A stretch of 41,320 nt of DNA from Solirubrobacteraceae bacterium (GTDB lineage: Bacteria > Actinomycetota > Thermoleophilia > Solirubrobacterales > Solirubrobacteraceae): contig JAEMSV010000031.1 in assembly GCA_016462625.1 (NCBI GenBank), positions 1 to 41,320 of the forward strand, given 5' to 3'. A program made the translations under genes and the position numbers. Positions 1-41,320 of the stretch are shown here, piece after piece (the first letter of the stretch is position 1; each line of letters opens with the position of its first letter). The notes beneath the pieces are model-generated. The model was not told the DNA's origin, made no database searches, and was given only the letters and a program-made list of their open reading frames with translations.

Positions 1-770
1 GCATCGGGCACGAGATCTGGGGGATTCGGGCCCGGGGCCGCAGCAAGACGCCCGATCTCGGTGGCGGTCAACGCCCGGTCGTAGACCCGGACCTCGTCGA
101 TGTCGCCGGGAAAGAGCGCCGCGCCGCACGCGGGCGCGCTGTATTGCCCGATGCGGAAGCTCCCATCGGTCGCGATCGCGTAGTTGATCTCGGTCGGTTC
201 GTCGGCCGCGGTTCCCACCTCGGCGCCGTCGAGGTACAGCCGCGTGTGGCGGCCGTCGAAGGTCCCCGCCAACATGTGCCATTGACCGTCGTAGAGGCTG
301 GCCCCGCTCGAGTTGCTCACGTGGGTCTGACCGTCGGTGCCGCGGACGTAGAAGTACGCTCCCGGCCCGCCGGGGATGCCCGAGTACCCGGTATAGAGCG
401 CGAACGGCGAGCCGAGGCACGCTCCCGGACCCTGACCGCCGGCGCTGACGAGGTACCGCAGGAATCCGGGGTCGCCGCTCTGCTTGACCCACAGCAGGAC
501 GGTGGTCCGCGCCGGGCGCAGCGAGCCGATCTTCGGGCTCGTCTCGGGAACGATCAGGCTTGCGGCGCCGCCAGCCCGCACGGCGCCACCGAACTTTCCG
601 GCGGTGACGGTGGCACCCGCGCCCGGCGTGCCGTCGATCGCGTTTCCGGAGCTGTCGGCGCCGTCGTTGGCGTCGAGGTGGTACTGGGCGATCAGCGGCG
701 GCGCGGCGAGCGCAGCGGGAGCAGGAAGACTCAGCGCGAGAACGCAGGGCGCGAGAAACCGGCAAACCAA
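1..770 (-). CDS. Secreted LamG / concanavalin A-like lectin-fold protein (5' part only)
   Basis: The gene runs off the left edge, so only about 256 N-terminal residues are visible. The start is taken as TTG at 770, because GAGGAG lies four bases upstream and a signal peptide follows at once (hydrophobic LAPCVLALSLP, then Ala-rich PAALAAP). Mature sequence starting LIAQYHLDAND looks like a LamG/laminin-G-like jelly roll: a core around WVKQSG, then DGQWHMLAGTFDG, LYLDGAEVG and the closing strand IDEVRVYDRALTATEIG. These are hallmarks of Laminin_G_3 domains, which bind carbohydrates or act as adhesion modules on secreted bacterial proteins. The last visible residues are Pro-rich (PGPNPPD), suggesting a linker to further domains beyond the window. 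The ligand cannot be told. The fold is clear; the total size and any catalytic partner domain are unknown. Confidence 0.85.
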   Translation of the reverse strand, partial: MVCRFLAPCVLALSLPAPAALAAPPLIAQYHLDANDGADSSGNAIDGTPGAGATVTAGKFGGAVRAGGAASLIVPETSPKIGSLRPARTTVLLWVKQSGDPGFLRYLVSAGGQGPGACLGSPFALYTGYSGIPGGPGAYFYVRGTDGQTHVSNSSGASLYDGQWHMLAGTFDGRHTRLYLDGAEVGTAADEPTEINYAIATDGSFRIGQYSAPACGAALFPGDIDEVRVYDRALTATEIGRLAAAPGPNPPDLVPD

Positions 771-834
771 TGCGCTCCTCGAAAGCACTTCGGCGACTCT
801 CGCACCAGGACGCGCGAAGGTCAACAGGAGGACG

Positions 835-2238
835 TCACGCCGAGCGGCGCAGCGCCATCGCCTCCGCAACCCGCGCGACGCCCAGGTCGTAGGCCGCCTC
901 ACGCAGTGTCCGTGCGTGATGGCCGTTGGCCAGGTCGGCCATCAGCTCGGTCCACGCGCGGCGCATCGTGCGGCCCAGGCGCTCGTCGACCTCGCCCGCA
1001 TCCCAGTGCAGGTGCTGGAGATTCTGGACCCACTCGAAGTAGGAGACGACGACACCGCCCGCGTTCGCCAGGAGGTCAGGCACGACCTTCACGCCGCGCT
1101 CGATCAGCTCCGCCTCGACGGCGAGGTCGACCGGCGCGTTGGCGCCCTCGAGGATCACGCGGCAATCGACGTCGGCCACGTTGCCCTGGTGGATCGCCCC
1201 GCCGAGCGCCGCCGGGATCAGCACGTCGCAGGAGACGCCGAGCAGGTCGTCGCGCGGGATCTGCTCGCCGGGGAGCTCAGCGGCGACCGACCCCGCGCCC
1301 ATGGCCCGCTCGAGCGTAGGGAGCTCGAAGGCCCCGCCGGGCGCGATGACGGCGGTGTCCGCGTCGCTGATCGCGACCACCTTGCACCCGATCCGGGTGA
1401 ACGCGACCGCCGCGGACGCGCCGACCTTGCCGAACCCCTGGATCGCCACCGTCGCACCCTCAATCGGGACGCCCAGGTCCTCGGCGCCGAAGGAGAAGAG
1501 CTGGGCGAGCCCGCGGCCGACCGCGTCACGCCGTCCGTAGGTGCCGCCGAGAGCCAGCGGCTTGCCCGTCACGATGGCGCTGGAGGGTCCGACGAGGTGG
1601 CTCCACTCGTCCATCATGTGCGCCATGGTCCGCTCGTCGGTGCCGATGTCCGGCGCCGGGATGTCGCGCTCCGGGCCGATGACGTCCGCCAGCCGGCGAG
1701 TCAGCACGCGGGCGAGCCGACCGCGCTCGCGATCGTCGAGCTCGTGTGACGGGCAGCGCACTGCGCCCTTGGCCCCGCCGAACGGGATGTTCACGAGCGC
1801 GCACTTGTAGGTCATCAGCGAGGCGAGCCCTTGGACCACCTCGAGGTCGACGTCGGGGTGGAAGCGGATCCCGCCCTTGAACGGCCCGCGGGCGGCGTTG
1901 TGCTGCACGCGGTAGCCGGTGTAGACGCTGATCGACCCGTCCGTCCGCTCGACGGGGAGCTGGACCTGGACCTCGCGCTCGGACGAGCGCAGCAGCTCGA
2001 CCGTCGCCTCGGGGAGCTTCAGGCGCGAGGCCGCAGCATCGAGATGGAACTCGACGACGCTGTGCGGCGACGACGCGGGGGCGGGCTCGGCGATGGGGCG
2101 ACGGTACCGAAGCCTCCGGCGCGGACGATCCAGGCAACCTGCGCGTGGTGCTCGACCACCCGGGCGACGACGAGGGCGTCCGCCGGAGCAGGGGTCACCT
2201 AACGATCGTTCGTCAGGTACGCTGGAATCTATGAGCAC
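835..2238 (-). CDS. gdhA: Glu/Leu/Phe/Val dehydrogenase family, probably glutamate dehydrogenase; 5' end unresolved
   Basis: Reversible oxidative deamination of glutamate to 2-oxoglutarate with NAD(P), a cytoplasmic link between carbon and nitrogen metabolism. Family hallmarks in order: TGYRVQHNAARGPFKGGIR, the substrate-pocket lysine segment MTYKCA, PFGGAKGAV, then the Rossmann domain with GFGKVG, and PDLLANAGGVVVSYFEW near the C terminus. Homology begins at about 2058 (VVEFHLDAAA), giving roughly 408 residues, the usual length for this family. Upstream in this frame there is no ATG, GTG or TTG until GTG at 2238, which lies inside the divergent SDR gene. The stretch between looks non-coding in this frame (poor third-position GC). 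A second frame starting at GTG 2198 looks coding and would join after a one-base slip near 2095-2098. The interval given is therefore the longest reading, and the true N terminus is uncertain. Family call secure; glutamate over leucine or valine is inferred. Confidence 0.85.
   Translation of the reverse strand: MLIDSSVPDERSLGDPCSGGRPRRRPGGRAPRAGCLDRPRRRLRYRRPIAEPAPASSPHSVVEFHLDAAASRLKLPEATVELLRSSEREVQVQLPVERTDGSISVYTGYRVQHNAARGPFKGGIRFHPDVDLEVVQGLASLMTYKCALVNIPFGGAKGAVRCPSHELDDRERGRLARVLTRRLADVIGPERDIPAPDIGTDERTMAHMMDEWSHLVGPSSAIVTGKPLALGGTYGRRDAVGRGLAQLFSFGAEDLGVPIEGATVAIQGFGKVGASAAVAFTRIGCKVVAISDADTAVIAPGGAFELPTLERAMGAGSVAAELPGEQIPRDDLLGVSCDVLIPAALGGAIHQGNVADVDCRVILEGANAPVDLAVEAELIERGVKVVPDLLANAGGVVVSYFEWVQNLQHLHWDAGEVDERLGRTMRRAWTELMADLANGHHARTLREAAYDLGVARVAEAMALRRSA
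2199..2212. promoter_or_regulatory. Putative TetR-type operator upstream of the SDR gene
   Basis: Contains the perfect 10-base palindrome AACGATCGTT at 2201-2210, ending 20 bases before the SDR start codon. The nine bases CGATCGTTC recur upstream of the TetR gene at 4441. Position and symmetry fit a TetR-family operator, but CGATCG is common in GC-rich DNA, so this is a suggestion. Confidence 0.4.
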
Positions 2239-2995
2239 GCGCGCAGCCATCATCACCGGGGCGTCGAGCGGCATCGGCTTCGCCCTCGCCCGCCTGTTGG
2301 CCGAGGAGGGGCACGCCATCACGATGGCCGCCCGCCGGCCGGAGAAGCTCGCCGCCGCGGCGCAGGTGCTCCGCGACGAGGGCCACGACGTCCTGGACGT
2401 CGCCGGCGACCTGGGCACGGAGGAGGCGGTGGCACACGTCGTCGGCGCGCACCACGACAGCTTCGGCCGGCTCGACGTCCTCGTCAACAACGCCGGCATG
2501 GGCCGCAGCCAGGCGGCCGAGGACCTGACCGTCAAGGCGATCGACCTCCAGCTCGCGACGAACCTGCGCTCGGTCTTCCTCTTCTACCGCCAGGCGGTCC
2601 CGCTCCTGCGCAGCACCGGCGCCGAGCACCACAACGCGCTGGTCGTGAACATCTCCTCGCTCTCGGGCAAGATGGGCGAGAAGCTGCTGGGCGTCTACTC
2701 GGCGACCAAGCACGGCATCGTCGGCTTCACCCAGGCGATGAACAGCGAGCTCGGCGACGCCGGGATCAAGTCCTGCGCGCTCTGCCCCGGCTTCGTCGAC
2801 ACGCCGATGACGGACTTCCTCAAGGAACAGATGCCGGCCGAGGAGATGATCCAGGTGAGCGACATCGCCGAGTCCGTGCGCTTCCTGCTGCGGACCTCCA
2901 ACGGCTGCGTGGTGCCCGAGATCGTGTTCACGCAGCCGACCGGCTCGCTGCTCCCCTCGGACGCGGACGCCAGAGCCGCGACCGCGGTTGGGTGA
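2231..2995 (+). CDS. Short-chain dehydrogenase/reductase (classical SDR)
   Basis: A 254-residue NAD(P)-dependent oxidoreductase with the classical SDR signature. The nucleotide-binding glycine motif TGASSGIG is at residues 9-16 and NNAG at 86-89. Asn111 fits the active-site Asn. Ser143, Tyr156 and Lys160 (YSATK) form the catalytic set. Length is normal. Start ATG 2231 places the glycine motif at the expected distance; the upstream Shine-Dalgarno is weak. The gene diverges from gdhA and is followed 30 bases later by a TetR regulator in the same direction, so the two may be co-transcribed. A palindromic candidate operator lies just upstream. The substrate is not evident. The local TetR proteins resemble regulators of lipid or steroid catabolism, so a fatty-acyl or hydroxy-lipid substrate is possible, as an inference only. 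Confidence 0.9.
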   Translation: MSTRAAIITGASSGIGFALARLLAEEGHAITMAARRPEKLAAAAQVLRDEGHDVLDVAGDLGTEEAVAHVVGAHHDSFGRLDVLVNNAGMGRSQAAEDLTVKAIDLQLATNLRSVFLFYRQAVPLLRSTGAEHHNALVVNISSLSGKMGEKLLGVYSATKHGIVGFTQAMNSELGDAGIKSCALCPGFVDTPMTDFLKEQMPAEEMIQVSDIAESVRFLLRTSNGCVVPEIVFTQPTGSLLPSDADARAATAVG

Positions 2996-3025
2996 GCCGG
3001 GAATCGATCGCGCATACTGGCGACC

Positions 3026-3619
3026 GTGAGCGATCCATCCACCGTGATGTCCCGGCGCGACGAGATCCTCGCCGTCTCCGCCCGCCTCTTCGGCCAGCAG
3101 GGCTACCACGCGGTCGGCATGCGGGCGATCGCCGACGCCGTCGGGATCCGCGGCTCGAGCCTCTACCACCACTTCCCGTCGAAGGCGGACATCCTCGGCG
3201 CGCTGGCGTACGACTACGTCCACCAGTTCATCGAGGAGCACCTGCCCGGGCCGGACGATCCACGGGCACCCGACGAGATCCTGCGGGCGCTGCTGCGCGA
3301 GCAGGTCATCTTCTTCTGGCACCACCGCGAAGAGCGTTCGGTCGGCCTGCGTGAGCTGAAGGAGCTCGAGCCCGACGTCTACGAGAAGGTCCAGGGTGAG
3401 CGGCGGGCGTACCAGCGGGCGCTGGAGGCGCTCGTGGCGCGGGGCGTCTCCGAGGGCGTGTTCGACGTGGACGACCCGCGGCTGTCCGTGGTGGCGGTGC
3501 TGGGGCTGGTCCAGTCGGTGAACGGCTGGTTTCACGAGGACGGGACGATGTCCCTGGAGCAGGTCGCGGACGCGTATGCGGCGATGGCCGTAGACCGACT
3601 GTTCGGCGCGAAGCGGTAG
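3026..3619 (+). CDS. TetR/AcrR-family transcriptional regulator (first of two paralogs)
   Basis: 197-residue DNA-binding repressor. The N-terminal helix-turn-helix is typical (MRAIADAVGIRGSSLYHHFPSK, about residues 32-53). The C-terminal ligand domain carries FFWHHREERSVGLRELKELEP and a conserved ending VNGWFHEDG...ADAYAAMAVDRLFG. The protein at 4441 has the same architecture, and the two are clear paralogs. The C-terminal pattern resembles TetR_C_17/KstR2-type regulators, whose known members sense acyl-CoA derivatives; this is recalled from family knowledge, not tested. Start is GTG 3026 (SDPSTV); ATG 3047 is an alternative leaving a slightly shorter arm before the HTH. It follows the SDR by 30 bases, which suggests local control of that gene. 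Confidence 0.9.
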   Translation: MSDPSTVMSRRDEILAVSARLFGQQGYHAVGMRAIADAVGIRGSSLYHHFPSKADILGALAYDYVHQFIEEHLPGPDDPRAPDEILRALLREQVIFFWHHREERSVGLRELKELEPDVYEKVQGERRAYQRALEALVARGVSEGVFDVDDPRLSVVAVLGLVQSVNGWFHEDGTMSLEQVADAYAAMAVDRLFGAKR

Positions 3620-3654
3620 CCACGGCACAGGTTTCTGGAGGGCCCGCGGCGGGG

Positions 3655-4371
3655 ATGAGCATGCTCATGACTCACCGCTCTTCCCGCCTCCTCGCCGCCC
3701 TCGCAGGCACCGCCGCCCTGACCGTCGGCGCGCCCGCCGCCGCCAGTGCCGCGACCGTGACGCTCGACAAGCCCTGTTACAGCAAGGTCCCGCTCGGCGG
3801 CTCCGAGCCGCTCGTTGCCACGATCTCCGGAGGCACCCCGGGCGGCCGCTTCCAGCTGATCTTCACGGTGCCCGGGAAGGCCTCGGGGACGGCGGGCTCA
3901 CAGAGCGGGAACTTCGACGCGCTCGGCAACGCGGTCGTCACCTACCAGGGCATCAGGCCGCCCCGCACGACGATCGAGCCGGACAAGGGCCAGACGATCA
4001 ACGTGTCGATCACCGACTACGCGGCGGGCGGGGTCGAGCAGCCGGCCGGCTCGTTCCTGGTCTCGACACTCACGATGGACGTCGCCACGAAGCCGCGCAA
4101 TCCGCGGTCCAAGCGTGCGGTGAAGGTCTCTGGCAGCCCGTTCGCCAACCAGGAGCTGTACGGCTTCATCACCAAGCCGGACAGCGCCAAGGTCCTGAAG
4201 AAGTTCAAGATCGGGAAGGCTAACGTCTGCGGCTACGCCGAGCGCCGCGCCGTCGTGGCCCCGCGGAGCAACCGCACGGGGACCTACCGGCTCTACATCA
4301 ACGCCGGGTCGACGCTGCAGAAGAGCAATGCCGTCTGGTCCTCGTTCCGGATCACCCGCAGCCTGTTCTAG
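3655..4371 (+). CDS. Small secreted protein of unknown function
   Basis: About 238 residues. A classical signal peptide (basic HRSSR, hydrophobic LLAALAGTAALTVG, cleavage likely after ASA near residue 33) is followed by a beta-rich, Thr/Gly/Pro-rich mature part. There are two cysteines, one in DKPCYSK near the mature N terminus and one in ANVCGYAERR, which could form a disulfide. Segments such as GGTPGGRFQLIFTVPGK and TGTYRLYINAGS suggest two immunoglobulin-like beta sandwiches. Similar proteins are common in soil actinobacteria, but I know of no assigned function. In-frame ATG codons at 3655, 3661 and 3667 are all possible starts; 3655 gives the longest arm, and GGAGGG lies about 14 bases upstream. 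It sits between two paralogous TetR genes, so conditional expression is plausible. Confidence 0.75.
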   Translation: MSMLMTHRSSRLLAALAGTAALTVGAPAAASAATVTLDKPCYSKVPLGGSEPLVATISGGTPGGRFQLIFTVPGKASGTAGSQSGNFDALGNAVVTYQGIRPPRTTIEPDKGQTINVSITDYAAGGVEQPAGSFLVSTLTMDVATKPRNPRSKRAVKVSGSPFANQELYGFITKPDSAKVLKKFKIGKANVCGYAERRAVVAPRSNRTGTYRLYINAGSTLQKSNAVWSSFRITRSLF

Positions 4372-4412
4372 GCGCCGACGCGGCTGCGGCACCGTGCAGG
4401 AGTTCCGGCGAA

Positions 4413-4426
4413 TGACCGATCGTTCA
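4413..4426. promoter_or_regulatory. Putative TetR-type operator upstream of the second TetR gene
   Basis: TGACCGATCGTTCA is a near-perfect 14-base inverted repeat (one mismatched pair) lying 14 bases before the ATG at 4441. It shares CGATCGTTC with the site at 2199-2212. Autoregulation by the adjacent TetR protein is the simplest reading. Confidence 0.45.
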
Positions 4427-4440
4427 AGCATCATCGAGCC

Positions 4441-5046
4441 ATGCCGGAGAAGGCCGCTCCCCCCACCGCCCCCGAACGGCGCGAGGCGATCATCCGCGCC
4501 GCGACGGAGCTGTTCGCGAACGAGAGCTTCCACGGCGTCGGCATGCGCGCGATCGCCGACGAGGTCGGGATCCGCAGCTCGAGCCTCTACCACCACTTCC
4601 CGTCGAAGATGGACCTCCTCGACGCGATCGCCACCGACGCGACGCAGCAGTTCGTCGAGACCCACCTGCCGATGCTCGAGGGCGACGGCTCACGGGCCGA
4701 CCGCCTGCGGCGGCTGCTGGAGGAGCACATCCTCTACTACTGGGAGCACCGCACCGAGGAGTACGTCGGGCTGCGGGAGCTGCGCCAGCTCGCGCCCGAG
4801 CGGCGCGAGCGGGTCAACGACATCCGGCTGCGCTACCAGCACGCGCTGGAGCAGTGCATCCGCGACGGCAAGAAGGCCGGCGAGTTCGATCCGCCCGACC
4901 CCCACATCACCACGCTCGCCGTGCTGAACATGGTCAACGGCGTCAACGACTGGTTTCACCCCGGCGGCAAGCTGTCGATCAAGCAGGTCGCGCGCGCTTA
5001 CGCCGACATCGCCGTCGACCGCATCATCGGCGCACAGGCGCCCTGA
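4441..5046 (+). CDS. TetR/AcrR-family transcriptional regulator (second paralog)
   Basis: 201-residue repressor closely related to the one at 3026. The HTH is nearly the same (MRAIADEVGIRSSSLYHHFPSK), the middle carries YYWEHRTEEYVGLRELRQLAP, and the ending VNGVNDWFHPGGKLSIKQVARAYADIA corresponds segment by segment. Start ATG 4441 follows a candidate operator by 14 bases and places the HTH at the normal distance. The duplicated regulators probably recognise related DNA sites, given the shared CGATCGTTC upstream of this gene and of the SDR. The gene ends one base before the stop codon of the convergent nitroreductase. Like its paralog it resembles acyl-CoA-sensing regulators, but the effector is unknown. 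Confidence 0.9.
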   Translation: MPEKAAPPTAPERREAIIRAATELFANESFHGVGMRAIADEVGIRSSSLYHHFPSKMDLLDAIATDATQQFVETHLPMLEGDGSRADRLRRLLEEHILYYWEHRTEEYVGLRELRQLAPERRERVNDIRLRYQHALEQCIRDGKKAGEFDPPDPHITTLAVLNMVNGVNDWFHPGGKLSIKQVARAYADIAVDRIIGAQAP

Positions 5047-5047
5047 T

Positions 5048-5722
5048 TCAGGGGGCGAACGGCGTTCCGAAGCGATCGACGTAGGTGGTGTCCGCGACCG
5101 CTCGGCGACGCAGGTTCGTCGGCCAGCTTCGCTCCCGGTAGCCCACCGCGATGTGGCACGCCGTCCCCACGTCCTCGGGGATGTCCAGCAGCTCGTGGAG
5201 CTCGGGCTCGACCTGACAGAGCAACGTCGTGATGGCCGTCGCGACGTCGAGCGACCGCAGGGCGAGGCAGAAGTTCTGCACGAACGGATAGACCGACGCG
5301 CCGCCGACGATGGGCAGCCGGCCGAGCTGGTCGTCCGTCGCCCACAGCGAGCTGATGTGGACGCACGGAATCGCGATCAAGGGGACCTCGTGCAGCGTGT
5401 CCGCGAAGTGGTTGGCCGCCGCCAGCGAACGGCTCCGCGCGCCGGTCCCGCGAACCTCACCGACGACCTCCGCGACGTAGGTCTCCCAGAGCGGGATGTA
5501 GAGATCGCGCAGGGCCCGCCTGAGCGCCGGGTCGCGGACCAGCAGCCAGCGGACCGGCTGCAGGTTGCCACCCTGCGGGGCGAAGCGCGCCGCCTCGAGC
5601 GCGGCGTCCAGGACCTCGTCCGGGACCGGGTCGGGCCGGAAGCGCCGACAGGTCCCGACCGTGCGCATCGCCTGCAGGACCGCGTTATCGAGTGCCATGC
5701 TGCTCACGCTACCCATCGGCAT
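5048..5722 (-). CDS. Nitroreductase-family FMN oxidoreductase
   Basis: 224-residue flavoprotein expected to reduce nitro, quinone or other electron-poor groups using NAD(P)H. Family features: the N-terminal CRRFRPDPVPDEVLDAALEAARFAP segment with FMN phosphate-binding arginines, QGGNLQPVRWLLV, the central GGASVYPFVQNFCLALRSLDVATAITT helix, and a C-terminal HIAVGYRER strand. ATG 5722 is preferred over ATG 5698 because AGGGAG sits six bases upstream. The gene is convergent with the TetR at 4441 (one base between stop codons). Its 5' end lies shortly before the divergent VanW gene, so it may have its own promoter in 5723-5787. It could instead be a deiodinase- or dehydrogenase-like member; the substrate is not predictable. 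Confidence 0.88.
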   Translation of the reverse strand: MPMGSVSSMALDNAVLQAMRTVGTCRRFRPDPVPDEVLDAALEAARFAPQGGNLQPVRWLLVRDPALRRALRDLYIPLWETYVAEVVGEVRGTGARSRSLAAANHFADTLHEVPLIAIPCVHISSLWATDDQLGRLPIVGGASVYPFVQNFCLALRSLDVATAITTLLCQVEPELHELLDIPEDVGTACHIAVGYRERSWPTNLRRRAVADTTYVDRFGTPFAP

Positions 5723-5787
5723 GGGTGGCTCCCTGCACGGCGACGCCCAGCGTCGGCACCGCCCGCGTCGTACCGTGGATGCAGCGC

Positions 5788-7512
5788 ATGTCGACCATGA
5801 CCGCCAGGCGCCCTGATCGCACCCGACCTCCTGTCCGCCGGTCCCGTCGTGGGCCGCTGCTCGCCGTGCTCGGCGGCGTCGTCGCGGTCATCGTCGTGCT
5901 GCTGGTCATCGGCGCGCGCTACGACGACAAGGCCCTACCCGGAACCACCGTGGCCGGCGTGGATCTGGGCGGCGCCGACGCGGCCGAGATCGAACGGCGC
6001 CTGAAGCCCGTCATCGGCGGCGACGAGCCCGTCACGCTCGCGGCCGGGCGGACCACGATCAGCGTCCGGCCCAGCGACGCCGGCTACCGCGTCGACCTCG
6101 GCGCCACCGCGCAGGAGGCCATCGACGCCGGCCGCTCCGGGCCGCTCGGCACGGTCCGCGGCGTCGCGACCGGAACCGTCGGCGGCCGCGAGGTCGAGCC
6201 CGTCGCCCGCATCGACCAGGCCCAGCTGCTCGCACGCGTGCGCACGGTCGCCAAGGAGGTCGACCGGCCGATCTCCGCCGGGGCGATCGCCGTCTCCCCC
6301 GAGACCCTCACCGCCCGCGTCACGCCGCCGACCGACGGCCGGCGCGTGCGACGCGACGAGCTCGCCGACCGGCTCGAGCGCGCGCTCGGCGGCCGCCGCG
6401 GCGGGACCGTCGCCGTCCCCGTGACCCAGCGCAAGGCCGTCTCCTCCGAGAAGGTCGCCGAGATCGGCCAGCAGGCCGAGGCCTACCTGCGCGAACCGCT
6501 CCGCCTGTCGGTCAAGGGCGCGGAGCCCCTCACCGTCAGCCCCGCGCAGCTCGCGCCGGTCCTGGCGCTGCGCCCCCTCGAGGGCGGCCGCGACGCACGC
6601 CTCGGAACCGACCCACAGGCGCGCACCGCCCTCGTCGCGACCCTGGCCGAGCAGCGCGACCGCCCGGCCCGGGACGCGAAGTTCACGGCAACGGGCGGGG
6701 ACGTCGTGCTCGACGGCAAGGACGAGGTCACGTGGAAACCGCGCTCGGCCGAGGTGGAGATCGAGTCCGAGGGTCGCGCCGGGCGCGCCGTCCAGCAGAG
6801 CGAGGCCGCGGACCGGATCGACAGCGCGGTCCGTGCGGGCCGCCACGAGGCGACCCTGCCGGTCGCCACGGTCGCCTCGTCGGTCAGTGCCGGGCAGGCG
6901 GCGGAGATCGACCAGCTCATCGGCACGTTCACCACCCACTACATCCCCGGCCAGCCGCGCGTGACGAACATCCGCAAGATCGCGGCGACCGTCGACGGCA
7001 CCGTCATCGGCCCGGGGAAGACGTTCTCGCTCAACGACGTCGCGGGTGAGAGGACCACCGAGAAGGGCTACGTCGAGGCGCCCTTCATCGCCGAGGGCAA
7101 CAAGCTCGAGCCGTCGGTCGGCGGCGGGGTCTCGCAGTTCTCCACGACGATGTACAACGCCGCGTACTTCGCCGGGCTCCAGCTCGACGCCCACACGGCG
7201 CACTCGCTGTACATCGATCGCTATCCCGCCGGCCGCGAGTCGACGCTGAACTGGGGCAGCATCGATCTGCGCTGGACCAACGACACGAAGGTGCCGATCC
7301 TCATCCGCACCAGCAGCGATGAGGACTCGGTCACCGTGCGCCTCTACGGCGACAACGGCGGTCGTCGCGTGACCGCGCTCCCCGGCCCGCGTGAGCCCGT
7401 CGACGGCGGCGATTTCGCCATCACCGTGACCCGCGTCATCACGCTGCCCGACGGGCAGAAGCAGCGCCAGCCGGTGACGACCAGCTACCAGCTCCACCCT
7501 GAGGGCGAATAA
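5788..7512 (+). CDS. VanW/YoaR-like membrane-anchored peptidoglycan-binding protein
   Basis: About 574 residues. A short basic N terminus (RRPDRTRPPVRRSRRG) precedes one transmembrane helix (roughly residues 23-42), so the bulk is outside the membrane. Repeated segments opening LPGTTVAGVDLGGADAAEIE and later PLTVSPAQLAPVL match the YoaR-type putative peptidoglycan-binding domain (PF12229). The C-terminal part (about 370-522) is a VanW domain: FTTHYIPGQPRVTNI, IGPGKTFSLNDVAG, GGGVSQFSTTMYNAAYFAGL, HSLYIDRYPAGRESTLNWG. Function of the family is poorly known; it is linked to cell wall and glycopeptide resistance clusters. Starts at 5779, 5788 and 5797 are all in frame, and 5788 is chosen because of GTGGA upstream. 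The next genes encode extracellular hydrolases, suggesting an envelope neighbourhood. Confidence 0.88.
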   Translation: MSTMTARRPDRTRPPVRRSRRGPLLAVLGGVVAVIVVLLVIGARYDDKALPGTTVAGVDLGGADAAEIERRLKPVIGGDEPVTLAAGRTTISVRPSDAGYRVDLGATAQEAIDAGRSGPLGTVRGVATGTVGGREVEPVARIDQAQLLARVRTVAKEVDRPISAGAIAVSPETLTARVTPPTDGRRVRRDELADRLERALGGRRGGTVAVPVTQRKAVSSEKVAEIGQQAEAYLREPLRLSVKGAEPLTVSPAQLAPVLALRPLEGGRDARLGTDPQARTALVATLAEQRDRPARDAKFTATGGDVVLDGKDEVTWKPRSAEVEIESEGRAGRAVQQSEAADRIDSAVRAGRHEATLPVATVASSVSAGQAAEIDQLIGTFTTHYIPGQPRVTNIRKIAATVDGTVIGPGKTFSLNDVAGERTTEKGYVEAPFIAEGNKLEPSVGGGVSQFSTTMYNAAYFAGLQLDAHTAHSLYIDRYPAGRESTLNWGSIDLRWTNDTKVPILIRTSSDEDSVTVRLYGDNGGRRVTALPGPREPVDGGDFAITVTRVITLPDGQKQRQPVTTSYQLHPEGE

Positions 7513-7558
7513 GCTGGATTGCGGTCCGGCGCCGGATGCGCCGACTACGGGGATTGAC

Positions 7559-8740
7559 ATGCGCCGCCACGGACGACACGCCGCGCTGATGCTGCTCGCC
7601 CTCGCAGGGGTGCTGGCCGCGCTCGCCCCTGGCGCAAGTGCTGCACCGGCGACGTACCTCCTCGCCGTCGGTGACTCGGTCCCGTACGGCCTCGGCAACG
7701 CGAACACGAGCTACGTCGACGTCCTGGCCCAGCGCCTGCAGGTCGTCCGTCCCGGTCTGACCGCGGTGAACTACAGCTGCTCCGGCGCAGAGAGCGCCGA
7801 CCTCGTCGGCCCGGCGCCCTCGGCCTGCCAGGGCGCCGCGCAGCGCTCGCCGCACACCGGCAGCCAGCTGGATGCCGCGCTCGCGTTCCTCGCCGCCCAC
7901 CCGGGCGAAGTCAGCCCGATCGTGGTCACGGCGGGCGGCAACGACCTGCTGCACAACCTCGATCTCGACGCGATGCAGGCCAACGTCGCGCAGATCGCGA
8001 GCGCCCTGCGCGCCGCCGCACCGGCCGCGGACCTCGTGGTCACCGGCTACGGCGACCCGCTCTCCCACGGCAAGCCGGGCCAGGCCGCGCGCTACGCCAC
8101 GCACGCCGCGTTCGAGGATCGCCTGCGCACGGCCGCCACCGGCGCCGGGGCGACGTTCGTCGATCCGCATCCGCTCTTCAACTCACCGCCGGCCGCCCAG
8201 GACGCCGCGATCTGCACCTACATGCGCATGTGCGTCGCGAACGACATCCACCCCACCCCCGCCGGCCACGGCGCGTACGCCGACCTGGTCTGGGACGCCC
8301 TGGACTACGACAGCCTCAGGCCGCCGATCCGCACGCCCGCAGACCCGCCGTTCGGCCCCGGCCAGACCGCGACGACCAGCGATCCCCTTCTCGGCACGCC
8401 CTCGACCAAGGGCACGCCGGTCACCGAGCCGGTCGGCGAGGTGCTCGGCGCCCGCGCGAGCTCCCCGCTGAAGCTCGGCACCGTCCGCCTCGCGGGGGAC
8501 CGTCGCTCCCTGCGCGTGTGGGTGCGCTGCGCGTCGGACCGCCCGCGCACCTGCCGCGTCCGCGTCGTCGCCCGGCATGGCGCCACGCGCCTCGGCCGCG
8601 CCGAGACGAAGCTGCGCCCCGGGCGCTCGACCACGCTGAAGATCAGGCTCCATCGCCGGCTCGCGCGCGGGGCGACGCTGCGGGTCGCGGCCTACATCGG
8701 CGACGCGAAGTCGCCGGCCACGCAGCTCAGCGCCCGGTAA
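7559..8740 (+). CDS. Secreted SGNH/GDSL-type esterase or lipase
   Basis: 393 residues with a signal peptide (RRHGRHAALMLLALAGVLAALAPGASA). Catalytic blocks of the SGNH fold are present: block I GDSVPYG with nucleophile Ser40, block III GGND at 126-129, and block V DIHPTPAG giving Asp229 and His231. Cysteines at NYSCSGAES, SACQG and ICTYMRMC suggest disulfides, as in secreted actinobacterial SGNH lipases. After about residue 250 a Pro/Thr-rich linker leads to a C-terminal beta-rich domain (KLGTVRLAGDRRSLRVWVRC...TCRVRVVARHG) of a type often found at the end of secreted Solirubrobacterales proteins. Start ATG 7559 has a GGGGAT-like ribosome site. The gene is convergent with the beta-lactamase-like gene, with four bases between. 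Substrate unknown; a lipid or acetylated polysaccharide is likely. Confidence 0.9.
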   Translation: MRRHGRHAALMLLALAGVLAALAPGASAAPATYLLAVGDSVPYGLGNANTSYVDVLAQRLQVVRPGLTAVNYSCSGAESADLVGPAPSACQGAAQRSPHTGSQLDAALAFLAAHPGEVSPIVVTAGGNDLLHNLDLDAMQANVAQIASALRAAAPAADLVVTGYGDPLSHGKPGQAARYATHAAFEDRLRTAATGAGATFVDPHPLFNSPPAAQDAAICTYMRMCVANDIHPTPAGHGAYADLVWDALDYDSLRPPIRTPADPPFGPGQTATTSDPLLGTPSTKGTPVTEPVGEVLGARASSPLKLGTVRLAGDRRSLRVWVRCASDRPRTCRVRVVARHGATRLGRAETKLRPGRSTTLKIRLHRRLARGATLRVAAYIGDAKSPATQLSAR

Positions 8741-8744
8741 GGGG

Positions 8745-9491
8745 TCACTCCAGGCCGCGCAGCAGCCGCGCCGCCACGCCACGCAGCGTCACCTTCCCGG
8801 CCTTGTGGCTGGGGTTCGCGGTCGTCGTGATCGCGAGCGTCACCCGCCGGTCGCCGCGGACGAGCAGCGCCGCCTGGTGGTCGACCGCGCCGCTGCCCGA
8901 GCCCCAGCCGCCCTTGAAATACAGGCGCCAGCCGGGGGGCGCGACCCGCGCGATCCCCCACCGCTGCGACGGGACGATCGTGCCCAGCAGCCGCATCCCG
9001 TACGCGCGGTGGCGCGGCGGGAGCAGCGACGCGACCCGCTGGTACAGGACCGCCTGGTCGCGCGCCGTCGTCGCGCTGTCGCCCCAGCTCACGGCCGGTG
9101 CGAAGTCGCGCATCCCCGCGCGGCGGGCGACCCGCTTCAGCGCATCGTTGCCGACGACGTTTCTGATGCGCGTCGCGGCGATGTTGTCGGACTTCCGGAT
9201 CATCGGCCCGAGCACCGCCCGCTGGTCGGCCCCGAGGGGGTGGAAGCGGATCTGCTCGCGACGCAGGTAGGCGAGCAGGAGCATCGTCTTGACGAGGCTC
9301 GCGGTCCGCACGACCCGCCGCGGCTGGGAGCCCCACGCCCGCTTGCCGTCGCGGACCGAGAACGAGACGACGCCGGGCCGCGACTCGGCGTAGGCGCGCG
9401 CCGCTCTGACGTCGGGCGTCCACGCCGCGGACGCGGGCGCCGCGCTCAGCGACGCGGCGACGAGCACGGGGACGACGAGGGACCGGCGCAC
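8745..9491 (-). CDS. Secreted serine hydrolase, class A beta-lactamase-like
   Basis: 248 residues with signal peptide (SLVVPVLVAASLSAAPASA). Penicillin-binding-fold motifs are present: SLVK with Ser65 and Lys68, SDN at 101-103, and KGG at 193-195 in place of KTG. The omega-loop ExxLN motif needed for efficient class A deacylation is not recognisable (the region reads GDSATTARDQAVL), so true beta-lactam resistance is doubtful. It may be a transpeptidase-like or esterase-like serine hydrolase. Start is GTG 9491, overlapping the TAG stop of the upstream thioesterase by one base (TAGTG), which implies translational coupling. The gene is convergent with the SGNH hydrolase. Family placement is good; role is unknown. 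Confidence 0.85.
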   Translation of the reverse strand: MRRSLVVPVLVAASLSAAPASAAWTPDVRAARAYAESRPGVVSFSVRDGKRAWGSQPRRVVRTASLVKTMLLLAYLRREQIRFHPLGADQRAVLGPMIRKSDNIAATRIRNVVGNDALKRVARRAGMRDFAPAVSWGDSATTARDQAVLYQRVASLLPPRHRAYGMRLLGTIVPSQRWGIARVAPPGWRLYFKGGWGSGSGAVDHQAALLVRGDRRVTLAITTTANPSHKAGKVTLRGVAARLLRGLE

Positions 9492-10030
9492 TAGGCCGAG
9501 GGGCCGGCCTGCATGTGGTCCATCCCCTCGACGACGATGATCGCGTGCGTCGTCTCGGCGGTCGCGAGCTGGCGCCCGTTCTCGTCGTGCAGCTCGGCCT
9601 GGACGTGACCGAGCCGCGTGCCCTTGCGCAGGACCTTCGCCTCGGCGCGAAGCCGCACGCCGGGCAGCGCGGCGCGCAGGAACTGGTACGAGACGGCGAC
9701 GTGCGGCGCGGTCGACTGCGCCGGCAGCGTGCTGTGCAGGGCGAAGCCGGTCGTCGCGTCGAGGATCGTCGCGAGGAAGCCTCCGTGCACGATCCCGCCG
9801 AGGTTCAGGTGGTGGCGCTGCGGCACGGCCTCCATGACGACCCGGCCCTGCTCGACCTCGGTGACCGAGATGCCCATGGCCTCCATGAGCGGATCGGGCG
9901 GCAGCCCGCCGTCTCTGACGGCCTCGACGTACCCGAGCCCGTCGAGCTCGAGCAGATGGGGCAGAACCTCGCCCGGCTCGTGGAAGGAGACCGTGGCGCT
10001 CTGCTTCTCCGGCTGCGGCGCTTCGCTCAT
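9491..10030 (-). CDS. PaaI-type hotdog-fold thioesterase
   Basis: 179-residue acyl-CoA thioesterase of the PaaI/4HBT group. The hotdog signature is plain: HLNLGGIVHGGFLATILDATTGFALHS, with the HGG turn and the catalytic-type Asp in ILDATTG, followed by the beta strands APHVAVSYQFLRA, LRAEAKVLRKGTRLG and ATAETTHAIIVV. The N-terminal 60 residues (EVLPHLLELDGLGYVEAVRDGGLPPDPL) form the long leader common in actinobacterial PaaI homologs. Start ATG 10030 is preferred to ATG 10039 because AAGGA lies eight bases upstream of the former. The stop overlaps the start of the serine hydrolase, so the two genes form an operon although one product is cytoplasmic and the other exported. Substrate acyl-CoA unknown. 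Confidence 0.9.
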   Translation of the reverse strand: MSEAPQPEKQSATVSFHEPGEVLPHLLELDGLGYVEAVRDGGLPPDPLMEAMGISVTEVEQGRVVMEAVPQRHHLNLGGIVHGGFLATILDATTGFALHSTLPAQSTAPHVAVSYQFLRAALPGVRLRAEAKVLRKGTRLGHVQAELHDENGRQLATAETTHAIIVVEGMDHMQAGPSA

Positions 10031-10105
10031 GCGGTTCATCCTTGCAGGGCCATCGGGGCGGGCGTAACGTCGGAGCCGGAGAGCTATCAACGGAAGGAGA
10101 TCGCG

Positions 10106-10543
10106 ATGACGCACCAGCAGTGCGCCGATCTCATCGACCGACTGACCGGTGCCTGGAACGCGCACGACCCTGAAGGCGTCGCCGACTGCTACGCCCCCGA
10201 CGCGGTGTCCCGGGACATCACGCTGACCGAGGCGCTCCACGGCCGGGCCGCGATCCGCAACGCGGCGGAGGCCTATCTCCGTGCCTTCCCCGACCTCACG
10301 GTCCGTGCGACCCGCATGGCCTGCGAGGGCGACCTCATCTGCGAGGAATGGCGGGCCCAGGGCACCCACATGGGAGACCTCGTCGGTCTTGCGCCCACCG
10401 GGTACCACGCGGACATGGCCGGCTGCAACGTGATCCGCCTCGACGCCAACGGCCAGATCGCCTCCGAGACCACCTACACCGACGCGGCCGGTCTCTACCG
10501 CCAGCTGCATGCCCTGCCCCAGCTCGCGCACGCCGCGGGCTGA
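10106..10543 (+). CDS. SnoaL-like / ester cyclase fold protein
   Basis: 145 residues with the cone-shaped alpha+beta barrel of the SnoaL/NTF2-like superfamily. The N-terminal helix LIDRLTGAWNAHDPEGVADCYAPDAV is the classic opening, followed by HGRAAIRNAAEAYLRAFPDL and the strands ICEEWRAQGTH and GCNVIRLDANGQIASETTY. Members include polyketide cyclases, limonene epoxide hydrolases and many uncharacterised enzymes of small hydrophobic compounds; which applies is unknown. Start ATG 10106 has a strong GGAAGGAGA ribosome site. The gene is divergent from the thioesterase (75 bases) and 25 bases before an ABM-like gene with its own AAGGAG, suggesting a two-gene operon. Confidence 0.88.
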   Translation: MTHQQCADLIDRLTGAWNAHDPEGVADCYAPDAVSRDITLTEALHGRAAIRNAAEAYLRAFPDLTVRATRMACEGDLICEEWRAQGTHMGDLVGLAPTGYHADMAGCNVIRLDANGQIASETTYTDAAGLYRQLHALPQLAHAAG

Positions 10544-10568
10544 CCCTCGACGCAAGGAGACACCACGA

Positions 10569-10889
10569 ATGTTCGCGAGCATCCGCACGTACCGCATGGA
10601 GGCCGACGCCGTCGACATGCTCATCCATCGGGTCGACCGGGACTTCGCCGAGGCGCTGGCCCAGGAGCCCGGGTTCATCTCGTACCAGTGCCTGGATCTC
10701 GGCAACGGGAGGATCGCCTCGATGACCATCTTCCAGACGATCGAGCAGTCCGAGCACTCCAACGAGCTGGCGCACTCGTGGATCACCCAGGAGCTCGGGG
10801 ACATCGAGATCCACCGCATGGGTGTCATGGGCGGCGAGGTCGCGGTCAGCCGCGCGATGTCCCAGCTGCTGGAGCCGGCGCACCATTAG
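10569..10889 (+). CDS. Small ABM-like ferredoxin-fold protein
   Basis: 106 residues. The pattern of a long first helix (VDMLIHRVDRDFAEAL), then QEPGFISYQCLDLGNGRIASMTIFQT and a second helix (SEHSNELAHSWITQEL) matches dimeric alpha/beta barrel proteins of the antibiotic biosynthesis monooxygenase group. These are often co-encoded with SnoaL-like proteins and act as cofactor-free oxygenases or stress proteins. No catalytic residues can be assigned with confidence. Start ATG 10569 is set by AAGGAGA about nine bases upstream. It lies in an apparent operon with the SnoaL-like gene and is followed by a palindromic intergenic region before the receiver gene. Confidence 0.8.
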   Translation: MFASIRTYRMEADAVDMLIHRVDRDFAEALAQEPGFISYQCLDLGNGRIASMTIFQTIEQSEHSNELAHSWITQELGDIEIHRMGVMGGEVAVSRAMSQLLEPAHH

Positions 10890-10906
10890 TGAGGACCCGG
10901 ACTATC

Positions 10907-10916
10907 GGGTTAACCC
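10907..10916. promoter_or_regulatory. Palindrome GGGTTAACCC upstream of the signalling operon
   Basis: Perfect 10-base palindrome 39 bases before the receiver-only gene at 10956, in the short gap after the ABM-like gene. Its position suggests an operator for the signalling operon; no binding protein can be assigned. Confidence 0.3.
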
Positions 10917-10955
10917 AAGGTTCGAGAGACGCGCGACCGAGCATCATGTGAGGAC

Positions 10956-11312
10956 ATGTCGCGCAGTGTCCTCATCGTCGATGACCACGAGCGGTTCCGC
11001 TCGGTCGCCCGCCGCGCCCTCGAGGGCGACGGCTGGGACGTCGTGGGCGAGGCCGCCGACGGGCTCTCCGGGCTCGCCGCCGCCGGGCAGCTGACGCCCG
11101 ACGTCATGCTCCTCGACGTCATGCTCCCCGACGTCTCCGGCCTGGAGATCGCCCGGCGGATGCAGTCCGAGGTCCCGGACACCGAGGTCGTCCTCGTCTC
11201 CACCCACGAGGAGGACGACTATGCCGGCCTGGCCGCCGAGAACGGGGCGCGGGGGTTCCTCCCCAAGGCCGAGCTGTCCGGCGACGCGCTGGACGCCCTG
11301 CTCGACCGATAG
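10956..11312 (+). CDS. Stand-alone receiver domain protein (CheY-like)
   Basis: 118 residues consisting only of a phosphoacceptor receiver domain. The acidic pair is Asp9-Asp10 (IVDDH), the phosphorylated Asp is Asp54 (LLDVMLPDVSG), the switch position is Ser82/Thr83 and the conserved Lys is Lys104 (FLPK). There is no DNA-binding or catalytic output domain, so it must act through protein contacts or as a phosphate sink. It lies 12 bases upstream of a histidine kinase gene followed by a NarL-type regulator, which suggests a three-protein relay from one transcript. Start ATG 10956 has GAGG close upstream. Confidence 0.92.
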   Translation: MSRSVLIVDDHERFRSVARRALEGDGWDVVGEAADGLSGLAAAGQLTPDVMLLDVMLPDVSGLEIARRMQSEVPDTEVVLVSTHEEDDYAGLAAENGARGFLPKAELSGDALDALLDR

Positions 11313-11324
11313 CTTTCGCGGCCG

Positions 11325-12842
11325 ATGGCGATAGGCGTGCGCACGGAACAGGCGGTCGCGCGCGCGGTGGTGGGCGCGGCGGAGAGCAAGGAGGCCCTGC
11401 AGGGAGCGCTGCGCGCGCTCTGCGAGAGCCTGGGCTGGCAGCTGGCCGCGACGTGGGAGCCCGACCCCGAGGGCGGCGTGCGCTGCAGCGGCCTGTGGTC
11501 CGCGCCCGGCGCCGACATCGACGCGTTCGCCGAGGCGACGAAGACGATGCGCCTCGCCTCCGGTGAGGGCCTGCCGGGCCGCGTCTGGCTGTCGGGCGCG
11601 CCGGCGTGGATCGGCGACACGAAGCTCGAGACGAACCTCCCCCGCCGCCAGCTCGCGAAGGACGCCGGGCTCCTCGCCGCGATCGGCGTGCCGATCACGA
11701 GCGACCGCGGGATCATCGGCGTGCTGGAGTGCTTCGGCCGCGAGGCGATGGCGCCCGACCCGGATCTGCTCGCCTCCATGGAGGTCGTCGGCGGCCTGCT
11801 CGGACAGCTCGCCGAGCGCCGCCGGGCCGAGGCCGACATGCACGTCTCCGAGCAGCGCTACCGCGCGACGCTGGAAGCCGCGCTCGACCCCGTGGTCACG
11901 ATGGACCACCAGGGCCGCGTGATCGAGTTCAATCCCGCCGCCGAGCGGGTCTTCGGCTGGCGCGGCGACGACGCCGTCGGCCGGGAGATGGCCGAGCTGA
12001 TCGTCCCCGAGGAGCTGCGCGGGCCGCACCGCGCGGGGCTGAAGCGCTACCTCGAGACCGGGCAGCCGACCCTCCTCGACCAGCGCATCGAGGTCCAGGC
12101 AATGCGCGCGGACGGCACGCGTCTGCCGGTCGAGCTGACGATCACCCGCATCGACGTCCCGGGCCCGCCCGTCTTCACCGGGCACTTGCGCGACATCACC
12201 GAGCGCATCGAGGCCGAGGAGGAGCTGCGGGCTTCGCGCGCACGGATCGTGGAGGCCGCCGACGCCGCGCGTCGCCGGATCGAGCGCGACCTGCACGACG
12301 GCGCACAGCAGCAGCTCGTCGGGCTCGCGGTGAACCTGCGCGGCGCACGCACCCGCCTGGCGAAGGGTGAGACGGAGGCCGCGAGCGAGCTGCTCGACGA
12401 GGCCGTCGGCGACCTGAGCGAGGCGATCTCCGAGCTGCGTGAGCTGGCCCGGGGCATCCACCCCGCGGTCCTCACCGAGGGCGGCCTGGACCCGGCGCTG
12501 CGCGGGCTGATCCGCCGCAGCCCCGTCCCGGCCGAGCTCGTGGGCGTGCCGGCCGAGCGCCTCGACGCGGCCATCGAGTCGGCGGTCTACTTCGTCGTGT
12601 CCGAGGGGCTGGCGAACGCCGCGCGCCACGCCGGCGCCGCGGCGATCGAGATCGAGGTCACGACCGCGCACGGCACGCTCACCGCCGAGGTCCGCGACGA
12701 CGGAGCCGGTGGCGCGGATGCCGCGGGCGGCGGACTGCGCGGGCTCGGCGACCGGCTCGCCGCGCTCAACGGGCACATCACCGTCGTCAGCCCGGCGGGC
12801 GGCGGCACCATCCTTCGAGCGGAGGTTCCATGCGGGTCGTGA
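11325..12842 (+). CDS. Cytoplasmic GAF-PAS sensor histidine kinase (NarL/DesK class)
   Basis: 505 residues with no transmembrane segment. A GAF domain (about 10-165; GEGLPGRVWLSGAPAWI, IGVPITSDRGIIGVLECF) is followed by a PAS domain (about 172-297; YRATLEAALDPVVTMDHQGRVIEFN), a HisKA_3 dimerisation helix with the phosphorylated His324 in RIERDLHDGAQQQLV, and a HATPase domain (SEGLANAARHAGA, VRDDGAGGA, GGGLRGLGDRLAALNG). It autophosphorylates and should pass phosphate to the NarL-type regulator at 12830, whose start overlaps its 3' end by 13 bases, and perhaps to the stand-alone receiver upstream. The input is cytoplasmic, such as redox, a small ligand or light, but not identifiable. Confidence 0.93.
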   Translation: MAIGVRTEQAVARAVVGAAESKEALQGALRALCESLGWQLAATWEPDPEGGVRCSGLWSAPGADIDAFAEATKTMRLASGEGLPGRVWLSGAPAWIGDTKLETNLPRRQLAKDAGLLAAIGVPITSDRGIIGVLECFGREAMAPDPDLLASMEVVGGLLGQLAERRRAEADMHVSEQRYRATLEAALDPVVTMDHQGRVIEFNPAAERVFGWRGDDAVGREMAELIVPEELRGPHRAGLKRYLETGQPTLLDQRIEVQAMRADGTRLPVELTITRIDVPGPPVFTGHLRDITERIEAEEELRASRARIVEAADAARRRIERDLHDGAQQQLVGLAVNLRGARTRLAKGETEAASELLDEAVGDLSEAISELRELARGIHPAVLTEGGLDPALRGLIRRSPVPAELVGVPAERLDAAIESAVYFVVSEGLANAARHAGAAAIEIEVTTAHGTLTAEVRDDGAGGADAAGGGLRGLGDRLAALNGHITVVSPAGGGTILRAEVPCGS

Positions 12843-13474
12843 TCGGCGAGGACTCGGTCCTGCTGCGCGAGGGCGCGGCGCGGATCCTGGAAGGCGAGGG
12901 CATCGAGGTCGTCGGCCAGGCCGGCGACGGTGAGGAGCTGCTCCGGAAGGTCCGCGCGCACAAGCCCGACGTCGCGATCATCGACATCCGGATGCCGCCC
13001 GACCACGTCGACGAGGGGCTGCGCGCGGCCGCGACGATCCGCGAGGAGCTGCCCGGCACCGGGATCCTCGTGCTCTCCCAGTACGTCGAGGAGCACTACG
13101 TCAAGCAGCTGCTCGAGAGCGGGACCGAGGGCGTCGGCTACCTGCTGAAGGACCGGATCGCGGAGGTCGATCGGTTCGTCGACGCCGTCCGTCGGGTCGC
13201 CGACGGCGGGTCCGTGCTCGACCCCGAGGTCGTCGCGCAGATGCTCGGCCGGCGCCGGACCGACAACGTCCTCGACACGCTCACCCCGCGCGAGCGCGAG
13301 GTGCTCGAGGCGATGGCCGAGGGGCTCGGCAACAAGGCGATCGCCGACCGCCTCGTCGTCAGCGTCGGCGCCGTGGAGCGCCACGTGACCGCGATCTTCG
13401 AGAAGCTCGGACTGTCGGCAGGGGACGGCGGGCACCGCCGCGTGCTGGCGGTGCTCCGCTATCTCAACGGGTGA
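12830..13474 (+). CDS. NarL/FixJ-family response regulator
   Basis: 214 residues. The receiver (1-120) has acidic Glu7-Asp8, phosphoacceptor Asp52 (IIDIRMPP), Ser83 and Lys107 (LLKDR). The C-terminal LuxR-type helix-turn-helix (about 150-212) reads LTPREREVLEAMAEGLGNKAIADRL, then VGAVERHVTAIFEKLGL. It is the DNA-binding output partner of the overlapping kinase gene (13-base overlap, hence translational coupling). The phrase MPPDHVDEGLRAA is typical of actinobacterial regulators paired with HisKA_3 kinases. Targets are unknown. A hairpin just after the stop codon should end transcription. Confidence 0.95.
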   Translation: MRVVIGEDSVLLREGAARILEGEGIEVVGQAGDGEELLRKVRAHKPDVAIIDIRMPPDHVDEGLRAAATIREELPGTGILVLSQYVEEHYVKQLLESGTEGVGYLLKDRIAEVDRFVDAVRRVADGGSVLDPEVVAQMLGRRRTDNVLDTLTPREREVLEAMAEGLGNKAIADRLVVSVGAVERHVTAIFEKLGLSAGDGGHRRVLAVLRYLNG

Positions 13475-13475
13475 T

Positions 13476-13504
13476 CCGTTCCCGCCCGCTTACGGGCCGA
13501 ACGG
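13476..13504. terminator. Bidirectional hairpin between response regulator and mini-protein genes
   Basis: Outer arms CCGTTC and GAACGG (13476-13481, 13499-13504) enclose inner arms GCCCG and CGGGC (13484-13488, 13493-13497) with small bulges. The loop CTTA holds the TAA stop of the minus-strand gene. No U-tract follows, as usual in GC-rich actinobacteria. Confidence 0.55.
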
Positions 13505-13717
13505 CGAGTCGCCGTGCCCGGCGAGATCCGCGCAGACGATGCAGACGGGCCACGGCGGATTCCACGGCCAACCCGTGACGTCCTTCCCGCACAGGGCGGT
13601 GTCCGGGTCCTCGTTGGTGACGATGTGACAGATCTCCTCACCCGGATGGGTGGGGCCGCCGGTGGACCGGCGCTCGATGACGGGGCTCAAACTCATATCG
13701 ACTGCGTAGGGTTGCAT
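13490..13717 (-). CDS. Cys-rich mini-protein, probable zinc knuckle
   Basis: 75 residues. It carries Cys30-His31, Cys43 (ALCGKD) and a CxxC pair at 59-62 (VCIVCADL), separated by a Trp/Pro-rich turn (GWPWNPPWP). This spacing resembles short zinc-binding actinobacterial proteins of the DUF3039 kind (an LCG motif, then CPxC), but the match is by eye only and I do not assert the family. Coding nature is supported by the ordered cysteines and a stop within a terminator-like hairpin. ATG 13717 and ATG 13696 are both possible starts, neither with a clear ribosome site. The former lies six bases from the divergent rsgA start, so one of the two genes may be leaderless. Function unknown. Confidence 0.65.
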   Translation of the reverse strand: MQPYAVDMSLSPVIERRSTGGPTHPGEEICHIVTNEDPDTALCGKDVTGWPWNPPWPVCIVCADLAGHGDSPFGP

Positions 13718-13722
13718 GATCG

Positions 13723-14700
13723 ATGGGATCCATGCGGTCTGATGACGACGAGGTGGTCCGCGTGCTCGCGCAGCACACGGACCGCTGGCTCGTTGGCACC
13801 GACCCGCCGCGCCTCGTCGCGGGTCGTGGACGCCTCAAGCGGACGGGCTCCCCGGTGACCGGCGACTGGGTCCGGATCGACGATGGGGGCGCGATCGCCG
13901 AGATCATCGAGCGGCGCGGCACGATCACCCGCCGCGCGGCCGGGGAGACCACGGCGCCGCAGGTCCTCGCGGCGAACGTCGACCTCGCGCTCGTCATGGA
14001 GGCGCTTCCCGATCCCAACCCCAGGCGCGCCGAGCGATTCGTCACGCTCGCCAGCTCCGGGGGCGTGCCGTCGGCGATCGTCCTGAGCAAGGCCGACCGC
14101 GCACCCGACGACGCCCACGAGCAGGCTGTCGCGATCGCGCGCGACGCGGGCGTCGTCGACGGGCTGGCCGTGGCGGCACCAACCGGCGACGGTGTCCAAG
14201 CCGTCCGCGCGCTCCTCACCCCCGGGACGACCACGGTGCTGATGGGCGCGAGCGGCGCCGGCAAGTCCACGCTCGCCAACGCGCTGCTCGGCGAGGACCG
14301 CCAGGCGATCGGCGAGGTCCGGGCCGAGGACGACCGCGGCCGCCACACCACCGTCACCCGCGAGCTGCTCGAGCTGCCCAACGGCGCGCTGCTGATCGAC
14401 ACGCCCGGGATCCGCGAGATCGGGCTCTGGGACGGAACCGGCGAGACCTTCGCCGACATCGACGAGCTCGCCCTGCAGTGCCGGTTCGCCGACTGCCAGC
14501 ACGAGGGCCAGCCGGGCTGCGCGGTCGAGGCCGCCACGGACCCGGAGCGGATCGCGGCCTGGCGCAAGCTTGCGGCCGAGCAGCAGTGGATCGACGACCG
14601 CAAGGCCGCTGCCCGCGAACGCGAGGCCCGCGGGCGGTCCTACGCGCGGGTGCAGGTCGAGGCGCGGCGCACCAAGGGCAACGACGACCTCGACGCGTAG
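13723..14700 (+). CDS. rsgA: Ribosome small subunit-dependent GTPase A
   Basis: 325 residues. RsgA hydrolyses GTP during late maturation of the 30S subunit. The N-terminal OB-fold segment is GRGRLKRTGSPVTGDWVRID. The GTPase domain is circularly permuted as in the family: G4-like SKAD at 122-125 comes before the P loop GASGAGKS at 175-182 and DTPG at 226-229. The C-terminal zinc site follows as Cys253, Cys258, His260 and Cys266 (QCRFADCQHEGQPGC). Length and order are standard. ATG 13723 is used; ATG 13732 is equally possible, and no ribosome site is visible. The gene faces the mini-protein gene divergently and converges with the permease. Confidence 0.95.
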   Translation: MGSMRSDDDEVVRVLAQHTDRWLVGTDPPRLVAGRGRLKRTGSPVTGDWVRIDDGGAIAEIIERRGTITRRAAGETTAPQVLAANVDLALVMEALPDPNPRRAERFVTLASSGGVPSAIVLSKADRAPDDAHEQAVAIARDAGVVDGLAVAAPTGDGVQAVRALLTPGTTTVLMGASGAGKSTLANALLGEDRQAIGEVRAEDDRGRHTTVTRELLELPNGALLIDTPGIREIGLWDGTGETFADIDELALQCRFADCQHEGQPGCAVEAATDPERIAAWRKLAAEQQWIDDRKAAAREREARGRSYARVQVEARRTKGNDDLDA

Positions 14701-14780
14701 CGGCCTGAACGGAAACGACGGGGCACATGGCCCCGCCGTTCCCTGCACTCAACTTGGTCCCTACACGTTGATTCAGGCCG
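14701..14780. terminator. Nested inverted repeat between rsgA and the permease gene
   Basis: A strong hairpin at 14711-14743 (stem built on GGGGC/GCCCC with an outer ACG-type extension and few mismatches) lies between convergent genes. It is bracketed by the perfect outer arms CGGCCTGAA (14701-14709) and TTCAGGCCG (14772-14780). The second arm includes the permease stop codon. Probably a bidirectional terminator. Confidence 0.6.
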
Positions 14781-16413
14781 GAGCGGGTGCCTCCTTTGCC
14801 GGCATGGGCGAGAGGAGCTCCTCGGGTTCGACCCCGGCGTCCCCGAGCTCGAGATCGAGGGGGTCGTCCTTGTCCCGGTCACGCGGCCCGGGCTTGAGGA
14901 AGTAGAAGGCGATGCACACGATGCCCATGAAGGCGTAGCCGAGGGCGATCTTCCCGTCGAGGAAGAACTCGACCTTCGCCCCGTGGATCAGCCCGATCCA
15001 GGCGAGCGCGCCGCCGAGGAACGAGTAGCCGGCGGCCCACAGGAAGTTGCGGTCGATCATGAAGACCGCAATCGCACCGAGGATCATGCCCGCGAGGACC
15101 GCTCCCTGGCCGAGGCTGTTCAGCCCGCCGTAGATCGCGCCGGCCTCCGACAGCTTCGCGAAGCCGACCTGCGACGCCGTGGTCCCGGCGGCGGAGAGCG
15201 CACTGTCGATCAATCCCGCACCCCACGAGGCGATGTTCGGGATACAGGCGAGCACGATCGCCGGGTAGTACGCCTTCGGCACCGCGGCGAATGCCTGTGC
15301 GCCGATGACGAGGCCGATGAACAGGAGCACCGGGACGATCGCCGGGATCGGCAGCAACGCCGAGAGCAACGGGAACATCCCGAGAATGCAGAGCAGGAAG
15401 ATCAGCACGCCGGTCGCCAGCGAGTAGCTGATGCGTCCGCCTGCCGCCTTCCAGCCCGGCTGGCCGATGTAGACGGCCGGCGGGAACGGGCAGCCGAGGC
15501 CCGAGCCGATGATCGCGCCCGTGCCGTCGGCGAGGAGCACGGCCCGCAGGTTGTACTCATCGCCGGCCTTCGCCGCCGATTCCACGTTCGACATCGCTTC
15601 GGTGAAGTTGTAGATGCCGAGGGGGATCGCTGTGGCGAGCAGCGGCGAGATCCCGTCCAGGCCGTTGAGCAGCAGGTCGACGTTCAGCGACGGGATGCCG
15701 ACGGCGATCTGGTCGATCGAGTCACCGACCGTCGCGGTGTCCATGAAGCCGCCGATCCAGCCGATCGCCGAACCGACGAGCAGCGCGGCGGCCCCGACCG
15801 GGAAGTTGCCCGGCAGCCGCACCCCGCTGATGAACCCGACGATGATGATCGCGAGCACCGGCAGCGCGATCCAGGCGGCCTCCCACATCTGCGCGGCGGG
15901 CCGCATCGAAATGAAGGTCAGCGAGATGCCGGCCAGGGTGCCGAGCATCGCGGCCGTCGGCGTGAACTTGCGGATGTACGGCCCGACGAACGCGCCGATC
16001 AGGATGATCACGCCGATGATGAAGCACCACGCGAGGCCGGCTTCCCAGGCCTTCGTGGGGTTCTTCGTCGCCAGGAACGTCGGCAGCATGATCACGAAGA
16101 CGACGATGAACATGTGCGGCACCGACGGCCCGTAGGGCATCGCCGTCACGTCCGACCGGTTCTCCTTCGCGGCCAGCTGACGCGCCATCCAGAAGTAGAA
16201 GAGGTTGCCCAGGAGCAGCATCACTCCAAGAGCCGGCAGGATCGTGCCGACCGTGTCGTCAGCCGGGATGTTCACCACGAAGATGCACAGCCCGCTCAAG
16301 ACGATGACGTTGACGAGCATGTTGATGAACAGCCCGAAGAAGGCGTTCAGATCGCCCCGGACCCACAGCGGAGCTGGGTTCGGGGCAGCGGCAGATGCGG
16401 CAGAGGACGACAC
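14773..16413 (-). CDS. Multi-pass permease, NCS2/AzgA-like nucleobase transporter family
   Basis: 546 residues with about a dozen hydrophobic helices, e.g. LFINMLVNVIVLSGLCIFVV, MFIVVFVIMLPTFLA, AWIALPVLAIIIVGFISG and VPVLLFIGLVIGAQAFAAV. Characteristic turns are AMPYGPSVPHMF near the N terminus and GSGLGCPFPPAVYIGQPGWKAAGGRISYSLATG in the middle. The latter occupies the place of the substrate-binding half-helices of NCS2 carriers, although it diverges from xanthine, uracil or AzgA consensus. The C-terminal tail is acidic and cytoplasmic. Start is GTG 16413 with AGGGAG upstream, five bases past the hydrolase stop, so the pair is an operon. Given the partner hydrolase, import of a small ureido or cyclic amide compound is the best guess. 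Permease type is firm; the substrate is inferred. Confidence 0.82.
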   Translation of the reverse strand: MSSSAASAAAPNPAPLWVRGDLNAFFGLFINMLVNVIVLSGLCIFVVNIPADDTVGTILPALGVMLLLGNLFYFWMARQLAAKENRSDVTAMPYGPSVPHMFIVVFVIMLPTFLATKNPTKAWEAGLAWCFIIGVIILIGAFVGPYIRKFTPTAAMLGTLAGISLTFISMRPAAQMWEAAWIALPVLAIIIVGFISGVRLPGNFPVGAAALLVGSAIGWIGGFMDTATVGDSIDQIAVGIPSLNVDLLLNGLDGISPLLATAIPLGIYNFTEAMSNVESAAKAGDEYNLRAVLLADGTGAIIGSGLGCPFPPAVYIGQPGWKAAGGRISYSLATGVLIFLLCILGMFPLLSALLPIPAIVPVLLFIGLVIGAQAFAAVPKAYYPAIVLACIPNIASWGAGLIDSALSAAGTTASQVGFAKLSEAGAIYGGLNSLGQGAVLAGMILGAIAVFMIDRNFLWAAGYSFLGGALAWIGLIHGAKVEFFLDGKIALGYAFMGIVCIAFYFLKPGPRDRDKDDPLDLELGDAGVEPEELLSPMPAKEAPAPA

Positions 16414-16417
16414 GGAA

Positions 16418-17122
16418 TCAGGCTCCCTGACTCGCGGTGGACGGGACGGGAAGCGCTGACAGCAGCGCTTCCGAGTCGGCGACCCAGCCGAAGATCCCGC
16501 CCTGTGCGGAGATCATCTTCAGGGCCATCGCGTGGAACTCCGGGAAGTAGGACCCGGTGCAGTCCGAGAGCACGAGGCACTCGAAGCCGCGGTCGTTGGC
16601 CTCACGGGTGGTGGTGTGCACGCACACCTCCGTCGTGACGCCGGTGACGATCAGGTGGGTGATGCCGTTGTTCTTGAGCAGCAGCTCGAGGTCGGTGGCG
16701 TAGAACGCGCCCTTGCCCGGCTTGTCGAGGACCGCCTCGCCATCGATCGGTGCGAGGTCGTCGATGATGTCGTGGCCGAACTCGCCGCGAACGAGGATGC
16801 GGCCCTTCGGGCCGGGGCTGCCGATCGTCTTCTCACCGCGGCCGCGGTCGCGCTTGCTGGGCGGCAGGTCCGTGAGATCCGGCCGATGGCCCTCGCGCGT
16901 GTGGATCACGAGCATCCCGAGATCGCGCGCGGCGGTCAGAACCTTCTGGAGCGGCTCGACGGTCTTCGCCAGCAGGCTGACGTCGTTGCCGAGCATCTCG
17001 CCGAAGCCCTCGGGCTCGAGGAAATCGCGCTGCATGTCAATGATCACGAGCGCGGTGGTGGCGGGGTCGAAGTCGAACTCGTAGGGCTCGGCCGGGACGC
17101 TCGCGGTGGGTGGTGGTGTCAT
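16418..17122 (-). CDS. Isochorismatase-fold cysteine hydrolase, resembling biuret amidohydrolase
   Basis: 234 residues. The catalytic triad of the cysteine hydrolase family is in place: Asp29 ([11 protein letters not shown]), Lys134 (LDKPGKGAF) and Cys167 ([19 protein letters not shown]). The stretches [32 protein letters not shown] and the AQGGIFG turn with Gln207 agree closely with my recollection of Rhizobium biuret hydrolase (BiuH), much better than with nicotinamidase or N-carbamoylsarcosinase. Such enzymes hydrolyse biuret-like substrates to allophanate and ammonia; triuret or ureidoacrylate are alternatives. Start ATG 17122 has GGAG six bases upstream. It is the first gene of an operon with the permease and diverges from a GntR regulator. 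No allophanate hydrolase gene is seen in the window. Confidence 0.85.
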
Positions 17123-17146
17123 GGCGACTCCGGGAGTGGAAGGCGG

Positions 17147-17154
17147 TGTATGCA
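17147..17154. promoter_or_regulatory. Candidate GntR half-site TGTATGCA (hydrolase side)
   Basis: TGTATGCA occurs 24 bases upstream of the hydrolase start and again at 17335-17342 on the regulator side of the same intergenic region. FCD-type GntR regulators often bind TGTATACA-like elements, so the pair is a plausible operator set. Confidence 0.45.
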
Positions 17155-17334
17155 ATGCAGTCGACGGACGGGGATCGACCGGCAGCACGCTACGTTCGCC
17201 AGGGTGTCGAGGCATTGGACACTCGGTACGAACTGACTTAGACGTAGAGCGCAGATTCGGGTGATTTCGGGTGCAACCACCCCGTCGTTGCTGGGGCGGC
17301 CCGTCTGGACCGCAATCGCGATCGCACACAGCCC

Positions 17335-17342
17335 TGTATGCA
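17335..17342. promoter_or_regulatory. Candidate GntR half-site TGTATGCA (regulator side)
   Basis: Second exact copy of TGTATGCA, 26 bases upstream of the GntR start codon and 188 bases from the first copy. The symmetric placement next to both divergent start codons suggests autoregulation plus operon control. The 246-base intergenic region otherwise shows no open frame or obvious RNA. Confidence 0.45.
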
Positions 17343-17368
17343 GCGATTTGTCGCGTACCATCTGGCGC

Positions 17369-18076
17369 GTGAGCGCCGCCCCATCACGCGCCGAGCGCGT
17401 GTACCACGAGATCCGGGATCGCCTGCTGCGCGGGGAGTTTCCGGTCGGCCAGCGGCTGGTCGAACTGCAGCTCTCCGCCGAGCACGGCACGAGCCGCACG
17501 CCCGTTCGCGAGGCGCTGCGCCGCCTGGAGGGCGACGGCCATCTCGAGCGCGACCCGTCCGGCGGCCTACGCCCTGCGGTCCCGAGCGTGCGCCAGATGC
17601 GCGAGCTCTACGACGTGCGGGTGGCGATCGAGGAGCTCGTCGTGCGGCGCGCAGCAGCCGGTGGCGACAAGGCCGTCCTCGAGCAGCTGAGCTCAGACTG
17701 GGCCGCGCTGTCGACCGCCTGGCACGACGGCCGGGCCGAGCTCCACGGCCCCGACTTCGTGCACGCCGACGAGGACTTCCACCAGCGGATCGCGGCGGCG
17801 AGCGGGCACGAGACCGCCGAGCGCCTGCTCGGCGATCTCAACGACCGCATCCGGATCCTGCGCATCCACGACTTCACAAGCGAGGAGCGGATCCGCGCGA
17901 CCCTCGCCGAGCACGCGGAGATCATCGAGGCGGTGCTCGCCGAGGAGCCCGAGGCGTCCGCCGCCTTCATGCGCTCCCATGTGCTGCGCAGCGCGCTGGT
18001 GGTCCGGGAGCGGGTCGGCGTCGCGCTGGCGCGGATGTTCGAGCTCCCCGACGCGGCCGAGCCCACGGACGGCTGA
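17369..18076 (+). CDS. GntR-family regulator with FCD ligand domain
   Basis: About 235 residues. The N-terminal winged helix is typical ([53 protein letters not shown]). The C-terminal FCD domain is all-helical with metal and ligand residues in [14 protein letters not shown] and the final [29 protein letters not shown] regulators sense small carboxylates or related catabolites. Start GTG 17369 is chosen because it places the winged helix near the N terminus; in-frame ORF upstream would cover the operator-like site. It diverges from the hydrolase-permease operon by 246 bases, the standard arrangement for a local repressor that responds to the substrate. Confidence 0.92.
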
Positions 18077-18115
18077 TCCGCGGTTCACCGGCGGGCGGAC
18101 CGGGCATCAGGGGGC

Positions 18116-18358
18116 ATGGTTATCGCCGCCGTCATCGCCATCTGCATCGTCCTGCTGGTCCTGGCCTTCCTGCTGCCTCGGCTCTCGCGCCACCCCGAGA
18201 ACGCCACGCACAAGGCGTTCGGCACCGGCGGCCGGGTTGCCGGCCTCGCCCCGGGCAAGCTCGGCACGTGGTTGGCCAAGCCGTTCCACAACAGCTCGAA
18301 GGCCGCGGGCAAGAGCGCGGACGCCGGCCGCAAGGGCCGGGACAAGCTTCCGCTCTAG
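18116..18358 (+). CDS. Tiny single-pass membrane protein
   Basis: 80 residues. The first 20 form one hydrophobic helix (VIAAVIAICIVLLVLAFLLP). The rest is a basic, Gly/Ala-rich cytoplasmic or surface tail (RLSRHPENATHKAFGTGGRVAG...GKSADAGRKGRDKL). The start has AGGGGG three bases upstream. I recognise no family; short N-terminal-anchor proteins with a Lys/Gly tail are common in this bacterial group. It stands alone, 39 bases after the GntR gene and facing the diguanylate cyclase, with a strong hairpin between the two stop codons. Confidence 0.7.
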   Translation: MVIAAVIAICIVLLVLAFLLPRLSRHPENATHKAFGTGGRVAGLAPGKLGTWLAKPFHNSSKAAGKSADAGRKGRDKLPL

Positions 18359-18373
18359 ACGCCCCGCTCGGCC

Positions 18374-18417
18374 GAACGTCGTTCTGCCGTCGCTATAGCG
18401 ACGGTGAACCGACGTTC
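18374..18417. terminator. Nested palindrome terminator between mini-membrane gene and diguanylate cyclase
   Basis: A perfect 18-base palindrome CCGTCGCTATAGCGACGG (18387-18404) sits at the exact centre of outer arms GAACGTCG (18374-18381) and CGACGTTC (18410-18417). The cyclase stop codon TAG lies in the CTATAG centre. This should terminate both converging transcripts. Confidence 0.7.
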
Positions 18418-20036
18418 ACGTTGTCGGAGGCGTGCGACTCGACCCGATCGCGCCCGTGATCCTTGGCGAGATACAGGAGCCGGTCGGCTGCGCGCACGAG
18501 CCCGGCCGGCGTTGACGCGTCGTCAGGGAGCGCGGCCACGCCGATGCTCACGGTCAGCTGGGGCAGCCCGGGCAGCGACAGGTCACGGACCGTGTCGCAG
18601 ATCGTCTGCGCGAGCGCGACCGCGCCCGCCCGGTTCGTGTCCGGGGCGAGCACGACGAACTCCTCGCCGCCGACCCGCGCGGCGAAGTCGCTGGCGCGGA
18701 TGACGTCGGCCAGCAGCGCGCCGACGGCCGCGAGGACCTCGTCGCCCTGCTCGTGGCCGTGGGTGTCGTTGATCGACTTGAAGTGATCGAGATCGAGGGC
18801 GAGCGCCGCGAGCGGCGTCTTCGTCCGGCCGGCCTGGGCGGCCATGCGCTTGAGCGCCTCGTCGAACGCCCGGCGGTTCGGCAGGCCGGTCAGGCCGTCC
18901 GTCGCGGCGCGGCTCTCGGCCAGCGCGAGGTTGCGCAGGTTTGCGAGCACCGGCGCGGCCTTCGCGACGGACTCCTCGAGCGCACGGTCCTGGCGCCGGG
19001 TCAGCGGATGGACGTGGCGCACGAGCACCGAGCCGATGACCTCGCCGCCGACGACGAGCGGCGAGCAGTCAGCCTGGCCGCCGAGCTTCCCGCAGACCTC
19101 GCACTCCAGTACGGACGCGTCGACGCCATCGCCTTCGGTGCGACGGGTCGCGAGACGGACCGCGAGGCACGAGCGGGGCTCGGCGTCGACCAGGCGCTCG
19201 GGCAGCGGTGACTCGACCGGGAGCTCGGTGCTGAGCTGGAGGCGGTTCGCGCTGTTGTTGCGCGTGAGGATCGCCGCTTCGGAGCCCGGGACGCTGATCT
19301 CCAGGTGGCGGCGGAGGACCTCGTGGGCCTCGTCCTCGCTCCGGGCGACCTGGAGGCCCGTGCCGAGATCCTGCTGGCGTGCGACGTACCGCGCCTCGCG
19401 CTCGGCGAGGATGCGGCGGGCGCGCCGCTGGCGCCGGAGGACGTACGCGCCGAGGGCGGCGAAGATGACGCCCATGACCAGCACGACGAGCCCGGACAGC
19501 CACGCCAGCTGCGTCTCCCGCGCCTCGCGGCGGTCCTCGATCAACCGCTGGTAGTCGCTGTTGGCTGCGCGGAAACGGTCCATGATTCCCTTGCGCTGCC
19601 GCGCGGGTCCGGCGGCGGCGTGGACCGTCCGCCGCCGCGGAGCGGCATCGAGAGCCGGGTCGGCCAGCTGCTCCCACTCCTTCGCGACCTGGTACTGCTC
19701 GTTGAGGCTGGTGATGCCGTCCGCGTCCCCGGCCATCCCGGTCCGGGCATCGCGGGTCGCGTTCTCGAAGGCGCTCTGACCGCGCCGGTACGGCTCGAGA
19801 AACTCGTCGTCGCCGTTCAGGACGTAGCCGCGCAGGCCGGTCTCCTGGTCGAGCATCGCGATGAGCATCCGCTGCGCGTCCTTCGTGCGCTCGGTGGCCT
19901 GGCGGGCGGCGTTGCGCTGCACGAGCGCGGTCAGCCCGACGGACACGGCGAGCGCCACCATGGCGGCCGCCATGAGCGCGGCGAACCAGCCCGCGCCGTT
20001 CGCGCGCGCGTCATCGGTGACCGGGGATCGGGCCAT
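18393..20036 (-). CDS. Membrane diguanylate cyclase (CHASE3-GAF-GGDEF)
   Basis: 547 residues making c-di-GMP from GTP. A first membrane helix (about 17-39) is followed by an extracytoplasmic CHASE3 sensor (QRMLIAMLDQETGLRGYVLNG), a second helix (about 180-201), a GAF-like domain with cysteines (Cys290, Cys312, Cys315, Cys324; ECEVCGKLGG), and a GGDEF domain. The active-site signature is GGEEF at 456-460, with metal Asp in ALDLDHFKSIND. An RxxD inhibitory site (RASD, 447-450) sits five residues before it, so product inhibition is expected. ATG 20036 is the start. The C...CxxC...C pattern occurs in other cyclase-linked GAF domains I recall. Stop codon lies within the terminator palindrome. The signal is unknown. 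Confidence 0.93.
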   Translation of the reverse strand: MARSPVTDDARANGAGWFAALMAAAMVALAVSVGLTALVQRNAARQATERTKDAQRMLIAMLDQETGLRGYVLNGDDEFLEPYRRGQSAFENATRDARTGMAGDADGITSLNEQYQVAKEWEQLADPALDAAPRRRTVHAAAGPARQRKGIMDRFRAANSDYQRLIEDRREARETQLAWLSGLVVLVMGVIFAALGAYVLRRQRRARRILAEREARYVARQQDLGTGLQVARSEDEAHEVLRRHLEISVPGSEAAILTRNNSANRLQLSTELPVESPLPERLVDAEPRSCLAVRLATRRTEGDGVDASVLECEVCGKLGGQADCSPLVVGGEVIGSVLVRHVHPLTRRQDRALEESVAKAAPVLANLRNLALAESRAATDGLTGLPNRRAFDEALKRMAAQAGRTKTPLAALALDLDHFKSINDTHGHEQGDEVLAAVGALLADVIRASDFAARVGGEEFVVLAPDTNRAGAVALAQTICDTVRDLSLPGLPQLTVSIGVAALPDDASTPAGLVRAADRLLYLAKDHGRDRVESHASDNVNVGSPSL

Positions 20037-20092
20037 CGACTAGGTGATCGGTCGAGGCGCCGGATGGTTGACCCGGACGGCCGGGGAGCGCG

Positions 20093-20881
20093 CTACGCCC
20101 GCACGTCGCGCCGAGCGAACACCGGGATCGAGATCCCCAGGAAGATCAGCGCCCCGAGGATCAGCAGCCCCACGTCCCCCGCGTCGAGCCCATCCTCGAT
20201 CGCCACCCCGTAGAACCGGAACGGCGTGATGTCGGCGAGCCAATCGACGTCCGCGGAGATCTTCCCCACCGCATCGAGCAGGTAGGCGAGCACCAGCCCG
20301 CCGCCCGCGATCCCGGTCACGAGGCCCGGCTGGCGGACACCCGCGGAGATCGCGAGCGCCAGCCCGCCGTAGAGCAGCGCGAGCGGCACGAGGTTCAGCG
20401 ATCCCGCCGCCATGTGGCCGAGGTTCAGGTCGACGCCGAACGCGAGCGCCGACAGCCAGGTGAGCAGGCAGAACAGCAGCACGACCTCGAACAGGCCGAT
20501 GAGGAACGCCAGGAACGTCGAGACGGGGACCTGCCAGCGGGGCACCGGCTGGCCGAGCACGACGTCGAGCGACCGGTTCTGCTCGGCTCCGGCGATCGCG
20601 CGGGACGCCGCGAGGATCGGGTAGAAGCCGACCGCCAGCGGCACCATGAAGCTCAGCAGCTCGCCGGAGATGAATCCCTCCGGGGTCGCGTAGGCCTCGG
20701 CGGAGATGCCGAAGGCATCGAGCAAGCCCTGGGGATAGGACTCGAGCGCCTTCGTGAACACCGAGACGTCCAGGGTGCTGTAGATCCCGATCATCATCAG
20801 GCCGAGCAGACCGAGCGAGACCCCCCACACGATCGATGAGCGCAGACGACGGCCGTGCGCGTGGCGGACCAGCTCGATCAC
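20093..20881 (-). CDS. ABC-2 type exporter permease
   Basis: 262 residues with six hydrophobic segments, among them IVWGVSLGLLGLMMIGIYS, LLSFMVPLAVGFYPIL, FLAFLIGLFEVVLLFCLLTWL and VGLLILGALIFLGISIPVF. The conserved central turn IAGAEQNRSLDVVLGQPVPRWQV is the coupling region typical of ABC2_membrane_2 permeases. Start is GTG 20881, which overlaps the ATPase stop as GTGA, so expression is tightly coupled to it. With the ATPase it should form an exporter of lipid, antibiotic or other hydrophobic substrate. The substrate cannot be inferred; multidrug-type exporters and Nos/Gld-like systems are alternatives. The gene ends 57 bases before the diguanylate cyclase start codon. Confidence 0.9.
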   Translation of the reverse strand: MIELVRHAHGRRLRSSIVWGVSLGLLGLMMIGIYSTLDVSVFTKALESYPQGLLDAFGISAEAYATPEGFISGELLSFMVPLAVGFYPILAASRAIAGAEQNRSLDVVLGQPVPRWQVPVSTFLAFLIGLFEVVLLFCLLTWLSALAFGVDLNLGHMAAGSLNLVPLALLYGGLALAISAGVRQPGLVTGIAGGGLVLAYLLDAVGKISADVDWLADITPFRFYGVAIEDGLDAGDVGLLILGALIFLGISIPVFARRDVRA

Positions 20882-21780
20882 GCCGCTGGGTCCTCTGCGT
20901 GGCCGTAGTAGGCGAGGAAGACCTCTTCGAGGCTCGCCCGCCCGATCTCGAGGTCCACGACCTCGTGCTGCGCGGCGAGCTTCACCAGCGGATCGACCGC
21001 GCCGGACAGCCGCAGCGTCAGCGTCGCGTCCTGGGCCGTGACGTCCTGCACACCCTCGAGTGCGCGGTATCGCGCGGGATCGACGGGTGCCGCGAACACG
21101 ATCCGCACGTGGCGCAGCGCCCGGGCGATCAGCTCCCCGATCTCCTCCGTGGCGATGAGCCGCCCCTCGCGGATGATCCCGACCCGCTTGCAGACGCGGT
21201 GGACCTCTTCGAGGTTGTGCGAGGAGAGGAAGATCGTCGCGCCCGCCGCCTGGGCCTCGCCCACCATGTCCAGGAACGTCTCCTGCATGAGCGGGTCCAG
21301 ACCGCTCGTCGGCTCGTCGAGAAGCAGGAGCTTCGGGCGGTGGAACATCGCCTGGACGAGCCCGACCTTCTGGTGGTTGCCGCGTGAGAGATGGCGCAGC
21401 GGCCGGTCCATGTCCGCGCGCAGGCGCTCGGCGAGCTCGTGCGCGTGCTCGAGGTCGGCGTGACGGCGCAGGCGCGCGACGTGTCGGACCACCTCCCAGC
21501 CCGTCATCTGCTCGTCGTAGACGAAGTCGCCGGGCAGGTTGCCGACGTCGTGCTTGACCGCGACGGCCTGCTCCCAGCAGTCGTGGCCGAACACGCGGGC
21601 ATGGCCGCTCGTCGGGCGCTGGAAGCCCATCAGCGTGCGGATCGTCGTCGACTTGCCCGAGCCGTTCGGACCGAGGAAGCCGAAGGCCTCGCCGGCCGCG
21701 ACCCGGAGGTCGATGCCCTCGATCCCGCGCTGCTTGCCGTAGCGCTTGGTGAGCTCCTTGCAGACGATCGCGTCCGTCAT
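20878..21780 (-). CDS. ABC-2 transporter ATP-binding protein
   Basis: 300 residues. Walker A GPNGSGKST (37-45), Walker B LLLLDEPTSGLDP (152-163) and switch His (SSHNLEEVHRV) are intact. The ABC signature reads LSRGN (131-135) instead of LSGGQ, a variant seen in drug-type CcmA ATPases. The C-terminal 90 residues form the extra beta-rich domain found in this subgroup. It energises the permease encoded by the overlapping downstream gene. Start ATG 21780; no strong ribosome site. Confidence 0.93.
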   Translation of the reverse strand: MTDAIVCKELTKRYGKQRGIEGIDLRVAAGEAFGFLGPNGSGKSTTIRTLMGFQRPTSGHARVFGHDCWEQAVAVKHDVGNLPGDFVYDEQMTGWEVVRHVARLRRHADLEHAHELAERLRADMDRPLRHLSRGNHQKVGLVQAMFHRPKLLLLDEPTSGLDPLMQETFLDMVGEAQAAGATIFLSSHNLEEVHRVCKRVGIIREGRLIATEEIGELIARALRHVRIVFAAPVDPARYRALEGVQDVTAQDATLTLRLSGAVDPLVKLAAQHEVVDLEIGRASLEEVFLAYYGHAEDPAA

Positions 21781-21803
21781 CGCGCGAGACGCTACGGGGC
21801 GGG

Positions 21804-22217
21804 TCAGTCGTCGTGCCGTGGCCGCTGCCGGCCCTGCTTGCGCTGGGCCTGCTGGCGCTTGGCATCGAGCCGCCGGGTTTTCGCGCCCTTGCTCGGCTTT
21901 GTCTTGCGCCGGGCCCGCGGGACGTGCAGCGCCGCGGCGAGCCGCTCGGCCAGGCGCTCGAGCGCGACCTCCCGGTTGCGCAGCTGGCTGCGCGCCTCCT
22001 GCGCCACCGCGGTCACCTTCGGGCCGTGCTTGGCGACGATGCGGTCCTTCTGCACGTCGGTCAGCGACGCGGACGCGCGCACGTCGAAGACGGCCTCCAC
22101 GCGGGAAGCGGTGACGTTCGCGTGCTGACCGCCCGGGCCCGACGAGCGGCTCGTGCGCAGCTCGATCTCGGCCAGGGGGATCGCGACGGCTCCGGTGATG
22201 CGCAGCGTGTCCTCCAC
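21804..22217 (-). CDS. arfB: ArfB-like GGQ-domain ribosome rescue / peptidyl-tRNA hydrolase
   Basis: 137 residues. The catalytic GGQ motif in SSGPGGQHANVTASRVE hydrolyses peptidyl-tRNA on stalled ribosomes. The protein has the single GGQ domain and a long basic C-terminal tail (RARRKTKPSKGAKTRRLDAKRQQAQRKQG) that in ArfB inserts into the empty mRNA channel. This combination and the length distinguish it from full release factors. Start GTG 22217 is inferred from homology and the absence of another in-frame start; the ribosome site is poor. It lies 23 bases upstream of the ABC ATPase start, in the same direction, and is divergent from the DUF6812-like gene. Stop is at 21804. Confidence 0.88.
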   Translation of the reverse strand: MEDTLRITGAVAIPLAEIELRTSRSSGPGGQHANVTASRVEAVFDVRASASLTDVQKDRIVAKHGPKVTAVAQEARSQLRNREVALERLAERLAAALHVPRARRKTKPSKGAKTRRLDAKRQQAQRKQGRQRPRHDD

Positions 22218-22286
22218 ACCCCCATGATCGCCGACGCGTGCGTCAGCCCACTCAACCCCCCGCCCCGGGATGCCGATGTCCGATGT

Positions 22287-22574
22287 GTGCAGCTTCGCCA
22301 TGAACGCGTCCAGCTCGAGACCGGACGCCACCGCATCGTCGGCACCCTCACCCTCGCCCGCGAGGGCTACCGCAGCCGGATCTCGGACATGCTGAACGCC
22401 ACGGAGCGCGACTTCGTGGCGCTCACCGATGTCGAGATCACACCGCTGGATGGGTCCGAACCCGCGACGGAGCACGCCTTCATGGCCATCCATCGCGCGC
22501 ACATCGTGTACGCCGTGCCGCTGGCGGCCGACGCCGCGGTGGTCGAAGCGCAGCACGCCGCGCGCTTCGCGTAG
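22287..22574 (+). CDS. Small conserved protein, DUF6812-like
   Basis: About 95 residues. The pattern RVQLETGRHRIVGTLTLAREGYRSRISDMLNATERDFVALTDVEITPLDG, then a HRAHIVYAVPL ending, matches a short conserved family I know from Solirubrobacterales as DUF6812. Members are thought to be beta-rich RNA- or ligand-binding-like proteins, but no function is established. GTG 22287 is chosen because the family begins close to here; ATG 22224 is a longer in-frame alternative that would lie just seven bases from the divergent arfB start. It converges with the GGDEF-EAL gene with 15 bases between stop codons. Confidence 0.75.
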   Translation: MQLRHERVQLETGRHRIVGTLTLAREGYRSRISDMLNATERDFVALTDVEITPLDGSEPATEHAFMAIHRAHIVYAVPLAADAAVVEAQHAARFA

Positions 22575-22597
22575 CCGACTCGGCCGCTTCTACGCGA
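22567..22597. terminator. Inverted repeat holding both stop codons of a convergent pair
   Basis: TCGCGTAG (22567-22574) and CTACGCGA (22590-22597) form a perfect 8-base stem over a 15-base loop. The TAG stop of the plus-strand gene and the TAG stop of the minus-strand gene lie in the two arms. Confidence 0.5.
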
Positions 22598-25286
22598 CGC
22601 GCAGGACCGGCTCGGGCGCGTCGCCGAGCAGGACCTCGAGGTCCGGCGCGTCGATCGGCCGGCTCAGGAGGTAGCCCTGGGCGAGGTCGCAGCGCAGGTC
22701 ACGCAGCAGGTCGAGCTGCTCGGCCGTCTCGACGCCCTCGGCGACGACGGTCAGGTCAAGGGTCTGCGCGAGCTGGACGATGGCGGCCACGATCGCGGAG
22801 TCCTCGTCCTCCCTGCCGAGCCCGTCGACGAACGAGCGGTCGATCTTCAGGGTGTCGAGCGGGAAGCGCTTGAGGTAGCTCAGGGACGAGTAGCCGGTGC
22901 CGAAGTCGTCGAGCAGCAGGCGCGCGCCGGCGCTGCGCAGGCTCGCGAGGATGTCCTCGGGATCGCCGTCGGTCTCCATGAGGACGCTCTCGGTGATCTC
23001 GAGGCCGAGCGTGCCGGGCGTGAGCGAGACCTCGGCGAGGACCTCGGAGACGCGCTCGGGCAGGTCGGACTCGGCGATCTGGCGGCCGGAGAGGTTCACC
23101 GACAGGCGGAAGTCCGGCCAGCGCTCCTGCCAGCGGGCGACCTGGCTGCACGCCTCGCGCAGGACCCACATGCCGATCGGGATGATCTGCCCCGTCTCCT
23201 CGGCAACCGGGATGAACTCCATCGGCGAGACCGTGCCCCACTCGGGGTGGTCCCAGCGCAGGAGCGCCTCGGCCCCCGCGACGGCCCCGGTCTTCAGGTC
23301 GACGATGGGCTGGTAGACGACCCGCATCTGGTCGCGCTCGAGCGCGCGGTGCAGATCGCGCTCCAGGCGCATGCGCTCGTGCATCCGGGCGCGCAGGTCC
23401 TCGTCGAAGAGCTCGAACCGCCCCCGCCCGCGGCGCTTGGCGCGGTGCATCGCGGCGTCAGAGTCGCGCAGCAGGCTGTCGGCGCCCTCCGATCCGTTCT
23501 CGGAGATCGCGACGCCGATGCTCGCGGTCGAGAAGACCTCGCCGACGTCGAGCGTGAAGGGGGAACCCCACAGCTCGGTCAGCTTGTTGGCCAGCGCGAT
23601 GGCGTCGTGCTCGCCCGCGAGGCCCTCGCAGAGGATCACGAACTCGTCGCCGCCCAGACGGGCCACGGTGTCGGACGCGCGAACCTCGGAGCGCAGGCGG
23701 CGGGCGATCGCGCCGAGCAGCTCGTCGCCGGCGGCGTGGCCGAACTCGTCGTTGACGAGCTTGAAGCTGTCGACGCCGACCATGAAGACGGCGGTGTGCG
23801 ACTCGTCGCGGCGGGCGCGGGGCACCGAGCCGCGCAGGCGGTCCATGAAGAGCGAGCGGTTCGGCAGCTTCGTCAGCGAGTCGTGCAGCGCGCGCTCGCG
23901 GTCGGCGCTCTCGAGCTGCGCGCGCTCGACGGCCGAGCCGACGACGTGCGCGACGGACTCGGCGAACGCGATCTCGCCCTCGTCGAACTCGTGGACCTGC
24001 AGGCTGTAGCCCGCGAGGACACCGTACGTGCGGCCGCGCACGACGATCGGGACGGCGATCCCGCTGCGCGTCCCGTAGTCGCGCATCGCCTCGCTGCCGG
24101 GGAAGCGCGTCTCGGTCTCCAGGTCGCTGAAGACGACAGGGCACCCCTGCAACAGCGTGTAGCCAAGGTGGGTCGTGCGGTCGTCCGGGAGCGGCATCAG
24201 GTTGGCCCGCTCCTCGTTGCCGTCGCCGCCGGCGGCGCCGACGATCTCCAGGCGGGTGCCCTCGTCGGCGAGCTCGAAGACGACGCTCGCGTCGACCTGC
24301 AGCACCGACGTCGCGATGCGCGCGGCCTCGTCCATCAGGGCGTGGGGCTCTGCGAGCTGCAGCGCGCGGCGGCCGAGCTCGGCGACGGCGGCGTGACGGG
24401 CGGACGCGCGCTCGCGCTCGGCCTTCGCGCGGCGGTCGGCCGTGACGTCCCGGGTGATGCCCGAGATGCCGACGACCTCCTCGCCGTCGAGCAGCGGCAC
24501 GAGGTCGATGACCACGTCGACGGTCGCGCCGTCGACGCGCAGGAGGACCGTCTCGTGCTGGAGGCGCGCCTCGCCCGCGAGCACGGCGTTCAGCGCGAGC
24601 TTGTCGCGCTCAGCGGTCTCCGGCAGGAAGATCGCGTCGAACGGCGCGCCGACGCTCTGCTCGGCCGTGTACCCGAGGACGTCCTCGACGGCGTGGTTGC
24701 AGAACGTCATGACGAGATCGGTGTCGCAGGTCCAGATGACCTCCTGGGCGGCCTCGACGAGCCGGCGATAGCGATCCTCGCTCTCGCGCAGGCGCGCCTC
24801 GGCGCGGCGCGGCGCGGTGACATCGCGCAGCCAGATGGCGGCCCCGACGTACGCGCCGTCGGCGGCGCGCAGCTCCGAGCCCCCGATCTGCAGGTGGCGA
24901 ACGGAGCCGTCGCGTCCGGGCCGGTCGACGACGAGATCGTCGCCCGAGTCGCGGGAGGCGGCGAGGTCGACGCGAGACAGCAGCTCGTGCACCGCACGAT
25001 CCTCGAGCTGGTCGATGGCGCGGCCGAGCATGTCGTCGCGGGCCACGCCGAGCAGCTCGGTGGCGGCGTCGCTGATCCACTCGACTTCCTGATCCTCGTT
25101 CAGGACGATCATGCTCTCGGCCGACAGGGCGGACAGCGCCGCGGCGCGCTCGTCGAACTTGCGGGTCGCGCGGCGCCAACGCTGGGTGACGAGGATGACC
25201 CCGACAAGCGCCACGAACAGGACGACAACCGCAGCCGCCAGCGTGATGTCGTGAAGCTCGGTGATGGCGGCGGTGGGCAAGGACAT
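22590..25286 (-). CDS. Membrane PAS-PAS-GAF-GGDEF-EAL protein (c-di-GMP turnover)
   Basis: 898 residues. A short N-terminal membrane helix (about 12-34) is followed by two PAS domains (about 55-155 and 170-280; the second reads [25 protein letters not shown]), a GAF domain (about 310-455), GGDEF (signature GGDEF at 545-549, inhibitory RASD at 536-539) and EAL (EALLRW from 673; later [24 protein letters not shown] and ETAEQ). Both catalytic signatures are intact, so it could make or break c-di-GMP. Start ATG 25286; no ribosome site, and ATG 25343 is an alternative. It is divergent from the giant LuxR regulator by 148 bases. Confidence 0.93.
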
Positions 25287-25434
25287 GGGTAGCGGCAGCG
25301 GGAACGCGCAGCAAACGAGGCGCGCGATCTCCCCTTCATGCATATCGACCGGACCAACCCGCACCCCCATCCCCAGAACTGGTGGGGCAACTCGTCCAGT
25401 CCGTAGGCTTCCGCGCCACGTTCCCCACGGACTT

Positions 25435-28290
25435 GTGTTCGGCACCCCGCTCATCGGACGAGACCGCGAGCTGGCCGCCCTGGTGGCGGCGCGGCTGCCG
25501 ACGCATGCCGGTCTGGTCAGCGTCACGGGCGACCCCGGGATCGGGAAATCGCGGCTGCTCGCCGAGTTCGGCGGGCGCGCGCGGGCGGACGGTGCCCTCG
25601 TGCTCTCCGGGCGCGCGGCCGAGTTCGAGCGGGACCTGCCGTTCGCCGTGTGGATCGAGGCGCTCGACGATCACCTGCGCGCGTGTGAGGCGGAGTCGGC
25701 GGAGACGCTCGGCGGGCAGGAGGCGATCGACGAGCTCGCCGCGATCCTGCCGGCGCTGCGGCGCCGCGCGACCGGGTCGGCGCCACCGCTGGTCGACGAA
25801 CGCCACCGCACCCATGCGGCGATGCGGCTCCTGCTCGCGCGGCTGGCGGACGCGCAGCCCGTCGTGCTGCTGCTCGACGACCTCCATTGGGCCGACCCGG
25901 GCTCCGCCGACCTGATCGCCGCGCTCGTGCGGCGCCCGCCCGACGCGCCCGTGCTCATCGTGTGCGCGACACGGCCCCGCCAGGCGCCCAAGCGGCTCCA
26001 GAGCGCCTTGGACCGGGCCGAACGCGACCGGGGGCTCCTCCAGCTCACCCTCGAGCCGCTCGACCGGGCCGCGACGGACGCGCTGCTCGGCGACGGCGTC
26101 CCCGAACGCCGGCGCGCGCACCTGCACCGCGAGAGCGGCGGCAACCCCTTCTACCTCGAGCATCTCGCGCGGATGCCGGCCGGCGCGCGGGCCGTTCCGC
26201 GGACGATCCTCGACGCGGTGACCGAGGAGCTGCGCGGGCTCCCCGCCAGCACGAGGACCGTGCTCGACGCGGCCGCCGTCGTCGGTGACCCGTTCGATCC
26301 CGGCCTCGTCGCGGACGTGCTCGCCCGCCCTCCCGCGGACGTTCTCGCCGCGCTCGACCGGCTGCGCGCAGACGGGCTGATCGTGCCGACGGATGTGCCG
26401 CACCGCTTCGCCGCCAGGCATCCGCTGGTCCGCCGTGCCGTCTACGACGCCACCGGCCCCGGCTGGCGGCTGGGCGCGCACGCGCGGCTCACGACGGCGC
26501 TCAGCGAGCGCGGCGCACCGGCGGCGGTGCTCGCCCACCACGTGGCCCGCTCGGCCGCCCCCGGGGACGCCGCGGCGATCGCCACGCTGCACGACGCCGC
26601 CGAGGAGGTCTTCGACACTGCGCCGGCCACGGCCGCGGAATGGCTGGAGATCGCGCTCGCGCTCGCGCGTGACGGCGCCGACGCACACGCGGAGCGGCGG
26701 TTGCGCGCGCCGCTCGCCCGGGCGTTCGTCGCGACCGGTCGGCTCGAGGCGGCGCACACGCTGCTCGTTGAGGCCGCCGACGACGACCGCCAGTGCGGCG
26801 ACGCGCGACTCCGAGCCGCGCCACTGGCGGAGCTCACCCGCCTCGAACGCCGGATGGGCCGCCCCGAGGCCGCGCATGCGCGCCTGGTCGCGGCGTTCGA
26901 CGCGCTGGGCGCAGACGACCTCGCCGAGCGGCTCACCCTGCTGCTCGAGCTCGCCGGCGACAGCTTCTCCCGCGCCGAGATCGAAGAGATGCTCCTGCGC
27001 AGCGACGAGGCGGCCGCCATCGCCGAGGAGATCCGGGACGTCCCGGCGTACTCGGCGGCGCTCGCGCTCGGGGCGCTCGCGCGGACGCTCGGCGCGCTCC
27101 CCGACGCGCAGCGGGCCCTCGACGATGCCACCGTCGCCTTCGATGCGCTGACCGACGAGCAGCTGGCCGCCCGGCTCGACCAGGCGCACTTCCTGACCCT
27201 GGCGGACATGTACCAAGAGCGATTCCACCCGCTGGTCGCGCACGCCGAACGGGCGACCGGCGTCGCGCGCCGCACCCGCCAAGGTGCCCTGCTCGGGGTC
27301 CTCGCCTTCGCGCGCGGCTTCGCCCTGGGCATCACGGGACGGCTCGCGGAGGCGACCGCGATCTACGAGGCCGCCATCGAGGAGGCGCGGCTCGCCGACA
27401 ACCCGCTCTCGCTCGGGTGGGTGCTGCTGAACGCCGCGAACACGCGCTGCACGGTCGGCGACCTCGAGGCCGCGATCGCGCTCGCGGAGGAGGGCGATGA
27501 GCTGATCCAGGCGCTCGACGAGATGATCATGAAGGCGTACGCCGGGGACGTCCTGGGCGAGGCGCTCTTCCTCTCCGGCCGGCCGGCCCGCGCCGCCGAG
27601 ACCCTCTTGGAGCACTGCGGCGGGCCGGAGATCCCGCTCATCCAGGGCTTCTGGCGGCCACGCACCCTGATGTACCTGTGCCTGGCCCAGCTCGCGGCCG
27701 GGCGGCGGGCCGACGCCGAAGCGGCGGCCGCGCTCGCCACCGAGCTCGCCGACGGCCTGGGGCTGCCGTGCGCGGGCGCGTGGGCGACCCGAGCCCGCGC
27801 CGCGCTGGCGCTCGACGCGGGAGACGCCGACGACGCGGCGCGCCTCGCCGTGGCCGCGGCCGCCGCGCTCGACGCGCGGGACGCCCCGATCGAGGCGGGA
27901 CGCAGCCGCGTGCTCGCGGCGCAGGCGCTCGCCACGGCCGGGCGCCGCGACGAGGCCGTCGCGACCCTGCGCGCCGTCGCCGACGTCGCCGACCGCACCG
28001 GCGCGCGCGGGCTCCGCGACGAGACCGCCCGCGAGCTGCAGCGCCTCGGCCGCCGCCCCCGGCGCGGCGACAGCGACGCGACCGGCCTTGCCAGGCTCTC
28101 CGGACGCGAGCGCGAGGTCGCCGAGCTCATCTGCGACGGGCGCACCAACGCGCAGATCGCCGCCGAGCTCTACCTCTCACCGAAGACCGTCGAGACGCAC
28201 GTGCGGAACATCTTCGGGAAGCTGCTGGTCTCCTCGCGGATCGAGATCGCACGGGCCGTCGAGCGCGAGCGGATCGCCGCCGGGGACTAG
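25435..28290 (+). CDS. Giant AAA/LuxR-family regulator (MalT-like STAND ATPase)
   Basis: 951 residues. An N-terminal P-loop NTPase has Walker A GDPGIGKS (32-39) and Walker [13 protein letters not shown]. It is followed by a winged-helix region, a long helical TPR-like repeat region (Ala/Leu/Arg-rich, about 350-870) and a C-terminal LuxR helix-turn-helix ([39 protein letters not shown]). In such STAND proteins ATP binding and a ligand on the TPRs drive oligomerisation and DNA binding. Start GTG 25435 places the first beta strand near the N terminus. Its TAG stop overlaps the stop of the convergent lectin gene within one CTAG. Target genes and ligand are unknown. Confidence 0.93.
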
Positions 28291-31200
28291 CGAACGACGA
28301 GGTTGCGCACGGTGTGGCGATTCGTCAGCCCGCCGGTGCCGGCGCCGAACCCGAGCAGGACGCGCGACGGCAGCGTTACGGCCTGCGAGAGCATCGGGGT
28401 GCCGTCGAGCGACACGGTGATCGTCCCCGCGACGATGACGACCTTCACGTGGCGGGTCGTGTTCTGCAGCGGGGTCAGCAGCGACGCGGTCTGCAGCCAG
28501 CCGAGCGTCTGCCACGCCCCCGCGACGGCGCCGTTCGACAGGCCGACGAAGTTCCCCGTCGCCTGCGTGCCGTTCGGGTAGCTGGCCAGCGCGACGGCCC
28601 AGCCGGCGATGCCGCCGAAGCCCAGGCTGCCACCTCCCCCGCCGAGCGACGTCGCGAGCGCGCCGCGGGTCGGATCGCCGAGGATCATGGTCATGCCGTC
28701 GGCGCCCGTGCCGTTGTCGACGGTCGCGTCGAACTCGATCGTCTTCCCGGCCGGGTCGATCTGAGTCGGCCAGAACGCGGTCCCCTTGCTGTCCGCCGTC
28801 GCCGGCGTGAGCTGGAGCGCCCCACCGGTGATGGACGCCACGCCGTTCAGCTGCCACCCGCCCGCGGACGGGTCGGGCACGGTGCTCGTCGTCGGCGTGT
28901 ACGTCGAGGTGAACGCGACGGTGTTCTCCCCCGCCGCGAGCGAGAAGGCGGGCACCGTGTAGGCGCCTCCGGATGCCGTAACCGGCTGCGCGGCGCCGCC
29001 GTTGACCGAGACGGTCGCGCTCCAGCCGGCGCCCGACGGGACGGCCTGGACGACGGAGCACGCGGTGCCCTGCACCGCACCGGTCAGCGCGGGCGTGGCG
29101 CTTGCGCCGGCCGCGACCGTCGCCGAGAAGGCGCTCGGGCAGGAGCCGCTCACCGACACGGCGGTGCTCGCCTGAGGGGTCCCCGCAGGCGCGACGATCG
29201 TGCTGCGCACGCGCAGGGTCGCGGCGGGCGGCGGGGTGCCGGTGGACGACACCTTCAGGTTGCGGACGGTGTGGCGGTTGGTCAGCCCGCCGGTCCCGGC
29301 GCTGAAGCCGAGGAGCACCCGCTCCGGCAGGACAACCGCACGCGAGAGCAGCGGCGCACCGTCGACGGTGACCGTCATGACGCCCGCGGCGACCGTGACC
29401 TTGATATGCCGGGTCGTGTTCTGCAGCGGGGTCAGCAGCGATGCGGTCTGCAGCCACCCCAGCGTCTGCCAGGCGCCGGTGACCGCGCCGTTCGACAGGC
29501 CCACGAAGTTCCCGGTCGCCTGTGTGCCGTTCGCGTAGCTCGCGAGCGCGACCGCCCAACCGGGGATGCCGCCGAAGCCGAGGCTGCCGCCCGCGCCGCC
29601 GATGGACGTCGGCGTGGCGCCGCGCGCCGGGTCCCCGAGCACCATCGTCATGCCGTCGGCGCCGGTGCCGCCGTCGACGGTCGCGTCGAACTCGACGCTG
29701 AGCCCATTGGCGAGAACGGTTTGGGGCCAGAACGCGCTGCCCTTGCTGTCCGCGGTCGCCGGCGTCAGCTGGAGCGCGCCGCCGGTGATGGACGCGACGC
29801 CGTTCAGCTGCCAGCCCCCCGCCGACGGGTCGGGCACGGTCTGGCTCGGCGGCGCCGGCGGCTGGTAGCGGTTCGTCAGCACGACGGTGTTCGGCCCGGC
29901 CTGGAGCGCGAAGGACGGGACGCGGATGATCCCGTCGACGACGCTGATCGCCTGCGGCGTGCCGTTGTTCACCGTCGCGGTGGTCGACCACCCGTCACCG
30001 GTGATGGCGTCCTGCTCGACGACGCACTGGCTGCCGACCTGCGCGTTGGCCGGGGTGGGCGTCGCCGACGCGCGCGGCGCGAGCTGGAGCGGCCCGAACG
30101 TGCCGGGGCAGCGGCCGGCCACGCGGACGGTGGTCGATTCCTGCGCCGACCCGGGCGGCGCGACGACGGTGTTCGTGATCCGCAGCGAGGGCGGCTCGGG
30201 CCCCGGCTCGCCGGTGCCCCCGTCGGGCGGCGGCAGCGCCGGACCGGCCGCGCCGCCGATCGTCGCGTTCGACACGGCGTGGCGGTTCGTGCGACCGCCG
30301 GTGCCCGCGCTGAATCCGACGAGCACGCGGTCGGGGAGCGTGACGGCCTGGCTGACCCGCTCGACCCCGTCCACCGACAGCTTCAGCACGCCGCCCGAGA
30401 TCTGCACGCGCACCTTGCGCGGCGTGGTTCCCGCCAGCACGGGGACGGCGCTCGTCTTCAGCCAGCGCGGGAGGACGGCCGTCGCGGTCGCGGCCCCGTC
30501 GGACACGCCCACGAACGGGGCGGCGACCCCGTTGTTCGGATAGGTCACGAGCGCCGCGGCCCAGCCCGGCACGCCGATGAACCCGAGCCCGCCGCCGCTC
30601 AGGCCGAGCGCGGTCGGTGTCGCGCCGCGCGCGGGGTCGGCGAGGACGAGCGCCATGCCGTCGCCGCCCGTGCCACCGGTGATGAGGGCGTCGAAGCTCA
30701 CGTCGAGCCGGCGCGCGTCGACCGGAGTCGGCCAGAACGCCGTGCCCTTGCGGTCGCGAAGGGCCGGGGTCAACTCGATCCCGGCCGGGTTCGTGCTCAC
30801 GGCCGCCGTGCCGTTGCGCTGCCAACGCGTGTCCGTGACGTTCGGGATCGCGCCCGCCGCGGTGAGGTCGGCCGAGACGATGCTGCCGTCGCTCGCGGTG
30901 ACCCGCCAGCGACCCTGCACGCTGCCCAGCTCGGTCGGCGTGAAGCGAATGGTCCGCGAGACGTCGGCGCCCGCGGCGACGACCGTGCCGGTCGCGAGCG
31001 GGCTGTCGAGTGTGAACTGGCCGCCGGGCGCGGTCGAGCCGGTGATGGTGACCGGGGTCGTGCCGGTGTTGCGCAGCGTCACGGTCTTCGTCAGGTTCGC
31101 CCCCGGCGCGACCTCGCCGAAGGCCGTGCTCGCGGTCACCGGCTTCAGCGCGCCGGTCGCGGCACCCGCGTCGCGGTAGGTCGCGGTCAGCGTGAGCGCG

Positions 31201-33260
31201 CTCGCCGGGATCGCGATGTCGTGCAGGCGAGCGCCGCTGTCCGACCAGCCGGTGAACTCCCACATCCGCCCGTCGCGCGTGAAGCGCTCGGCCGCGGACA
31301 CCGACGTCCGGAACCCGACCGCCGCGTCCTGGCTGTACGGCGCCGTGAACGCCCGGCCCGCGTAGGTGATCGGCGCGCCGGCCGGCGAGCTGTCGAGCTT
31401 CAGCAATCGGGTCTCGGGCCGGATCTCCACCCGCTTGACCGCCGATAGCCCGGTCGCGTCCGTCGCCGTCAGCTCGATCTCGTAGTAGCTGTCGGCGTCG
31501 TGGTCCTCGACCGCGCGGAAGCTCGTCTCCGCCGCACCCGCGACCTGGACGATCGGGTGCGTGTGGGTGCCGTGGTGCAGCGTCACCCGCCAGTTCAGCC
31601 CGCTCGCGGCGACCGCCCCGACGCCCGGGTCGGTGGCCGACCCGCGCAGCGCGACGACGTCCCCGCCGCGGAAGGTGGCGCCCGCCAGCGGGGCGGCGAT
31701 CACCGGGACCGGAGGGTCATTGCCGGCGGTGATCTGCACGGTGTCCGACGCGGTGCCGCCGCGGCCGTCGTCGACCGTCAGGGTCACCGTGTACGTGCCC
31801 GCGGCGGTGTAGACGTGCTGCGGCGACGCGGCGGTGCTGGCGGCCGTGCCATCGCCAAAGGTCCAGCGGTAGGTCAGCGGGTCGCCGTCAGGGTCCCGTG
31901 AGGCGGACGACGAGAGGTTCACGGTGAGGGGCGCGGAGCCACTCGAGGGGGTCGCCGTCGCGTCGGCGACGGGCACGCGGTTGCCGGTCCCGTACGCGAT
32001 CCGCATGACCGAGCCCGTGCCGGGATCGCCCGTCCCGAACGACACGTAGGCGATGTCGCCCGACGGCGTGCGGATGAGCTGCACGCCCGACCAGTCCGTC
32101 GCGAAGGAGGTGGCCGCGGTCACCCGGTCCTGCGCGTCGACGTCCAGGTGCTTGACCCAGCCCTGCGCGTAGTCGGCGACGAAGATGTCGCCGTCGTAGT
32201 CGTCGGGGTAGCTGCCGCTCGGGTACATCGGCCCGCCGACGACCGCCGCATCCGCGCCGTTGCGGTCGTACGACCAGTTCGGCACGCGGTCCGCCGTCGC
32301 GGTCCCCTCTCGCGCGTACTCGACCGCGCACTCCGCGCGGTCCGCGTAGCCGCTCGTGCGGCCGGACCCCTCGTAGCACGGCCATCCGTAGTTGCCGCCG
32401 CCGCTGCGGATGATGTCGAGCTCTTCGCGCTCGCCCCAGCCGACGTCGCCGACGATCAGCCCGTCGCCCGTGGGCAGGAGATCGAACCGGAACGGGTTGC
32501 GGAAGCCCTTGTTGTAGAGCTTGGCGCAGACCTTCGTGAGGTCCGTCTCCGCCGGGCAGAACGGGTGGCCGGTCAGCCCCCGCCCCTCACGATCGATGTG
32601 GACGATCTTCCCCGCGAGGCTCTGCTCGTTGTACGTGCGCAGCGCGAGCGGGTCCACCATCGAGTAGCTCGACGCGTCGCCCGAGCCGGCGTACAGGGTG
32701 CCGTCGGGCGCCGATCGGACCGATCCGATCGAGTGCGAATCGCCCTCCGACGGGATGCAGTCGACCGCGTTGCTCGGCGCCGGGCACAGCGACGACGTGT
32801 ACGTGCCGAGGATGACCTTCATGTCGGTGAGCGTGCTGTCCGCGTTCAGCCGGTAGCGGCGCAGCTGGGAGATCATCGGGCCGTAGCGATCGGCGTTCCC
32901 GGGCGCCATCTCATACGTGAAGAGGAGGTAGACGTACGGGTTGGTCGCGAACTGGCCGTCGACGGCCAGGCCGAGGAGGCCACGGTCCCAGTAGCTGTGG
33001 ACGGTCGAACGCAGGTCGAGGATCTGGCGTGCGGTGGTCTGCCCCGGGTCGGCGACCTTCAGCACGCCCTCCTTCTCGGCGATGAGCATCCGCCCGTCCG
33101 GCGTCCACGCGACGGCGGTCGGCATGCTCAGCCCGCCGACCATCGTCTGCTCGGAGAAGCCGGCCGGAAGCGTGGCGGCATGGGCAGGCGCCACGGCGCA
33201 CAGGACGCACGTGAGGATCAGCGCGGCGAGCGCCGGCAGCGATGAGGGACGAGAGGACAA
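28287..33260 (-). CDS. Very large secreted protein: glucose-dehydrogenase-like propeller, PKD, three L-type lectin domains
   Basis: 1657 residues. TTG 33260 starts a signal peptide ([22 protein letters not shown]). Domains by approximate residue: soluble PQQ/aldose sugar dehydrogenase-type beta propeller, 30-425 ([36 protein letters not shown] with the catalytic-type His, [27 protein letters not shown]); PKD, 430-515 (YRWTFGDG); further Ig-like segment; ASH-type beta sandwich, about 712-803 ([20 protein letters not shown]); lectin domains at about 808-1003, 1140-1336 and 1459-1657, each with FWP, GTGxDGM, GWAxAL and GTGGxTNRH motifs, separated by Cys-bearing DUF5979-like spacers. It probably oxidises or binds extracellular sugars. 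No PQQ biosynthesis gene lies here, and whether it is an active dehydrogenase is uncertain. Confidence 0.88.
28301..28883 (-). repeat. Direct repeat, copy A: third lectin domain
   Basis: Aligned landmarks at both ends (GGTTGCG at 28301 against 29258; GACGGGTCGGGCACGGT at 28867 against 29824) keep a constant 957-base offset with copy B, so the two units line up without net insertion and in frame (319 codons). Confidence 0.85.
29258..29840 (-). repeat. Direct repeat, copy B: second lectin domain
   Basis: Partner of the copy at 28301-28883. Long identical runs are visible, for instance around the codons for the [19 protein letters not shown] segment. The first lectin domain (about 30250-30840) is a much more diverged third copy, so the duplication of B and A is the recent event. 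Confidence 0.85.
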
Positions 33261-33374
33261 AAGACCGGAACCCCGAGCAAAGGTATAGCGCAGGGACCGG
33301 CATTCCTCTACTTCCGCTGAGCAATACAGGTCCACCTGGCATGTCGGGACACACCGCGCCACACTGCGAGCGTC

Positions 33375-36300
33375 ATGGATTGCGTCGAGATCCGCCTGCT
33401 GGGCCGGTTCGAGGTGACCGTCGACGGCGCTGCCGTCCCCGACGACGCCTGGCCGCATCGCCGCGCGCAGGATCTCGTCAAGGTCCTCGCACTCGCTCCG
33501 GAGCACCGGCGCACGCGCGACGAGATCCTCGAGGCGCTGTGGCCCACCCTCGCGCCGCAGGCGGGCGCGGCGAACCTCCACAAGGCCGCCAGCAACGCGC
33601 GGCGCGCACTTGGCGCGAAGGAGGCCATCGTCATCCGCCAGGGGGTCGTGCAGCTCGCGCCCGGCGCGCGGGTCGCGACCGATCTCGCGGAAGGCGCCGG
33701 TGACGGCGAGCTGCTCCCCGAGGACCGCTACGAGGAATGGACGACCGCGGCCCGCGAAGAGCTCTCGCAGCGGCGGCTGACCACACTGCGCGCCGACGAG
33801 CGCTGGAACGACATCCTCGCGTCCGACCCCGCCGACGAAGAAGCACACCGTGCGCTCATGCGCGCGCACGCGAGAGACGGCGACCGGGTCGCCGCGGCGC
33901 GTCAGTACCGGCGGGCACGCGACGAGCTCTCCGCCCTCGGCCTCGCGCCCGGCGCGGAGACCGAGGCCCTCTACCGCGAGCTGTGTCAGGGGCCGGCCGT
34001 CGTCGCTCCGACTCGCGGCGGCGCGCCCGTGATCGGCCGTGACGCGACGCTGCGCACCGTGGCGCAGGCCGTCACGAGCGCACGACGCGGCCGCGGCGGC
34101 GCCCTGCTCGTCACCGCCGACGGCGGGATGGGCAAGACGCGGCTCGCCGACGCTGCGCTCGCGCAGGCCGCCGCCCAGGGCTGGCACACGCTGCGGGGAA
34201 CCGCGCGCGCCGGCGAGGGCGAGGTCCCGTACGCCCCGATCACCGAGGCCCTCGACGCGCTGCTCGCCGAGCGGCCGGAGCTCGCCGTCGGCCTACCGGA
34301 CGGCGCGCGCGGAGTGCTCGCGCTGCTCACGCCGTACGCCCCGCGCGCCGGGACCACACCTCCGGGTGACGCGCCGCGCCACCGGGTCGTCGCCGCGATC
34401 ACGCAGCTCCTCCTCGCCGCCGCCCGCGAGCACGGGCTCGTCCTGGTCGTCGAGGACCTCCACGCGGCCGACGAGGCGACCGTCGAGGTCGTCGAGCACG
34501 TGGCCCGCGCGGCGCGGCGTGAGGCGCTGCTCGTCCTCGCCACGTCGCGGCCCACAGCGGAGGCGTCGCCCGCCGCGCGCCTGCGCGACACGCTCGTCGC
34601 CCAGGGCGCGGCGATCGCGCTGGAGCTGCCGCCGCTCGGCGACGGCGACATCGCGGAGATCGCCCGGCACGCGGCCCGGCGCGATCTTCCGGCAACCACC
34701 GAGGCCGCGATCGTGGCCGCCGCGGCCGGCAACCCGTTCTTCGCCGAGGAGCTCGGCGCCGCGGCGGACGACGACGGACAGCTGCGCGTCGGCGCGCGGG
34801 CCCACCAGGTGCTCGAGGACCGGCTGGCGCACCTGCCCGCGAGCGCCGCGGCCATCGTCCCGCTCGCCGCCACCCTCGACGAGCCGGTGACCGCGCCGGA
34901 CCTTGCGGCGCTCGCGGGAGTCACCGCCGAGGCAGCCGCCGACGCCGTCGAAGCGGGGATCGCGGGCGAGGTGCTCGAGCCGCGGCCCGGCGGGGGCGCG
35001 CGCTTCCGCCATCCCCTGCTGCGCGAGGCCGCCCGCCGGACGCTCGGCCCGCAGCGGCTCGCGGCGGCCCACGCCGCGGCGGCGGACCGCCTGCGCGAGC
35101 AAGACGCCGCGCCCGAGCTGGTCGCCCACCACCTGCTCCAGGCCGGCGACGAGGCCGCCGCGGTGCCGCTCCTCACCGAGGCCGCCCGCCGCGCCGCCGC
35201 GCTCGGCGCGTTCGCCGACGCGCAGCACGACGTCGAGCGCGCGCTCGACGTGGCGGCGCCCGGCCTGCGCGGCGACCTCCTCCTGCTCCTGGCCGACCTG
35301 CGCCACGCGACCGGCGACCAGCGCGCGCCGGCGACCTACCAGCAGGCGCTGGCGGCGGGGGTCGACGCGCCGCCCGTCGCGATCGAGCTGCGCCGCGCAC
35401 GGGCCTTCCTCACCGTCGGCGACCCTGCGAGCGCACGTGCGGTCCTCGACGCGCTGATGGTCACCGAGCCCGCCGACGAGCAGACGGTGCTCGTCCTCCG
35501 CGGCATGGCGAGCTGGTACCTCGGGGACGTCGACGACGCACGGGTCCAGGCCGAGGCGGCCCGCGCGCACGCGGCCGCGGCCGGGTACTCGGACGACGGG
35601 TCGCTCGCCGACCTCGAGGCGATGATCGCCCACGCCGACGGCGCCTGGGCCAGCCAGATGGAGTGGCAGCTCAGCGAGCTGTGGGACGCACCTGAGGTCG
35701 CCGAGCGCGTCTTCGACGCCTACCTCTGCGTGAGCGAGTACATCCTGCACTGCGGCGATCCGTTCGAGCAGATCGAGGCGTTCGCGTCACGGGTGCGGGA
35801 GCGGTCCGCCCGCGCCGGCGCCCGCCGCGGCGAGGCGTTCGGCGCGACCGTCGTGGGCGAGGCGGCGCTGCTCGCCGGGGACCCGGCGCAGGCCCGCGCC
35901 CATCTGGTCGAGGCCGCGCGGCTCAGCCGCGCGGTCGGCGCCCGGGCGGGCGAGGCGCTCGCCCGCGCGCGGCTCGGTGAAGCGCTGCTGCACCTCGGCG
36001 ACCGCGCGGCGGCGCGTGCCCAGCTCGAGCACGCGATCGAGCTCGGGCACGACTCGCCGCTGGCGCACCACGTCCTCTACCTCGCCCACCACCCGCTGCT
36101 GCAGGTGCCCGAGGATCCCGACGAGGCCTACGCGCTCCTCGAGCAGGCCGAGACGCTGCTGAGCGACCGCCCCGCGTGCCGGTTCTGCCCCGTCGGCTAC
36201 TGGGCGGAGGCCGCGGGCGTTGCCGCGCGCGCGGGCGAGCCCGAGCGCGGGCGTGAGTTCCTCGCCCGGGCGGAGCAGGCCGCCGGGCTCTGGCGGCTCT

Positions 36301-36455
36301 CCCCGTGGGGCGCGGCCCTCGCGGAGGGCCGCGGTCACGTCCTGCGCGCCGAGGGCGACGAGCCGGGCGCCGTCGCGGAGCTGCAGCGGGCCGCCGACGA
36401 GTACGAGGCCCGCGGCCAGATCCTCTACGCCCGGCGGGCTGAAGCCCTGGTCTGA
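33375..36455 (+). CDS. BTAD-domain STAND ATPase regulator (SARP-like N terminus)
   Basis: 1026 residues. An OmpR-like winged helix (about 5-80; LLGRFEVTVDG, EILEALWPTL, LHKAASNARRALG) and a bacterial transcriptional activation domain (about 95-205; GELLPEDRYEEWT) resemble SARP/AfsR activators. A P-loop ATPase follows (Walker A ADGGMGKT, 248-255; Walker B VLVVED, 356-361), then a long helical TPR-like region to the C terminus, with a CRFC pair near 935. Such proteins activate nearby genes, often for secondary metabolism. Start ATG 33375. Downstream, 64 bases on, begins the methyltransferase gene, then a second BTAD protein whose first 220 residues align to this one almost without gaps. Confidence 0.92.
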   Translation: MDCVEIRLLGRFEVTVDGAAVPDDAWPHRRAQDLVKVLALAPEHRRTRDEILEALWPTLAPQAGAANLHKAASNARRALGAKEAIVIRQGVVQLAPGARVATDLAEGAGDGELLPEDRYEEWTTAAREELSQRRLTTLRADERWNDILASDPADEEAHRALMRAHARDGDRVAAARQYRRARDELSALGLAPGAETEALYRELCQGPAVVAPTRGGAPVIGRDATLRTVAQAVTSARRGRGGALLVTADGGMGKTRLADAALAQAAAQGWHTLRGTARAGEGEVPYAPITEALDALLAERPELAVGLPDGARGVLALLTPYAPRAGTTPPGDAPRHRVVAAITQLLLAAAREHGLVLVVEDLHAADEATVEVVEHVARAARREALLVLATSRPTAEASPAARLRDTLVAQGAAIALELPPLGDGDIAEIARHAARRDLPATTEAAIVAAAAGNPFFAEELGAAADDDGQLRVGARAHQVLEDRLAHLPASAAAIVPLAATLDEPVTAPDLAALAGVTAEAAADAVEAGIAGEVLEPRPGGGARFRHPLLREAARRTLGPQRLAAAHAAAADRLREQDAAPELVAHHLLQAGDEAAAVPLLTEAARRAAALGAFADAQHDVERALDVAAPGLRGDLLLLLADLRHATGDQRAPATYQQALAAGVDAPPVAIELRRARAFLTVGDPASARAVLDALMVTEPADEQTVLVLRGMASWYLGDVDDARVQAEAARAHAAAAGYSDDGSLADLEAMIAHADGAWASQMEWQLSELWDAPEVAERVFDAYLCVSEYILHCGDPFEQIEAFASRVRERSARAGARRGEAFGATVVGEAALLAGDPAQARAHLVEAARLSRAVGARAGEALARARLGEALLHLGDRAAARAQLEHAIELGHDSPLAHHVLYLAHHPLLQVPEDPDEAYALLEQAETLLSDRPACRFCPVGYWAEAAGVAARAGEPERGREFLARAEQAAGLWRLSPWGAALAEGRGHVLRAEGDEPGAVAELQRAADEYEARGQILYARRAEALV

Positions 36456-36519
36456 CCGCGGGAAGGTCCCAGGAAGGTGCGCTGCGGAGACTCCCCCGGC
36501 ACCCAACCAAAGGACCACG

Positions 36520-37296
36520 ATGAGCCTGCTGAGCACCGTCGACGTCGACGACCTGCGCGCGGAGATCCGCGCCACATACGACCGCGTCGCCCGTGAGCCC
36601 GACGCCGAGTTCCACTTCGAGATGGGGCGCGCCCTCGCCGCCCGCATCGGCTATCCAGCTGAGGATCTCGACGCCGTGCCACCCGACGCCCTGGCGTCGT
36701 TCGCCGGCGTCGGCCATGCGCTGGATCTCGCCGCGCTCGCCCCCGGCGACCGCGTCGTCGACCTCGGCTGCGGCTCGGGCACCGACGTCTTCGCGGCCGC
36801 GCGGCGCGTCGGCCCGGAGGGCCGGGTCGTCGGCATCGACATGACGCCCGGCCAGCTCGCGAAGGCCCGGGCGCTGCGCGACGCGGCATGCCTCCCGCAC
36901 GTCGCGTTCGAGCACGCGCAGATCGAGTCCCTCCCGCTCCGCGCCCGCTGGGCCGATGTCGTGATCTCCAACGGCGTCGTCAACCTCGTGCCCGACAAGG
37001 GCGCCGTGTTCGCCGAGGCGGCGCGCGTGCTGCGGCCGGGCGGCCGGCTCGCGCTCGCGGACATCGTCTCGAACCGGGAGATCAAGCCGACCACGCGGGC
37101 GAAGGCCGACCTGTGGGCCGCCTGCGTGGCCGGGGCCATCGTCCGCGAGGACTACCTCGCGCTCATCGAGGGAGCGGGCCTGCGGGTCGAGCAAGTGCGG
37201 CGCAATCCCGAGTACCGCTTCATCAGCGAGCGGGCGCAGAGCACGTGTGCGAAGTACGGCGTCGAGGTGATCGAAGTGCTCGCCGTCAAGCCGTGA
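36520..37296 (+). CDS. ArsM-like SAM-dependent methyltransferase lacking two arsenic-site cysteines
   Basis: 258 residues. The class I SAM fold is evident: motif I DLGCGSG (81-87), acidic Asp108 in VVGIDMTPGQLAKAR, and VVISNGVVNLVPDKGAVFAEAARVLRPGGRLALADI. The sequence around these matches arsenite methyltransferases closely (GYPAEDL, the IDMTP and VNL.PDK phrases, VAGAI). Yet in ArsM the cysteine of the ISNC motif is here Gly152, and the upstream GCGNP-type cysteine position is His66. Only Cys202 of ACVAGA is kept. So arsenic is an unlikely substrate, and another small molecule is probable. Start ATG 36520 has AAAGGA. The stop TGA overlaps an in-frame GTG of the next gene. Confidence 0.88.
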   Translation: MSLLSTVDVDDLRAEIRATYDRVAREPDAEFHFEMGRALAARIGYPAEDLDAVPPDALASFAGVGHALDLAALAPGDRVVDLGCGSGTDVFAAARRVGPEGRVVGIDMTPGQLAKARALRDAACLPHVAFEHAQIESLPLRARWADVVISNGVVNLVPDKGAVFAEAARVLRPGGRLALADIVSNREIKPTTRAKADLWAACVAGAIVREDYLALIEGAGLRVEQVRRNPEYRFISERAQSTCAKYGVEVIEVLAVKP

Positions 37297-37313
37297 CGCG
37301 CAAGACTGGGTCC

Positions 37314-39311
37314 ATGCGCGAGCTCGACCTCCGGCTGCTCGGCACCTTCGCGGTGACGGTCGACGGCGAGCCGCTGCCCCATGCCGCCTGGCCCCAGCGC
37401 CGGGCGGCGGATCTCGTGAAGCTGCTGGCCCTGGCACCGCGGCGCCGGCTTCCGCGGGACCGGGTGCTCGAGCTGCTGTGGCCCCATCTCGATCCGGCCG
37501 GCGCCGCGGCGGCGCTCCACAAGGCCGCGCACTACGCGCGCCGCGCGCTCGGTGACCGGGAGGCGATCGTCCTGGCCGGGGGCACAGTCGCGCTGTGGCC
37601 CGACGCGGCGGTGACGACGGACGTCGCGCGGTTCGAGGCCGCCGACGAGGCGTACGCCGGCGAGCTGCTGCCTGACGACCTGTACGAGCCGTGGACGATG
37701 GATGAGCGCGACCGCCTGCGCGGCCTCGCCCTGGACCGGCGCCGGGCGGCCGGTGACTGGGACGGCGTGCTCAGGCTCGACGCGGCCGACGAAGAGGCCA
37801 CCCGCGACGCCATGCGCGCCGCCGCGGCGGGCGCGGACCGCGCTGCGGTGGTCCGCGTGTTCGAGCGGCTGCGCGCGGCCTTGGCGGCGCTCGGCATGCA
37901 GCCGTCGCCGGAGACCGTGCGGCTGCTCCGCGACCTCTCGCGCGGCCCGGCGGTCGTCGCGGCCCTCGGCGAACCGGTGGCGATGACCGGCCGCGCGACC
38001 GAGCTGGCGAACGCGCTGGCGCGGCTCGACGCCGCCAACGCCGGCACCGGCGGCGTCCTCCTGCTCACCGGCGAGCCCGGGAGCGGCAAGACGCGGCTGG
38101 CCGAGGCCGTCCTGCGGGAGGCCGGCGAGCGCCGGTGGCACACCGTGCGGGCCGGGGCCCAGGACGTGCCTGACGCGGTGGCGGCCGTGACCGGCACGCT
38201 CCGCGCCACCCGCCCCGACCTCGGGGCCGAAACCGGTGACGTCCTCGCGAGCGCGGCGGCCGAGCGCGGGTGTGTCGTCTTCCTCGACGATCTGCACGCC
38301 GCCCCGGACAGCACCGCCAGCGCCCTGACCGAGCTCGGCGCCCGGGCCGCCGGCCTGCGGCTCCTCATCGTGGTCGCCTGGCAGCCGTCCCAGGCGCGCA
38401 CGCGGCTGCACGCGACGCACGGGGAGCTGCTCGCCCGTGGCCTTGCGAAGGAGATTCCGCTCGCCCCGCTCGCCGAGACCCCGCCCCAGACGCGCTACGC
38501 GACCACCTCGGACGGCGCGCGCATCGCCTTCCAGGTCGTCGGCGACGGCGACACCGACATCGTCCTGGTCCCCGGCTTCGTCTCCAACGTCGAGCACATC
38601 TGGGAGATGCCGACCGCGCGGCGCATGTTCACGCGCCTCGCCGCGCGCCACCGGCTGATTATCTGGGACAAGCGCGGGACCGGGCTCTCGGACCCGGTCG
38701 CCGACGTTCCCTCCCTCGAGGAGCGCGAGCTCGACCTCATCGCGGTCCTCGACGAGGCGGGCTCGGAGCGCGCGGTCCTGCTCGGCGTCTCGGAGGGCGG
38801 GCCCCTTGCGCTGTCGTTCGCCGCCACGCATCCGGAGCGGGTGACCGCACTCGCGTTGGTGGCGACCGCGCCACGCTTCGTCGCGGACGACGGCCTGCCG
38901 GGCTGGGACGCGGGGCACGCCGACGCGCTCGCCACCGGCCTGTTCGAGCGGTGGGGCACCGGTGCCCTGCTGACCGTGTTCTCCCCGTCGCACGCGGGGG
39001 ATCCCGTGAGCCGCGAGCTCTTCGGCCGCTTCCAGCGGATGGGGGCCAGCCCGACGATGGGCCGCGCGACGGTCCTGGCCATGCTCGACATGGACGTGCG
39101 CGACGTGCTCGGCGACGTCCGCGTCCCCACGCTCGTGCTGCACCGCGCGGGGGACCGGATGATCCCCGTCGGCGGAGGCCGCGCGATCGCCGAGGGCGTG
39201 CCCGGCGCGGTGTTCGTCGAGCTCGCCGGCGACGACCACTTCCCCTTCCTCGGGGACATGGACGACGTCACCGATGAGATCGACGCGTTCCTCGCCCCCC
39301 ACACCGGTTGA
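37314..39311 (+). CDS. Fusion of BTAD regulator, truncated P-loop ATPase and alpha/beta hydrolase
   Basis: 665 residues. Residues 1-210 are a winged helix plus BTAD region parallel to the gene at 33375 (LRLLGTFAVTVDGEPLP, VLELLWPHLDPAG, LHKAAHYARRALG, GELLPDDLYEPWT). A shortened P-loop domain has Walker A GEPGSGKT (253-260) and Walker B VVFLDD (321-326), but the usual winged-helix and TPR parts are missing. From about 393 an alpha/beta hydrolase follows (TRYATTSDGARIAFQVVG, VPGFVSNVEHIW, WDKRGTGLSDP) with a full triad: Ser493 in GVSEGG, Asp614 in HRAGD, His642 in GDDHF. ATG 37314 aligns with the start of its paralog; GTG 37293 is an alternative. It may sense or process a ligand with its hydrolase half. 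Confidence 0.9.
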   Translation: MRELDLRLLGTFAVTVDGEPLPHAAWPQRRAADLVKLLALAPRRRLPRDRVLELLWPHLDPAGAAAALHKAAHYARRALGDREAIVLAGGTVALWPDAAVTTDVARFEAADEAYAGELLPDDLYEPWTMDERDRLRGLALDRRRAAGDWDGVLRLDAADEEATRDAMRAAAAGADRAAVVRVFERLRAALAALGMQPSPETVRLLRDLSRGPAVVAALGEPVAMTGRATELANALARLDAANAGTGGVLLLTGEPGSGKTRLAEAVLREAGERRWHTVRAGAQDVPDAVAAVTGTLRATRPDLGAETGDVLASAAAERGCVVFLDDLHAAPDSTASALTELGARAAGLRLLIVVAWQPSQARTRLHATHGELLARGLAKEIPLAPLAETPPQTRYATTSDGARIAFQVVGDGDTDIVLVPGFVSNVEHIWEMPTARRMFTRLAARHRLIIWDKRGTGLSDPVADVPSLEERELDLIAVLDEAGSERAVLLGVSEGGPLALSFAATHPERVTALALVATAPRFVADDGLPGWDAGHADALATGLFERWGTGALLTVFSPSHAGDPVSRELFGRFQRMGASPTMGRATVLAMLDMDVRDVLGDVRVPTLVLHRAGDRMIPVGGGRAIAEGVPGAVFVELAGDDHFPFLGDMDDVTDEIDAFLAPHTG

Positions 39312-39356
39312 GTGTCCAATCGACGTTGCCATAGCGACGCCGATCGGACACTCAAC
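39307..39356. terminator. Long near-perfect hairpin between hydrolase-fusion and acyl-CoA dehydrogenase genes
   Basis: Arms GTTGAGTGTCC and GGACACTCAAC lead into an inner stem with few mismatches around a CCATAG centre. The stop TGA of the fusion gene lies in the left arm. It should end both converging transcripts. The core resembles that of the hairpin at 18374-18417 (shared ATAGCGACG). Confidence 0.7.
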
Positions 39357-39363
39357 GGCTGGA

Positions 39364-40587
39364 TCAGTGAAACGCCGGGGGTTCGCCGAGCGCCACCTTC
39401 GCCAGCCACTCGTACGCGCGGTTCGCGCCGAGGGGGTGCATGAACATCCCTGCCCGTGCGTCGCGCACCGCGCGGCTCAGCGGGTGGGCGTTCATGTAGC
39501 CGGCGCCGCCCGAGCACGCGAGCGCGCGGTCGGCCACCCGCATCGCCGCGGCGTTCACCGCCGTCTTCGCCGCCTGCGCCTCGGCGAACAGGCCGACGAC
39601 CTCGTCGTCGTCGAGATCGAGTGGCGCGGCGTCCTGCAGCCGCGCGGCCCGCGACAGCACACCCCGCGCGGTCGCGAGATCGACGACGTTCTCCGCGATG
39701 AGCATCCGGGCGCGCGGATCGTCCGCGCCCCGCCGCCGCAGCGCGGCCCGCACGAGCGCGTCGGCCTCCTCGGCGACCCCGAGCGACGCCGACGCGTGGA
39801 ACAGCCCGGACGCGAGGTTCCGCGCCATGTACGGCACGGACTCTCCCACCGGGAACCCGCCGCTGACCGCGCCGGCCGGCAGCTCCACCCCTTCGAAGCT
39901 GACGGACTGGCTCCCCGAGGCACGCATCCCGAGCGCATCCCAGTCGTCGTGCAGGACGATGCCGGGCGTACCCGCCGGGATCTGCGCGAACGCGTAGCGC
40001 TCGTCGCCGACGGTCGTGACGGCCACGACCAACACCGTCGCCGCCGGGGACATGGTGCAGAACACCTTGCGCCCGTCGATCCGCCAGCCGCCCGGCGACG
40101 GCGTCGCGGTCGTGGCGGGCCGCGTCATGTCCTGCCCCGGCTCGCTGACCGCCGTCGCCAACACGACGCCGTCGCGCGCGATCACCGAGAGGATGGCGCC
40201 GATCGCCGCCTCGCGCCGCTCGTCCCCGCGCTCGGCCGCCAGCGCGTGGAGGCGCACGTAGTTCCCGAGAACGGCGAGGTGCATGTTCGCCCCGATCGCG
40301 ACCGACGCATCCCCGCGCGCGAGGCGCGAGGAGGCGACGACCTGGTCGTGGACGCTCGTGACGCCGAGCCCGCCGAGCTCTTCGGGAATGGAGGCGGCGA
40401 ACCACCCGGCGTCGAGGAGCGCGGCGATCCCCTCGTGCGGGTATGTGCCCGCGCGGTCGTGGTCGGCGGCGGGCCCGCGGAGCTCCTCGGCGAGCCGTTC
40501 GGCCAGCTCGACAAGCCGTGCGCCGGCCGGCGTCTCCGCCGTCAGGCCGGGCGGACGGTCCGTCGTCGGCAGCGTGGCGGTCGTCAT
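39364..40587 (-). CDS. Acyl-CoA dehydrogenase family flavoprotein
   Basis: 407 residues. The ACAD fold is recognisable: N-terminal helical domain (FAASIPEELGGLGV), middle beta domain (VLATAVSEPG, WRIDGRKVFCTMSP, DALGMRASGSQSVSFEGVELP), and C-terminal helical domain (CSGGAGYMNAHPLSRAVRDARAGMFMHPLGANRAYEWLA). The final motif is typical of a broad actinobacterial ACAD subgroup whose substrates are mostly unknown; some members are monooxygenase-like (DszC type). Start ATG 40587 overlaps the OsmC stop as ATGA, so the genes are translationally coupled. The gene is convergent with the BTAD-hydrolase fusion, separated by a strong hairpin. Substrate not predictable. Confidence 0.92.
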   Translation of the reverse strand: MTTATLPTTDRPPGLTAETPAGARLVELAERLAEELRGPAADHDRAGTYPHEGIAALLDAGWFAASIPEELGGLGVTSVHDQVVASSRLARGDASVAIGANMHLAVLGNYVRLHALAAERGDERREAAIGAILSVIARDGVVLATAVSEPGQDMTRPATTATPSPGGWRIDGRKVFCTMSPAATVLVVAVTTVGDERYAFAQIPAGTPGIVLHDDWDALGMRASGSQSVSFEGVELPAGAVSGGFPVGESVPYMARNLASGLFHASASLGVAEEADALVRAALRRRGADDPRARMLIAENVVDLATARGVLSRAARLQDAAPLDLDDDEVVGLFAEAQAAKTAVNAAAMRVADRALACSGGAGYMNAHPLSRAVRDARAGMFMHPLGANRAYEWLAKVALGEPPAFH

Positions 40588-41147
40588 GCGCGCGTCACCT
40601 CCACCGTCACGCCGTTGGTGACCATGTCGAAGACCGCCGACCGCGCCTGGGCGCGCTCGAGGATCTCGTCGAGCTTCTCGGCGGGGGCGTCGCCCTCGAT
40701 CTCGAAGCGCGCGCGGATCCGCTCGAACCCGTTGCGCGGCCCTTCGTCGACGCCGAGGCAGCCGCGCACGTCCATCTCGCCCTCGAGGTGCGAGCAGACC
40801 CGCGTCAGCTCGACCTTGCGGGCGGCCGCGACGAACACCAGCGTGGTCGTCAGGCACGCCGCGAGCGCGTGGAGCAGGTGCTCCGCGGGATTGGGCCCGG
40901 TGTCGGAGCCGAGCAGGATCGCGGGTTCACCTGCGTCGAGCGTCCAGCCGTGGTCGCGCGTCGCGTCCTCGCCGCCCGCGGCGTAGAAGCCGCGGATCTC
41001 GGAGCGGTTGTGGGCGCCGTCGACCCACTCGTTCGCCGCGCGGAAGACGAAGCGGCCGAGCTCGGGCTGCTCGCCGAGCAGGTCGAGCGTGCCGAACATC
41101 GTGGCGGTGTCGACGCCGTTGCGGACGGGATTGGTGGTGCTGGCCAT
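40584..41147 (-). CDS. OsmC/Ohr-superfamily protein
   Basis: 187 residues. The OsmC fold is shown by the strand FRAANEWVDGAHNRSEIRGFYAAG, the helix EHLLHALAACLTTTLVFVAAARK carrying the conserved first cysteine (peroxidatic position) and the strand VCSHLEGEMDVRG. The second helix, where Ohr/OsmC have a resolving cysteine, reads RAQARSAVFDMVTNGV and has none, so classical thiol peroxidase activity is doubtful; a related YhfA-like role is possible. Start ATG 41147 has GAAGGAGAG just upstream. It is the first gene of a coupled pair with the acyl-CoA dehydrogenase and is divergent from a partial SDR gene. Confidence 0.9.
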   Translation of the reverse strand: MASTTNPVRNGVDTATMFGTLDLLGEQPELGRFVFRAANEWVDGAHNRSEIRGFYAAGGEDATRDHGWTLDAGEPAILLGSDTGPNPAEHLLHALAACLTTTLVFVAAARKVELTRVCSHLEGEMDVRGCLGVDEGPRNGFERIRARFEIEGDAPAEKLDEILERAQARSAVFDMVTNGVTVEVTRA

Positions 41148-41238
41148 GAGGCTCTCCTTCGGGTTGGTGGCGGGATGCCACGGAACGCGAGCCTGCTGGA
41201 GGGACCTTCCTGAGACCTTCCACAGCCCCGCCCCGCCA

Positions 41239-41250
41239 TACCCTCGGGTA
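41239..41250. promoter_or_regulatory. Short inverted repeat TACCC-TC-GGGTA
   Basis: Five-base arms with a two-base spacer, 11 bases before the SDR start at 41262 and in the 114-base OsmC/SDR divergent region. It could be an operator; the length is too small for confidence. Confidence 0.2.
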
Positions 41251-41261
41251 GGTTCCCGGCC

Positions 41262-41320
41262 ATGTCCCCGACCGACCCCTCCGAGCTCTTCTCCGTCCGC
41301 GGCAAGACCGCCCTGGTCAC
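41262..41320 (+). CDS. Probable short-chain dehydrogenase (first 19 codons)
   Basis: Only the start is in the window: MSPTDPSELFSVRGKTALV, with the next bases beginning a Thr codon. The phrase LFSVRGKTALVT is the usual opening of SDR enzymes (first beta strand before the TGxxxGIG loop). Start ATG 41262 fits this. The gene is divergent from the OsmC/acyl-CoA dehydrogenase pair and might share its control region. Confidence 0.6.
   Translation, partial: MSPTDPSELFSVRGKTALV

Follow-up and report, generated by a model that had tools for sequence, protein, structure and literature searches.

A putative SARP/BTAD-type regulator with a LipJ-type alpha/beta hydrolase in its sensor position

The receptors D14 and KAI2 are separate alpha/beta hydrolases (ABHs) that act through partner proteins, and the role of hydrolysis in their signalling is debated. 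RsbQ, also a separate protein, acts via an RsbP-PAS domain on a phosphatase, kinase or diguanylate cyclase; whether it signals by occupancy of its catalytic site or by its product is an open question, for which excerpts of PMC3183031 set out both models. LipJ/Rv1900c-type proteins are fusions of a hydrolase with a class III cyclase, and BzdR, according to excerpts of PMC3602430, joins a DNA-binding domain to an effector domain derived from an enzyme, shikimate kinase. For SARP regulators, excerpts of PMC10972967 name small, medium, large and SARP-LAL classes and no hydrolase class; a large SARP has a BTAD-NTPase-TPR make-up.

The window analysed here, 41,320 nucleotides from a Solirubrobacteraceae bacterium, encodes a SARP-type regulator in which a LipJ-type hydrolase takes up the sensor position. 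Like a large SARP it has a winged helix, a BTAD-like part and a P-loop NTPase; unlike one, it carries an ABH in place of the arm and TPR part. By model score and tree position this ABH belongs to the LipJ group but, unlike LipJ/Rv1900c, the protein is without a cyclase and has its DNA-binding part at the opposite end. In contrast to RsbQ, D14 and KAI2, hydrolase and DNA-binding part share one chain. BzdR likewise couples a DNA-binding part to an enzyme domain; it has lost catalysis, whereas the catalytic triad is mostly kept in BTAD-fused ABHs. A search of the open-access literature by title or abstract (subscription journals were outside its scope) found no description of BTAD-ABH regulators, and none appears in the excerpts consulted of PMC3183031, PMC10972967, PMC10865251, PMC4886424, PMC3548789, PMC3602430 and PMC2447327; the last, a survey of actinobacterial cyclases in which the terms BTAD, hydrolase fold and LipJ occur, may cover related fusions. 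The relevant features of the window are as follows (G375 and similar handles denote genomes of the same family).

33375..36455, + strand: large BTAD-NTPase regulator, a TPR-type sibling of 1026 aa (AAA_16 and BTAD; similarity to a TPR protein of G375)
36520..37296, + strand: ArsM-like SAM methyltransferase, its stop overlapping the probable start of the regulator (counterpart in G375)
37293..39311, + strand: gene of the winged helix-BTAD-NTPase core-ABH protein (open frame, Pfam, GTGA overlap, N-terminus of P0008/P0009)
37314..37958, + strand: winged helix and BTAD-like part, residues 1-215 (weak Trans_reg_C, EmbR profile match, model, relatives with PF03704)
37959..38471, + strand: P-loop NTPase core, residues 216-386 (AAA_16, Walker motifs, five strands in the model)
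38472..39299, + strand: ABH domain, residues 387-662 (Abhydrolase_1, LipJ model, triad conservation, fold)
39364..40587, - strand: acyl-CoA dehydrogenase/SfnB-like flavoenzyme, convergent neighbour (relatives in G375, G448 and G403)
40584..41147, - strand: OsmC-family protein, shared more widely than any other neighbour (counterparts beside ABH regulators at eight places)

The frame 37314-39311(+) encodes 665 aa with no internal stop. Its true start is probably GTG 37293, giving 672 aa rather than the 665 aa from ATG 37314, because this codon and the methyltransferase stop overlap in a shared GTGA and because the N-terminus MTRQTR of two relatives (P0008 and P0009) matches the reading from it; the overlap also suggests that methyltransferase and regulator are translated together. 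The first-pass annotation had assigned to the protein a winged helix, a BTAD domain and a P loop. The P loop of a large SARP is indeed present, with AAA_16 at residues 225-353 (4.2e-14, above the Pfam cut-off) and both Walker motifs, A being GEPGSGKT (with Lys259) and B being VVFLDD. So is the N-terminal winged helix of SARP/BTAD regulators: Trans_reg_C is weak at 30-83 (E 0.02, below the Pfam cut-off), and a profile of five N-terminal parts, run against the PDB to E 0.1, matches EmbR alone (E 8.6e-6, across the winged helix). The BTAD assignment is indirect, since Pfam finds no PF03704 in the window regulator itself; it is suggested by relatives, the EmbR match and helices in the model. PF03704 is present in the full-length relatives P0004, P0009, P0010 and P0011, and the G375 relative barely exceeds the BTAD cut-off (23.1 vs 22.1 bits).

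Abhydrolase_1 lies at residues 416-646 (4.2e-13, above cut-off), and Pfam finds no TPR, cyclase or PAS match in the regulator: as first proposed, the TPR part is missing, residues 387-662 being ABH instead, and the chain terminates with this domain. The structure prediction that had been suggested (45 aligned sequences, mean pLDDT 93.3) gives a winged helix, then helices, a five-stranded NTPase core and an ABH from residue 394; it was read domain by domain (pTM 0.67), a limit that we count against a sensor role of the hydrolase. STAND NTPases normally carry a helical arm behind the core. In the model this arm has gone along with the TPR part, because the ABH starts about 10 residues past the last NTPase strand (378-383, next strand 394-397); the NTPase-ABH junction is poorly conserved among the BTAD-NTPase-ABH proteins aligned. 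The triad that had looked intact in the single sequence, Ser493 (GVSEGGP), Asp614 and His642, accompanied by the motif DKRGTGLSD, proves invariant across the window regulator and nine intact relatives.

The ABH was compared at the outset with RsbQ-type receptors. It shares with RsbQ, D14 and KAI2 the fold, the Ser-His-Asp triad and a helical lid; fold scores do not separate these receptors from esterases, identity to D14 and KAI2 in structural alignments is 19-22%, and in sequence the ABH appears nearest to those of LipJ-type hydrolase-cyclases, with RsbQ and KAI2 far more distant. Among curated models, that of LipJ (lipase/adenylate cyclase, NF058673) scores best; its N-terminal part matches residues 390-661 with 164.6 bits, short of its curated cut-off of 800 bits; a 3-oxoadipate enol-lactonase model comes second with 104.5 bits. 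ABH-cyclases among the matches listed are 52-60% identical in the ABH part.

A family search for BTAD plus hydrolase architectures, another check envisaged in the first-pass annotation, showed them to be recurrent, with the NTPase, without it, or with a cyclase; that one ABH group serves these several signalling outputs counts in favour of a sensor role. With the window regulator as query we obtained 1720 matches at E ≤ 0.001 among 7993 scored candidates (each protein search scored the best ~8000). The best 120 of these, sorted by architecture with BLAST at E ≤ 1e-4, comprise 12 BTAD-NTPase-ABH proteins (query included), 60 BTAD-ABH, 35 ABH-cyclase, 1 BTAD-ABH-cyclase, 3 NTPase-ABH pieces and 9 BTAD-NTPase, one of which (P0016) is a BTAD-NTPase-ABH protein with a frame change before the ABH. 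Nine intact relatives of the same architecture (P0002-P0004 and P0006-P0011) are 47-66% identical and align over 98-99% of the query; P0005 is without the stretch holding the nucleophile, and P0012 has a frame change near its end. A Massilia pinisoli protein as query yielded 483 matches at E ≤ 0.001, the best 120 of which all have BTAD and ABH similarity, i.e., are BTAD-ABH, a few being short pieces and some lacking the Pfam BTAD mark; the listed owners of BTAD-ABH proteins include Massilia, Bradyrhizobium, Paraburkholderia, Caballeronia and Cupriavidus. The actinobacterial protein L004 gave 6244 matches, not all of the same architecture, with 118 BTAD-ABH-cyclases and 2 BTAD-ABH proteins among the best 120. 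One further protein, L034, is a winged helix-ABH-cyclase. In the BTAD-fused proteins sorted, the DNA-binding part comes first.

Hydrolases on BTAD regulators thus appear to be recurrent, with the NTPase-bearing version as the rare one. In 60 of 146 family genomes there is a match at E ≤ 1e-40 (best 8 candidates per genome), and in 29 of 299 genomes sampled from the larger number in the same class one at E ≤ 1e-60 (best 4 per genome), the counts of ABH places being lower bounds; the class-level matches listed fall in the ABH or the NTPase end. Among the family matches listed, only G375 has both halves in one frame, and the BTAD-NTPase-ABH subtype is therefore rare. This G375 relative (701 residues, 59% identical) lies inside a contig of 5,953,270 bases. 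The nearest named genome, a Solirubrobacterales MAG (L001), carries a fragment of a relative at a contig end; a BTAD-ABH protein occurs in 2 of 62 Massilia genomes at E ≤ 1e-50, and no plasmid or phage record reached 80% coverage.

The joining of BTAD and ABH appears to have arisen in at least two separate lineages, because the two kinds of protein form two clades and their joint grouping is rejected. A first tree, built from 92 ABH domains, groups the 14 BTAD-NTPase-ABH rows in one clade (100/99) surrounded by ABH-cyclases and unites the 24 NTPase-free BTAD-ABH rows sampled (out of 60) in a second (100/100); forcing the two together was rejected (p-AU 0.0151), also with the Massilia pair included (p-AU 0.0112). 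A second tree with wider sampling (94 rows) recovered the same two groups (100/97 and 100/100), placed a Massilia group (100/99) inside a larger BTAD-ABH clade (24 rows, 100/100) and requires six changes for 18 sampled BTAD-ABH-cyclase rows. The trees are unrooted and do not tell gain from loss, and RsbQ, D14 and KAI2 are not among their rows. Such repeated joining of BTAD to one ABH group favours the hydrolase as a sensor. So does the free class III cyclase gene of G375, which ends 18 bases before the regulator gene and scores best against the cyclase half of the LipJ model (176.7 bits): it looks as if the two halves of a LipJ-type protein now sat in neighbouring genes.

Ser-Asp/Glu-His is conserved in 290 of 313 BTAD-fused ABHs from the three lists (246 Ser-Asp-His and 44 Ser-Glu-His), again in favour of a sensor; in another set the triad is kept in 14/16 BTAD-NTPase-ABH and 101/105 ABH-cyclase proteins (Asp or Glu). 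Of the exceptions, 17 have Arg in place of His, and 6 others miss a triad residue, 4 of them being short, gapped or frame-changed proteins. The Arg form accounts for 16 of the 118 listed BTAD-ABH-cyclases, in which nucleophile and acid are still there, the chain is otherwise complete and the ABH is 76-85% identical to that of intact relatives. The two included in a tree (P0270 and P0280) are sisters (100/94), and the set likely forms a single clade. Turnover should be crippled in these proteins, and retention of the ABH module after loss of the catalytic residue further favours a sensor role.

The window and G375 share a set of genes: identities are 61% for the methyltransferase, 59% for the regulator, 57-58% for the flavoenzyme, 69% for OsmC and 49% for the BTAD-NTPase-TPR protein. 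The order differs. In G375 the methyltransferase lies three genes upstream of the regulator, with an SCO4226-like gene and the cyclase gene between them, an FAD-enzyme gene separates regulator and flavoenzyme, and the TPR-type regulator stands at the far end. The 49% between the sibling at 33375-36455 and the latter, a protein with TPR matches, extends over 945 aligned columns; the window regulator is 35% identical to this sibling over 570 columns (N-terminal part) and 46% identical to the G375 TPR protein over 422 columns. Two observations weigh against a sensor role tied to these neighbours. The window flavoenzyme has a better G375 match elsewhere in that genome (63%) than in the cluster (57-58%), and the methyltransferase stands next to an intact regulator only in G375 among the loci viewed. 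Relatives of the methyltransferase at E ≤ 1e-40 occur at 17 places in 16 of 146 family genomes; among the 11 of 17 places viewed (short loci L144-L154), only G375 has a BTAD beside it. At locus L145 a weak cyclase accompanies an ABH-like piece of 60 residues (E 7e-7); a wider view (L172) retains the cyclase and shows no ABH at E ≤ 1e-6. The methyltransferase scores 212.6 bits against the ArsM model (cut-off 263), and its ArsM-like identity does not by itself suggest ester formation. The Massilia BTAD-ABH neighbourhood gave no hint of function.

OsmC genes, often with a flavoenzyme, adjoin ABH regulators of three architectures. The window OsmC as query found 20 places in the 146 family genomes: at 12 the match is close (E ≤ 1e-60, 54-70% identity), at the other 8 distant (35-38% identity). 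Eight of the 12 close places lie ≤ 3 kb from an ABH of the LipJ-type group among the family matches listed, which favours a sensor role, and none of the 8 distant ones lies near an ABH among those matches. OsmC follows a BTAD-ABH-cyclase gene of the same strand in G448, G163, G449, G240, G445 and G446; in G403 it follows an ABH-cyclase gene, and in G375 it belongs to the BTAD-NTPase-ABH cluster. In G448 and G403 a flavoenzyme gene comes after it. Across the aligned part, the three kinds of OsmC-linked ABH protein share 41-43% identity with one another. The six BTAD-ABH-cyclases (71-100% identical, two of them identical) are one related set, and the link therefore rests on about three lineages. 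It is also not exclusive to ABHs, since OsmC-type genes adjoin BTAD-NTPase-TPR genes in G375 and, as a 36% piece, in G397. The other four close places, without such an ABH at the cut-off, count against a sensor role: a 3.6 kb contig of G059 holds OsmC, an FAD enzyme, a cyclase and BTAD and ABH pieces too short for an intact gene; in G367 a 33% identical ABH stands behind a flavoenzyme; the second OsmC copy of G375 has a 27% ABH at 4.6 kb; and G449:C211 has no ABH.

We hypothesize, with a probability of about 0.6, that the ABH acts as sensor within a one-component SARP/BTAD-type regulator and that hydrolysis resets the switch. The first-pass proposal of a hydrolase-gated regulator is thereby plausible and in part supported. 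The architecture, its recurrence, a mostly conserved triad and shared neighbours are read from the sequences; we infer the ligand, the coupling, the targets and the role of the methyltransferase. A small ester, lactone or similar molecule tied to the OsmC/flavoenzyme genes would enter the hydrolase pocket; its binding, or the acyl-enzyme stage, would shift the lid or the dimer arrangement and so alter how the winged helix/BTAD part binds DNA at the regulator's own operon and, perhaps, at the OsmC/flavoenzyme genes; hydrolysis and release would return the switch to its start. BTAD regulators and class III cyclases both act as dimers, and one ABH could therefore control both through dimer geometry. 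Flavin monooxygenases can produce esters or lactones, compounds that would suit a hydrolase sensor. The arm-less NTPase core of the window subtype is probably a spacer or second input, because sister groups are without an NTPase.

A wider version of the sensor hypothesis is tentative. BTAD-ABH proteins may be one-component hydrolase receptors and form a large class not yet described: bacterial counterparts of D14, KAI2 and RsbQ placed on the transcription factor itself, with catalysis as the timer by which signalling would be ended. In the Arg-for-His group this timer would have been dropped, and the ligand may stay bound. A product of the adjoining flavoenzymes (an ester, a lactone or a hydroperoxide-related compound) might be the ligand and OsmC a protective output, and the co-translated methyltransferase may shape the signal in the window subtype. 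If a sensor role is correct, a single protein may control genes and at the same time detect, and perhaps break down, a small molecule, SARP regulators would have a further sensor type, and a scaffold for ester or lactone biosensors could be at hand; moreover, the natural intact and Arg-for-His versions would make the question of occupancy versus product testable with one protein and one promoter.

The main competing explanation, to which we give a rather low but appreciable chance, is that the ABH is a metabolic esterase or lactonase of an OsmC/flavoenzyme pathway that reports its substrate occupancy to the BTAD part, as a trigger enzyme of the kind exemplified by PutA and BirA. One would expect the triad to be intact in an esterase just as well, which weighs against the sensor hypothesis, and LipJ is listed as an esterase in excerpts of PMC10865251. 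On the other hand, 16 BTAD-ABH-cyclases have lost the catalytic His with all else kept, and the fusion partners of this ABH are regulators and cyclases.

It is improbable that the NTPase remains the switch, as in large SARPs, with the ABH serving as a docking surface that replaces the TPR part and senses no small molecule. The core is well formed in the model, and 10 of the 11 BTAD-NTPase-ABH proteins compared have both Walker motifs intact, so the NTPase may still be a switch; however, in P0011 Walker A is lost and Walker B altered, P0005 has Arg instead of the Walker Lys, the arm is gone, and conservation of the triad would be left unexplained. Loss of Walker A in P0011, together with the absence of the NTPase from most BTAD-ABH proteins found, favours the ABH as sensor. 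Mean pairwise identity in the BTAD-NTPase-ABH subtype is 0.49 for the NTPase core vs 0.66 for the BTAD part (55 pairs), and in TPR-type proteins 0.64 vs 0.72 (36 pairs); general decay or relaxed constraint of the NTPase is not supported, as the two sets overlap at equal BTAD divergence.

An inert fusion, in which the two activities share a chain but do not influence each other, would agree with the poor conservation of the NTPase-ABH stretch and with coupling that is only inferred; we judge this slightly less probable still, given that one ABH group was joined to BTAD repeatedly with the DNA-binding part in front. A sequencing or assembly artefact fusing two genes, which the first-pass annotation had named as fatal to its proposal, is ruled out for practical purposes by the nine intact relatives, the copy within a single 5.95 Mb contig of G375 and the neighbours common to both. 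In source records, hydrolases on BTAD regulators go by the names 'alpha/beta fold hydrolase' and 'SARP family activator/carboxylesterase'.

An OsmC gene lies immediately behind a gene for an ABH protein (ABH, alpha/beta hydrolase of the LipJ hydrolase-cyclase group), either BTAD-ABH-cyclase or ABH-cyclase, at these loci:

L173:8834-12625
L175:6090-8735
L176:6048-8703
L177:7805-11368

At two of the four, an SfnB-like flavoenzyme gene is next, and we consider it possible that OsmC, together with this flavoenzyme, represents a conserved target or pathway of LipJ-group ABH proteins. A similar neighbourhood, with OsmC, an FAD enzyme and a cyclase, lies on a 3.6 kb contig of genome G059 (L183), but BTAD and ABH are present as short pieces only; either the regulator of G059 is apparently broken or the contig is faulty.

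The hydrolase itself also varies: among the matches listed, the catalytic His is replaced by Arg in 16 of 118 BTAD-ABH-cyclase proteins (within P0260-P0288). These are complete apart from this change and, judged by their sequences, are probably natural pseudo-hydrolases. In G375, a genome with a BTAD-NTPase-ABH relative of the window's regulator, the cyclase is a separate gene:

L140:11176-11727 (+), free-standing LipJ-like class III cyclase

It is immediately upstream of the BTAD-NTPase-ABH gene, and is itself preceded by a methyltransferase gene and an SCO4226-like (PF14026) gene. ArsM-like methyltransferase relatives at L151-L154 (genomes G053, G226, G001 and G367) each contain one in-frame TGA, and from this codon could possibly be selenoproteins; NCBIfam models include selenoprotein methyltransferases of the ArsM-like kind.

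Further BTAD proteins are:

L136:9449-11431 (+), G001, BTAD-ABH protein with a cyclase-like end
L136:11499-12155 (+), G001, short protein with a BTAD part
L170:4971-6776 (+), G722, 601-aa BTAD protein with a TPR-like part, lacking the NTPase

The first directly precedes the second, which in its BTAD part shares 63% identity with the window's BTAD; the G722 BTAD is close to that of the NTPase-free BTAD-ABH group.

The window also contains:

18393-20036 (-), CHASE3-GGDEF protein
22590-25526 (-), PAS-GAF-GGDEF-EAL protein
25435-28290 (+), LuxR-type regulator that carries an AAA_16 NTPase
28287-34187 (-), a very long frame that combines legume-type lectin, PKD and glucose/sorbosone dehydrogenase domains

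The LuxR-type protein is a third large NTPase regulator inside 14 kb, and the two GGDEF genes are close both to each other and to the large regulators. At its upstream end the long frame overlaps the beginning of the BTAD-NTPase-TPR gene, which makes a true start nearer 33350 probable. Glucose/sorbosone dehydrogenase domains lie close to BTAD regulators in Massilia pinisoli (L052:4834-6273) as well as in the window, a recurrence that may be coincidental.
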